Shown: positions 1 to 64,000 of the stretch, in pieces
Numbering within the stretch: position 1 is the stretch's first letter
Layout: each line of letters opens with the position of its first letter
Assembly (NCBI GenBank): GCA_023053545.1
Contig: JAKZAN010000004.1
Location: 744,001 to 808,000, forward strand
Direction of reading: 5' to 3'
DNA: 64,000 bases
Source of the DNA: Lepidurus packardi
Lineage: Eukaryota; Arthropoda; Branchiopoda; Notostraca; Triopsidae
Notes under the pieces: model-generated
What the model was told of the DNA's origin: nothing
Seen by the model: only the letters and a program-made list of their open reading frames with translations
Database searches by the model: none
Program-made: the position numbers and the translations under genes

Positions 1-191
1 ATATTAGCTAATATATTTAAAGCGCCTAATTGGAAATTTTGAAATTTTTTTCATTATTCACTGGAGTTCGTCACATTCACGGCTACGACCTGTGGGCATG
101 AAACCTCCTTTCCTACGGGGGGCATGACCCCAAAAATGTGTTTGGGTAACACGACGAAGCATACGCCATTTTCTGTGGTTCTACTTCTGTG

Positions 192-1723
192 TTAAGGTGA
201 GTAAGCAATAATGATCAGATAGTACGTGATAATGGCGCCACAAACCTGCAAAAAAAGAACAACATTCAAACCAAACTTTAATAAAAAAATGTTCGTACGG
301 ATGGAATCATTTTCCTGTTTATAGTGAATAAACCACAGGCGCTGATTCCCACATTCTTGGCTGTTATGCGACTATGGAAAGACTGAAGTTGGACGTCCAA
401 AGAACCGTGCTCATCTTTAAAGTCCCCATCGCAAAATGGGATTCCCCCGACTACTTCCTTACACCTATGCGCCTATGGAAAAAGATTTTAAAGGCTATAT
501 AGTAAATTTTTATATTTCTATATAATTAAAATTACTTTTTATGGTATATAGATAAAGTATAAAAAATGTGCTTACAGCTGTGGGGATTAAATCCGCAGCC
601 CATATCACAAACAAAAGTTCAGCTATATGCTGAACAAGCATCTGCGTTACGTTTACCAACGAAATGGATTTGGCAGTATTTTGAAAATCAATCTGAAGCG
701 CCTGTTTTGAAATGTGATACAAGTTGCCCATGATGTGCAAGAGATGACACACAAGATAGAGCAGCAAAGCCATGCCGATATAGGCGTTAACATCGATGAC
801 TGCCTTTTGAAGCAGGACAGAAATAGCTTGTAGCTTGCTAAGCCGATTTCGAAATTTCTGAGACTGGCCAACGTCATGGGTCAGTCCGTTCTCCAAAATG
901 TCAACTTGGTAAGGAGAAGGAAGGCCAGGGTACAAGTCATAGCGTATTTTGTCTGCAAAGCCGTGGTAGTAGCTGGCTAGTGTACGACAAAACATGTAAA
1001 GCTGTATCGGCACGACCCATGTTGAAACGTAATAAAACACAAACGTAAATCCATGGGAGATGTTCCCAATAAGCGGAATTCCGGTACCCAGTGTAAAGAT
1101 GGGACTTTCCAAGGCTTTGGATTCCTCATAGGTAAGATAAATCCACATGAGGTTAGATATTATCTAAATAACTTAGTTAAGTTTAAGTCTGTATTTTAAC
1201 TGGCCTTTCAAAATATCATTCGTACCGGTAGTGACTCCAGAAATAGGATGAGAATCGTCAAGGGCCATAAGTTGGAGCTCGTGAAGTTTGAGCACAAATA
1301 TCCTTGTATCTCGTTAATAGTATTAAGAGCCGATTCTAAGGCTGACATGCTGGAAAAACCAATTCGAGGAATAATAACTGTGTAGCAAATCATGCTGCTA
1401 GCAAGCAATACGCTAATTAATGCACCAGCACTGGATCTTAGCACCGCGCCAATCATGTAGTCGATGGTCAAGGTGATGTGTAGGGCCATGGCCAGTATCC
1501 AGAGAACGGTAGTAATATGAAGTCTGGCGAATCGAATGCGAAGGAATCCGGAACTTACTGACGTGACGAGAACAGGTAGACATCCCATCCATTTTAGGAA
1601 AGAGACGATTTTCAAAATAGCTAATACAGAACTAGAGTAATACTCTTTTGAAGTGGACCCAGTGGGTTCAACTTTAGTCTTGCTTGGTAAAACCCACATG
1701 CTTTTGGTTTGACTCATGGCCAA
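192..1723 (-). CDS. Gustatory-receptor-like seven-transmembrane protein (copy A)
   Basis: Predicted chemosensory membrane receptor of the insect/crustacean gustatory receptor (7tm_7) type. Four coding exons with GT-AG borders and consistent phase 0: 1226-1723, 576-1124, 299-472 and 192-245, giving about 424 aa. Several hydrophobic segments are visible. The C-terminal exons carry the most family-like part: an SACGLFTINRKMIPS stretch followed by TYYLIII, which corresponds to the Gr C-terminal motif (TY...QF), though the final QF is replaced by AYSP. The start ATG is the first of two (MAMSQ). The last exon ends four codons earlier than in copy B. The family call rests on the C-terminal motif, length and topology. 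Ligand unknown. Confidence 0.8.
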
Positions 1724-3523
1724 GTACTAACGAATTGTCACTCTGATAACCTGTACAGCCTTAGTACTTCGTCATTTCTCGCATAAGCTGATAGGTATTT
1801 TTATCTAATTTATAGTTACGTTTATAAGGGCAAAGTGTCCACTTTCTGTCATCCTAACAAGTGGATGGGGTGGCACCCTCCATACAACCAACACTCAAAT
1901 TTGAGAAGCAAATAGGAGGAAATTCACTTGAGCGTCATCGATTCTCATTTCCTTGCTTGTAATACATATTTCAGGAAATATATGCATCGCTTTATTACCG
2001 CGACATTCGCGAAGTCAAAATCAATTGTCATTCGTAATAAAATACTTTTATTTAAAAACAACTTAGAAAGGAATAATTGAATAGAAAAATTTACTTTAGA
2101 TGTTTAGACTTTACCTTAGATGTGGCCCAAGAAATTTGGAATATCTTAGTACTCATTTTTATTTTAATAAGAAAAAAAATTTGATTTCTAAGCAAAGGCT
2201 AAACCATCCATTTGATATGAGCATAAGGATACAATGGGTTGCTCTATAAAGAAAAAGAACAGAGTTCTTTTCAGAAACTTCATGCAGAAGGCCAAAACGG
2301 AATTTTCAGCCTTGTTTTAATTATTAGTTGCGTTCGTTGCTATGATTCCGATCCTACAAAACTTCTCGTCCAACCAAAAACCAACTATTGATTGCTATAT
2401 GGAAGCTATGTAATGCAAGTGACCAACCGTTTCACTTTCTGCTACTTCTACGCTTACTTAGACTCTCAACCCGATATCCCATATAAGCTCCCCGGTAATT
2501 TGCCCGGTAAGATGGGAGCCTGTTAGGCCGGGGACCCGGAGTAGGTTCCGATACTTTAAGACGCCAATCTGCTTTTCTATAGTGAGCAAAATTAAAATTA
2601 ACTGTAACCATTTTCTGAACATAAAGGTTAATTAGATCTATACTAAGGAAGTCGTTACCCAGTTGCCAAAATAACATTGGTCGAACTATTGTATTACTAT
2701 TACTATTAACTATATTTTACGACTTATATGCAAATTCGGTTATTAAGTAATAAAAAAAATTGTTTCAGACCATAGTGGAATGTTTCAGACTTTTCCTGTT
2801 CTTGTATTTAGTATACCATTTTTACCCATTTAACCCTTTCCAGAATGTTCTCACTTTGTCTGACTTAACGATGTTTACCAACGTTGACTTAGAGCTATGT
2901 TTGCCAACGTTGCTTTAGCGTAGTACCCTTTGCTACTACAAGAAGTGGCTCTGGACTAATAGTCGACATCACTCGTATCGTTCAAATTCTACCAGTCATG
3001 CCATTTGTGCATTCAGCTTAATCTTGTGAACAAATACAGTTCATTTGATCGGAAAATTCTACTGTCTTGGAATCCTTTTTAAGCACAAAATTGTCGTTCC
3101 CCGCTTCGTAATTTTCAAAAATCCTTCTATGAAAGAAATACTAATGGTGGCTTTTTAAGACATTTGTAGACGTAACTTTATGGGAGCGTGAATAAACCGC
3201 GGAATTGTAATTCGAGTTAAAATTTCGCTTTTTTAACTAAAGTTATATTTTTACAGCAATTAAGTTGTAGTCACGATTCATGAGTCATCCGCTTTTGATT
3301 CTGACAATAGATGGCGATATCCGTTCGTTTAAATGGATTCACTAGATTCAATTTAAAGACACCACATGACTACCGGAAGGAAATTAACTTAATTTTAAGT
3401 TGCTTGGTCAGAAAACTTAAGTCAGAAAACTGGCCTAACTCTGGACATAATAAGAAATCAGAGATTATGTTTTGAGTTTCAAGTATGTATTAATAAATAA
3501 ATCTCCTTTCTGTGTTCTCCAAC
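1724..3523. other. Intergenic DNA between receptor and cuticle genes (copy A)
   Basis: No gene recognised. 1724-2610 is shared with copy B (19556-20450). About 2611-3503 is absent from copy B, probably deleted there. The extra part includes two near-repeats of a GTTTRCCAACGTTG motif at about 2872-2920. The short frames here are not supported by splice or family evidence. Confidence 0.6.
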
Positions 3524-4078
3524 TTAATAACTGGCGGGGGTCGGGGAGAAAGCGGGGGTACGGTAGGCGACGGGAGCAGCATAGGTTGGGGCGGTATAAG
3601 CTGAGGCAGAGTAGGTTGGGGGACGGACGGTGGCCCACACGGCGGCGACTTCCGGGGTGTATGTGGAGGCGACGGGCAAGTGGTCACCCTTGGGCTGGAA
3701 TCCGTTCTGGTCAGCAACCCAGGCCAACGTATTACGCTGGCCTTCTGGGGTAACGACAAAAGAAGATCCGCGGTGGGTGTTGCCCATTTCCGTGCCGATA
3801 ATCTTCCGGACTTCAGATTCTTCAAGGTTCGTGCCGTCAGATCCGGCTCGGCTATAATAAAGTCAATACTTGAAGTTAATGAATCAAAAGGATGATTGCA
3901 CTGGCTTACCTCCAGTAGCTGCTTGCATCTGGGTTGCGGACATCGCTTTGGCTAACGATGGTGATTTCCGGCTGCCTAGCATAGCCGGTAGAGTAAGGTA
4001 AGGCGAGGCAAGTTGTTTGTAAGGCAAGCTAGCGGCGGAGGCAGCGGGCAACAAAGCAGCGAGGAAAAAGAATTTCAC
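3524..4078 (-). pseudogene. RR-family cuticle protein gene, frameshifted in exon 1 (copy A)
   Basis: Structural chitin-binding cuticle protein. Exon 1 (3910-4078) begins with a signal peptide (MKFFFLAALLPAASAAS). Exon 2 (3524-3851) holds the chitin_bind_4 region: SDGTNLEESEVRKIIG, then GTEMGNTHRGSSF, then a VADQNGFQPKGDHLP end matching the Rebers-Riddiford consensus, and an Ala/Pro/Thr/Tyr-rich tail. The intron is 58 bp. The frame that joins smoothly to exon 2 ends exon 1 with PDASSYW, but the signal peptide is in another frame, so exon 1 carries a frameshift near 4000-4030. That region has a duplicated GTAAG unit, so slippage is likely. It is either a pseudogene or an assembly error. Confidence 0.85.
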
Positions 4079-4107
4079 TGTTGGTTTGGAGGTTTCAGAA
4101 AATGAGA

Positions 4108-4148
4108 GTGAACTGATTAAACTGAACCACAGTTATTGCTTTTATACG
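4108..4148 (-). promoter_or_regulatory. Core promoter of cuticle protein gene
   Basis: On the minus strand a TATAAAA box (about 4140-4146) is followed about 30 bp later by a TCAGTT arthropod initiator (4111-4116). The ATG lies about 35 bp further on at 4078. Spacing fits a standard pol II core promoter. A LINE fragment begins about 95 bp upstream of the TATA box. Confidence 0.72.
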
Positions 4149-4237
4149 TGGGTCAACTGGAACATAATGGAATTTTAATTTTTATAGTTAATTTTTAATA
4201 AATTTTTTACTAATAATTTTTTACTAACTTTTTTAAT

Positions 4238-4673
4238 AATTTTTTATAAATAATTTTTGAGTTATTGGACATTGTTTTGGACATCTTTTGCTTGAAGATA
4301 ATCCCTAGAATCTGCAAATCTTGTTTAGTTTTCAATTTTGGCATGGCCCAGTCTTCTCTCCCCTGCCATGCTCCAAAAAGGGAAAAAAAGGGGGGAGGGA
4401 TTTAACCAGACTATCTGGATTATGTGTCTGGGATCTGCTTAATGACAGCTTACTGGAAAGAAAGGGGGGAGATGGGAAATACACACACACACACAAAGGC
4501 AAATAATATATAGTTTATACACTAATATGTCGCTTACCCTTTAGTTAATGCAATGGAAGCGATCGCGGTCGTCAGGAAAATGTGCTTTTATGCGTTTTTC
4601 CGTTTTTAATAATCACGCCAAAAAAAAAAAAAACTACACGCTATCACGGGATTCTAACTCTCGTGATGATTTA
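4238..4673 (-). mobile_element. Internally deleted copy of the 5S-targeting LINE (copy A)
   Basis: The minus strand from 4673 to about 4378 matches the 5' UTR of the LINE at about 9470-9770, including the hairpin-like ATCACG...CGTGAT segment. From about 4370 down to about 4240 it matches the reverse transcriptase region at about 13338-13460. About 3.6 kb between these segments is missing. The extreme 5' end of the LINE and the 5S half that remain in copy B are lost here. Immediately beyond is the conserved 5S upstream block (4682-4713). Confidence 0.85.
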
Positions 4674-4681
4674 TGTGCTGC

Positions 4682-4713
4682 GGTAACGTCTGAGCAGGCC
4701 GAAGGAACGCTAC
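4682..4713 (-). promoter_or_regulatory. Conserved 5S upstream block (minus strand, orphan)
   Basis: Reverse complement of the GACTCGTAGCGTTCCTTCGG / CCTGCTCAG block that precedes each recognisable 5S gene here. In copy A no 5S sequence remains next to it; the LINE fragment abuts it directly. Confidence 0.7.
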
Positions 4714-6930
4714 GAGTCCGCGCCCGAACCGTCTTGCTTGTGACCGAATTGGATTTTCAAGAGCTTAAGTTCCAGATATACAGAACATGCCGTGTGTTCC
4801 CGTTACAAGGATTTTGGCCTTTTGTCCGTTCCGGTATGATCACTAGTTGTTTTGTCCCGTCAATGATAAGCCTTTAATTAACTAACTGCGAAAACTACTC
4901 CTGAAATGCACTCGTTTTTATATTTGCTAAAGTTTTTACAACCTAAAAAAGTTCTGAAAAAGTTATTTTATTTTTTATATTTGCGCGGTTAATATTTTTG
5001 TTTAGAAGATAAAGTTTGTGGTTTGTTTCGGGTGTGCAAACGTCATCTGGCGGGGTCGCTTTTGATTGGATGCTTTTGAACGCTTTTGATGGCGCTAAAG
5101 TAGAACAGCAAAACTTCCCATAGAGTCTCCCCTACCTCACCTTTTACATCTCAGTGTTCTCCAAAAGTAAATACAACAGGTACTGTTTATTGTGATCACT
5201 GGTTATTATAATCAACCCAATATATACAATCAAATTATACAATCAAATTTAAAAGAATTATACAATCAAAAAGAATTATGCAATCAAAGAATTATACAAT
5301 CAAATTTGAAAGGATCAATTAAAAATGATAAAATTTATGGCTTTTTAATCGGCTATTAGTATCACACTTTCGGATATTAAAATCGATTTTGAAAGAATCT
5401 TCACATGTATAGCACAGTAACGAAACTACAGTAGTCATCGCTACATGGGCTTTGCAAATTTACCAATGACATTGCTTTAAGCCATTTTGACCAATGCTGT
5501 CATTTCTAGCCGATTACTACGCGTAGGGGGAAATTCCTTGTAAAATCCTCAATCAATTAAATGAGTAGGTTATTAAATTGAATGACCTGCTGCTTTTAAT
5601 TGATGGGGGAATTTAAAATGGGTTTAGCTTTGAGAGTAGGAGCAGTATAGTAGTCATCGTTGTCATCGCATAGTAGTGTAGTAGTAGCAGTAGTTAGTAG
5701 GAGTAGTAATAGTAGTAGTAGGAGGAGGAGGAGAAGTAATCGTGTAGACTTCAAAGGCGCACTGTTAGTTGTGTTTTAGACATTTGGTTAAATAAAATGG
5801 CGACGAACAAAAGAGCTGTCTTAAATGAAAAAGAGAAGTTGCGGTTCACTGTAACTTATGACATCAGTTCAAATCATAACAAAGCTACCTATATGTACAG
5901 ATGTAGGTACATATTTCCGATTTTCGGTTATTAGAATCTCCGATGAATATAATCAATATTCACTTGACAAGTGATATGATCACAATAAGTGGCACAATAA
6001 GCGGTATATACCTGTACATAATTAAATAATATGTATATTAATGACAGCAACAAACGGTAAAAACTTGAATCCATATTGTATGCAATTTGTCTTAAAACCA
6101 ACCTCGATAAACAACGAAACCTAGTTTGACCTAAGCAAAGTTGGCTAGATTTCTTACTCTTGACCCAACTTTACCTAAACATGGTTTCTACTCTTGAATC
6201 CAACATAACATAAACTAACGTAACTATATATTTGGCACTAATCTGCGACTGTTGAAAAACTAGAACGCGTATCGGTTGAAACGTAAGAAATCCGTCTTTC
6301 GGCAATAAATACATTAATCTTTTTTTTATTCCCAATCTCTTAGTTACCTTAAGACAATTTCGGTCCTTCCGTTCAGTAACTTTAAGTGTTCCCTATTTTG
6401 GGTGAGAATTTTAGTAAACCTTGAATACAATTTTTAAAGTAGAATAAAAATATTTTAAAAGTCCTGCACTTCAATGAAGAATCAAGTTTACTTTTTCAAA
6501 ATTGATTAGGAATAATTTTGACTCGATCAGAGGACAACTACCTTTTGTTTTGGTTGTTTTAATTTCCCAGATAGGGAACCCCGTAAGTGAGATTTGATCG
6601 ATACTTGTTGCGATGCTACCCTCCACTGGAGTTAGATTGCATGTAACGAGAAGTTGCTTAAGAGTCTTCAGCTGACCTTGGACAAGACAAGAGACGGTAA
6701 ACACTCAGATAAGAAAAACCGGAAAAACAAGTCAGAATTGAAGGTCCAAGATTTCGCGAACGGGGAATTCTGTTCGCCCCTTCACGCGTATTCGCACATG
6801 TACACTTAACGATGCAGGGAAAAGGCAAACACGGAAAAAGATCACAACACGAAAAGGTATAACCGTATATACTGATATACATCTGCAAGTCAATGTCCAT
6901 GCCACGCACTCGTTACGCCACTCCTATTTC
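4714..6930. other. Non-coding upstream region of peroxidase fragment (copy A)
   Basis: No gene supported. It holds a short tandem array of ATACAATCAAA-like units (about 5222-5312) and an AGT/AGG microsatellite (about 5640-5735). It is conserved with 21215-23490 and more weakly with 28990-30490. Short antisense frames at 6471-6909 recur in the copies but change with indels, so they are not taken as coding. Confidence 0.6.
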
Positions 6931-6937
6931 CCAAGCT

Positions 6938-6972
6938 TATTTAAACCTCGTTGACCGCTGTAGCTCAGCTAG
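6938..6972 (+). promoter_or_regulatory. Core promoter of peroxidase 5' fragment (copy A)
   Basis: TATTTAAA at 6938-6945, with a TCAGCT initiator-like site 27 bp downstream (6965-6970). The same arrangement occurs before both other peroxidase copies. The stretch from the TATA-like box to the GCGTTTGTGCGACG transcribed leader is nearly invariant in all three. Confidence 0.65.
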
Positions 6973-7011
6973 TTTAAGCGTTTGTGCGACGACGGTAACA
7001 TTTTAAACGCA

Positions 7012-7369
7012 ATGGTAATTGAAGGAATTAGGAATTTGATTAATCAATCAATCCAGTATCTGTAAACTAATTAGTTCATTTTAAAACATGTAAAATATTA
7101 GGGAACGTTTGGAGCTACGCACTTACGATGGTTAAGCGCGTGCGTTATTTGGATGGCTGCCAATGCACAGATCTCATTACCGGCTAGCGATCAGTCGTTG
7201 CCAACCACTACTTGCCGTTCAAGCAGAGGTCTAGATGGGATTTGTCGCACGTTATCTGAATGCGCAAGCCTAATTGGGGATGAAATAGTATCCGAAAGTG
7301 TAATTTGCCACCTAGAAGGTGGAGCCTCAGGCATTTGCTGCGCAGATTCACCGGTGAACGCCACAACCA
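7012..7369 (+). pseudogene. Truncated peroxidase gene: exons 1-2 only (copy A)
   Basis: Exon 1 contributes just the ATG (7012-7014). After an 87-bp intron, exon 2 (7102-7369) encodes a signal peptide (GTFGATHLRWLSACVIWMAANA) and a six-cysteine CLIP-like module ending GICCAD. The sequence continues into intron 2, which contains a MITE, and then breaks at about 7735 into histone DNA. All catalytic exons are missing. It could only make a short secreted Cys-rich peptide, so it is treated as a duplication fragment. Confidence 0.85.
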
Positions 7370-7385
7370 GTAAGTACCGTCTCTT

Positions 7386-7640
7386 TAAAGCTCCCGTATA
7401 CCTTAGCTTATTGATGCGAAAGAGTCACAGATGACACTGATGTTTCTTAGTGTTTTCTAAAAGCCTTGCATAGAAATGTAAAACAAGAAACAAATAGCTA
7501 ATTGCCGCCAGATTTTTATCGCTTGTTTTGCTTCTGGAAAGTACAACTTGTCACCACAGTTTGCCGTAACAGCACAACGTCCTAAATCAAGACATCGAAC
7601 TTTCGGAGCAAGATTTATTAAAGAAATTTCATGGAACTTT
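7386..7640 (+). mobile_element. GGCTCCC-type MITE fragment in peroxidase intron 2 (copy A)
   Basis: Starts with AAAGCTCCCGTATACCTTAG, the terminal repeat also found at 23946, 30932, 42704 and both ends of 59652-60296. The interior matches the reverse complement of about 60040-60280. The far end is lost before the duplication breakpoint. Confidence 0.75.
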
Positions 7641-7767
7641 ATTTATAGTTGATCTTATACATTTAATTCAATATATTTAATTATATTTAATACATTTAAT
7701 TCAAGTGTCAGCTATTAACTATATACTATTTTCTGTTGGGGGAACAGAAAATGTTTTGACAACTGTT

Positions 7768-7959
7768 GTTGACAGCTTTGTCAATGACATTTTTGAGCGC
7801 ATTGCGGACGAAGCTTCCCCTTTGGCCCACAACAACAAACGCTCGACCATCACCAGTCGGGAAATCCAGACGGCCGGTCTGCTCCTACCGGGTGAGTTGG
7901 CTAAGCATGCCGTCAGTGAAGGCACTAAAGCCGTCACCAAGGACACCAGCTCCAAGTAA
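7768..7959 (+). pseudogene. H2B: Histone H2B 3' fragment
   Basis: Encodes the C-terminal half of H2B starting at [11 protein letters not shown], continuing [14 protein letters not shown] and [18 protein letters not shown] to TSSK and a stop. One residue of the usual AVRLLLPGEL stretch is missing, and conserved positions differ (LAHNNK for LAHYNK, TKDTSSK for TKYTSSK). The N-terminal half is absent; the join to peroxidase intron sequence is about 7735-7768. A histone 3' stem-loop follows 28 bp after the stop, so the piece comes from a replication-dependent histone gene. Confidence 0.93.
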
Positions 7960-7987
7960 GAGATTTCGCCTGGAAGAAAAACCCAAC

Positions 7988-8003
7988 GGCCCTTTTCAGG
8001 GCC
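7988..8003 (+). terminator. Histone mRNA 3' stem-loop
   Basis: GGCCCTTTTCAGGGCC, a perfect 6-bp stem and TTTC-type loop with ACCA-like flanks. This is the canonical signal that replaces polyadenylation in replication-dependent histone mRNAs. Confidence 0.95.
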
Positions 8004-8315
8004 AACCAATTTCTAGACGAAAGTTTGGTTCAAACTGCTTGCCATACTATTGGTCTTTCCGAATATATAATTTTTAGATTGCTGTTTTAAACATCTACTC
8101 TTTTGAAAGGTTTTGAATATACACATTTGATTATTCCGTATGCTACTTGTTCCCCGAGTTTTCGTCATGTCTGGGAACCTGAAAAGCGTTGTTGCTGGAC
8201 GGGTTAGGCCGAAGAGCGGGTCAGACGGATCAGCCCGGGACTCGTAGCGTTCCTTCGGCCTTTTCAGGCATAATGCAACACCATTCCCAGTTTTTATTGA
8301 GTTTGATAAACACTA

Positions 8316-8345
8316 TCCCAACTGCCATACTACTCAGAATATGTT
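8316..8345 (+). pseudogene. Degenerate 5' end of a 5S rRNA gene
   Basis: About 30 nt resembling the first 25-30 nt of the 5S gene at 9031, lying about 37 bp after a 5S upstream block (8238-8280), the same spacing as at the better copies. The rest of the gene is absent. Confidence 0.5.
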
Positions 8346-8944
8346 ATATATTGATAAAATAATGTTTATTTAACAACATGCTTGTTATGCTTCTGATAAG
8401 TACAATTTGTCACCACGGTATGCTGTAGCAGCAGTGTGTCCCATCAAATCGTCAGACTTCCGATTTTCGCCAAGATTTCTGAAATACGGCTGGTCAGATT
8501 TAATGGCAAACTAAAACAAACAAACAGTTTTCTTTTATTAGCAGGTGTAGTGCGCAACCTAAGAAAACATTTTTAGGTAAGGTAAGAATTCTGCCAAAGA
8601 AGTGCGGCACGTTTGCGAATATGATTTAAATTGCCGTTTAAAATGGGTTAGCGAGGCCTGAGTGGGGAAACTCGATTAATCCACATTGCATAAAAGACGA
8701 CCAAACCAATAGGCTACATCGCAAGCCATACCACACAAAAGTGGTAAAAAAAACTGGCTCCCCTCGTCCCCAGGTCCATGTATGTCTGGTTTTCATCACG
8801 TCTGCTAACCTAAACACTATGCAGCGCCATTTCCCGTACGCGTCAGGTCAGGGTTCGTTGCGTTCCCTGCTAAGGCACTACCTCAACAAAAAGCAGCCCT
8901 ATGTAGCGCATGTGAGAAAGAAGAGAGGTGGGACGAGTCAGGCC

Positions 8945-8990
8945 TGGACTAGTAGCGTTCGTTCGGCCTGCTTAGGCATGACCGCAACAA
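8945..8990 (+). promoter_or_regulatory. Conserved 5S upstream block
   Basis: GACTAGTAGCGTTCGTTCGG followed by CCTGCTTAGGCATGACCGCA, ending 41 bp before the intact 5S gene. Similar blocks occur at 8238, 9290, 15858, 17236 and 27629 on the plus strand, and at 4682 and 21174 on the minus strand. Conservation at a fixed distance suggests an external 5S promoter element, which is inference. Confidence 0.65.
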
Positions 8991-9030
8991 TTAAGCACAA
9001 TTCTTAGGCGGCTTGATATACACATTAGAT

Positions 9031-9149
9031 GCCAACGGCCATACCACACAGAATGTACCCAGACTCGTCAGCTCCTGGAAGTCAAGCTGTGTCGGGCCCG
9101 GTCAGTACTTGGATGGGTGACCGCCTGGGAACACCGGGTGCTGTTGGCT
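9031..9149 (+). rRNA. 5S rRNA: 5S ribosomal RNA gene
   Basis: A 119-nt full-length 5S gene: GCCAACGGCCATACCAC at the 5' end, an intact internal control region including GTCGGGCCCGG and GGATGGGTGACCGCC, and GGTGCTGTTGGCT at the 3' end, which pairs with the 5' end. A run of five Ts follows, a pol III terminator. It is the only uninterrupted 5S copy in the window and lies in a patch of histone and 5S remnants. Confidence 0.93.
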
Positions 9150-9371
9150 TTTTCGCTCTTTTAGACTGAAATTTTAGACTTTTCTGTTTGAGCCATTATA
9201 GGGCGTTCCACTTGCTGCTCGGGTGCAATACTTTTTTTCGATTAAGACGACTTTCTCGGTCTCAAGAGATGTGAGAAAGAAGAGAGCCGCGACTCGTAGC
9301 ATTCCTTCGTCCTGCTCGGGGATAACCGCAACAACAAACGCCATTTTTAGTAGCTTTCACGAATATTACCT
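9150..9371. other. 5S-5S spacer
   Basis: 222-bp spacer between two 5S units, containing the upstream block of the second unit (9290-9335, 36 bp before it). The first 80 bp match the sequence after the 5S fragment ending at 16439, so it belongs to a tandem 5S repeat unit of about 340 bp. Confidence 0.7.
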
Positions 9372-9426
9372 GCCAACGGCCATACCACGCAGAATGTACC
9401 CAGACTCGTCAGCTCCTGGAAGTCAA
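9372..9426 (+). pseudogene. 5S rRNA: 5S rRNA gene 5' part (nt 1-55), split by LINE
   Basis: Nearly identical to nt 1-55 of the 5S gene at 9031. It stops abruptly after CTCCTGGAAGTCAA, and the LINE begins at 9427. The remainder of this gene resumes at 15679 with the same 14 bases, showing that one 5S gene was split by insertion. Confidence 0.92.
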
Positions 9427-9996
9427 TTCCGATCGCTCCCGAGCAAAAGTCATTTTCTAGTTCCTAGTTCATCACGAGAGTCAGAATCCCGTGATAGCGT
9501 GTATCTTTTTTTTTACTTGATTATTAAAAAGGGAAAACGCATTCAAGCACATTTTCCTTACGACCGCGACCGCTTCCATTGCATTACTTAAAGGGTAAGC
9601 GACGTATTAGTGTATAATTTTTTTTTTCTATATATAGATATTATTTGTCTTGTTGTGTGAGTGTGCGTATTTCCCATTTTCCCCCTTTCTTCCCAGCAAG
9701 CTGTCATTAAGCAGATCCCAAACACATAATCCAGATAGTCTGGTTAAATTCCTTCCCCTTTTGTTTCCCCTTTCTCTTTCAGTTTCGAACTCACACTGGA
9801 GGTATTGAACACGTGGCTATACCCTGTTTGTTCTTTTCTTCCTGTTTGAACTCACACAGGTGAAGTCGGGTATTCTCATATTCGTGCCTTTTTCCTTGTT
9901 TGTTTTCAAAACAGATACCCCGCCTTGTTTTTCTGTTCAACCTATATTTCAAATTTAATTTTGATACTTTTCCTTCTACTTTCTATATAAAAAAAA

Positions 9997-11113
9997 ATGG
10001 ATAACACGGGAATTGGTCCAAAGTTTGTTGAAACATGCGGAGGCGAGATCCAACTAACGCACAACAACGGAACGCTGTACTACTTGCCAGTAGGCACAAC
10101 CGAGAGTAAGCACAGAATACTTTTACTATCCAAACTTCCATTCGAAATAGAAGAGAAGCATATCGTAGAAACACTGAAAGAATATGGAAAAGTTCTAAAA
10201 TTTCCCAGAGAATTCTTCACTGGAAGCAATATCTTCAAAGTAGCTAGGTAGAGAGCCACCGTACAGTTTTTAATGACTAAAGACGTGCCTCCTTTCATAA
10301 ACATCTTGGGCACATCTGTACAAGTTCAGTACCCTGGACAGAAAGAGCAGTGTAATTACTGCAAAACTCTGGGCCATAACCGTAATGGATGCCCTAAGCT
10401 AGCAACCAAGCAAAAACGATTCGAGGAGGATTTTCCACCTTTAGTCGTTAACAGTGCTAACGCAGATTGTCAAACAGTGGGAGAAGGGTATAGTACATTG
10501 GCAACTCTTGAACCCCTTGGCAAAGTAGTAGAAGAGAATGAAGGGTCGAAGGACCAGCCAACAGGGGTAGACACAGATTTGAATACTCTGGAGTTAGAAC
10601 CTCCGGTAACACAAGACATGGAGGTGCAGGAGAGCACAACCAAAGTACCGGATTCACAAGCGGTTTTGATAAGAGAAGAGGAGGAGGCCGAGGAGCCAGC
10701 GCTAGAAGTGCAGAATCGTTTCCAGTTACTAGGAACGCTAGGAGAAGAAGAAGACGTGAGACTCGGGGAAAGCGAAGGGTTTTTGATAGCAGAGCAGCAA
10801 AATGCAAACGAAAGCGAGGAAATCACAAGCCTGACGACACTAAGCCGGACACCCAAAGCAACTGACCAACAAATTAGGGAAAAATCAGGACTCAACCTTC
10901 GTTTAAAAAAAAATGCGTACAGATGAATATGAAAATTTAAAAACCCCAGTGAAATCGATGGCCAGTCAAGAAGTTGAAAAGGAAGGAAATGAAGAAATAC
11001 AGAAAGAACCAATTTTACCACTAAAACCATCAACAAGTACAAAAAAGAAGAAAGTACCAGCTACCAAAGCACAGAGAACTGCTGCGACGAGGGCAGGCAG
11101 AACCCCACGCTAA
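9997..11113 (+). pseudogene. LINE ORF1 (nucleic-acid-binding protein), two lesions
   Basis: Starts MDNTGIGPKF. An RRM-like stretch (ILLLSKLPFEIEEKHIVETL) is followed by a zinc knuckle CNYCKTLGHNRNGCP (C-x2-C-x4-H-x4-C) and an acidic, Glu-rich tail ending in a basic Lys/Arg segment. A single in-frame TAG (10249-10251) interrupts the RRM-knuckle link. An A-run near 10906-10913 shifts the frame for the last 65 codons. The ORF ends at TAA 11111-11113, one base before the ORF2 ATG. In the family, ORF1 binds the element RNA to form the retrotransposition particle. Confidence 0.85.
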
Positions 11114-11114
11114 T

Positions 11115-14100
11115 ATGGAAGCTTTAAACGAAGAAATTAAAATATGTAGTTTAAATGTCAGAGGACTGAAACAATCGATGAAACAAAAACTGATGACAAG
11201 CTTTATAGAACAGTATGAGCTAGATGTAGTGTGCCTTCAGGAACTCAATACGGATTTCAACCCAAATCCTGATAGGTTCAATCTTATTTGTGATGTGGGA
11301 CCTGGAAAACCAGGTATAGGTATTCTCTATAGAAAGGAATTTGAATTAAAAAACTTTAAAACCTCGACGACAGGTAGAATCTTACAAGCAGTCTTTCAAA
11401 ACTTTATCGTATTAAATGTCTATGGCCACCCAGGGAATCACCCAGCAGACGAGAGAAATGAGCTTTTTAACATATTTTTACCAATTTACCTTAAAAATGA
11501 AAACATACACACAGTCTTAGTGGGCGATTTTAACGTAGTAATAGACGGAAAAGACGCTACTACCCCGCGCATGAATGATTTCCTAAAACGTGCAATAAAC
11601 GGTTTTGAGCTAGTAGACGCATATCGCCTTCAATACGCGCTAACGACCGACTTTACATTCATCCATTCCAAAGGAGGAGCCAGACTTGATAGGATTTATT
11701 TGGGCAAAGGTTTAAAAAATAACTTTCATAAAATAGAACACACAACTTTCGTAGGATCGGACCATAAAGCGGTCATAGTAACACTCAAAGGCACTCTTGA
11801 AGATATAACAAGAGAAGAAATAAGACGAAGACCCAATAGATGGCACCTAAGCCAAGATATATTAAACGACCCGCGCTTCGTCATACACGTTAAGGAACTA
11901 GCTCAAGAGTTTTCTACCCGATTGGATCCAAAGAAACCACATAAGGTACTGGAATAATTTTAAGAAAAACATTCAGTTATTTGCCAGGAGCCTCCAGCAA
12001 GAAATAAAAATTGAGCAGAATACACTAAGATCCTTTTACAAGAGCTGTTTCGATGAGGCAAGCGAGAACGTCAGTGCCAATGCAGGGAGTTGGGGGGATT
12101 TTGTATACTATAGACAGAAATTGAGAGAAATGGAAATACACCAAATACAAGATGCATTATACAAGAGCCGAATAGATAGTATATAAAAGGGTGAACAAGC
12201 GAGTCTAACCCACGTACTGGAAGAAAAAAGGAAAGCTAACCAGAGCATCTTTAAAAGTTTACGAAGAACAGATGGGGAGCTGATTCACAAGGAAGAGGAC
12301 ATGAGAGCTTTATTCGAAAACCATTTCCAAACTATCTACACACCGGAAGAAGAAACAGAAGAATCGGAAGTTTTTGGAACAACTTTTTTAGAGACGGCAA
12401 TATCCAATGATGACCTAGAAAATTTAAATCAAACTATAACGTGCAGAGAAGTTAGAACAGCAATTAATTTATTACCTCGGAATAAATCCCCAGGACCGGA
12501 CGGGCTTAGTGTCGAATTCTATACAAGATTTGCAGAGATTTTATCACCTCTACTGGTACTTTTAGCCAATGAAGTCTTCCAGGGGGGGCTCAAAGAGGGA
12601 GACAATGACAGTCTACTTAAACTTTTAGCGAAGGGAGGAGATAAAAAAAACCATTCAAAACTGGAGACCAATCGCACTACTAAACTCAGACTATAGAATT
12701 TTAGCAAAGTTGCTCGCTGAGCGAATTAAGCCATATCTAACGCAGGTAATCGTTCCTCATCAAACTGGGGGAGTACCAGGGAGGAACATTACGGACAACT
12801 TAACTAAAATTAGGAATGCAATAGAGTTTGCAACAGAAAGGTACGGACAATATCCAGAAAACTTTAGTAATTATAAAATCGATTCAATTGCGAGATTAGG
12901 CGTCATCGCACTAGATCTCGAGAAAGCATACGATAGAGTAAACATAAGCTATTTATTTAAAATCATGAAACTTTACGGCTTCCCAGACTACATCATTAAT
13001 AGCATACAAGGACTCTACGAGCATGCGAGATGCAAAATCTTAATCAATAAAATATCCACCAAGCCGGTAAACTTGAATAGAGGAGTAAGACAAGGGTGTC
13101 CTTTATCTCTTTATTTATTTAGTATATATATAAACCCTTTATTAACCAAATTAGCACATGAATTGCATGGGTTTGATATCATAGGGGAAAAACAGACAGT
13201 AACGGGTTACGTGGATGATCTAACAATACTAACGGCTAAGGAGACGGATTTTAAACTTATAGAGAAAACCCTAGATGCCTTTTGTCACACATCAGGTGCA
13301 AAAATTAACTGGGAAAAATCAGGCATTATCCCTTTTGGGGCATGGCAGGGGAGAGAAGACTGGGCCATACCAAAATTGAAAACCAAGCAAGATTTGCAGA
13401 TTCTAGGGATTACCTTCAAGCAAAACATGTCCGAAACAATTTCCAATAACTCAAAAATTATAGTACAATATGCAACTAAGAAATTCTACGTCTGGAAAAC
13501 AAGATTTTTATCCATTCATCAAAAAGTTAGTTACGTCAACCTTTATATTTTACCACTTTTTTATCACCTGGCAAGAATTTTACCAATTACAAAGCCCTGC
13601 ATACGATTGATGAAACAAAAAGTAGGGACCTTTGTATGGGGCGGTAGGTTGGAGAGATTAGCCTATGAAGAAATTTTAAACGCACGCGCAGACGGGGGAC
13701 TGGGCCTCGTGGACCTAGAGAGCCAGTGTAAAAGCTTCCAGTTACAGAAGCTGTGGAATGACTCACAATCAACCGACAGAGCTACGAAAAGAATTGTAAC
13801 GTATTTTACGGCTATACCATGGCGTAAAATATACCAAACACCAAACGGGCCCAAAGCGGAAGTCATACCCATGTCATTAAAAGACGCGGTCACAACTATG
13901 CTTGGTCTAGGACATTTTTTAAAACGCGACCAAGCTTTCCCAAGAAAAGAAGTGTATCAATTTTTAACGGCAAAAAAATTACGAACACCCAAGATTGTAG
14001 CTAAATACGCAGACAATGATTACCCAATGATATGGAAAAACCTTACCAGTAACGTTTTAACTCCGGAAGTTAAAAGTCATGTATTTTATCAGGTGCACGA

Positions 14101-14482
14101 CATTCACCCTACCGCGGATAGATTAAAAAGATGTAGACAATCAGTGACGGACGTATGCGACCAATGCCAGTGCAAAGAGGATATTTATCACACATTTTTG
14201 TGCAAAAAGCTTCAAACAGCCAACGATTGGGCAAAGACTGTCCTCACTCGGGTATTACCAAATACACCCATGTCGAGAGCATGCATGCTCGATTTCCAGG
14301 CGACCGGAAAGGAGAACCACCAAGTGGGTGTGTGGTTTATAGCCGAGTACACATACCACCTGTGGAAAGCCAGAAAAAAAGGTGATGGTGCAGTAGCCGA
14401 AATAAGAGCTAGAATGAAACATCGTTTAGAAATGCAAAGGAAGATACAACCAGCGCTAGCAACACTTGGCAACATATTTTAG
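11115..14482 (+). pseudogene. LINE ORF2 (endonuclease and reverse transcriptase), few lesions
   Basis: The N-terminal APE endonuclease shows SLNVRGL, VVCLQELN, VLVGDFNVVIDG and a terminal SDHKAVIV motif. The RT part shows KSPGPDGLSVEFY, VPGRNITDN, LDLEKAYDR (motif A), RGVRQGCPLS (motif B) and GYVDDLTILT (catalytic motif C, near 13204-13230). A Cys/His cluster CDQCQCKEDIYHTFLC lies near the C-terminus. A frameshift at about 11940, a stop at about 12183 and a frameshift at about 12600-12640 interrupt it. The last 590 codons are open. YVDD replaces the FADD common in L1. Confidence 0.9.
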
Positions 14483-14533
14483 TATAAAAAACACGAAATT
14501 TGACTAAAAAGAAACGTAGAACCTCTTGTAAAC

Positions 14534-14564
<31 letters not shown>

Positions 14565-14759
14565 AAAGATATATATATATATCCCCCTTCACCGCATCAA
14601 AAAGAAAATTGAAGAAAGAAAACCTAAATAAATAAAAATAAAATAAAAAATAAGAAAGAAAATAAAAAGAAAGAAAGAAAATAAGAAATAAAAAAACAAA
14701 AATATTTAGAAACGTAGTTTCCAAAGGAACTGTCTCAGTGCTAATAAGTATTATGCTTA

Positions 14760-14792
<33 letters not shown>

Positions 14793-15678
14793 GACAGTTA
14801 GAAACTTAGGCTCCCGAGAAACTGTTTGAATCCCGAGAGAATATTTTGAATACCCAAGAAACTATATCCCCATTCTTCTCAGTAAAAAGAAAGTAGAACA
14901 CCAAACTTTGTTGAATCCTATTTACTAACTAAAGAAAATTATCCTCAAAAAAAAAAAAAAAAAAAAAAATATTAGTAACGTAGGATCCAAATAAACTGAA
15001 TGATCCAAATGATCCAAATCTGATTGCTAATAAGTTGCTTGCTTACCAAAAAAAGAAAAAAAAAAAAAAAGAAAAAAAAAAACCCGACAGTTAGAAACAT
15101 ATGCTCCCGAGAAACTGTTTGAATCCCGACAGGATATTTTGAATACCCAAGAAACTATATCCCCATTCTCCTCATTAAAAAGAAAGTAGAACCCCAACTT
15201 TGTTAAATCCTATTTGATAACTAAAGAAAACCTATCCCATACTCAAAAAAAATAATAATAATAATATTTAGAAACGTAGTTTCCCAAGAAACTGATTACC
15301 AATAAGTTGTTTGCTTAGTAATAATAATAATAATAAAAAAAATAAGCATAAGCTCCCGAGAAACTGTTTGAATCCCAACAGGTTTACAGGAATACCCAAG
15401 AAACTATATCCAACTTCTCCCCATCAAAAAGATAGTAGAACACCCAATTTGGTCAACTCCTATTTGCTAACTAACTAACTAAACAACTAAATTATCTAGA
15501 AACGTAGTTTCCCAATAAACTGTCTGATAACCAGTAAGTTGTTTGCTTACCAAAAAAAAAAAAAAAAAAAAAAAAAATTTCCCCCCCACCTTTGTCCATA
15601 TATTTGAATCCTAGAACAAGTAGAATCCTAGAACAAATGAAAAACACCAAAAATGTAAAAATGTTAAAAAAAAAAAAA
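14483..15678 (+). repeat. LINE 3' UTR with tandem modules and poly(A)
   Basis: Four degenerate tandem modules, each with a GAAACGTAGTTTCC-like start at about 14709, 14973, 15268 and 15497. They are separated by A-runs of about 10-30 nt and by a GAAACTATATCC-containing segment. Module length is about 225-295 bp. The final A-run abuts the 5S target site. Another fragment of this 3' UTR is at 16019-16361. Confidence 0.75.
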
Positions 15679-15762
15679 CTCCTGGAAGTCAACCTGTGTC
15701 GGGCCCGATCAGTACGTCAGTACGGATGGGTGACCGCCTGGGAACACCGGGTGCTGTTGGCT
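15679..15762 (+). pseudogene. 5S rRNA: 5S rRNA gene 3' part (nt 42-119), after LINE
   Basis: Starts with the 14-bp target duplication CTCCTGGAAGTCAA and runs to GGTGCTGTTGGCT plus a T-run. It keeps the internal control region but has a small internal duplication (AGTACGTCAGTACGGATGGG for AGTACTTGGATGGG). It pairs with 9372-9426 as the two halves of one interrupted gene. Confidence 0.92.
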
Positions 15763-15857
15763 TTTTATTTTTTTTTTCACTTTTAGACGCAATTCCAAAT
15801 CTTCGATCAAATTCTTCGAAAGCTAGGCAACGCCTTGTATCGGACGGTTCAGGGGGC

Positions 15858-15902
15858 GACTAGTAGCGTTCCTTCGGCCTGCTCAGACGTTACCGCAACA
15901 AC
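15858..15902 (+). promoter_or_regulatory. Conserved 5S upstream block
   Basis: GACTAGTAGCGTTCCTTCGG followed by CCTGCTCAGACGTTACCGCA, ending 40 bp before the third 5S start at 15942. Confidence 0.65.
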
Positions 15903-15941
15903 ATGCGGCCCTATTTATTGAGTGTGAAAAGGACTGATTAT

Positions 15942-16018
15942 GCGAACGGCCATACCACACCACACGGCATACCACTGTATGCGGCCATACCACGGCCATA
16001 CCATACGGCCATACCACT
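15942..16018 (+). pseudogene. 5S rRNA: Shuffled 5' pieces of a third 5S gene
   Basis: Begins GCGAACGGCCATACCACAC, i.e. 5S nt 1-19 with changes. Then come four further short copies of the CGGCCATACCA core in the same orientation, before the LINE 3' UTR begins at about 16019. This looks like filler DNA made at the 5' junction of a truncated LINE insertion. Confidence 0.7.
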
Positions 16019-16330
16019 GTATCTTTGTCCTTATATTTGACAAAAGTAGAATCCTAGAACAAATGATAAACCCAAAAATGTAACACTAACCTGAAATCTA
16101 ATAATTTTTTAAGAAAAACAATCTAATGGACGCATCCATAGTAAAAGCAGAAGACGTGGAGTAATTTGCGTCTTACAGAAGGCTCAAGAAACTGTCTGAT
16201 TACCAATAAGTTGTTTGATTACCCAAGCATCTGTTCCCCCCCAACCTTGTCCCCTTGTATTTAAATCCCCTTGCCTTTATATTTGCTAATGTAGAACCCT
16301 GGAATAAGTGAAGACCATCAGAGTGTAACA

Positions 16331-16361
<31 letters not shown>
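16019..16361 (+). mobile_element. 5'-truncated 5S-targeting LINE (3' UTR only)
   Basis: Matches the end of the LINE 3' UTR (TCCTAGAACAAATGA, AATGTAACACTA) and ends in an A-run of about 28 nt directly abutting 5S nt 42 at 16362. It has no coding part. It contains a direct repeat of the terminal module (about 16020-16085 and 16235-16335). Confidence 0.8.
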
Positions 16362-16364
<3 letters not shown>

Positions 16365-16439
16365 CTTTAAGTCAAGTTGTATCGGGCTCGGTCAGTACTT
16401 GGATGGGTGACCGCCTGGGAACATCGGGTGCTGTTGGCT
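16362..16439 (+). pseudogene. 5S rRNA: 5S rRNA gene 3' part (nt 42-119), after truncated LINE
   Basis: Begins CTCCTTTAAGTCAAGTTG right after the LINE A-tail, then runs intact to GGTGCTGTTGGCT and a T-run. It is truncated at exactly the same 5S nucleotide as 15679, which shows repeated insertion at one site. Confidence 0.9.
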
Positions 16440-17430
16440 TTTTCGCTCTTTTACACTCAAAGTGTAGACTTTTCTTTCTGAGCCGTTATAGCGCGTTCCA
16501 CTTGCTGCTCTGGTGCAATATTTTTTGCACTCAGTGTATATTATCACGTTCCACTTCGACGTCCGTGCCAGTCAACTGCACGGATCGCGTTCCACTTACA
16601 GGATGCGCACTGGAAAGTGCAAAACAATGCAACTTTTACGGCACTGACTTTTTTTTCAGTGCTGTGGTTTCAGTGCACTTTCCTTGTGACGTGAATATGA
16701 ATGCATCAGACAAACAGACGTTACTTTTTGCGGTTTTATTAAATAGCGTGTCGTCCAGGTGAAAGTGACGACGAATTTGAGGAGCAATGTGCTATTTTAC
16801 TTGTATTCAGAAAATAAGGTATGTTGTTAAATAAACATTATTTTATCACTATCAAAACTAGTTTCGGAATCGCTCCATTCCCTTTTTCCGTTGGTAGAAG
16901 GAGTACTATCTTCATCTGCTTCAATTAAACCGAGACTTACGAGTCGTTCCCTCGTAAGTTACTGGACATTTCTTCCCAACCAATTTATTGATGAAAGTTT
17001 GTTTCAAACTTGTTATACTGTTGTTATTTCCGAATATATAATTTTAAGGTTGCTGCTTTAAACATCGACTCTTTTAAGGTTGCTGCTTTAAACAGCGACT
17101 CTTTTGAGAGGTTTTGAATATACACACATTCGACAATTCCGTATGATACTGGTTTCCCGAATTACTTCATGTCTGAGAACCCGAAAAGCGTTGCTGGACG
17201 GGTTAGGCCGAAGAGCGGGTGGGACGGGTCAGCCCCGGACTCGTAGCGTCCCTTCGGCCTGTTCGGGCATGACCGCAACACCAATCCATTTTTTAGTGAG
17301 TATGATTGTAGACATTTCTGAAAAAACTGAATGTAAATATAGTTTGTAGAAACCTGACTTAAAGTTAATGGACTAGTCTTGCAATGGGAAAGTCTTAGTT
17401 ACAATTTTATGCTTTCATTAATACATGAAC
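16440..17430. other. 5S/histone spacer remnants
   Basis: After the 5S piece the sequence first matches the spacer at 9150-9230. 16970-17290 matches the spacer downstream of H2B at 8005-8285 and includes another 5S upstream block (17236-17281), with no 5S gene after it. A 40-bp unit (TTAAGGTTGCTGCTTTAAAC) is duplicated at about 17042-17100. No supported coding gene. Confidence 0.6.
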
Positions 17431-17579
17431 CAGAGGCGGACTGGCCCAACAGCGGTCGATGCGGATTTTTTTCCTCCTTACACCGCTGAACTGTGAAACT
17501 ATGAAAGGCCCCAGTGTAAAAAGGGATCTCTTGGGCATCAGCGCCTGCGGTATTAGTCGCATGGGCCAGTCCATCACTG
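17431..17579. mobile_element. hAT-like MITE
   Basis: 149-bp element with CAG...CTG ends and 18-bp imperfect terminal inverted repeats (CAGAGGCGGACTGGCCCA and CAGTGATGGACTGGCCCA). The flanks carry a near-duplicate CATGAAC / CATGAAT, about 7-8 bp, as expected for hAT-type insertion. No coding capacity. Confidence 0.75.
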
Positions 17580-18011
17580 CATGAATCTCTTTTATATGTA
17601 GGTCATTTTTATAGGTTTAGTACTGGTCAGGGAGAGTTTAGGGGTATGTCAAGAGCAAGTGAACCAATTGGTGTGCTGTATCTTTTTCAAAATATTAGAA
17701 TCTTCGTAAATTATCCCCTTCGTAAAGTACTCAAAAGAATAAAGGGAGTACAACCCTCTTTGTATTTTAGGTACAGTTTTATATTTTACCGTTTGACGCT
17801 TTCGTAAGTCTTTCAGGTGGGTGAAAGAGAAGTTTGCAATCGCATAGCAATCTCAAACGTATACTAGCGGTAAGCTTTATATAGATGCTGTATTGTTATT
17901 GGTGAAGAAGTTATAAGAAAAGTATATTGGCTAATATATTTAAAGCGCCTAAGTGGAAATTTTGAAATTTTTTCATTATTCACTCGAGTTCGTAACATTC
18001 ACGGCTACGAC

Positions 18012-19555
18012 TTAACTGCTGTGGTAAGGTGAGTACGCAATAATTATCAGATAGTAAGTGATAACGGTGCCAAAAACCTGCAAAATAAAAATCAAACGTT
18101 CAAACCAAACTTCAATAAAAAATGCTCTTACGGATGGAATCATTTTCCTGTTTATAGTGAATAAACCACAGGCGCTGATTTCCACATTCTTGGCTGTTAT
18201 GCGACTATGGAAAGACTGAAGTTGGACGTCCAAAGAACCGTGTTCATCTTTAAAGTCCCCATCGCAAAATGGTATTCCCCCGACTACCTCCTTACACCTA
18301 TTCGCCTATGGAAAAAATGTTAAATGCTATATAGTAAATTTTTATATTTCTATATAATTAAGATTACTTTATATGGTATATAGATAAAGTAAAAAAAATG
18401 TGCTTACAGCTGTGGGGATTAAGTCCGCAGCCCATATCACCAACAAAAGTTCAGCTATACGCTGAACAAGCAGCACCATTACGTTTATCAACGAAATGGA
18501 TTCGGCAGTATTTTGGGAATTAATCAGAAGCGCCAGTTTTGAAACGTAATACAAGTGTCCCATGATGTGCAAGAGATGGCACACAAGATAGAGCAGCAAG
18601 GCCAGGCCGATATAGGCGTTAACATCGCTGACTGCCTTTTCAAGCAGGACGGAAGTAGCTTGTAGCTTCCTAAGCCGATTTCGTAATTTCTGCGACTGGC
18701 CAACGTCATGCGTCAGTGTGTTCTCCAAAATGTCAACTTGGTAAGGAGAAGGAAGGTCAGGGTACAAGTCATGGCGTATTTTGTCTGCAAAGCCGTGGTA
18801 GCAGCTGGCCAGTGTACGGGAAAACATGAAAAGCTGGATCGGCACGACCCATGTTGAAATGTAGTGGAACACAAAAAGAAATCCGTGGCAGATGTTCCCA
18901 ATAAGCGGAATTCCGGTACCCAGTTTAAAGATGGGACTTTCCAAGGCTTTGGATTCCTCATAGGTAAGATAAATCCACATGAGGTTAGATATTATCTAAA
19001 TAACTTAGTTAAGTTTAAGTCTGTATTTTAACTGGCCTTTCAAAATATCATTCGTACCGATAGCGACTCCAGAAATAGGACGAGAATCGTCAAGGGCCAT
19101 AAGTTGGAGCTCGTGAAGTTTGAGCACAAATATCCTTGTATCTCGTTAATAGTATTAAGAGCCGATTCTAAAGCTGACATGCTGGCAAAACCAATTCGAG
19201 GAATAATAACTGTGTAGCAAATCATGCTGCTAGCAAGCAATACGCTAATTAATGCACCAGCACTGGATCTTAGCACCGCGCCAATCATGTAGTCGATGGT
19301 CAAGGTGATGTGTAGGGCCATGGCCAGTATCCAGAGAACGGTAGTAATATGAAGTCTGGCGAATCGAATGCGAAGGAATCCGGAACTTACTGACGTGACG
19401 AGAACAGGTAGACATCCCATCCATTTTAGGAAAGAGACGATTTTCAAAATAGCTAATACAGAACTAGAGTAATACTCTTTCGAAGTGGACCCAGTGGGTT
19501 CAACTTTAGTCTTGCTTGGTAAAACCCACATGCTGTTGGTTTGACTCATGGCCAA
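18012..19555 (-). CDS. Gustatory-receptor-like seven-transmembrane protein (copy B)
   Basis: Duplicate of the receptor at 192-1723. Coding exons 19058-19555, 18408-18956, 18132-18305 and 18012-18077, all phase 0, about 428 aa, no disabling change seen. Exon 1 differs from copy A at only a handful of residues, while exon 2 differs at roughly 15 percent of positions, so divergence is uneven along the gene. The C-terminus ends YYLIIIAYSPYHSS. Both copies look functional, so they may be a recent pair of receptor genes. Specificity cannot be judged from sequence. Confidence 0.82.
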
Positions 19556-20468
19556 GTACTAACGAATTGTCACTCTGATAACCTGTACAGCCTTAGTACT
19601 TCGTCATTTCTCGCATAAGCTGATAGGTATTTTTATCTAATTTATAGGTACGTTTATAAGGGCAAAGTGTCCACTTTCTGTCATCCTAACAAGGGGATGG
19701 GGTGGCACCCTCCATACAACCAACACTCAAATTTGAGAAGCAAATAGGAGGAAATTCACTTGAGCGTCATCGATTCTCATTTCCTTGCTTGTAATACATA
19801 TTTCAGGAAATATATGCATCGCTTTATTACCGCGACATTCGCGAAGTCAAAATCAATTGTCATTCGTAATAAAATAGTTTTATTTAAAAACAACTTAAAA
19901 AGGAATAATTGAATATAAAAATTTACTTTAGATGTTTAGACTTTACCTTAGATGTGGCCCAAGAAATTTGGAATATCTTAGTACTCATTTTTATTTTAAT
20001 AAGAAAAAAAAATTTGATTTCTAAGCAAAGGCTAAACCATCCATTTGATATGAGCATAAGGATACAATGGGTTGCTCTATAAAGGAAAGGAACAGAGTTC
20101 TTTTCAGAAACTTCATGCAGAAGGCCAAAACGGAATTTTCAGCTTTGTTTTAATTATTAGTTGCGTTCGTTGCTATGATTCCGATCCTACAAAACTTCTC
20201 GTCCAACCAAAAACCAACTATTGATTGCTATATGGAAGCTATGTAATGCAAGTGACCAACCGTTTCACTTTCTGCTACTTCTACGCTTACTTCGACTCTC
20301 AACCCGATATCCCATATAAGTTCCCCGGTAATTTGCCCGGTGAGATGGGAGCCTGTTAGGCCGGGGACCCGGAGTAGGTTCCGATACTTTAAGACGCCAA
20401 TCTGCTTTTCTATAGTGAGCAAAATTAAAATTAACTGTAACCATTTTCTCCTTTCTGTGTTCTCCAAC
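19556..20468. other. Intergenic DNA between receptor and cuticle genes (copy B)
   Basis: Same as 1724-2610 of copy A with minor changes. The 0.9 kb that follows in copy A is absent. No gene recognised. The long antisense frame running from cuticle sequence into this region is a chance frame. Confidence 0.6.
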
Positions 20469-20889
20469 TTAATAACTGGCGGGGGTCGGGGAGAAAGCGG
20501 GGGTACGGTAGGCGACGGGAGCAGCATAGGTTGGGGCGGTATAAGCTGAGGCAGAGTAGGTTGGGGGACGGACGGTGGCCCACACGGCGGCGACTTCCGG
20601 GGTGTATGTGGGGGCGACGGGCAAGTGGTCACCCTTGGGCTGGAATCCGTTCTGGTCAGCAACCCAGGCCAACGTATTACGCTGGCCTTCTGGGGTAACG
20701 ACAAAAGAAGATCCGCGGTGGGTGTTGCCCATTTCCGTGCCGATAATCTTCCGGACTTCAGATTCTTCAAGGGTCGTGCCGTCAGATCCGGCTCGGCTAT
20801 AATAAAGTCAATACTTGAAGTTAATGAATCAAAAGGATGATTGCACTGGCTTACCTCCAGTAGCTGCTTGCATCTGGGTTGCGGACATC
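20469..20889 (-). pseudogene. RR-family cuticle protein gene lacking most of exon 1 (copy B)
   Basis: Exon 2 (20469-20796) is open and encodes the same chitin-binding region as copy A, with few substitutions (PVAPTYTPE for PVASTYTPE). Upstream, the short intron and only the last 30 or so bases of exon 1 survive. The signal peptide, promoter and ATG are gone, replaced by LINE 5' UTR sequence from about 20889. It cannot produce a secreted cuticle protein. Confidence 0.85.
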
Positions 20890-21075
20890 ACAAAACACAC
20901 TCACGGACATCACAAAAACACAAACAAAAAGGCAAATATATATATATATGCTTTTATACGTTTTTCCCTTTTTAATTAATCACGCCAAAAAAAAAAACTA
21001 CACGCTATCACGGGATTCTAACTCTCGTGATGAATTATGAACTAGAAAATGACTTTTGCTCGGGAACGATCGGAA
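20889..21075 (-). mobile_element. 5' end of the 5S-targeting LINE (copy B)
   Basis: Read on the minus strand it begins TTCCGATCGTTCCCGAGCAA, matching the first bases of the LINE at 9427, and continues into the 5' UTR (ATCACGAGAG...CCCGTGAT, then A/T-rich). It is truncated after about 185 bp. It is the extreme 5' end of the element, preserved with its 5S flank. Confidence 0.87.
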
Positions 21076-21130
21076 TTGACTTGAAGGAGCTGACGAGTCT
21101 GGGTACATTCTGTGTGGTATGGCCGTTGGC
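21076..21130 (-). pseudogene. 5S rRNA: 5S rRNA gene 5' part (nt 1-55), split by LINE
   Basis: Minus-strand copy of 5S nt 1-55, ending CTCCTTCAAGTCAA exactly where the LINE starts. This is the same boundary as at 9426/9427. The conserved upstream block follows at 21174-21213, 43 bp from the gene start. Confidence 0.9.
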
Positions 21131-21173
21131 GTAATCAGTCCTTTTCACACTCAATAAATAGGGCCGCATGTTG

Positions 21174-21213
21174 TTGCGGTAACGTCTGAGCAGGCCGAAG
21201 GAACGCTACGAGT
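21174..21213 (-). promoter_or_regulatory. Conserved 5S upstream block (minus strand)
   Basis: Reverse complement of the GACTCGTAGCGTTCCTTCGG / CCTGCTCAGACGTTACCGCA block, positioned upstream of the split 5S gene at 21076-21130 with the usual spacing. Confidence 0.65.
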
Positions 21214-23490
21214 CCGCGCCCGAACCGTCTTGCTTGTGACCGAATTGGATTTTCAAGAGCTTAAGTTCCAGATATACAGAACATGCCGTGTGTTCCCGTT
21301 ACAAGGATTTTGGCCTTTTGTCCGTTCCGGTATGATCACTAGTTGTTTTGTCCCGTCCATGATAAGCCTTTAATTAACTAACTGCGAAAACTACTCCTGA
21401 AATGCACTCGTTTTTATATTTGGTAAAGTTTTTACAACCTAAGAAAGTTCTGAAAAAGTTATTTTATTTTTTATATTTGCGCGGTTAATATTTTTGTTTA
21501 GAAGATAAAGTTTGTGGTTTGTTTTGGGTGTGCAAACGTCATCTGGCGGGGTCGCTTTTGATTGGACGCTTTTGAACGCTTTTGATGGCGCTAAAGTAGA
21601 ACAGTAAAACTTCCCATAGAGTCTCCTCTACCTCACCTTTTACATCTCAGTGTTCTCCAAAAGTAAATACAACAGGTACTGTTTATTGTGATCACTTGTT
21701 ATTATAATCAACCCAATACATACAATCAAATTATACAATCAAATTTAAAAGAATTATACAATCAAAAAGAATTATGCAATCAAAGAATTATACAATCAAA
21801 TTTGAAAGGATCAATTAAAAATGATAAAATTTATGGCATTTTAATCGGCTATTAGTATCACACTTTCGGATATTAAAATCGATTTTGAAAGAATCTTCAC
21901 ATGTATAACACAGTAACGAAACTACAGTAGTCATCGCTACATGGGCTTTGCAAATTTACCAATGACATTACTTTTAAGCCATTTTGACCAATGCTGTCAT
22001 TTCTAGCCGATTACTACGCGTAGGGGGGAATTCCTTGTAAAATCCTCAATCAATTAAATGAGTAGGTTATTAAATTGAATGACCTGCTGCTTTTAATTGA
22101 TGGGGGAATTTAAAATGGGTTTCGCTTTGAGAGTAGGAGTATAGTAGTCATCGTTGTCATCCCATAGTAGTGTAGTAGTAGCAGTAGTTAGTAGTAGCAG
22201 TAGTTAGTAGTAGCAGTAGTTAGTAGGAGTAGTAATAGTAGTAGTAGTGGTAGTGGTAGTAATAGTAGTAGTAGGAGGAGGAGGAGAAGTAATCGCGTAG
22301 ACTTCAAAGGCGCACTGTTAGTTGTGTTTTAGACATTTGGTTAAATAAAATGGCGACGAACAAAAGAGCTGTCTTAAATGAAAAAGGGAAGTTGCGGTTC
22401 ACTGTAACTTATGACATCAGATCAAATCATAACAAAGCTACCTATATGTATAGATGTAGGTACATATTTCCGATTTTCAGTTATTAGAATCTCCGATGAA
22501 TATAATCAATATTCACTTGACAAGTGATATGATCACAATAAGTGGCACAATAAGCGGTATATACCTGTACATAATTAAATAATATGTAGGCTACATTAAT
22601 GACAGCAACAAACGGTAAAAACTTGAATCCATATTGTATTCAATTTTGTCTTAGAACCAACCTCGCGGAACAACGAAACCTAGTTTGACCTAAGCAAAGT
22701 TGGCTAGATTTCTTACTCTTGACCCAACTTAACCTAAACATGGTTTCTACTCTTGAATGCAACATAACATAAACTAACGTAACTATATATTTGGCACTAA
22801 TCTGCGACTGTTGAAAAACTAGAACGCGTATCGGCTGAAACGTAAGAAATCCGTCTTTCGGCAATAAATACATTAATCTTTTTTTTATTCCCAATCTCTT
22901 AGTTACCTTAAGACAATTTCGGTCCTTCCGTTCAGTAACTTTAAGTGTTCCCTATTTTGGGTGAGAATTTTAGTAAACCTTGAATACAATTTTTAAAGTA
23001 GAATAAAAATATTTTAAAAGTCCTGTACTTCAATGAAGAATCAAGTTTACTTTGTCAAAATTGATTAGGAATACTTTTGACTCGATCAGAGGACAACTAC
23101 CTTTTGTTTTGGTTGTTTTAATTTCCCAGATAGGGAACCCCGTACGTGAGATTTGATCGATACTTGTTGCGATGCTACCCTCCACTGGAGTTAGATTGCA
23201 TGTAACGAGAATTTGCTTAAGAGTCTTCAGCTGACCTTGGACAAGACAAGAGCTGGTAAACACTCAGATAAGAAAAACCGGAAAAACAAGTCAGAATTGA
23301 AGGTCCAAGATTTCGCGAACGGGGAATTCTGTTCACCGCTTCACGCGTATTCGCACATGTACACTTAACGATGCAGGGAAAAGGCAAACACGGAAAACGA
23401 TCACAACACGAAAAGGTATAACCGTATATACTGATATACATCTGCAAGTCAATGTCCATGCCACGCACTCGTTACGCCACTCCTATTTCC
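21214..23490. other. Non-coding upstream region of peroxidase 1
   Basis: Copy B equivalent of 4714-6930. It includes the ATACAATCAAA tandem units (about 21722-21800) and an expanded AGT microsatellite (about 22136-22290). No gene supported. Confidence 0.6.
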
Positions 23491-23496
23491 CAAGCT

Positions 23497-23530
23497 TATT
23501 TAAACCTCGTTGACCGCTGTAGCTCAGCTA
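23497..23530 (+). promoter_or_regulatory. Core promoter of peroxidase 1
   Basis: TATTTAAA at 23497-23504 and TCAGCT at 23524-23529, identical to copy A and nearly identical to the promoter at 30496. Confidence 0.65.
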
Positions 23531-23570
23531 GTTTAAGCGTTTGTGCGACGACGGTAACATTTTAAACGCA

Positions 23571-26500
23571 ATGGTAATTGAAGGAATTAGGAATTTGATT
23601 AATCAATCAATCCAGTATCTCTAAACTAATTAGTTCATTTTAAAACATGTAAAATATTAGGGAACGTTTGGAGCTACGCACTTACGATGGTTAACCGCGT
23701 GCGTTATTTGGATGGCTGCCAATGCACAGATCTCATTACCGGCTAGCGATCAGTCGTTGCCAACCACTACTTGCCGTTCAAGCAGAGGTCTAGATGGGAT
23801 TTGTCGCACGTTATCTGAATGCGCAAGCCTAATTGGGGATGAAATAGTATCCGAAAGTGTAATTTGCCACCTAGAAGGTGGAGCCTCAGGCATTTGCTGC
23901 GCAGATTCACCGGTGAACGCCACAACCAGTAAGTACCGTCTCTTTAAAGCTCCCGTATACCTTAGCTTATTGATGCGAAAGAGTCACAGATGGCACTGAT
24001 GTTTCTTAGTGTTTTCTAAAAGCCTTGCATAGAAATGTAAAACAAGAAACAAATAGCTAATTGCCGCCAGATTTTTATCGCTTGTTTTGCTTCTGGAAAG
24101 TACAACTTGTCACCACAGTTTGCCGTAACAGCACAACGTCCTAAATCAAGACATCCAACTTTCGGAGCAAGATTTATTAAAGAAATTTCATGGAACTCAT
24201 AATCAGAATTTATAATTGATCTTATACATTTAATTCCATATATTTAATTACATTTAATACATTTAATTCAAGTGTCAGCTCTTAACTATATACTATTTTC
24301 TGTTTAATCATAGCTGTGTCGAATCATAGTAAATATCTTAAAAAAGAAATGAAATCAAGAATACAAATCCAGAATTAAAAATAAAAGTTGACATCAATAT
24401 TATATATGCTAGCGGAAAATGTGCCGTTCACTCGATATAGTACATGTGAAGAGGCAACACACAAGATGACACCGAAAGTGGTGACCCACAATACTGGACT
24501 AAACAAACTTCCCAAACCTAAAATTGTCACATAAACCTCTTTATTTAAAATTCTATTATCTGTCTTTGAAGGGCGTAAGATTTCCATGGAAATTTTTCGA
24601 ATCTCAATGCCGGCCGCACCGATCGCCTTTAATTTCCTGGATACCGTGTTCCAGGAAAGTGCACTATTTGGTGTGAGTCAGGTGCAAGGTCAACGTGTTA
24701 TGGGAACGTCGTTAAATTAACCGCAACATACAAGTACTGCAAAATACGCCCTCATTTGGCCACTTCCAATTTTTCCAGACCACTGCTGATGCAGCAAAAT
24801 TAGCTGACCGCGCACTTGCAGTCATTGGAGCAACGCGCCGAATCCAAGAGCAGTAAATTTTACTCCGACTTTAAATACCTTTCAATTTAAGTGAAACTTT
24901 AAACCTCTGTTTTTTTAGGTTCAATTTAACCTCTATACAAGGAGGCATTGGTCTGAATGCCTTCTCAGTGTCAAATACTGAGACTTTGCGTCAAGCTTGT
25001 CCCAAAGTACCCATATGCACGCAATCTAAATACCGGACACCGGACGGTTCATGCAACAATTTGCAAAATAAGCTTTGGGGTAAATCTTTCACGCCAATGC
25101 AACGCATTTTACCCCCTGTATACGCAGACGGTAATTAATAACAATCATAGTCACAATTTATAATATTAATGAGAAGAAGAATTATCAAAAAGATATTTCC
25201 GAGTGACCTCATTGCTTTCATTAACGGATTTAAAGGTATTTGGGAGCCCAAAGTAGGCAAGGACGGTCAACCATTGCCTAGTGGGCGTTTGGTGAGCGCA
25301 AGCTTAATCCCAGATATTGATGTCCCTCGGCGAGAATTAACGTTGATGGTTATGCAATGGGGTCAGTTTATTGACCACGACTTGGATCACACGCCGATCT
25401 TCACCTTAGGTAGGCTTTTCCCCCATATAAATACACTTATAATTATATAAAAGACCACAGAAGCATACTAATTATGCCACTATTTCAGCCAATCAGAGTG
25501 GGATCGAATGCTGCACTGCGAATGGGCTCGGGTTTCTCAGTGGGAATGAAGTCCATCCGCAGTGTTTTCCAATCACAATTCCAGAAAATGACGCAGTTTA
25601 CGGTCCTTCCAAGCGACGCTGTATGAATTTTGTGCGTAGTCTGCCCGCACCGCGCCCAGATTGCAACTTCGGTTACGCAGAAGTGGTAAGGCAATTTACT
25701 TCAATAAATAAATAATAATACTCCTGGGATCATTAACGTAAATCTTTCTTAGATGAATCAGTTAACGCACTACATGGACGGTAATCAGATTTACGGCAGT
25801 ACCGCGCAAGTAGCGACCAAGTTACGCACCATGCAAGGGGGTAAACTGCGTTCGTCGCCCAACTTGCAGGGTAAGGAGTTCTTGCCATTGCAGCCCAGAG
25901 GGGATAACTGTTTGCGAGAAACTTGCTTCGAGTCCGGCGATCTGCGTGTTAATGAGCAGGTACAACTAACCTTGATGCACACGATTTGGTTACGGGAACA
26001 CAACCGGATCGCCGACGAACTCGCGCGGCTTAACCCCAGCTGGAACGACGAAGTTTTATATCAAGAAACGCGCAGAATTGTTATTGCGCAGCTGCAACAC
26101 ATCACCTTCAATGAGTGGCTACCCATTGTCTTAGGTAACCCCAAACGAAACCTCCGTCATGGCAAAGTTACACATATTTTAATATTATGCACTTAGGTAC
26201 TTCGTACTTGCGCATCTATGGTATTGCATCTTCGAGCACGGCGTACTTCGGCGGCTACGACCCTTCCATAAACCCGAGTGTTACTAACGAGTTCGCTACC
26301 GCAGCCTTCCGCATGGGCCATTCAATGATCCAAGGAATAATCAAGTATACTTTAAATTACTGTTTATCCAACAAAGAAAGAAATTAAGATTCCTGATAAC
26401 TCGTAACGCATTTTATTGTATTTTTAATGCATTTCCTTCCACTTCCGTAGATATTTTCTTTTTATTCCTTTTAAGAATGTATTGATTCTTCACATGTTTG

Positions 26501-27379
26501 TTTTAGATTGTTCACCAGTCTCCACAGAAGCGACCGTAACTTCACGATCAGCTCAAACATGAATGAACCCACTGTCCTGCGCAGTCCTGGCTGGATTGAC
26601 GCAGCTACTCGCGGATTACTGGACCAAGAATCGCAAAATTTTGATTTCTCAGTAACCAGCGAAGTATGCTATTTACTAGTCAAAATGAGCACCACTGCAA
26701 TTCACCCATCTTTTTCTTTTTAGGTTACTTCGAAGCTTTTCCGCGGGGAGGGGCCATTGGGTCTTGACTTGGTGGCGCTGAATCTCCAGCGCGGTCGTGA
26801 CCATGGGTTACCTGGGTACAACGAGTACCGCGAAGTGTGCGGTTTAGGTCGCGCACAGAGTTTCGAGCAATTAGGCAACCTGATCGACCCCAAAATGATC
26901 CCCGCACTCAAGCGCGTATATAGACACGTGGATGACATTGACCTTTTCATCGGAGGCTTAGCAGAAAAGCCGCTAGCCAATGCGTTGGTCGGCCCTACTT
27001 TCACTTGTCTAATTGGCGACCAATTTGCGCGCGTCAAGAAGGCCGATCGATTTTTCTACGATTTGGGGGGGCAGTCACACTCATTCACTCTTGGTAATAC
27101 TGCCAATCTTCATGTTAATCAAATTCCAGTTCACTATTGCCTTTGCAACGACGCGACTTACGCAAATAATTCATTCCACATTTTTTAGATCAACTGCAGC
27201 AATTGCGCAAAGTTAGCCTAGCTCGCGTTCTCTGCAACAATAACGACGGAAGTATTGACAACATTCAGCCCTTGGCCTTCAGAGCAGCTCGTGGCTTTAA
27301 CAATCGCGTTTCATGCAACAGCGAAACTATTCCAACCATAGATTTACGACCTTGGATCAAAGATAACCTTTCCAGATAG
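23571..27379 (+). pseudogene. Secreted haem peroxidase (chorion-peroxidase-like), copy 1, one frameshift
   Basis: Animal haem peroxidase with a CLIP-like N-terminal module. Exons: 23571-23573, 23661-23928, 24572-24852, 24919-25130, 25236-25409, 25489-25685, 25753-26134, 26197-26344, 26507-26663, 26724-27093 and 27189-27379. Each has the same length as in the intact gene at 30570-35347, except exon 3, which is 281 instead of 280 nt. The extra base (GTTAAATTAACC versus GTTACTTAACC) puts a TAA in frame and would truncate the protein before the catalytic domain. All other exons are open and keep the catalytic motifs (QWGQFIDHDLDHTP, AAFRMGHSMI). It is either a very recent pseudogene or a sequencing error. 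Its 3' end joins 5S DNA at 27475. Confidence 0.9.
23946..24200 (+). mobile_element. GGCTCCC-type MITE fragment in peroxidase 1 intron 2
   Basis: Same element as at 7386-7640, carried along in the duplication. It starts AAAGCTCCCGTATACC and matches the interior of the longer copy at 59652-60296. Confidence 0.72.
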
Positions 27380-27474
27380 AAATGATTTACCTCTGAAAGT
27401 ATTTAAAAGTGGAATGGTTTTTTAAATCACTTTGTAAGTCAGATAAATAATAAATTTTAAATTAAAAAAGAAAT

Positions 27475-27551
27475 CTCCCGGAAGTCAAACTTCGTTGGAC
27501 CCGGTCAGTACTTGGATGGGTGACCGCCTGTGAACACGGGTGCTATTGGCT
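27475..27551 (+). pseudogene. 5S rRNA: 5S rRNA gene 3' part (nt 42-119) fused to peroxidase 1 3' end
   Basis: Begins CTCCCGGAAGTCAA, again at 5S nt 42, right after an A-rich stretch (AATTAAAAAAGAAAT) that follows the peroxidase 1 polyadenylation signals. It runs to GTGCTATTGGCT and a T-run with a few substitutions and one deletion. No LINE sequence is recognisable immediately upstream. Confidence 0.88.
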
Positions 27552-27628
27552 TTTTTGTCTCTAAGCCTGAAATCAAGTCTTTAGTTTTTGATTTCAAAAA
27601 TTTTTGATTTTGATGGTTCAGGCCGGGA

Positions 27629-27668
27629 CTCCAAGCATTCCTTCGGCCTGCTTGTTAATTACCGCAAA
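27629..27668 (+). promoter_or_regulatory. 5S upstream block (orphan)
   Basis: GGACTCCAAGCATTCCTTCGG followed by CCTGCTTGTTAATTACCGCA. This is the block of the next 5S unit in the array, but no 5S gene follows; the H2A 3' flank is next. Confidence 0.55.
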
Positions 27669-27863
27669 AAAACTGATTCTATTAAGGGTGAAAAATTGTT
27701 TACTTGTGGGACAATTTTCTTGCGTTCTTTCATTCATATATTTTGCTCTACCCTCAAGACAGTTAGCGGGATAAAATTTGTTGCTGCTTTTTCAAAACTA
27801 CATAAACAAGATTTAAAGAGTCTTAGGAGCCAAACCGGCAATAACTTTCGGAAGAGAGATGGT

Positions 27864-27879
27864 GGCCCTGAAAAGGGCC
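27864..27879 (-). terminator. Histone mRNA 3' stem-loop (H2A)
   Basis: Minus-strand GGCCCTTTTCAGGGCC with an ACCA flank, 35 bp downstream of the H2A stop codon. Confidence 0.93.
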
Positions 27880-27913
27880 GTTGCGAAAATTGCAGTAGAA
27901 TGAAAAAAACGTT

Positions 27914-28276
27914 TTAGGCTTTCTTTTCAGTTTTCTTAGGCAGAAGAACGGCTTGGATGTTGAAGAGCACATTTAACGCCGGACAAAAGCTTGTCGTTTG
28001 CTCTTCGTCGTTGCGGATGGCCAACTGCAAATGACGGGGAATCATACGGGACTTTTTGTTGTCACGCGCCGCATTGCCAGCCAACTCCAAGACTTTGGCA
28101 GCCAAGTACTCCATAACAGCCGCCAAATACACGAGTGGGCCAGATCCTACGCGCTCGGTATAATTGCCTTTGCAAAGCGAACGATGGATGCGACCGACGA
28201 GGAACTGAAGCCCGGCACGGTTGGAGCGCGACATGGACTTGCCCTTAACTTTACCTCCTTTGCCACGACCAGACAT
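27914..28276 (-). pseudogene. H2A: Histone H2A, degenerate
   Basis: Starts [20 protein letters not shown] and keeps the H2A fold up to [14 protein letters not shown]. It then passes through an out-of-frame stretch replacing the LNKLLSGVTIAQGGVLP segment, and returns to [15 protein letters not shown]. Several invariant positions differ ([14 protein letters not shown] for PVGRIHRLLRKGNY, AAKVLEL for AAEVLEL). The acidic patch and docking domain are damaged, so it is best read as a pseudogene. It is divergent from H2B at 28503 and has its own 3' stem-loop. Confidence 0.9.
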
Positions 28277-28502
28277 ATTTGAAAGATTAAAAGAGCTGTT
28301 GAAAAGGGTATGCGTCACCTTCGTTTCTTAACGTCACGTTTCCCGGTAGTATAATTTAATAACTGCAGTGACGATCTGCCGCAGAACAGGAATCGCTCAC
28401 TGACAGGCAAATAGAGTTAAGGGTCCAGCTCCGTCTAGTTTTCAGCGCGGGTCTTGGGGACATGAAGTGGTTGGTTGCAAGCCATGCAACCAGTGTCCCA
28501 CG
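28277..28502. promoter_or_regulatory. H2A-H2B divergent intergenic region
   Basis: 226 bp between oppositely oriented H2A and H2B start codons, the usual shared promoter arrangement. No clear paired TATA boxes are visible, so regulation may be lost along with the genes. Confidence 0.45.
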
Positions 28503-28731
28503 ATGCCTCCGAAAACAAGCGGTAAAACAGCCAAGAAGGCGGGCAAGGCCGAGAAGAACATATCCAAGACCGACAAGAAGAAGAAGCGCCGCAGGAAGGA
28601 GAGCTATGCTATTTACATTTACAAAGTGCTCAAACAAGTCCACCCTGACACTGGCGTTTCCAGCAAAGCCATGAGTATCATGAACAACTTTGTCAATGAC
28701 ATCTGTCACCAAGTACACCAGCTCAAAGTAA
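28503..28731 (+). pseudogene. H2B: Histone H2B with internal deletion
   Basis: The N-terminal tail and first helices are intact ([60 protein letters not shown]). The sequence then jumps to the codons for VTKYTSSK in another frame, removing about 60 codons of the histone fold. The native TAA is at 28729-28731. A histone stem-loop follows 27 bp later. It is broken but retains recognisable flanks. Confidence 0.92.
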
Positions 28732-28758
28732 GAGCTTTCGCCTGGAAGAAAACCCAAC

Positions 28759-28774
28759 GGCTCTTTTCAGGGCC
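28759..28774 (+). terminator. Histone mRNA 3' stem-loop (H2B)
   Basis: GGCTCTTTTCAGGGCC, a stem-loop with one G-T wobble, placed 27 bp after the H2B stop. Confidence 0.92.
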
Positions 28775-28814
28775 AACCAATTCCTTGACGAAAGTTTGGT
28801 TCGTACTACTTGCT

Positions 28815-28873
28815 TGTCGGGCCCGGTCAATACTAAGAAGGGTGACCGCCTGAGAACACCGGGTGCTGTTGTC
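28815..28873 (+). pseudogene. 5S rRNA: 5S rRNA 3' fragment
   Basis: About 59 nt matching the 5S 3' half from TGTCGGGCCCGGTCA through GGGTGACCGCC to GGTGCTGTTG, with several changes, then a T-run. It sits 40 bp after the H2B stem-loop, so histone and 5S units are physically linked. Confidence 0.85.
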
Positions 28874-28989
28874 TTTTTCGCTCTTTTTGGACTGAAATCC
28901 AATATTCTGATTTGTATTTATTTTAAATTATTTAACGTCTATAGTGGTTAAAGTTAGGTTGGTCTTATGTTACTTTAGGCATATGACGC

Positions 28990-30960
28990 CGCATATTATG
29001 ATCACTGGTTATTAGAGCCAGCCGCACTATACAATCAAATTTTAAAAAACCTATTTAAAATAATGAAATTCGTAGCATTTTAGTCGTCTGTTAGTATCGC
29101 ACTGTCGGATATTAAAGTCATTTTAAAAATAATCTTCACATCTTCAGCACAGTAACGAAACTAGAGCAATGATCGCTACATGGACTTTGCAAATTGACCA
29201 ATGACATTGCTTTTACGTCATTTTGTCCAATTCCGTCATTTCTAGCCGATTACTACGCATGGGGAAAAATTCTTTCTAAACTCGCCAATCCATTAAATGA
29301 GCAGATTATTCAATTGAATGACCAGCTGCTTTAATGGACTGGGGAATTTAGAGCTGATACCGTGTTGAAAGCCCTACAGAGTAGGAGTAGGCTTCAAAGG
29401 CGCAGTGTTAGTTGTGTTTTAAACTTATGGTTATATACAAATGCCTACGAACAAGAAAGGAGTTGATTTAAACGTAAAATAGAACTTCTCGCTCATTGAA
29501 ATTTATGACGTCAGTTATACTCATTATCAACTAGTCTTCTGTACAAACTTAGCAGCTGAACCAGAAGAAATATTTCTGGCGGAATACTTGTCAAAACAAA
29601 TTCGTTGGCCAAACGTGCTCACACGCAAACGTCAAGTTTTTGCCCTTCGAATTTCAGGCATTATTTCTGATGAGAAAGTGTTTAGCTATATACGAAGGTG
29701 CTACAACTTCGGCGTTAGACTTGGGCTAAAATAATAAGGCATAAATAACACGAATTGAAAAGATTTAAGTATCATTAAAATGGACCTGGAGTCTGTCGTC
29801 TGAACTCCATAATTATTCGCTGTTATTGTCCAAGTTGAGGTCCATTAACGCTAAATCGATGTTAGAGTCACGTCTAGCCAGGCTTTATTCCTAATCTCTT
29901 AGTTAGTTTAAGACAATTTTGATCCATTCCGTTCAGGAATTGAAGTTTTTTCAACTTTTGGCACGGATTTAAGTAAACAATGAATACAACTTTTCAGGTA
30001 GAATAAAAAACATTAAAAAAAATCACGAACTTCAATGACGATTCAAGTTTACTTTTTTCCCAATTACTAGGAATACTTTGGATTCGGGCCAAGGACAACT
30101 AGACTTTTTTTGGCTGTTTTAAGTCCCCGGATGGAAAGCCCCGTACGTGAGATTTGACCACTTGATGGGATGCTACCCTCCATTGGAGTTATATTGCATC
30201 TAACGAGAATTTGCTTAAGAGCCATCCGCGGCCTTGGACAAGACAAGAGCGGGGGTACACTCAGGTAGGAAAAACCGGATAGACGAGTCAGAATTGGGGG
30301 TCCCAAGATTTCGCGTCCGGGAAATTCCTTTCACTGCTTCACACATGGTCGCACGTACAATCAACGATGCCGGGAAAATACAAACATGGAAAAAGAACAC
30401 AACACCCAAAGGTGAAACAGTACATACACTGATATATATCTGCAAGTCAGTGTCCATGCTACACAATTCGTTATGCCACTCCTATTTCCCAAACTTATTT
30501 AAACCTCGTTGACCGGTGTGGCTCAGCTAGTTTGAGCGTTTGTGCGACGGTGATAACACTTGAAGCGCAATGGTAAGTTGAAGTGATTAGGAGTTTAATT
30601 AATCAATCAATCCAGGATCTCTAAATTAATTAGTCGAACATTGTTAGGGAACGTTTGGAGCTACGCACTTACGATGGTTAAGCGCATGCGTTATTTGGAT
30701 GGCTGCCAATGCACAGATTTCATTTCCGGCCAGCGAACGGTCCTTACCGACCATTACTTGCCGTTCAAGCAGAGGTCTAGATGGGATTTGTCGCACGTTA
30801 TCTGAATGCGCAAGCTTAATAGGGGACGAAGTAATCGCCGAAAGTGTAGTTTGCAGCCTAGGAGGTGAAGCCTCAGGCATATGCTGCGCAGAATTACCGG
30901 CGAACGATCCAAACGGTAAGTACCGTCACCTTAAAGCTCCCGTATACCTTACCTTGGTAT
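28990..30960 (+). repeat. Third, diverged copy of the peroxidase upstream block
   Basis: Homologous to about 5190-7385 of copy A and 21690-23945 of copy B, but with many substitutions and indels. It lacks the receptor and cuticle genes. It contains the 5' flank, core promoter and exons 1-2 of the intact peroxidase gene. The tandem ATACAATCAAA repeats and AGT microsatellite of copies A and B are reduced or absent, so it represents an older duplication or faster decay. Confidence 0.88.
30496..30529 (+). promoter_or_regulatory. Core promoter of peroxidase 2
   Basis: TATTTAAA at 30496-30503 and TCAGCT at 30523-30528. The core is conserved with the two other copies although the surrounding DNA is diverged. 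Confidence 0.68.
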
Positions 30961-33900
30961 AGCCCCTTACCATAGGGAATTTAGGAACAACCTTTTGCAA
31001 AAAACAGCGCACTCCATACAAGAATGCACTAACAGTAAAGTTAACCATACTAATTGCTAGTGTTCAACGTATACGCAATTCTTTTCCATACATAATAAAT
31101 TAGTAGTATCTGACTTAAATGTTCAACTACGTGAAATACCTGGACTACTAAAATTTGTATTGGCTTGCACTTTGTTTTGGTACTAAGCCAATTCATGGCA
31201 TACATTGTTTTCATATAAGACAAAGAATTTTCCAGAAATCTTGTTCTGACTTGATTTGGGACAATTTGCTGACATTTAGCTTTTTATTTCTGTTTTACTT
31301 CTTATGCATGGCCTTGGCAAAACAATAACGAATATCAATGCCATCCGTGACTGTTTCGCATGAATAATCTAACCTTATATGGGAGCCTCAATCTCCGGTT
31401 TCACGGACATCAACTGGAAATCTATTGTTTGAATCAAAAGAGTATTTTTTCCTTGCCATACTTAGTTACGAGAATATATTGCGTTTATTGTGTAACTTAC
31501 GTTTATTGTATAATTATGTATTTATGTATTCAATAGTTACCGTTAAAGAACATCATCAAGCTTGAATTGAAATTATTTCATTATGTTGCATTCAATAACG
31601 TTAAGCATTAGGATACCTAAAGAGCCGACATATAGAAGATATAGTTCCTGCTCCTATATTATACACTCCCTCAACCGGCTGTATCTACGAAACCAATTGG
31701 AAAATGAAACGCAGAAACAAGTAGAGAACATTATTTTTCGAACAATGGAAAACGAAATGGCAAGAAACCCCATGACCACTAATCAACCTTTTAATCCTAC
31801 CTTCAACTAACAGATTTGCAAACTATCACTACCGCGCAAGCTAGTTGCAAAAATAATCTAGCTGCGCACAGCACACTACCCCACGAGGTCCTACCTGTTC
31901 CATATTAAGAAATCTAAGAACCCGTACTGCGATGCCGAGACAAACCGCGACAGGAGCTAAACCACATCATGCTCAACTACCAAAGGCTACATCGAGAACA
32001 GGCAATATTTTTTAAGAGCTTTATCCCAACAAAAAACCCACTTTAACCCCGAAAGTTTATTTTAACAAATCATAAGCTATTCGAAGCAATCAAGAGCTTT
32101 ATGCAAGCGGCAAGATTCTATTAAAGAGAACCCCAGGCTTGATAAATTGGTTTGTTACTATGTAATGACGCAACCCCACAATTTTCGAAACTAATACCTC
32201 CATAACTCTGTACGGCAACGAGGCTAGCTCACGCTGTTTAAGAATATTAATAATAAAAAAAGACATTCAGGATTCAGCGTCACCTTAAAGGGTAGCTACA
32301 CACATTTTTTATGTTACCAAATGATGCAGTAGGTCTTATATTGAGTAAATTTGCAAAAATAATGTTACGTCCAAACACAAGAATTACTGAGATATTTGCA
32401 AACTTGTGTGTGATTTTGCCATGGCGGCAAACCCGGTTCACAAAGCACAAGATGACACCGAAAGGGGCCACAGCTATTAACTAAACTTCCCATATAAAAA
32501 AATGTCACTTACAAATCTTTAATTAAAAATTTTTTCTTTGAAGGTCCGAGAACTTCTACGGAGGTTTTACGCATCTCAATACCTGCTGCACCGATCGCCT
32601 TCGATTTGCCGGATACCGTGTTCGAAGAAAGTGCGCAAGTTGGTGTGAGTCAGGTGCAGGGCCAACGTGATATGGGAACGTCGTTACTTAACCGCAACAT
32701 ACAAGTACTGCAAAATACGCCCTCATTTGGCCACTTCCAGTTTTTCCAGACCACTGCTGGTGCTGCGGAATTAGCTGACCGCGCACTTGCAGTCATTGGA
32801 GCAACACGCCAAGTCAAAAAACAGTAAATTCCACTCCGACTTTAAATACTTTTCAAATTAAGTGAAACTTTAAGCCTCTATTTTTCTAGGTTCAATTTAA
32901 CTTCTATACAAGGAGGCATTGGTCTGAACGCCTTCTCAGTGGCAAATAGTGAGGCTTTGCGTCAAGCTTGTCCCCAAGTACCCATATGCACGCAATCCAA
33001 GTACAGGACACCGGACGGATCATGCAACAATTTGCAAAATCCGCTTTGGGGCAAATCTTTCACGCCGATGCAACGCATTTTGCCCCCTTTATACGCAGAT
33101 GGTAACTAATAACAATCATAGTGACAATTTATAATATTAATGAGAAGAAGAATTATCAAAAAGATATTTCCGAGTGACCTCATTGCTTTCATTAACGGAT
33201 TTAAAGGTATTTGGGAGCCCAAAGTAGGCAAGGACGGTCAACCATTGCCTAGTGGGCGTTTGGTGAGCGCAAGCTTAATCCCAGATATTGATGTCCCTCG
33301 GCGAGAATTAACGTTGATGGTTATGCAATGGGGTCAGTTTATTGACCACGACTTGGATCACACGCCGATCTTCACCTTAGGTAGGCTTTTTCCCCATATA
33401 AATACACTTGTAATTATATAAAATACCACAGAAGCATACTAATTATGCCACTATTTCAGCCAATCAGAGTGGGATCGAATGCTGCACTGCGAATGGGCTC
33501 GGGTTTCTCAGCGGGAATGAAGTCCATCCGCAGTGTTTTCCAATCACAATTCCAGAAAATGACGCAGTTTACGGTCCTTCCAAGCGACGGTGTATGAATT
33601 TTGTGCGTAGTCTGCCCGCACCGCGCCCAGATTGCAACTTCGGTTACGCAGAAGTGGTAAGGCAATTTACTTCAATAAATAAATAATAATACTCCTGGGA
33701 TCATTAACGTAAATCTTTCTTAGATGAATCAGTTAACGCACTACATGGACGGTAATCAGATTTACGGCAGTACCGCGCAAGTAGCGACCAAGTTACGCAC
33801 CATGCAAGGGGGTAAACTGCGTTCGTCGCCAAACTTGCAGGGTAAGGAGTTCTTGCCCTTGCAGCCCAGAGGAGATAACTGTTTGCGAGAAACTTGCTTC

Positions 33901-35347
33901 GAGGCCGGCGATCTGCGTGTTAATGAGCAGGTACAACTAACCTTGATGCACACGATTTGGTTACGGGAACATAACCGGATCGCCGACGAACTCGCGCGGT
34001 TTAACCTCAACTGGAACGACGAAGTTTTGTACCAAGAAACGCGCAGAATTGTTATTGCGCAACTGCAACACATCACCTTCAATGAGTGGCTACCCATTGT
34101 CTTAGGTAAACCCAATCAAAACCTCAGTTATGGCAAAGTTAAACAGCAAAATATTTTAATATTATTTACTTAGGTATTTCGTACTTGCGCAGCTATGGCA
34201 TTGCGTCTTCGCGCACGGCGTACTTCGGAGGCTACGACCCTTCCATAAACCCGAGTGTTAATAACGAATTCGCTACCGCGGCCTTCCGCATGGGCCATTC
34301 AATGATCCAAGGAATAATCAAGTATACTTTAAATTACCGTTTATCCAACAAAAATGAATGAGGCTTCCTTTATGCATTTCTTTCATGTTTAAACGTAACT
34401 TCTTTCCACCTCCATTGGCAGTTTCCGTTAATTCCTTTTACAAATGTACTATTCTTCACATGTTCGTTTTAGGTTGTTCACCAGTCTCCACAAAAGCGAC
34501 CGTAGCTTTACGATCAGCTCAAACATGAATGAACCCACTGTCGTGCGCAGTCCTGGCTGGATTGACGCAGCTACTCGCGGATTACTGGACCAAGAATCGC
34601 AAAACTTCGATTTCTCCATAACCAGTGAAGTATGCTATTTACTACTCCAAATGAACACCACTGCAATTTACCTTATCTTTTTTGTTTTTAGGTTACTTCG
34701 AAGCTTTTTCGCGGGGAGGGGCCTTTGGGTCTTGACTTGGTGGCGCTGAATCTCCAGCGCGGTCGTGACCATGGGTTACCTGGGTACAACGAGTACCGAG
34801 AAGTGTGCGGTTTAGGTCGCGCACAGAGTTTCGAGCAATTAGGCAACCTGATCGACCCCAAAATGATCCCCGCACTCAAGCGCGTATATAGACACGTGGA
34901 TGACATTGACCTTTTCATCGGAGGCTTGGCAGAAAAGCCGCTAGCCAATGCGTTGGTCGGCCCTACTTTCACTTGTCTAATTGGCGACCAATTTGCGCGC
35001 GTCAGGAAGGCAGATCGTTTTTTCTATGATTTGGGCGGGCAGCCGCACTCCTTCACTCTTGGTAATATTGCCAATCTTCCTGTGAATCGAAATCCAATTT
35101 ACTATTGCCTTTGCAACGACGCGACTTACGTAAATATTTCATTCCACATTTTTTAGAGCAACTGCAGCAATTGCGCAAAGCGAGCCTAGCTCGTGTTCTC
35201 TGCAACAATAACGACGGAAGTATTGACAACATTCAGCCCTTGGCCTTCAGAACAGCTCGTGGCTTCAACGATCGCGTTTCATGCAACAGCGAAGCTATTC
35301 CAACCATAGATTTACGACCCTGGATCGAAGAGAACGTTTCCAGATAG
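30570..35347 (+). CDS. Secreted haem peroxidase (chorion-peroxidase-like), copy 2, intact
   Basis: Animal haem peroxidase, probably secreted and acting in oxidative crosslinking of egg or cuticle layers (role inferred from chorion peroxidases). Eleven exons: 30570-30572 (ATG only), 30648-30915, 32544-32823, 32890-33101, 33207-33380, 33460-33656, 33724-34105, 34174-34321, 34473-34629, 34692-35061 and 35157-35347. Phases agree throughout, giving 793 aa. The order is signal peptide, six-Cys CLIP-like module (ending GICCAE), then the peroxidase domain: QWGQFIDHDLDHTP (distal His), WLREHNRIADELA, AAFRMGHSMI (proximal His), LNLQRGRDHGLPGYNEYR and GPTFTCLIGDQFARVRKAD. No lesion seen. Intron 2 (1.6 kb) contains a MITE. 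Confidence 0.95.
30932..31390 (+). mobile_element. GGCTCCC-type MITE, complete, in peroxidase 2 intron 2
   Basis: 459-bp element with terminal inverted repeats: left AAAGCTCCCGTATACCTTA, right (reverse complement) GAGGCTCCCATATAAGGTTA. The inner right arm carries ATGCGAAACAGTCACGGATG, as in other copies. Non-coding. Confidence 0.75.
31391..32543. other. Remainder of peroxidase 2 intron 2
   Basis: AT-rich intron sequence with no supported gene. The part before exon 3 (about 32310-32543) resembles 24390-24571 in peroxidase 1. Confidence 0.55.
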
Positions 35348-37346
35348 AAATTATTTCCCTCTGAAAGTATTTGAAAGTGGAATGCCTTTTTCTAATCACT
35401 GTGTAAGTCAAAAAAATAAATAAGTATTAAATTTAAACACTAAAATGAGGGGGTGAAAGGCTGCCTGGGACTTATAACCAATGCAGCTAATTAAATCGTA
35501 ATTGTTGAAAAGGGTGAAAAAGTTAATATCCTAATAAATTTGACTTCAAACCTTATATTTGAAATTGCTCTAGAAAATAATAGAAGGCCTGACCATTTTC
35601 ACAGACACTAGCTCCTTTACTGTGGCACAGAGCCATCCTTTGCATGCGATGTTTGTGACAAGCGATTCCAGGACAAAGATTATTTGGAGAGATTATGTGC
35701 CGTCCATAGATCCGCAATCTGTCTGTACCCGGTGCTCAAAATCGTTCAAATGACCTGAATCCCTTGGGCTGCATGAACGCCTCTATTGTGGCAAAGAACC
35801 TTCCTTTGAGTACGATACTTGTGACAAGCGATTCTATACCAAAGGTAATTTTGAGAAAAATATTATAGTTGTCCATGAATCAGGCGGTTCGTAATTTACT
35901 TATAACGCGAGAGATCTTGTGCTAATTTTTTCCCGGATTTACTTTCCTAATTTTCCATTAAAGGATTATGGTTGTACTTATCGCTCTAATTTGCTTCCAT
36001 AGAAACTTGCTGCAATACATGTTAACCAGTCAATAATGCTACCTCGTATACGTTTGTGTTATGAATGCGGATACATACCAGCCTAGTTTATGAACTTTTA
36101 AGACTTTGCATTAAAAAAGGTGCATCCTGATTCCCGATTTGGAGCCAGACGCGTTATAATAAGTTCTTTACTGTGAATTATGTGTGCAAACTTTCCCAAT
36201 TTGGAATTCTTAACTTATGTATGACAATGTGCTTGTTAGCACAGTACGTAATACAATTTTCTGGTCTTCTTCTTCCTCTGTATTGCGGACTTTAGTATTG
36301 CCCCGAATAGATCGCGTTATGAATGTGTATACTAAGTTAGAGGTTTTACGCAAACTCCGACTTCAAACAGATCAGCTGGACGCAAAACAAACTCAAAATT
36401 TAAATAAGCCATTTTCCAATTTCTTAATTAATTGATGAAAAATTTGTTTGAAGCCTGGTTTGTATAAAACCTATGCAAGCCGGAGTACCGCTACAACTCC
36501 GGCCTGATCACTCAGCTTTTCCTTCGTTTTTTCCGCCTTATACAGTCCTTGTAAATACGAAGCATCTACTACGCACACCGCAGTAACGCTAAGAAACATG
36601 ACCAGGTCCCACTCGCTTCATTTCGGTCCATATTTGTTCACTGTTGAGCAACTTACGAGGGAAGCCGGAGTACCACTACCAGTCTGGCCTGACCCAAGTG
36701 TTTACCCTTTCTTGCGTTTTTTGCCCCTTTTCCAGTTGTTGCAACCACGGATGAAATACTTACCAAACTTTGGAATGCAATACTTGCGACCCTCTGGCTG
36801 ATGGAAATGACTTACAATCACGTCACTCACAAAAATACTACAATACTATAAGTAATTTACAATACTATAATAAGTACAATACTACAATAAGTAATTTAAC
36901 TGTACACATTAGATCGTCAAGGAAACTCGGGCGAAATGGTTGTAATTACAAGATCTTCTAAAATCCATGCGAACTACAATGAGCATTTTATAGTTAGAAA
37001 TTTCCGGTAGTTTATAAGGTAAGTATTGCAAGCTACACAACCCAAAGTTATTTAAATTAACACAAACGAAAAGGACTTGAGATGTAGGAAAAGGGAGCGG
37101 CGAATACAAAAACTGGGGTCAACAGCGACTATGTTAAGAATTAGACAGGGAGAGGAGAAAGACGGATGCGAGAATGTGACAAGTTCGAAGAGAAAAGATT
37201 TGCAAAAAGGAAAACTAAAAACAGCTTTTTATAATGTTAAAAATCATCGATGTTTTTCTTTTCTTCTCACTCTATTAAGAAATTGGCACTAAGATTTGAA
37301 GCTTTCTTTCTTTTCCTGCCTTCTCGACATCTTATAAAAAAAATCG
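35348..37346. other. Intergenic region, peroxidase 2 to Shank
   Basis: Contains a zinc-finger remnant (35621-35894) and otherwise unassigned sequence. Two related 40-bp segments with GGAGTACC(G/A)CTAC and CTCCGGCCTGA / TCTGGCCTGA lie at about 36482 and 36665. No gene supported. Confidence 0.55.
35621..35894 (+). pseudogene. C2H2 zinc-finger gene remnant
   Basis: Frames encode zinc-finger-like pieces: CGTEPSFACDVCDKRFQDKD with a trailing His, SVCTRCSKSFK before a stop, and YCGKEPSFEYDTCDKRFYTK with VVHES. Linkers (EPSF) and C-x2-C spacing fit C2H2 fingers, but a frameshift, a stop and a Cys-to-Tyr change break it. No intact parent is in the window. Confidence 0.7.
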
Positions 37347-40300
37347 TCAGTAGTTGTTAGTCTTGCTGTGCAACAAGGACTTGAGAGATTGTTCTATAAT
37401 CAGCCGATGGCCCATCCGCTTCACTCCTAAGCTGACCAAAATTTGATTGTTCAAACCGGCCAACTTCCGACCATCGATCCCGTGTCTGAGAAACTCGCAC
37501 TTGTACTCGGACAAGGAGAGACTGTCGAGCCACTCCAACGCATCGTTGATGTGCCACTCGTCCAACGGTTTCATCGAGTAGTGGACACCCCCCGTCGGCT
37601 GATTGTCACCACCCGAAAAGACTTCGGGACTAAACGAGACGCGCTTGGGTACGGATCCAACAATCCGAACATTGGCGTTCCGGAATGCCATCATTTCCTC
37701 CACGGCCCTTGCCCCTCGGGCGCGCCTACCATGCCCTACCTGTCCCTGGCCGCGGCCACGGAATTCGTTCGCCGCGTCCATTCCGTACGTCGTATCGGAG
37801 AACTCGAAGGGCGGCGGCGGCATAAAGTCGGAGCTGTTCTCTCCGAACTCGGGTGGCGGCGCAACGAGCGGCGACGTGGGCTCACTTAATGCCTCCACGT
37901 GTTTCCGGATGAGTTTTAAGCTTTCCTCGATGCTCCGCTCGGCTGCGTAGCCCCCTCGTTGTGGGTACGCTGAAGTCCGGAACACGGGTGGGCACGGCAG
38001 CAGGTCTTCTTCACCCTCCCCGGCCAGGTTACCCTTGTCGGAAGACGCGGAGCTGCTCGACAGCGAGCTCAGGGTGGATAAGGTGCTCACCGAGTCCTGG
38101 TCGAGCGACTCGCGGTGATCAGCCTGCTCCGCTTTAGCCCTTATCACGAAATCCGTTCCGTACTCGGCGTGCTCAGGTGTAACATGAACGATGGATACGC
38201 TGCAGCGGGCTTCCGGCCGGTGAGGGTACGGTACAAACCCGCTGACGGCGTAGGTCGGCGTCTGTCCCACGCTTCGCATCCCCTTTTCTTCCCCTACCGA
38301 GATCCTTGTGACATGTACATTGTTTTCGGGCGCCTGGTCCGCCAAGCAGTCGTCAAATCGCTCTGGATAAGACTGGGAGTTCTTTAAACCCGACCGTGCC
38401 CGTTGAAGGTCCAATGCAAAGCTCCGCGACTTGGTCATAGAAGATGACATAGAGGACGGGTCCTGTAGGTTCACTAGCGGCGGCGGCGGCTGATGTTTTA
38501 CCTGGATGCGGATATGCTCCGCCTCGACGCTACTAGTATTACTCTTCTGGATTCCCTCCCATTCCTCTACACTCCGCGAGACTTTGGTGCGTCCGTTTTT
38601 GCAGCAATTCTCCAGGTGGTGATCACCCTGCGGCGCCGAATCGTTCAGCCCCCCTTTCTCACCCACAATGACTAGCCCTTTCGTTTTCCGACCATGCTGG
38701 TCGGACTTTTCGTCCTTGTCACTTGACTCGTAATAGTCCGGGTCGGGAATCAGCGGTTGCACACTCGTTTGCCTTACAGAACGCACTTTGGTAGTCACCG
38801 GGTGTCCGTACTCGGGTTTCTCAAACTGGTTACCGTTAGAGTTAGACACAGACTGTGTGGATGGTGTTGTCGCGCAGGTACGTGAGACGGGTAACGCACT
38901 GGTCCCCACTGGGGACTGCTGTTGTTGTTGTCTGTCCCGTCGCGGGTCGCGCAAAGTGAGGCTATGACTCCGAGGAACTGTTTTTGCGCTGGTCGTCGCC
39001 GGTCTCAACGTCGCGGAAGACCCCGGCGCACTGTTGCGTACACTCATATACCCTATGGTCTTACATTCATCCGGAGAGGCGTACAGTTTGGCGTTGTCCG
39101 TCGGTCGGAAACTCGACATGACCGGCATATCCGACCCTTCCGACACCCGGACCCCGAGCGTGGCGTACTCCGATTGAGCTTTGGATACGTCGACTTTAAC
39201 GACTTGGGACGGAGGAGGAGGGGGCGGTGGAGGGAACTGTGGCGGAGGTACATGCACGCCAATTGAATCGGACAAGTTACAACCTGACAAACTAATGGGC
39301 CTACACTGCTTAACCTTCCGGTACACACTGGCTACCGACCTACCTTCCACCCTGGGTTTCTCAAATTGTTCGTTCTCCGCTACGGGAGTATTATCCTCCA
39401 GATCATCCTCTTCCTCAGACTCTTCGTCTTCATCGTCGCCGTCCGTATGATCATGCAGGTAGGTATCTGTGAGTGCTGGCGTTCCAAACGAGGAGGCGGT
39501 AGTAGCCGTCGAAGGTAAGGAGAAATCACCGGTAGGGGCCCAGGACGTGCGCGATTTCCGGGGTGTTTGGTACAAATCATGAACGTCGTTCTGACTAAAG
39601 CTTTTCCGCCACTGTTCTTCCTCTCTCGCCAAACTTGTGGCGTCTAAAAGCTCCGAGGTCATCGCGTTCACGGTCTGCTCACCAGAACTCGACCTGGTGA
39701 GCAGATCGTGACCATTCTGGTTCAGATCGGGACTGCTGTGGTACTCCTTATGGAGCTTGAGTAATTCATGGGCCTGTTTGCTGTGGCGGAGGCGTTTCAT
39801 CTCGGACACGCTGGCATAGACCCGTGGCGGACGGGGCGTGACAGATGCTTCCGATTCCAGACCGGGCAACCGTGACCGAGCCGAAACCATCGATTTGGCA
39901 TAGTTTGACTTGGGTCGAATGGTCGCGGTGCGAGCTTCTTCCGGCTGGTTATAAAAAACGTCGCCTCCGTCTTTATGGAGACTTTCTGTAAACGACAAGT
40001 ACACAAGGTTTCTTACAAACGCCTGGAACTCTGACTCTCCTGCAAAAACTCACCCAATTCCATCAGTCCAGAGACCACCGACCGCGCGCGAGCTTTCCCC
40101 ACACTCAACGTCGTCCGCGGATCTCGCTGAGGTGGTAACGGTGGCCGACCTACCAATTGTACACATTCAAAACATTCCGAACCTTCCCAGCGCAGAAAAA
40201 AAAACAAGAAAAAAGAGCAAATGAATAAGAAAACGAAGAATAACTACCTCCAGGAAGCTTTCGTGGCAACGTTAAACACTGCCGCGTGTGGTCTGGTTTC

Positions 40301-43300
40301 TCTCCTTCCGTCAGCGAATAATCCGGCAAGGAACAAACCGTTATTGACACCAACTCACCGGAATTTCTTATGATTTCTACTACAGACTCATGAGACGCTT
40401 GGGAAACATCCTCTCCATTGATCTAAAACAGAGAAGAAACGTTCATTTTGCGGTCCGATTCTCTGTGGCTCTCAAACTTACGTTCAACAGAAAGTCACCA
40501 GCCTTTAAGCCCGCTCGGTCCGCTACACTCCCCGCTTCAACGCTGTCCAGGTACTGCATCGCTGGTATCCGATTGTCCCCCGAAGGCAATTTCAGTACTG
40601 GCGACGTCGCCTTGGCTCCCCGTAAGACGAAACCAAAGCTTTTCTGTCCTTTACGCAGAAATACCGTCCTCGGCTCTCCAAAACTCCTAAAAACCAAATA
40701 AAAAATGAAGCCAAAATAAAGAAAAAGCTTCACTTCAACCTTCCTGATCTTCACTAAGTACTTTATAACTAAAAAGCAATACTTCAAAAATAAGTCAAAC
40801 TAACGTACGGGGCTTTCCAACGAGGCGTCGTTCCGTAACTTTGAGCAACTAATTCCCTCCTCCCAACCACCCGGTCCTTGATTAACAACCCAGGTTCCGA
40901 GTACACCGACAGCGAATTCCGCGTATGCGGGGTACTGGACATGGGTGACGTCGTCGAATCCTTACTAGGGTACCGTAGTTGGACTTCCTGGATGCAAAAC
41001 GATGGAAATAACCCGCTCTTGCCTCTTAAGGTCCCTTCTACGAGGCCGCAATCGGTGGAACACGTCACTACGCCAACAAATTCATTCATTATTATTGTTT
41101 TTTAATTAGAACGTTCCAAAACTGAAGTAAAAGTAACTTGAAAGAACACAAAACAAGGACGCACCTTTGACAGTGTCGCCGAGGCGGAGTTGGAGGTGAC
41201 CTTGTTCAGTCGAGGCGTAGTTCTCTACGACGGTAACCATGCGTCCGGGCATGAGGAGGGTCATGGGCGCCGGGACGCTACGGTCAAAGCTGTCTCCGGT
41301 CGGGGTCGCGTCGTAGCTGCCTGCGCTACCGCTACTGGACGTCCCGACGCCGGAACTCTCGCTCATGACGTCGCAGTGGTCCACTCCGGACTTATCTACG
41401 GTAGCGCGTGAGGGGCTGTGGTTAATGAAGCGAGCAGGCGACTTACCAAGGTGGACGCTCCCCGCCGCCGAAGCGTTGTCTTCGCTGTCGACCGTACAGG
41501 AAGACGAGCTACCTGATTCGCTGCGTACGGACATGGAGCTGACGGAGAGTTGACCGTGATTCAACCAGCGATCGGCGGGCGAACCAGCAGGTGACGCTGG
41601 CGGCAACGCAGGGAGGACGCGGACCCCACCGCTGATGGTGGACGTGGTAGAAGAAGAGGAGGAAGACAAGGAAGGGGACGGTAAGGGTAAATTTGAGAAG
41701 GAGGTCGAATTCGGCATCCGAAGCGATGTACTCGATGCTTTCCGGACGAAACATGACCCCGATTTGCGACGCTTAGGGTTGTAGGACGGAGTTTCTTTAA
41801 ATGACACTAAAAAGAAAAAGTTAAAATGTAAATAGTGATCCTCGTATAACTCAGTATTTAAATTTTAGAAACATCATTGAGTTATTAATGATGCTCAATT
41901 ATACTTTTTCCCGTCAAAATGCGTTTGCTTTTGTCCGGGTATTGATGCTACGTTTATGTCAAGAAATCTGAGAAAATCTCCTTTGGTTTTGGTATTGTTT
42001 TGGATTCTTATTTTACTACTATTATTTATTGTTATTATTATTATTTGTGTTTTTCTGCCTTGCCAGCTATGATACCACAGAAAGCTAAACTACACGGGAG
42101 TGAACAGCACTAGGCGACAACAATGGAAAGATATCAAGACCTTGTCGCCACCAATGAATACTATGGCACAAACTACGTAAAAATTAAACCAATTTAGCTA
42201 AAAATCAGTTTTTTAAAGAAAGTTTCTATGTCACTAGGCAAGTAATCCACGTCCCTGGAAATACTTTCATTATTGCCCAGAAGATCGCACTCTCTTGTTG
42301 TAGAAAGGGTTAAAGGGTCCTAAGGGTTCCCACAGGTTCTCCGGTTAAAACCCGGAGGTCTCATATGACACTAGTGTGTCACACTGTTTCAAAACATTCT
42401 CAGGAAAAATAGTGACAAACGGGTGTCATTCGAGTTGAAACTTGGTAGTTGGATTGGAAATGAATTAGGTTAGGTTGGTAAAGTTAGGTTAACGATTCTA
42501 AGGGTTATAACCTCACATCCGTCAATTACATAGAATTCCTTATTCCAACACTTCCTTTCAAGTAACGTTACAAACCTGTGCGTAAACTGCTACTACCAAC
42601 TATATTCCTCTCAAAATTTGTTAAAATTCTTGCAATTCTTGCAAAAATCGCCAAAAGTTAAGAGACTATTAGCACTAACTAACTACTACCTCCGTCGCTT
42701 CTCTAAAGCTCCCGTATACCTTAGCTTGTTGATGCGAAACATTCATAGATGGCGCTGATGTTTTGTTTGGTTTTGACGAAGCCATGCGTAAGAAGTAAAA
42801 AAATAAATAAAAAAATATGGAAGCCTTAACCATAGAAGGAATCGTAATTCCGAGACTTTTTCAAGATGTTTTTAGTCTACTTTAGGACGCAAATAATATA
42901 AATATCAAGCTGCTTCTAAAACGTCTACCATATCTTTCTACTTTCCCAAAAGTTGCGTGGCAAGGGCCACAAAAGCCAAAAAAAGAATTAAAAAAAAAGA
43001 AAGAAAAGTAAGAGCGCGCAATAAATGTGGGGTTATTACCAACATCGTCCGCTCCATGCCGGTGAATTAATGCTGCCAATTCTAGATTCCCCGCAATGAC
43101 CGCCACTTGGTAGGGCGTCTGATTGGCGTAATTCAGGGCTTCCTTATCCGCTCCCCGGAAGAGCAGTAGCCGGGAACAGGCTTCCTGATTGTTGACGGCG
43201 CAGACGTGCAAGGGTGTGTTGCCTGAGGCATTTCTCGAGTTGATGTCGGCGCCATAGAACAGCAAATGCTCCAGATGTTGCGCCAGTCCATTCCGACAAG

Positions 43301-45917
43301 CTTGGTGCACCTCGTGCCATCCTTGAGCGTCCTGCACTCCGTGCACGGAATAATCGTGCAAAAGCGCTTCGCACAACATGGGCGCTGCCGACACCAACAC
43401 CGCATTGTACAATGGACTCGCCCCTTTCCCGTCCCGATAGTTCGGCGACGCCCCCAAATCCAGTAACGTGCGAACAGCTTCGATACTGTCTTTCTCCGAA
43501 GCTCGGTGCAGCGCCGTCGACCCACAACGTGTGCGGTAATCCAATAACGCCCCTCCCCCTACTAAGGCGGACAGCAAGGCGGTGGGCTTCCCAGTTACCG
43601 CCGCTAACGTCAACGGTGTCTCTATATACAAAAAAAAGACATTAAATAAATAAAAACAACATTATTTTCCATACAGGTATCTTTTTACGCACTACTCTAG
43701 GAAATAAATGAAAAAAACAGTGGTGCCTCGCAAAACGAACGTATTCCGTTCCAGGATGGTGTTCATTATGGGAATGGTTCATTATTAAAGGGATGCTGTT
43801 TCTTATATGTTACTATGGAATTAATTTTGATCCGTTTCCGAGGCCGGTCCAAAATCGCTAAAAATCGTAATTTTGCATTATGCCACTTCTTTTCTTAAAT
43901 CTATGAAAGCACACCCTAGTGGCTTTGGACTCTTCTTCCTCTTGTTCTAAAGCTTGTGAGCTTGTTCCTGGAGTGGTTCTTTTAAGATCTTCATACTTGA
44001 CCCTAGCTTTCTCACAAATTATTTCCTGCGTTGTTAGATCTCCGTTCATTTGCCTTTCGGTTAATCCAAACCAACTGCAACCTCTCCATTTCATCACTAA
44101 TCTAATCTCTGTGCACCTGTGAACAAACACTTGAGGCTCCCTTGACCGCATTAGCTTTCGTGGTTGATTCTCTATTGGCTAAAAGTCTTCCTCTGGTTGA
44201 CTTGATCACTCCATATTCGGCTGCAAGGTCCACAGGTTCTAGCTCCGGAGTCTTTTTAGTCTACGATTTCCTGCTTTATTTCAGTAGTAGGTGCTTTTCT
44301 ACTCCTCCCACGAACTTCTTAGGTGCTATTGGGACAACACAAAAAAGCACTGAACTTTCCACAAATTTCACATGTAAATAACAGAACAGAGCGCGCGTGC
44401 GGTTAGTAATGCGGGATCGCGTTGGTTATGCGAGGCACCACTGTAATAATAATAGTAATAAATGACAACTAAAGGCCTTACATTTTGCAACGCCCTGACT
44501 CTGAAACACCAATAATAATAATAATAATAATTAAGAGTAAATTTTCTTTCCACTTACCCTCCCTCTACCTTCCCTTCCTCCCCTGTAATTTAGCCCCAAT
44601 CTAGTAATGTTATGTAAAATCAAATGACCAATAAATAGACTGGCAAAAGGCTGTTGACTATGCCGGTTATTATTATAAAAAAAATAATAACTACAATTCT
44701 GAAAAATAAGAAATAAAACAAGAAAAACTAGAATTGACTGCTTACCTCCAGTTTCAGGACAGTGAAAATTGGGATCCAACCCTTTGGCACACATTTTGGT
44801 CACTTTTTCGGCATTCCCGGACATGACATAATCCAGAAACTTCCGGAGATTAACTCGCGTGTGTAAAACACGTAATTGCTTCTCGTCCAAGTTTAGCATC
44901 TTGTAGACTCTCCGTTTGTACTTAAGCTAAAAAGAGGAATATCATTTTTTTTTACTTTTTTATTTCACGGAAAACTTTTTCAGAAGCACTTTTTTTCATA
45001 AAGTACATATTGTACTGTTTCTGAATTTCTGAAGAGTTTCAGAGTTTCTGAAGATTCTCTGCAGAAATGCAATTTGCAACACATTTTTCTCCAAACTTTC
45101 CAAGATTTTTTGTGTAACAAAAATTCCATTACGTACCTCGAGATACCCAACCCGACCTGGGAAGGGGTAATCAGAAATGGGCCGTTCTTCGTCCAGAAAC
45201 TTCCCTGCCCTGCCATTAGATGGCGGATAAAAGAGCCCATAGTTGAAACTCTCTTTAAGTTCCTGTAAAAAACAACATAAATACTTGTTACAGTTTTTTG
45301 TCTTACATTCTTTGGCTATTTATTAATTAATTAAATGATTTTTTGGCTAAGCTTAGCTGAATTCTATGCAAAGCAAAGCTCTGGTTAATAATATAAAAAA
45401 TAAGCATTCCAAGATGGAAAAAAATGAAATGGGTGACCTACCCGGTACCAAGAAGCTACCTGCGAACCCCCCACAACGCCAAACAGGAAAGCAAAGACAA
45501 ACAACACCCCCCACAAAAAATAGTCCAAAAAAGACCCGAAAAAATACAAAAAACAAGCGATTAATAATTCTGTAGCACACTCGCAGCATTAACAATGATA
45601 AATTTATGTTAAAAATAGAAAAATTACCGGCCCAAAACTACAACACTGTCTGGCTGGCCATACAAATCGTCCAAAAATACACGCATTTTTTAAATACAAT
45701 TATAAATAAAAATTGAACATACCTTTGGTATAGCTGCCAAGCATTGCTGCTTCACGTCCCATACAATCACATCCGGTTGGAATTGTAAACATTTCTGAAT
45801 ATTCAACTCGGGAACAAAAATTCGAATCGCGATCGGCTCGGACGGCTCAACGATCGTTTTAGCATCGCGTACGTTAAACTCGTCAGCTGTACTGTCGTCT
45901 CCCATCGTTGTATACAT
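37347..45917 (-). CDS. Shank: Shank (SH3 and multiple ankyrin repeat domains) scaffold protein
   Basis: Postsynaptic-type scaffold linking receptors to Homer and actin. Ten coding exons: 45723-45917, 45137-45262, 44746-44926, 43040-43621, 41165-41806, 40809-41067, 40482-40686, 40248-40422, 40054-40149 and 37347-39985. All junctions agree in phase, giving about 1699 aa. Domains in order: N-terminal ubiquitin-like/SPN region (IRIFVPELNIQKCLQF, ESFNYGLFYPPS, YKRRVYK, AKGLDPNFH), ankyrin repeats (ETPLTLAAVTGKP, NTPLHVCAVNNQE), SH3 (split; GLVEGTLRGKSGLFPSFCIQ), PDZ (GQKSFGFVLRGAK, AGLKAGDFLLN), a long Ser/Pro-rich region with PPPQFPPPPPPPP, and a C-terminal SAM (WHINDALEWLDSLSLSEYK). A 5' UTR splice acceptor at about 46006 implies an upstream non-coding exon. 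The start could also be the next Met at 45905. Confidence 0.96.
41807..43039 (-). other. Long Shank intron between ankyrin and SH3 exons
   Basis: 1.2-kb intron, much longer than the others. It contains a 90-bp piece of the GGCTCCC MITE (about 42704-42795) and no other recognised feature. Confidence 0.7.
42704..42795 (+). mobile_element. GGCTCCC-type MITE end fragment
   Basis: TAAAGCTCCCGTATACCTTA, then GATGCGAAACATTCATAGATGGCGCTGATG. Matches the terminus of the family seen in peroxidase intron 2. Confidence 0.7.
43718..44443 (-). mobile_element. pogo/Tigger-like DNA transposon remnant in a Shank intron
   Basis: 726-bp element with inverted ends CAGTGGTGCCTCGCA on both sides. Inside, a minus-strand frame (43858-44151) resembles the CENP-B/Tigger DNA-binding region: ERQMNGDLTTQEIICEKARV, PGTSSQALEQEE, RFKKRSGI. 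The DDE catalytic part is absent, so it is a deletion derivative. The right flank is TA; the left flank is AA, so the TA target duplication is not clean. Confidence 0.8.
44628..44683 (+). mobile_element. Single arm of AATAGACTGGCAAAAGG MITE
   Basis: GACCAATAAATAGACTGGCAA through GCCGGTTATTATT, the same arm that occurs twice in inverted orientation at 56323-56445. Only one arm is recognisable here, in a Shank intron. Confidence 0.6.
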
Positions 45918-47979
45918 ATATATATATTTTTTTCTTTGGCGGGGGGATTTACTGTCACCGGTTTTCCTTCACATAACTTCGTAATCCTCCCAAACTGGTC
46001 CTGGAACTAGAAATCCAAAAAATTAAACCAGTAAATTCAATAAATTCAACAAAGTTCAATACAATAAATACTTCAATAAAAATATAAACAAAACGAATAT
46101 TTCAATAAACCTACCAGAAAATAAATAAATAATTCAAAAGAAATATCCTAAAATTAATTCCGTCTCATTCCTAACTACTCACCCCATCCCATTTTACAAG
46201 TAAATAAACGACGGTAATAAAAAAAAAAAAAAAAAAAAAAAACGACAGTAACAGGCTTAGACAGGCTTAAGAAAAAAAAATTTACTGAAACGAATTGTAA
46301 ATTTGAATAATTCAACTCTTGAAACAGATTAAAACTTCCCATAAAATGTCGCTAAAGACTATTTTCTTATGCTGTAACTAGAGAAAATAGACCTTAGTAA
46401 CACCCAAGGACGATAAGGACGTTTTTCCTATGTTAAAGCATGGAAAACTAGCTCTTAGAGAACTAAGCTTTCAATAATACTCCATTGCAATAAGGGCGAT
46501 TTTCCCTCGGATGCATCGAAGGATCGGAAGGGCACGTTCCCTTAACGAAATGTCAAGTAGACATTCAAAAAACAAAAATAAATGCCACGTAATTCGTTCG
46601 TACTTAAATACCGTACCTACAAACTTCTTATCAGCTGCTATTAGTATTCCTTATCTGTCGAAACTTATTCCCCCTTCTATAGCACAAGAACGCACGACTA
46701 CACACTCGCTTGGAAAGAAATGCACGAGAAAGATTCATCGATGAGAACAAAAAAAAAAAGTCCCAAGAGAAAACGGATGGCGCCTATTATAATATTTTTG
46801 CTGAACGGAAATTCTATTCAGTTATTTAATTTCCTCTAAAAAAATCGATGCCAGAACGTCATACTAACATGGGTACAACTGTCTGGAGGTAAAAGATTTA
46901 AAAAATAAATACAACAGATTTAATCAAGTTGAACTTTAACCTCCAGACAACTTAAACCTATACTAAGCTTACTATTCAATCTATTTCTTAAAAGCGTAGG
47001 TATTTTATCTAACTAGATCAATGACAAATGACGCAAGCCTTGAAGTTTAAAAAGGAGGCGTAACCTTGACAATTTTTGTTTTTTAAATTTAGTTTCATGA
47101 GGCGGTTTTGGGGAGTTGCAGGAGGAGAAAAAAAGTGTCAGAAACGCCAACTGCTCTAAGTTTACTCCTACATTCGAAACTGATAACTATAAAACACCTA
47201 CTTCAGGCAAGGCTCAAGTATCAAAAGCGCTCCATTATTGGGAAACTACTTTCTAGTATCCCTTTTCTTTAAAAATCAAAATGCAGATAAATGATTAAAC
47301 AACGCATGGAGCAACCCGAGCCCAAAACAAGGCTTAAACGTCTCCCCACAGGGGTCGTTGTTGTCGTCCACTCGTCTTGTAAGCATACCAATTTGATGGT
47401 TCCGAAAAATAGTCACGCGCCGTTACGCAACAATAAAGGTGAGCTGATTCTCGTATAATAAACATGTCGCGTTTCTATAAAGGATACAAGGATACAACCT
47501 CTTTCCACCTGATCAACACGTAGATTTCAGTTCGAAACCAGGAAAAAACTGGTGAATTAAAAACCAGCAAGCGTGTAATCAAACTTTCCCGCTCTTTTTA
47601 TTTTCTTAATGAATTACCCAGCCGGAGCGGAGTATCCGGACCTGGTTTTATACTACGCACAGCTATTGTCGGATTCAGTTATATTCATACGAAATACAAA
47701 ATAAATCCAATAAATCTAGCAAGTATAAAATAAAAATACTAAAAAATGGTCCACACCTCAACCTTCCAATTCTATTAAAAACCACCACTTAATACTGCAC
47801 TAAACCCTTTTACTAAACCCCACATAAATATTATTTTTTTAAATAAATAGAAATTTGGAAAACAAAACTTCGACCTTTATCTAAACCCTTTTTTTTACCA
47901 AACTCCACATATTTTTTAAAAAATCAGAGAAATTTGAAAAAATAGCTATGGAAAATATTCAAATAAACCATTCTATAAA
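45918..47979. other. AT-rich region upstream of Shank
   Basis: The first 88 bp are Shank 5' UTR up to the acceptor at about 46006. An A-run of about 23 nt lies at 46219-46241. No coding gene. The Shank transcription start is not located. Confidence 0.55.
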
Positions 47980-49510
47980 TCTAATAATTTGGAAGTAAAT
48001 CTATTAAAACCAATTACTACAAACTAACCAAAAATATGTCCAATAAGGAGTTTTCGCTGACTGTATTTTTCTGTAATTTATTTCAAGGTAATTTTGCTTA
48101 CTAATAAACCTCAAATAACTACAAAAATAAACCTTGCAAACATAAAACTAATACGAATTTAAATCTAATAATTCGGAAGTAAATCTACTAAAGGCAATTA
48201 CATCTAATAACCTAAAGAAAGTCTAGCAAGCGTAAAGTAAATCCAAGGAGTTTTCACTGAAAGACCAAGTCATGTAAATACTTGTCAAATAAATAAGTTG
48301 GCAACAGGCCTTCAAGCCTATGTCCACTATTTGAAAAAAAATAACCTGAAATAAATCCAATAAAGAGTTTTCATTGACTTTATTTTTCTTAGATTTATTT
48401 CTAGGTTCTTTTGCTTACTAATAAACCTAAAAATACACTCAAAAACAACACTAATAAAACTAATAAAGGTAACATAAATAGAATTTAAATAGAATTTCTA
48501 ATATATTTACTATAAACTTAAGCTAGGCACTCACTTAAAACTAGGTTCAAGCTAAAATTCAATTGCTAATTTGGAACTAGCAAAAAAATCTACTAATTCG
48601 AAATAAATCTATTAAAAGCAATTACATCTAGCTAACCTAGAAAAAACTAATAAACAGAAAGTAAATACAATAACGAGTTTTTACTGACTATTTTTCAAAG
48701 CTTTAGTTCAGGTTATTTTGCTTACGAATAAACCTCAAATAACTCCAACAACTCTATAAATAAACACTATAAAACGTAAAATAAACAAACTTAGAAAATA
48801 AATACAAATTAAACAGAATTTGTTAAACTACAGAATAAATTAAATTAAGCAGTCTACTACGTTCAATCAAATAAATTCCATCTAGCAATTAAAAAAAATT
48901 CAACAATTCGAAAGTAAATGTATTAAAAGCAATTCCATCTAATTAACCTAAAATAATTATATAAAGGGTTTTCACTTACTTTCTATTTCTTAAATCTATT
49001 TCAAGGTAATTCTGCTCACTAATAAACCTCAAATAACTCAAAAAATACAAAAATAAACGAAATAAACACAAAATAATGAAAACTTGAACAGAATTTACAC
49101 TTATAACCCTACAAACTTAAACTAGGCATTCAAATTACAAAGATTGTACTATGTTCAAGCTAACAAGCTTAAATTGCTAACTGGAAACCAGCACAAAACA
49201 AAACAAATCTTGGGAAATAATCTCAATGAAAAGAAAGGCAATCACATCTACTAACCCAAAAAATAAATCCAATACGAGTTTTCACTGACTTTCTTTCGCT
49301 TAGGTTTACTTCAGGTTATTTTGCTTACGAATAAACCTAAAATAAACAGAAACTTACCAAATAAATACAAATTAAACAGAATGTATACTTTCAGTACTAT
49401 TCCATTAGGCACTAAATTAAACAGAGTAATACCTTCAGCTAAAAACGTGCTAAAAATTCTATCGCTAATTTGAAACTAGCAAGAAAACTGGTTAATAACT
49501 TATTATTTTG
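47980..49510. repeat. Degenerate tandem repeats of about 300 bp
   Basis: Five units with the same internal order: GAGTTTTCACTGACTTT, then TTTACTTCAGGTTATTTTGC-like, ACTAATAAACCTCAAATAAC, and a later ATTCGGAAGTAAATCTA / GGCAATTACATCTA segment. Unit anchors lie at about 48050, 48367, 48676, 48969 and 49267, about 293-317 bp apart. Strongly AT-rich, no coding frame. Confidence 0.8.
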
Positions 49511-52500
49511 GAAATAATCCCAAGTGATCGAACAGGACATATGAAAACTTAAATTTAAAAAATAATACTCAAAAGAAACAAATTGGGAAATAGTTCAAAG
49601 TGAACGAAAAGTAAAAGGAATTCCTTATTATCCAAATGAGTTTTAACAACTACGAAACCTTTACCTCCTTGAAGCCAGATCATTCTATTTCCCTTCCCCC
49701 ACACTTAAAGAATCTCGGTCCCCAAACAGTGTCGTGTAGTACATGTGCAGTGTATATATGATCCTTCACTTAGTCCCCCACTCATTATTGTTCACTTTAA
49801 ATAATCCCTGGGCCGCACATGTAAACAGTAGCTTGTTTTTCAATCCTTTTGCTTTTCTTTGGGCCAAAATCTTTGAACGCCCCCTTCTTCTTGGTCAATA
49901 AAATGCATACAGAAACGAATTGATCGCGGAAATCCTTTATAGCGCCATCACAGAACTCCAATTCAGCCTCCCCCAGATCAGCAGAAACGCAAACTTTGGT
50001 GCATCACTGGTATTCCAAATTGACCGAAACAATTTTTTTTTATAAAGAACCTTACATAGTGCCTAAGGAACACAACTCATCACACTATCTGATTAAAAAT
50101 AGACACCAAGATAACCGGATCAAAAGTGTAGAAGAGAATAAAGGGGCGAAAACAGCTGCGCTTCTTCCAGCAAAAGTGGAAACGCAAGATTTCCGTGCCC
50201 TTCAAGCTCCGGTTGTCCTCAACCGCCTCACAAGAACATGGGAAGCTCGACTCGACTCGACTCGGACGTGGATCTGGGACCCCAGCGCACACACACACAC
50301 ACAAATGGAAAACCCCGGGATCAATACTAAGGTTTCGCGAGGGGTTGGGTTCAACACGGCCAAAAAGGGAGGGCAAAAGGGGCAGTATAGCAACGCACAC
50401 ACATACATACACATACACACTTGGATATAACCCCCAAAAGCTTCCCTTTCATTTTCGAGGTAAGATAATCTTTCGCGTTTGTGCCGCAAAGAAGAATTTT
50501 ATCTCGTCTGGAACTATGTTGGGAATTTCCCTCCAGAACCACAACGAAAAAAAGATGCCCAATAGACACGCTACGAGCTAGCAACAATGAAATTCCAAAT
50601 GGCTGCTCTCAACGCAAGCCCTGTATCTAGGCAACAATGAATTCCATTGGCGACCAGAAACGTTTCAAATAAATAAATACAATAATAAAATGGGGTAAAT
50701 ATAAATACAAAAAATACGAGCTAGCAACAACGAAATTCCAACTGCCAACGCAAAACCCGTATCTACGCAACAATAAGTTTCAAATGGACCAATAAAATAA
50801 AATGAATAAAAATAAAATAATACAATAAATAAATAGAATAAAATAAAATTAGGTCAATATAAATAAATAACACAATAATAAAACAAAGGAATAAAGGGAG
50901 CGATAATATGGAATTTTAAGTTAGAATAGAACAGTGGACAAGATAATTAACATCTTAATCAGTTAAAGAATCATTTCTGAAGGTTCCTTGTATGTTTATT
51001 CAAGAAGAGATACCTGTAAATCTAAACCAGTCAAAACACGTGTGTTGGAGATTTTGCTTTCGTCATGCAATATATATTCTCGTAAATATTACCGTTTTCT
51101 TTTCCTCTTGCTTAACACCAACACAAAACGGCTTTAATCACGTTTCCGAAAGTTTTTTTTTTGTTCTTTTTGCTTTTTTTTACCGTCTTTCAAAAGTATA
51201 CTGATAAAAGGTGACTAAAAGCTCATTGGTATGCGAAGGCAAGAATGCTTTTGACGTTTGAGTCACCTAATGTATAGCAATGCAAAGGCTAAGGCAAATA
51301 GAAAAGACGAAAAGATTGCATGGCCGCTATTATTTTGTTTTTGACTGAAATATTTACTACAAAGGCCTGTAAAAATTAAAATTAGTCAAGCGTCTTCTCC
51401 AAGTTTTGTCGAATGAAAGCGGACGCTTTTAATCTAGCTAATTAACAACTTTTATAAGGCTTTGCCTATGATGACAATATTCCTGACTCTAAAGTAAAAA
51501 GAACTGTTAAAAGCGTTAAAACTACTACTAGAACTATTAAAAAGACATACATTAAGGTGAAACTGTATCTCAAAACGAATTCTGCGATCGCGAAATGACA
51601 TGTACAAAACCTATATGCTTTATAGATGAATTTAAACAGTATGCGTATGATACTTGTCTTATTCCTTAATAAAAACGTTTCTTTAATGCACGAATGCTTT
51701 TTAATGATATTGATTGTCTTCTGCCGGACTAAAGTAAAGGAATTCGTTACAGAAAATCTAATTGAATTGGATATTATACCGTTATTGTTGAGCCTGGAGC
51801 GTCGTTTCATAAATATTATTATTAAGACTTGCAAGAGTCCCATAAAAGCTCCACGCTGTTTACTGTTTAGAGTGCAACCTGCAAAGTTTACATGTCCTAT
51901 GAAAGCCTGTGAACTAAAAAACAAGATAAACCTATATAACTTAAAACTTGATTAGAGTTGGAATGAGACGGAAGTACTTGACGCTTGATTCGCTTTTACA
52001 ATCAAGTTTAGGTAATCGAATCAAACGTTTCTGTTTAACTGTAACGTGTAAAGAATAAGCAAAAGATAAAGGAATTGTTTACGGTACTTGAGCTCCAAGA
52101 TAAGATCCGTTCCAGGTATAACCAACCATGAATGGTAAAGGGTCAATAAGTAGTATAGTAGAATCCCAATTAAAGAACGCATTGCCAACTTTGCACTAAT
52201 CGGAAATTGCTCTTGTGGAACATTCTGCCTAGTTTCTTGCAATTACACACACGACACCACACCAGTAGATATTGCTGCCATAGCCAAACCTTTGGCAGTT
52301 GCAGGTGTAAAGTTCTAAAACCTTCGCAACAGACCTTGGCTCTTCATTATAACAACAAAAAGCCGTCTTCCCAAAAATACCTCCAAGGAGGATAGACTCC
52401 AGCGAAAGGGAAACTACTCTGAATTAGTTACGCGCTGAAAAGCCCACTTTAACACCATCTGTACGCCACGACATAAAGTAAATTCTGAATTTGTTACGCG

Positions 52501-53085
52501 CCTAAAAAAGCTTCCTCATTGCCATCTACGCGCCACAAAATGAAGTCAAACTGCTATAAATGAAATCGGAATATCTGGAATCGGAATATTGGATATCTAG
52601 AATATCTATTGATCTTATTATTGGAAAGAAAAGAAAAAAACTACACCACTAAACTGATAGATATGGTGCATTTTTTTCTTTTCTCTACCAATAATAAGAT
52701 CAACAGAAAGTTTGTTTCAGAATAATAATAACTTTTTTCCAAAAAAAAAAAAAATCCGAAATATTAAATGGTCAGAAATAGTCGATAATGTGCCCGTTAG
52801 ATGGCACAGTTTTGACTAAAACAGATCAACAACAATATCTAGATAAAAATTAGCATCTACAAATCATATTTAACATTTTGGTTCATAACACAAATTACGA
52901 AAAGTGGTTCATTTACTAAAAGTAAAATGCAATCAAGGAACATGTATGACAAAGTTGGAAGCTTTTGGAACTTTCGAACAATGAAGAACGGAAAAACGAC
53001 GCATTAAAACTTGTAAAGTTCAGAAACGCATTAATGAATTTGGCACGTCAGAAACAAATCAAATCGAATCCTTTTGCGAGGTCCT
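49511..53085. other. Gene-poor AT-rich region between Shank and SMC1-like gene
   Basis: Contains CA-type simple repeats (about 50285-50425), a pair of similar 60-bp segments with GAGCTAGCAACAA and CGAAATTCCAA (about 50575-50760), and a 95-bp hairpin (52609-52703). Two unconvincing minus frames at 51466-51924 and 52021-52242 are not annotated as genes. Confidence 0.5.
52609..52703. repeat. Perfect-end inverted repeat (95-bp hairpin)
   Basis: Arms of about 40 nt: TTGATCTTATTATTGG near the left end pairs with CCAATAATAAGATCAA at the right end, followed inward by pairing AAAGAAAAGAAAAAAA / TTTTTTTCTTTTCT and CACCA / TGGTG, with a loop of about 16 nt. It could be a tiny foldback element or an expressed hairpin RNA. 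No terminal duplication identified. Confidence 0.7.
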
Positions 53086-56000
53086 CTAATTTCGGTCCAG
53101 GCAACGTTGCATATCCAGTGATAAAACCCCAATATGCCCATCTGTATCCAACTAAAATACAAATAAAGCTTTGAAATACCATTTCTTTCTTCATTTTCAA
53201 CTAATTAACAACATACTCTACTCCAAACTAATTTGAAGCAGATCACGTGTCACTTACCATCTTCGTGTGGATACCCAAGATAACATCCGAGCGCACTAAC
53301 GCATGAGGCTGATGACTAATAATCAAAATTTGCCTCTCTTCGCTCTCAGCTTCCAAAAAGTCCATTAGATTCTCCACGCTTTGCTGGTCCAAAGCGGAAT
53401 CCACTTCATCGAGTACCATGACTGAACTGGGTTTGAATCTAAAACGAAAAAACAAAAATATTCCAATCTCGCTTCAATTTCTTTTGTTTATAAAGAATGC
53501 GAACTTTTGCAGCGCGAATAGAATCGCTAACGACACCAATGTCTTTTCTCCACCAGAAAGGATATTTATGGAAGTGACTCGCTTTTGTGGCGGACTGCAG
53601 ACAATCGCAATTCCCTCTTCGCGTATATCTCCATCTAGCGAGAACACCAAGTCCAGCCACGCCCCCTCTGTCCCATAAAGCTTCTAAAGGTGTACAAAAC
53701 ACGAATTTTTGTCAGAGCTCTTAGAATTTTTTTCGAAGTTTTTTAAATTCTCGAAATTAAAGAATGTATTTTTTTAAAAAAAGAAAACAACTTAATACGT
53801 ACCCTATAGATTGGGTTCAAATGTTCCAAAACCACTTTAAGGACCCGTCTTGTACTCTTAAGTCTTTTATTACGGACCAGCGAGTGATTGCGCACAGCTT
53901 TACGGAATGCGACTCGCGCTACCGAACAGTTGGCTGCACACAGATCCACTTCTTCCCGAATCTGGCGCAACTGAGCTCGCCAAAGCGGGGAAATCGTGGA
54001 ATCGCGTACTTGCGCTTCCAGCGTACTTATCCCGTCTTCTGCAGCCCAAACGTGTGCCCGGCGTTGCTCTTCTGTCCTTAGCAACTTCAGTTCGGCAGGC
54101 AAACTCGAGAAATCCAACTCAAAACTCAAAAAAATAAAATTATTTTTTTTATTATAAATTTTCAACCCACATTTTGCATAACTAATAAAGTGTATATACT
54201 TTTCAAGGTCACAGTGCGAGCTTTCCGAGTTAGGCATGGTGTCGTCAAAGCCTCTAACTCCCAAATCGACGTCTTTTTCCTAAGTCAGCAAATAAAATAT
54301 TAGCATATGGGATACTAACATAAATTCTAACTTATTTTGATTAGTTAAAATTAAAATAAATTTCACAATTAGGCATATATTTGTGAATTACCCTGCATTC
54401 CAGAAGGACACTTTTCAAAACGGCTGCCCAACGCCCTTGTGCACGTATTCCAGCTAATGCCAAGCTATTTAACTTCCGCTCCGCCTTTTTAACCTCCATT
54501 TTACGCTAGTAAATGAACAGAATGGATGTTACTGAAGTATTTTAATATTCTTAAAAATAATATTCTTACGCGTGTCAACAAATCCTTGGCCTCAAGCATG
54601 GCAGCATTGGAGATGGGACGTTTTTCTTGAAAGCTTTTCAGATTCGCTTCCTTTGCCGCGAGAAAGTCAATTGCTTCCTTTAACTTATCAGCCAGTTGCT
54701 TCAGTTCCGCGTCTACTGCATCGCGAGCATTTTCCCAGAAAATTCTGCTATTAATTTCTTGAATTCGTCTTCCTTCCAAGTGCTTCAGCCGGCTTTCGAG
54801 CGAATTCTTCGATGCTTCATGCAACTTGCAATCGCCTTCCATTTTACGGTACCTTTACATTACATCAATTCAGTTAAATCCGTTAAAATCAGATCATTCA
54901 AGAGAAGAGTCTTAAGAATGTGTTTTTGAAGGTTATTTAAGATGTAGGCCAAAAGCGATATTTTTTACTTGACACATTCGGCTTGATATTCAAAAATATT
55001 AACTCCAGGTGCAAAATCCCTCTGTGATGCCAAAAATTCCTTTCTTTTCTCATCTACAACCTTTCTAAGCTCATCCATCTCGATTTTGAACTTAGTCAGC
55101 TTCGTCTCTTCCTTCTGCAAATTCTGTGCGGTAAGAAAATGTTAACAGCTCATGAGCAGAAAAAGTTAAGAAAAGAGAAAAAAAAAAGAAAAATCAGTCT
55201 CACTTTTCTTGACTCCTTTAGTTTGGCTAAGCAATTCTTCTGGTTCTCAGACTCGGTTTGAAGAGCGAGTTTTCGTTCGTTTTGGGAATTTGTAAGAACT
55301 CGTATAAACAATTCCATGGTACCCAGTTTTCCCGTTATCTGCTCCATCTTCGGCTGCTTTTGAAGGTCCTCCCTCACGTCCCGCAGTTCTTCGATAAGCT
55401 TTGCCTAAAAAAAGAAAATATTATTTTTATTAATATTATTATATGAATATTATGCATATACAAAATTATTCCAAAAATAAAGAATGAATTCTAAAAATAT
55501 ACCTTTTCTTGCTTCAATTCTTTGAGTTGCATTCCACCGACAGGAGGCGGGTTTCCTCTTCCTCCTTTGATCAGTCCAGATGACTTGAACAATGTTCCAA
55601 TGAGCGAAACCACCTTCATTGAAAAGAAAAGTAAAAAAAATAATAATAATAATTTTAATATTTAAAACAATAGAATTTTGTATTGTCACATTTATCGCTT
55701 CTCCGTTCACTCGGATTTGCATAGCAATTTTAGCGGCATCATCGGGATCTTCGCACAGAACAGTCTTGCCGAATGCTTGCACAATAACTGGTTCGATCTT
55801 TGGATCGTACTCCAGCAATGAGTGAAGCGGCCAATAAGGCTTTTTGGTCAAGAAACTACAAACAAAACGTACTTTGAGACACACTACGAAAAAGAAGCAT
55901 TTGTTTTGTTTTTTTACTTTAGTTTTTGGCACCAATTGTGATTTGGCACAGGAAGACTCTCTATGGGAAGGCAAAGAACCCTGTTCCACAGATTTTCTCT

Positions 56001-59000
56001 GACAAAGTTGAGGCAAAGTTTGGCGGTTTCTGGTGTATCCACTACAATGGCATCTTTGTACTGGCCAGCAGCTCTCCATAACGCTAAATGATGCTCGATT
56101 TTCCTGGCACTCACCAAGTTTACCAAGCGACCGAGCTGGCAAAAAATAAAATACAAAATAATTCTCACTTTAAAGTTCCTGCTGCATAACTTTGCTTTCT
56201 TAGTTTCTATTTGTGAACAATAATGTCATCAAGATGCATAAACACTCTGATGTAAATGAGTATGGGAGATTTCTAATAGCGAAGATGAATACGCGATGTC
56301 GATGGCTAGAACATTTTTTAAAATAATAACCGGCGTACCCTAGGCAACAGTCTTTTGCCAGTCTATTTATTGGTCACTTGCATTTTCTAATAAAAATAGA
56401 CTGGCAAAAGGCCGTTTTCTACTCCGGTTATTATTGTATAAAAAAAAAGAAAAAAAAGGTGGAACACTCTTATTTTTGACTTCATTCGTTTGATTTCAAG
56501 TTAGGAAATTAATTTCTTACTTATGCTTAAAAATAAGCCAAATTGAAAATTTCGAAAACTGTTTGCCACTAGAAGCTCCTACATCTTAGTTACTCCCATA
56601 CGTAGAGCTTGTTTCACTATATCTTGTTAAGAAAAATTGCGTACATTGTAAACAGTAAAGCTATCGTGAGCGCCATTGCGATGGGCTAAAGCACTGCGCG
56701 TTTGTTTACACCCATGCAAAACACGTGGCACCACCTCGCGGTAGCTTGGGTGTAACAAGCGAAGCTATATGGGAGACTTCGCCTTTGCTACCATAATGAA
56801 ATGCTTATTTACCATAAAGGCCAACTAAAGTCAGCCACCGGACTAACTTCCATCGTTGCTCAACAATGAAAATTGTGAAGCAGTGTATGAGTATAACAAG
56901 CTATCGTACTAATATGTTGCAAATTAGTAAGTGTAACCTTAACGCATTTTGCAATGACAAAATTATCGGATTGAGCAAGCCTAAAAAGAAAGATATATTT
57001 ACCACTGCTTCCTTCCCAAATTTCTGCTGCAGCCGATCAACACGTTCGTTCTTATCCTTTTCAAACTTGTTCTCTTGGTAATGTACGAGCTGGTTATTCA
57101 CTTTCTCCAGTTTAGCCTCTACATCCACTTTCTTTTCACGGGCTAAACTCACCGTAGTTTCCAGACTCACTAGCTGCTCCTTCATACGCTCTTGTTTGTG
57201 CAACTCTTCCCTAAAAATAGACCAATAAAAAGAAAAGCGTTCATTTAACTTGATCCTTTTATAACGTCCCCTCTTACATCATTACTTACGTGAGTTTTAT
57301 GGTCGTTTGAGTCAAAGCTTCTTCCAAAGAAACAACAGTCATATTCGCTGTCTTCAAGCCCTCTTCGTACCGCTGGACTTGTTCTTGACACGTCTCTACT
57401 TGCTTTTCGAATGCTTTCAAGATTAAACCTTGGGTTTTTACTTCCTCCAATTCCGGTATTTGGGATAAGGACTCTAATTCCACCTGTCGAAGTTTCGCCA
57501 TCTTTTAAAAAACAAGAAAATTAGCAAAATAATTCTAAACACAAAGTGACACAAGTTTCTTTACCTGCTCATCGCTTAAATTCAGTCCACCCTCTTTTAC
57601 CCGTGCGATCTCAGCCATTTTCCCCGCAATTTGATGTTGAAGCAACGCGATCTTGTCCTTATAACCTTCAATCTCCGCGTCCAGGACTTGGACCGTGGTA
57701 TTCGATTGCTGACAAGTGCCTCTAGCTTTGGACAACTTTGAATTCGATTCTCGCATACTTCGCTCCACATCTGCTACGACTAGCTTTTGCAACGCTACTT
57801 CGTTCAACTATGCACCAAAAATGGAGAGAAAGACATTAAACGCCTATTCTCAAAAAATAATAAATACAAAAAAAGACGAAAATAATTCATACCGCTTTTC
57901 GAAGCTCTTCTTCCACCTGCTCTAAGGCCGCTTCTGCGTTAGTATAAGCTTGTTGTTGTTCTCTGAAGTCGTTCTTAGCGGAAATTACGTCGCTTTCCTC
58001 TCGGGGGAAATCAGTGTGGGTTTCCAGGTAGTCTTGACGAGCGTGGAACAGTTGAAACAAGTAGTACTTTTTACGTTCTTCGTGTAGAGTGACTAGATAC
58101 GTTTCCCTATTTCGGTCTATATCTGTTACGTTGCCTTGCAGCAATTTGGCTCGCAGTTCGCGTAACCGCTCCTTGAGATTCAGTTCGTTTTTGCGCGTTG
58201 AGTTCACTTCTTTAAGCCACATAGCCTCCTCTACGTTCAGTGCAGAAGCACTACACAGAAAGATATATTAATAACTTATTGCGCGTTAAATTATTAGAAT
58301 TTTGGAGAATTTTGGCCCTTGGAGAATCTATCTCCAGGGCAACGTACCCGGAAACGTTTTCGAAAAGAGACACAAATTCCTGTTTACGCATGAAAGGTAA
58401 GGATTCCACCGTGTTTTGAAATACCAAACATTTCGACATGAAGTCAAGTCCACATTCGATTAGTCGCTCCAGCATTAACTGGCAAGTAACTCGCTATTTT
58501 TAAAAGAAAAAGAAACATTATGATTTTTTAAGTAAAAATAGGGAAAAAATTACCTGATCGTTGATTAAACTTGAGCTTACGGAATCCACCAGTTTCCGTG
58601 TGAATTTAATTTGGGAACCGTCGTTCTTAACAAAAGTCGCGGATACGGAAGTAATGCATTGGGAACCAGCCTGCGAACAAGCCAAAGAATTGCCGGAATT
58701 GTGGAGTTCGTCTGGACTTCTGACGCGTAAAGTGTTGTAATTTGCACCCAGTAGGAAGGCAATAGCATCCAGAAAATTTGACTTTCCTAAGATAGTTATA
58801 CCACGTATCGAATAAATACATAAACCCTCGTAAAAAAATATGTATTGTTTAAAAAAAATAATACATACTCATAAAAGTTACCTGAACCGTTCCGACCAAT
58901 CAACGAAGTTAGTTTTCCAAAGGGACCAATCAAGACTTTTCCTTTGAAGGATTTAAAATTCTCGAGGGTTATACTCTGAAGCCGAAGTGGACTTGCGATT

Positions 59001-59008
59001 AATGTCAT
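53086..59008 (-). CDS. Smc1: SMC1-type cohesin ATPase, divergent
   Basis: Structural maintenance of chromosomes protein, a cohesin core ATPase. 19 exons, phases consistent: 58882-59008, 58554-58786, 58348-58493, 57893-58250, 57565-57807, 57290-57501, 57003-57210, 55918-56135, 55690-55855, 55503-55613, 55204-55404, 54969-55123, 54570-54852, 54392-54505, 54200-54279, 53803-54124, 53505-53683, 53258-53438 and 53086-53151, giving 1200 aa. Walker A GRNGSGKSN (split by intron 1) follows ENFKSFKG. Then come a coiled coil, a hinge (LGRLVNLVSARKIEHH, DAIVVD, IGTLFKSSGLIKGG), a second coiled coil, the signature LSGGEKTLVSLAILFALQKF and Walker B VMVLDEVDSALD. Hinge and C-terminal motifs (ILGIHTKMLDTDG) fit SMC1 best, but similarity outside motifs is low, suggesting a specialised paralogue. 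Confidence 0.92.
56323..56445. mobile_element. Small inverted-repeat MITE in SMC1-like intron 7
   Basis: Two inverted arms of about 50 bp, each with AATAGACTGGCAAAAG and CCGGTTATTATT, around a short centre. A related single arm is at 44628-44683. It lies in the 867-bp intron 7, the longest of this gene. Confidence 0.72.
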
Positions 59009-59651
59009 CTTGAGTGTAGTTTACGATCACTGTTTTATTGGGGAAAGGCACTGAAAAAAAGGAACAAGAGCAATATGGAGCCAACAACCTGCAGTTAGTA
59101 GATATATAGGCAAATCACGGAATAGTTGAATTACACCGGTAGCACACGGATTCTTAGATCGAATTTCCTCGCTATCAACAAAGAAACGGTTGGAAAAACG
59201 GACTGGCTTGGGTTGTTGTTCTCGATACAGAACCGTGCGTTGCAAGGGGAAATTGGGCTGTAGCACAGTCTCCCTAGATGGTAATCTCGAATCGATAGGT
59301 ACCTGGTTGCCGCGTCTTTTTGGTTTAGCTTGTTATACCCTAGCTATCACCAGGTGGCGCACGTGTATTGCTTCTGTGCATAATTCTGTAAAACTTTCAA
59401 CTACTAGACATGAAAATTAACTACATTTAAACCATTTTTACTTTCCATTTACATTTATTACTTACCGTTGCGAACGAACTCAGTAAACCATACCCAAAGC
59501 AATAATATTTAACTAATAGTAAAAAAAGCGAATAACATTTAAGAGCAATTACTAAAAACAGTAAGTAAAGCAAAGGCGAAAAATCTTTATATGCACCTGC
59601 TAAAACGCAAAGGCGTAAATTCTATATATGCACTTGCTATCAGGGACGATT
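59009..59651. other. Upstream region of SMC1-like gene
   Basis: Probably the promoter and 5' UTR of the SMC1-like gene. A minus frame at 59027-59266 (79 codons) has no recognisable family and is not called. Confidence 0.5.
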
Positions 59652-60296
59652 AAGGCTCCCATATAACGTAGCTCGGTAAACGCGGTTAGCATGAGAAATT
59701 TTCGGAACAACTTTTCGAGAAAACCAATACATTTCACGAATAAATTCTTCGACAGTAATTTTTTAGCTTGCTAACAAGTAGTGAAGAAACAAAGCAAATC
59801 TTTTCCCAATAAGTAATAAATTAGGAATATGCAACTGAAGTTTGCAACTATGAGAAATACGTTACCTACAAACCTGTCCTTTGATTGTGCCCTAGGCTGC
59901 TAATAAAGTACTATGAGTCATAAATTTGCAATATGCAAATGGATTTTGCAGCTATGAAAAACACATTACCTAAAAACCTGTCCTTTGGTTGTGTACTAGC
60001 TACTAACAAAATAAAACTTTGCATTAGATTCCTTTCGAATCTGAAAAGCCGTTGTCGAGAAATCTTGTTCCAAAAGTTTGACGACTTGATTTGGGGCATT
60101 GTGCTGCTACAATAAACTGTGTTGACAAATTGTACTTTTCAGACGCAAAACAAGTGTATAAACTTTGCCAGTAATTAGCTATGTATTTCTTTTCTTACTT
60201 TTTTACGCAAGGTTTTCGCATAACAATAACAAACATCAGTGCCATCTCTGACTCTTTCTCATCAATAAGCTAAGGTATAGCCTACGGGAGCCCTAA
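59652..60296. mobile_element. GGCTCCC-type MITE, longest copy
   Basis: 645-bp element with inverted ends: left AAGGCTCCCATATAACG, right (reverse complement) AGGGCTCCCGTAGGCTATAC. The interior contains the segment found in intron 2 of all three peroxidase copies and at 8385-8500, so it defines the family. No transposase frame. Confidence 0.75.
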
Positions 60297-60384
60297 ATCA
60301 GATTTTTATCTTACAAAGATTAGTAAGTAATAACTATTAATCTTATATGTTTTAATCCGAATAATGAGTTGTCGGTTGTCAAAA

Positions 60385-60836
60385 GTCGGTTGTTAAAAAC
60401 TCATGCCGACTACTGAACACATAACATTTAGTTATTCTTTTGATTCTAATAGCGTTTTCAACTGGGAACACTGAGTGGCGTTTGAGTGTTGCACCAGGAA
60501 CTCAGTTTTTTGCCCTGTGACGTCACAACAAAACCCAGTTAAAACTGGGTTAGTGGAACGGGTACCACTGTTTTCATTCTCGCTTGTAAACATACGTTAG
60601 GCTATTGCAACCCCATCTTTCCAGTTTTTCCAGACCGCGGCAATCCGCTGCAACTCGCATAAAAGCGGGTTTAGGCATGTTGTAGGAGTTGGCTTAAAAG
60701 CAGCAAAACACATAAACCAACAGTGTTGCACGTGATCTGTATTTTTCTCCCCATGCTTTGCCGCGGCTGACGCCCGAGGGTGCTTAGAACCAAAAGAATA
60801 AATATTATGTGTTCAGTATGGTTTTTGACAACTGAG
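60385..60836. mobile_element. Foldback/MITE element with about 50-bp inverted repeats
   Basis: Left arm TTGTTAAAAACTCATG...ACTGAACACATAACATTT...ATTCTTTTGATTCTAA; right arm, reversed, TTGTCAAAAACCATACTGAA, CACATAATATTTATTC, TTTTGGTTCTAA. The centre has CCCAGTT / AACTGGG palindromes. Non-coding. Confidence 0.72.
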
Positions 60837-61451
60837 AAATAAAACGGAATGGATATTGATACGACTAAAAACGTACAGTGAAAGTTGAATGTTACCCCAA
60901 CAGCCTCATCCTTTGTTGTTTAGTAACAAGTTTTAACTAAGAAGACCATTGCCCGAATTATGCTTTTAATTAATACCTTAAGTAAAAAATAAAAACCTTA
61001 AATACAAAAAATAAAGGACGAGAAGTTCGAAACTTTTCTTTGGGAACGTATGATGCTGCTGCTGACTTTTTTCTTCGTTCCATTCTTCTTGTAAGACACC
61101 AAGTATGACTGGTAAACTTATTACTTATGGTGTAACGAATATTACTTTGACCCATAGAATTTCCGGAGCTCTAAAATAGGAAAGCATTTTTTTCGTGACG
61201 GCCATATCGAGAGTTTCAAAGCGTATGATCGTATCCTTGATAAATGTATGCCCCGGAAAGAAAGGGAATGTTGTATTTGTGTAAGGATGTGTATTCGTAT
61301 TAATTAACCTTGGTGTTGGGGGATTCTGTTTGGTATTTGACGTAAGTCTGTGATCTGACCTTATTCTACTTGTACTTGTACTGTTGATTGACCGCACTCG
61401 GACGACTTATTGTTGTATTGTACTTTCTATATTTGCGTCCTGAACTACCCG

Positions 61452-61486
61452 TATATAAGCTCCTACGGTTTCGAATACAGTCAGTT
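61452..61486 (+). promoter_or_regulatory. Possible pol II core promoter
   Basis: TATATAAG at 61452-61459 and TCAGT at 61481-61485, spacing about 29 bp. An ATG at 61503 opens only a 15-codon frame. No gene could be attached, so this is tentative. Confidence 0.3.
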
Positions 61487-62345
61487 TATATTTGCTTAAA
61501 CAATGGTTTTGGGAAAAAAGGTTCCTGTGTTGTGCTTTACTGAATAGACCAGCGGTTCGTTTGGACTGCTGCATTATAGCTAATTATCAAAGTCAGGCAG
61601 CAACCATGATTAACTTATAAATGAGCTACATGACGCTTGCCTTAGATCACAAGAATTACAATGACAAATGTAGGGCGTTTAGATTTGTTAAAGGAACTTG
61701 TTTTACTAGACTACTTTTTACAAGACCTCGAGTAGATTGTGTGATTGCTCGAAGAAATCTGTGCTTGTACCTATCCTGAATCCAAAAAGTTTTTATCCGC
61801 CTGAGGTAATCTCTAGAGAATTGGAGGCTGTATACAGCAAGTCAAGGAAGTGATCAGCTTACGCCAAGGGTAGCATAATTAAGGAATACTACTGTAGGAA
61901 ACTGTTTTGGGCAAAATAAGATTGTTTTGATTGTTTGGGCCGAGTGGATTCGGTCTTGGCACAACGGTAAGATCCTGCAAGTTTATTCAAACTATTCTTC
62001 GGTTAAATTGGTCAGTAATCTACATCAGCGTCTAATCAAGACTGGGTGCTTGGCGGATTCGATTATATTAACAAGAGAACGCGCGTGAGACCTCAAGGGC
62101 CATTGGACCCGAAGAAGAAGAGGAACGTTTATAAAACGTTTGATCGGAATGTGCAGAATGGCTAAACAATATACAAAAGGAAATGTACAGTCAGAAGCAA
62201 ACGGTGTGAATGAAAGAGAAAGGAGGAGTCGGAAGTCTGATCTGATACTTGATTTTTGGCATCTTGGAAGTGAGCTGTACGTGGTCAGCTATAATTGTGT
62301 AGGGATTGTTCTTTACACTACTACGTATGGAGGAACACCGTCGGC

Positions 62346-63560
62346 TATCTAGTGTCTTCCGCCTTCTATGCAACGCTATGTTTTAAGCCACATAACATTA
62401 CATTCTTCGTATAAAAGCTAATAATCTTATTATAGCCAAATTTGCAAAACAGGTAAGAAGTGTAAAAGCAATGAGCAGATGCGGGCACTAGCAAAAATAA
62501 GGAAAAATCTCAAAATAGTTAGAAAAGATTTTGTAGACGTTGCTACTCCCTGTCAAAGTCGATCGGGAGTTATGAGCTTTTGGTTTTCGTGGACCGTCGG
62601 AACGTGGGAAGAAAAGACAGGAAGGGAATACACGGTGAGCTAACTTACCGACTTCGAAGAATAAGCAGCTTCTATAAGCATGGGTTAATGTTGTATTAAT
62701 ATAGGCTAAGTGTCTTTATTCTGTATGGCAAGCAAATTCACTCGTTACACAGGGTTAAAGTAATCACGGATCAAAAGTAAAAACTCTTTTTCACCTTTAT
62801 TTGGACTTCATTTGGAAAAAAACTAGAATAAATGAGCCCAGTTTGGATTTGATATGGCCCACCAAAAAGAAGTACAGATGAAAACCCAACAGAAGTGAGT
62901 AAAATTCTCAAAATATTTACCACTCTGAAATAAAAACTCGAAATGTGGTCCGTTTTCGCCGTTTATTGACACGACAGAGAGAATAGACGTAGATTGTTTG
63001 CAAAAGACACATAGCCCATCAGCTATGTAGTGTCTTCTTCTATCAACACTATTAAACCGCATAGCAAATTCTTCATATAAGCCAAATTTGGAAGACAAAG
63101 TTTGAGGTAGAAAAGCCTAAAAACAAGTAGTGGGTGCGGGGCAATAGCAAAAGTAAGGAAGATTCTGGAAAAAGCAGAAAAGATTGTGTAGCCTACGTAC
63201 CGTGGGAAGAGAAGACAGGAAGGGAGTACACGGTGAGCAGTACTGACTTTTTGCCTAAAAGCCTAAACCCGGAGCGACTAGGCGGCAAAACCTCGAAAAG
63301 CCGAAACCCGGAGCGACTATAGGCAACCACCTAGCAGTCTACAAAGTTGTATTTAGTTTTTGCGATCTTTAGAGTTTCCTTTATTAATTCTTTTAGTTTT
63401 CGCTAAATTTCACGCTTCATTTCGCTGTTATTGGGTGTGGGCAATAGAAAAAGTAAGGAAAGCCGTTAAAATGATCAGAAAAGATTTTGCAGACGTTGCT
63501 AACCTTCCTGTCAAAAAATCCATCGGGAGTTATGAGTTTTTTGCAAAAAAAGTTAATCTG
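62346..63560. repeat. Unidentified dispersed repeat, three partial copies
   Basis: Copies at about 62346-62645, 63020-63240 and 63430-63560 share CTAT(C/G)TAGTGTCTTC, GCCAAATTTG, GCAATAGCAAAAGTAAGGAA and the segment before ACACGGTGAGC. Copies start and end at different points. Class unknown. Confidence 0.6.
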
Positions 63561-63800
63561 CCCCACTGATGGCGTTGTGTCATGGATAAGTTGAAAAGAG
63601 TGCTGACATGTCAGTTATTAAGCTTTTTTGTATGTACAGTAGTTGCTTCTGGTTACCTTTTTTGTTATGCACACTTCCGTGGCCGCTGTAATAATGCTGT
63701 GACCGCATAATGCCTATTAAAATATGCCTGAAAAAATAAAAATTACTTTGTAAAATAAAAAAAATATTTTTCTTGTTTAATTGTATATTTCTGCAATGTT

Positions 63801-63998
63801 CTAATAAAATTCAAATTTCAAAACACAACACAATGAAATGGAATTTTTCTGAGCTATGTTATGTAAATCTTTCATGGTAACGGCCTGATCCCTAGAAAGT
63901 ACATCACTGGTGATGGGTTCTGCCATACAACTCTCAACAATTTTGCGTTTAGGGATTCCGATCATAAGCTTATGTTGTAATTCTTCTTCTGTTCCCTT
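63801..63998 (-). CDS. Open frame running off the right edge (3' end of an unknown gene)
   Basis: Open from the window edge for 65 codons to TAG at 63801-63803, including KIVESCMAEPITSDVLSRDQ and AVTMKDLHNIAQKN, a plausible globular composition. Family not recognised. It could be the last exon of a host gene or part of a transposase. The last dozen codons (CCVLKFEFY) look intronic or UTR-like, so the true exon may end earlier. Confidence 0.35.
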   Translation of the reverse strand, partial: KGTEEELQHKLMIGIPKRKIVESCMAEPITSDVLSRDQAVTMKDLHNIAQKNSISLCCVLKFEFY

Positions 63999-64000
63999 AT

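Follow-up and report, generated by a model that had tools for sequence, protein, structure and literature searches.

Organisation of the interrupted 5S rRNA gene

The stretch of DNA analysed here (64 kb, referred to as the window) contains a 5S rRNA gene that is cut in two by a 6,252-bp LINE at positions 9427–15678, as located by blastn across the window. The sole 5S gene at or above the Rfam gathering score within the window is the intact copy upstream. The elements of the locus are as follows.

9031–9149, plus strand: intact 5S rRNA gene (RF00001, 103.5 bits)
9372–9426, plus strand: left part of the split 5S gene, nt 1–55, 98.2% identical to the intact gene over 55 nt (blastn), ending in the target duplication (9413–9426, an exact 14-mer)
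9427–15678, plus strand: LINE copy 1, full length, 6,252 bp, both ORFs broken, with a 13-A tail at 15666–15678
15679–15762, plus strand: right part of the split 5S gene, nt 42–119, 89.3% identical to the intact gene (blastn), starting with the target duplication (15679–15692)

The target duplication is perfect and corresponds to 5S nt 42–55; its length is exactly 14 bp, as the adjoining bases on either side exclude a shift. Three copies of the duplicated 14-mer, CTCCTGGAAGTCAA, are present in the 64 kb, one within the intact gene and one at either end of the element, whereas the maximum over 100 shuffled sequences was 0. Joining the two flanks restores a 119-nt 5S gene that differs from the intact gene by four substitutions (nt 18, 56, 71 and 79) and one 6-bp insertion, the latter internal to the right part. 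Copy 1 thus bears the marks of target-primed reverse transcription, the 14-bp duplication and the A-tail. The preliminary description had read the locus in this way, as a LINE with 5S nt 1–55 to its left and an A-tail followed by nt 42–119 to its right, and both the coordinates and the exact 14-mer agree with it.

Cuticle-protein genes are present in the window and point to an arthropod host, in agreement with the earlier assignment, and the host is probably a crustacean. Histone-like pieces lie beside 5S in the window, as has been described in two crustaceans, Artemia and Asellus (available text of PMC3215682).

Structure and decay of the element

Copy 1 retains the remains of two ORFs and a long 3' UTR:

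9997–11113, plus strand: ORF1 remains, with a stop at 10249–10251, a frame change at an A-run (10905–10913) and a knuckle at 10351–10392
11115–11786, plus strand: ORF2 apurinic-type endonuclease (APE) domain (Exo_endo_phos, 1.1e-13; PDB LINE-1 entries, 2.5e-11 to 5.7e-10)
12301–12693, plus strand: ORF2 reverse transcriptase (RT), first part, in a different frame, with an SPGPDG block
12710–14482, plus strand: main part of the ORF2 RT (YVDD; RVT_1, 2.5e-24) and a C-terminal CCHC at 14156–14203
14483–15665, plus strand: 3' UTR, containing internal A-runs and 1.8 copies of a 293-bp tandem repeat

The ORF1 pattern at 10351–10392, C-x2-C-x4-H-x4-C, was identified by eye and is taken by us to be a CCHC knuckle on the basis of the familiar motif; a match of ORF1 to RRM_7 (E 0.073) fell under the cut-off. 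The SPGPDG block presumably belongs to the RT, again judged by its motif, and the piece at 12301–12693 searched alone gave no Pfam match above the cut-off. At the C-terminal end of ORF2, zf-RVT scored 1.8e-4 and 22.5 bits, below the cut-off of 27.5, and the CCHC at 14156–14203 was seen by eye. Structure models of the endonuclease and RT had a mean pLDDT of about 35 each and were discarded.

ORF1 is damaged by one in-frame stop and the frame change at the A-run, and ORF2 by one stop and two frame changes; copy 1 is old and dead. The earlier term "full-length ORF1/ORF2" therefore holds in that both ORFs are present, but not in that either is open. With an apurinic-type endonuclease and RT in ORF2, an A-tail and a target duplication, copy 1 has the characteristics of an APE-type LINE.

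Weak matches to the A-rich 3' UTR at 42976, 46214, 50800 and 55633 were set aside as low-complexity DNA rather than LINE copies (50800 was inspected). A tblastn match was also recorded at 23360–23289 (E 0.005).

Classification of the element

The endonuclease scored 57 bits against human L1, and 27 and 24 bits against the two LINEs of L031, a bacterial record with two LINE ORFs that served as a comparator. A two-row alignment that included human L1, used as the query, yielded one mammalian-type L1 (L030) and two bacterial-record matches (L031 and L032, the latter left out). Among the 49 PDB matches listed, the LINE-1 entries given above compare with 1e-6 for the best cellular nuclease, and the top two are 2v0s (named LR1) and 2v0r (named LTX), both of them L1 with grafted loops. 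Entries for TRAS1 and R1 do exist in the PDB, and none named as such was among those 49. The endonuclease, nearest to L1 among both comparators and solved chains, is L1-type, which supports placing the element in the L1/Tx1 group; the Tx1 clade named in the preliminary description is a candidate within that group.

For the RT, the best PDB match is one R2 entry (2e-21), followed by L1 entries at 8.6e-20 and weaker and other R2 entries at 7.8e-15 and weaker, and identity to L1 is about 23–25%. In an RT tree of six rows with long branches, the path from the element to L1 was 3.3 and to R2 4.0, with the L031 LINEs split off and no firm order among L1, R2 and the element. The R2 group has a single ORF and a restriction-like endonuclease with no APE domain; membership of this group is ruled out by the APE domain and two ORFs found here. 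The Tx1 clade is characterised by a CCHC knuckle in ORF1 and a C-terminal CCHC in ORF2, and no labelled Tx1-clade sequence was among the matches from the PDB and public-contig searches.

RT and endonuclease queries against public viral contigs confirmed no relative, and pattern searches of public contigs returned 0 both for the LINE 5' end and for a 5S of branchiopod-like type. A 16-mer spanning the 3' junction was present in 29 viral contigs. Set against the 5S gene, 28 of them had short matches around the 14-mer and one (L007) matched over 37 nt (84%, E 0.001); all are taken as chance.

Further junctions between the LINE and 5S

Several remnants elsewhere in the window bring LINE and 5S sequence together, or carry one of the two:

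4250–4669, minus strand: LINE remnant, 5' UTR (element nt 43–347) fused to an RT piece (nt 3900–4035), with no contact with 5S now
15942–15960, plus strand: 5S nt 1–19 (one mismatch) and then scrambled CGGCCATACCA repeats, lying ahead of the second LINE 3' end; the break is not at nt 55
16023–16361, plus strand: second LINE copy, 3' end, 5' truncated, with a 29-A tail at 16333–16361
16362–16439, plus strand: 5S nt 42–119, immediately 3' of the 29-A tail (blastn 92.3%)
20946–21075, minus strand: LINE nt 1–126, 5' end fused to 5S nt 55, 87.7% identical to copy 1 (blastn)
21076–21130, minus strand: 5S nt 1–55, left part of another split gene, with target variant CTCCTTCAAGTCAA (blastn 96.4%)
27475–27551, plus strand: 5S nt 42–119 after a short A-rich stretch (blastn 88.5%), with 3'-flanking sequence from a peroxidase gene upstream
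28815–28874, plus strand: 5S nt 60–119 fused with sequence that flanks an H2B-like piece on its 3' side; the start is not at nt 42

The second LINE 3' end matches copy 1 at 84% (16023–16083 against 15590–15658, blastn), and a 42-bp block in it matches the copy 1 tail with a score equalled in 0 of 500 two-base-block shuffles. At the minus-strand 5' end (20946–21075), the first element base is identical in position to that of copy 1. Counted over one small cluster in this single 64-kb window, right-hand 5S fragments start at nt 42 in three of four cases (the exception, 28815, starts at nt 60) and left-hand ends stop at nt 55 in two of three (the third being scrambled after nt 19), while all three LINE pieces adjoining 5S read in the 5S direction. 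Both junctions, the duplication, the tail and the orientation can be read directly in copy 1, and its 5' and 3' junction nucleotides recur in other remnants. As the same two 5S nucleotides are broken in these nearby remnants, the element is suggested to aim at the 5S gene, and the flank count in this window supports a preference for that site.

The junction at 27475 has no recognisable LINE sequence upstream, and its likeness to the LINE tail was no better than chance (445 of 500 shuffles). An origin as a peroxidase mRNA retrocopy was rejected, since the gene and its sister copy are divided into matching exon-like pieces and the duplication of the peroxidase region (91.9%) extends from 24460 to 27467. 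A deletion that began in the peroxidase flank and ended within a LINE A-tail is a possible explanation.

Origin of the probable 5S preference

The best reading of the element is a Mutsu-like, 5S-targeting LINE in a new lineage, and copy 1 is probably a dead full-length non-LTR retrotransposon from a family in the L1/Tx1 group that targets 5S rRNA genes. Mutsu belongs to the Tx1 clade, and its subfamilies, reportedly described by Locati et al. in 2017, are said to have each its own 5S target sequence. In the available text, Mutsu are zebrafish 5S rRNA gene-specific LINEs (PMC11202950, PMC3706591), about 5.5 kb long with two ORFs (PMC11202950). Close kinship with these elements, with 5S targeting passed down from a shared ancestor or acquired through horizontal transfer, is a serious possibility: the target gene is common to both, both have two ORFs between UTRs (PMC11202950, PMC3706591) and a comparable size (PMC11202950), and the endonuclease here is L1-type. 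Host and length differ (fish and about 5.5 kb, here arthropod and 6.25 kb). It is also quite possible that 5S targeting was acquired independently of Mutsu inside the L1/Tx1 group; parallel targeting has a precedent in Keno and Utopia, which share the same U2 site in the available part of PMC4640811.

The element may alternatively have no target preference, with one chance landing in 5S and the other junctions being copies of it made by segmental duplication. The window is indeed rich in segmental duplications, which reach 3 kb, and the LINE remnants at 4 kb and 21 kb are such a pair, the remnant at 4250–4669 occupying the place equivalent to 20946–21075 in the duplicated segment but lacking both the 5S portion and the initial 42 bp. 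In a cluster so full of duplications the junctions are few and some may share one insertion. Against a single landing, the minus-strand 5' end is 94.8% like copy 1 over LINE nt 1–77, 88.5% over nt 1–126 and 94.5% over 5S nt 1–55, whereas the spacer upstream is only 60.6% alike over −60 to −1 (random 60-mers gave a median of 47.8% and a 99th percentile of 58.8%), and its target copy carries a different variant, CTCCTTCAAGTCAA. With a diverged spacer beside such similar LINE and 5S parts, this end seems to stem from an independent insertion into a different 5S unit. At 16361, the 3' end carries a 29-A tail of its own, and the spacer downstream is unlike that of copy 1 (49.3%). The minus-strand 5' end and the 3' end at 16362 may themselves be two halves of a single event, because their upstream spacers are 98.3% alike and their target variants one base apart. 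A lone chance landing is improbable. Tandem arrays are often misassembled, but a chimera of a LINE with a 5S array is highly improbable given the 14-bp duplication, the A-tail, the gene restored by joining the flanks and the same junction nucleotides found again elsewhere in the window.

Proposed insertion mechanism and consequences

For a LINE that targets 5S, the junctions suggest the following order of events. The apurinic-type endonuclease would nick the bottom strand of the 5S gene opposite the nt 41/42 step, and the freed 3' end would act as the primer for reverse transcription, starting at the A-tail of the element RNA. Cleavage of the top strand would then follow at a distance of 14 nt, just past nt 55, and fill-in would produce the 14-bp duplication of nt 42–55 on either side. 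We infer this order of nicking, a choice of site by the endonuclease itself and specificity across the genome.

The 5S control blocks are placed at nt 3–18, 48–61 and 78–98 in the available text of PMC3215682; the right-hand 5S remnant likely retains the latter two intact and has lost nt 3–18. A fuller scenario, somewhat unlikely when taken as a whole, is that an arthropod lineage of L1/Tx1 LINEs came to target 5S separately from fish Mutsu and cuts at nt 41/42 and 55/56. The downstream remnant would then keep the chief blocks of the internal promoter, and insertion after insertion at these nucleotides would have remodelled a mixed histone-5S cluster.

Site-specific LINEs are a model of how a mobile element survives by hitting multicopy genes only, and tools for targeted insertion come from them. 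If true, an arthropod LINE that targets 5S would widen a trait so far placed in fish by the sources available, and would allow ancient and repeated origins to be tested on a short conserved target.

Comparison with known systems

L1 is not 5S-specific. Its endonuclease is the closest to that of the element among solved chains and comparators, its RT is among the closest and the A-tail is shared, but the RTs are only about 23–25% identical.

The beetle Tribolium freemani has Jockey-like LINEs within its 5S arrays, an arthropod case of LINEs in such arrays (PMC11202950). These are filed by their authors as Jockey and interrupt satellite/5S arrays, with no fixed gene nucleotide described in the available text (PMC11202950). 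In the open full-text literature, no LINE from a crustacean or other arthropod was found that inserts at one set position of the 5S gene. The earlier remark, that its author knew of no described arthropod member with this target, agrees with that literature for a fixed-nucleotide 5S site, but not for LINEs in 5S arrays more broadly.

Dada-5S elements of fish share 5S genes as the insertion target; they differ in being DNA transposons rather than LINEs, with a DDD/E transposase and 6–7-bp duplications, according to the available part of PMC8869645.

A LINE within a 5S rRNA gene

Searching the window by blastn with the intact 119-nt 5S rRNA gene (9031–9149, the source of the 5S nucleotide numbers used here) returned seven 5S pieces, namely the intact gene itself and six fragments, two left and four right, named by the side of the break on which they lie. 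Copy 1, a LINE of 6,252 bp on the plus strand (9427–15678) with a tail of 13 A, is placed between one left and one right fragment.

5S junctions and LINE remnants in the window
9372–9426: left 5S fragment of copy 1, nt 1–55 (blastn)
15679–15762: right 5S fragment of copy 1, nt 42–119 (blastn)
21130–21076, minus: 5S nt 1–55; the next base begins LINE nt 1–126, 87.7% to copy 1 (blastn)
15942–15960, plus: 5S nt 1–19 with one mismatch, left side of a truncated LINE copy
16333–16361, plus: 29 A of a second LINE 3' end, abutting 5S nt 42 at 16362
27475–27551: third right fragment, beginning with nt 42 and preceded by A-rich DNA
28815–28874: fourth right fragment, starting at nt 60 (nt 60–119), joined to sequence flanking an H2B-like piece
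4250–4669, minus: last LINE remnant, situated in the duplicate of the 21 kb locus; its 5S part is lost

The target duplication of copy 1 is 5S nt 42–55, the 14-mer CTCCTGGAAGTCAA, which occurs 3 times in the window against a maximum of 0 in 100 shuffles. Joined with the duplication counted once, the flanks align end to end with the intact gene, from which they differ by 4 substitutions and an insertion of 6 bp. The preliminary description, a LINE splitting a 5S gene with a 14-bp duplication, is correct to within one base. That description also gave the element a full-length ORF1 and ORF2; both ORFs are present, but neither reading frame is intact, ORF1 having one stop and one frame change and ORF2 two frame changes and one stop. 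Judged by sequence, copy 1 is a dead element, with both ORFs broken.

Other 5S junctions

Three of the four right fragments in the window begin at nt 42, and two of the three left ends stop at nt 55. The minus-strand 5' end adjoining 21076 has the same first element base as copy 1, to which it is 94.8% alike over LINE nt 1–77 and 88.5% over nt 1–126, while the upstream 5S spacers are 60.6% alike (random 60-mers: median 47.8%, 99th percentile 58.8%); the simplest reading is therefore a separate insertion into a different 5S unit.

Upstream of the 29-A tail lie LINE 3'-end pieces (69 bp at 84%, blastn), including a 42-bp block whose score was reached in 0 of 500 shuffles of two-base blocks, and the copy ending at 16361 is 5' truncated. 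Its 5S nt 1–19 are followed by CGGCCATACCA units, a scrambled repeat of the first 5S nucleotides, the two together spanning 15942–16017, so that the break on this side does not fall at nt 55. The scrambled repeat resembles the filler of a truncated insertion. Because the spacer upstream of 15942 is 98.3% alike to that of the minus-strand half (21130–21076), the minus-strand 5' end and this 3' end may be two halves of a single event.

The DNA before 27475 belongs to the 3' flank of a peroxidase gene that has exon-like pieces (24460–27467). Sequence comparison detected no LINE upstream of the junction, where a deletion may have joined the peroxidase flank to the A-tail of a LINE. At 28705–28874 an H2B-like 3' end with its stem-loop is fused to 5S nt 60–119, a 5S break outside the LINE site.

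LINE 5' UTR remnants lie immediately upstream of two cuticle-protein gene copies (20472–21130 and 3527–4669, minus); by eye, the LINE start at the 21 kb copy occupies the place of the other copy's first exon and upstream region. The LINE start there might act as a promoter.

In a viral contig (L007, 10552–10588), a 37-nt stretch around the searched 16-mer of the 3' junction is 84% like 5S nt 36–71, probably by chance.

Proposed insertion mechanism

The junction anatomy fits target-primed reverse transcription, in which the bottom strand would be nicked first, opposite nt 41/42, and the top strand next, following nt 55. The A-tail joins nt 42 directly (15678/15679 and 16361/16362), and the DNA end that would serve as primer (the complement from nt 42 on) has no complementarity to it, so site choice probably rests on protein rather than tail pairing. 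PMC3215682 places the 5S control regions of fly and Pollicipes at 3–18, 37–44, 48–61 and 78–98; by these positions, the right remnant retains the last two blocks whole.

Proteins of the element

ORF1 contains a CCHC knuckle (10351–10392) and an RRM match under cut-off. ORF2 contains an apurinic-type endonuclease (PF03372, 1.1e-13) and a reverse transcriptase (RT; PF00078, 2.5e-24); its zf-RVT match is weak and stays below the cut-off for that family. Against PDB, the endonuclease matched LINE-1 entries (2.5e-11 to 5.7e-10) and two L1-based chimeras, LR1 (1.4e-13) and LTX (2.3e-11), ahead of cellular nucleases (1e-6 and weaker); neither TRAS1 nor R1 appears by name among the 49 entries listed. 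Among the comparators used, the endonuclease scored 57 bits with human L1 and 27 and 24 bits with the two LINEs of a bacterial-record contig (L031), and that alignment shows the L1 catalytic positions (N, E, Y, D-x-N, D, SDH). The best RT match was one R2 entry (2e-21), followed by L1 (8.6e-20) and other R2 entries (7.8e-15 and weaker), and a six-row tree did not settle the order among the element, L1 and R2.

Gene neighbourhood

The window contains cuticle-protein (PF00379) and haem peroxidase genes, and judged by its genes the host is an arthropod. One ORF is chemosensory receptor-like, its 7tm_7 match (E 0.024) falling below cut-off. A SAM domain lies in a large ORF near an ankyrin ORF; these ankyrin-repeat and SAM-domain ORFs run in the same direction (37347–43631, minus) and look like a Shank-type scaffold gene. 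Large segmental duplications (1–8000, 18000–24300, 24460–27467 and 32446–35437; identity about 92–99.5%) carry the receptor-like, cuticle and peroxidase genes and surround the histone/5S remnants. Histone sequence in the window includes an H2A-like ORF as well as H2B-like pieces in truncated form (Pfam Histone; H2B assigned by eye), with three histone stem-loop matches (33.3, 32.7 and 25.3 bits), all below the gathering score of 34. The 5S sequence is similar to that of Artemia. PMC3215682 describes linkage of 5S with histone genes in two crustaceans, Artemia salina and Asellus aquaticus. On these grounds the host is inferred to be a crustacean, probably a branchiopod.

Comparison with known 5S LINEs

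Mutsu elements are 5S-specific LINEs of zebrafish (PMC11202950, PMC3706591), and Jockey-like LINEs are reported in beetle 5S arrays (PMC11202950). The open full-text literature, as distinct from Repbase and most subscription papers, yielded no LINE, from crustaceans or from other arthropods, that occupies a fixed site within the 5S gene. The 5S targeting of the element described here may share its origin with that of Mutsu or may have arisen independently.
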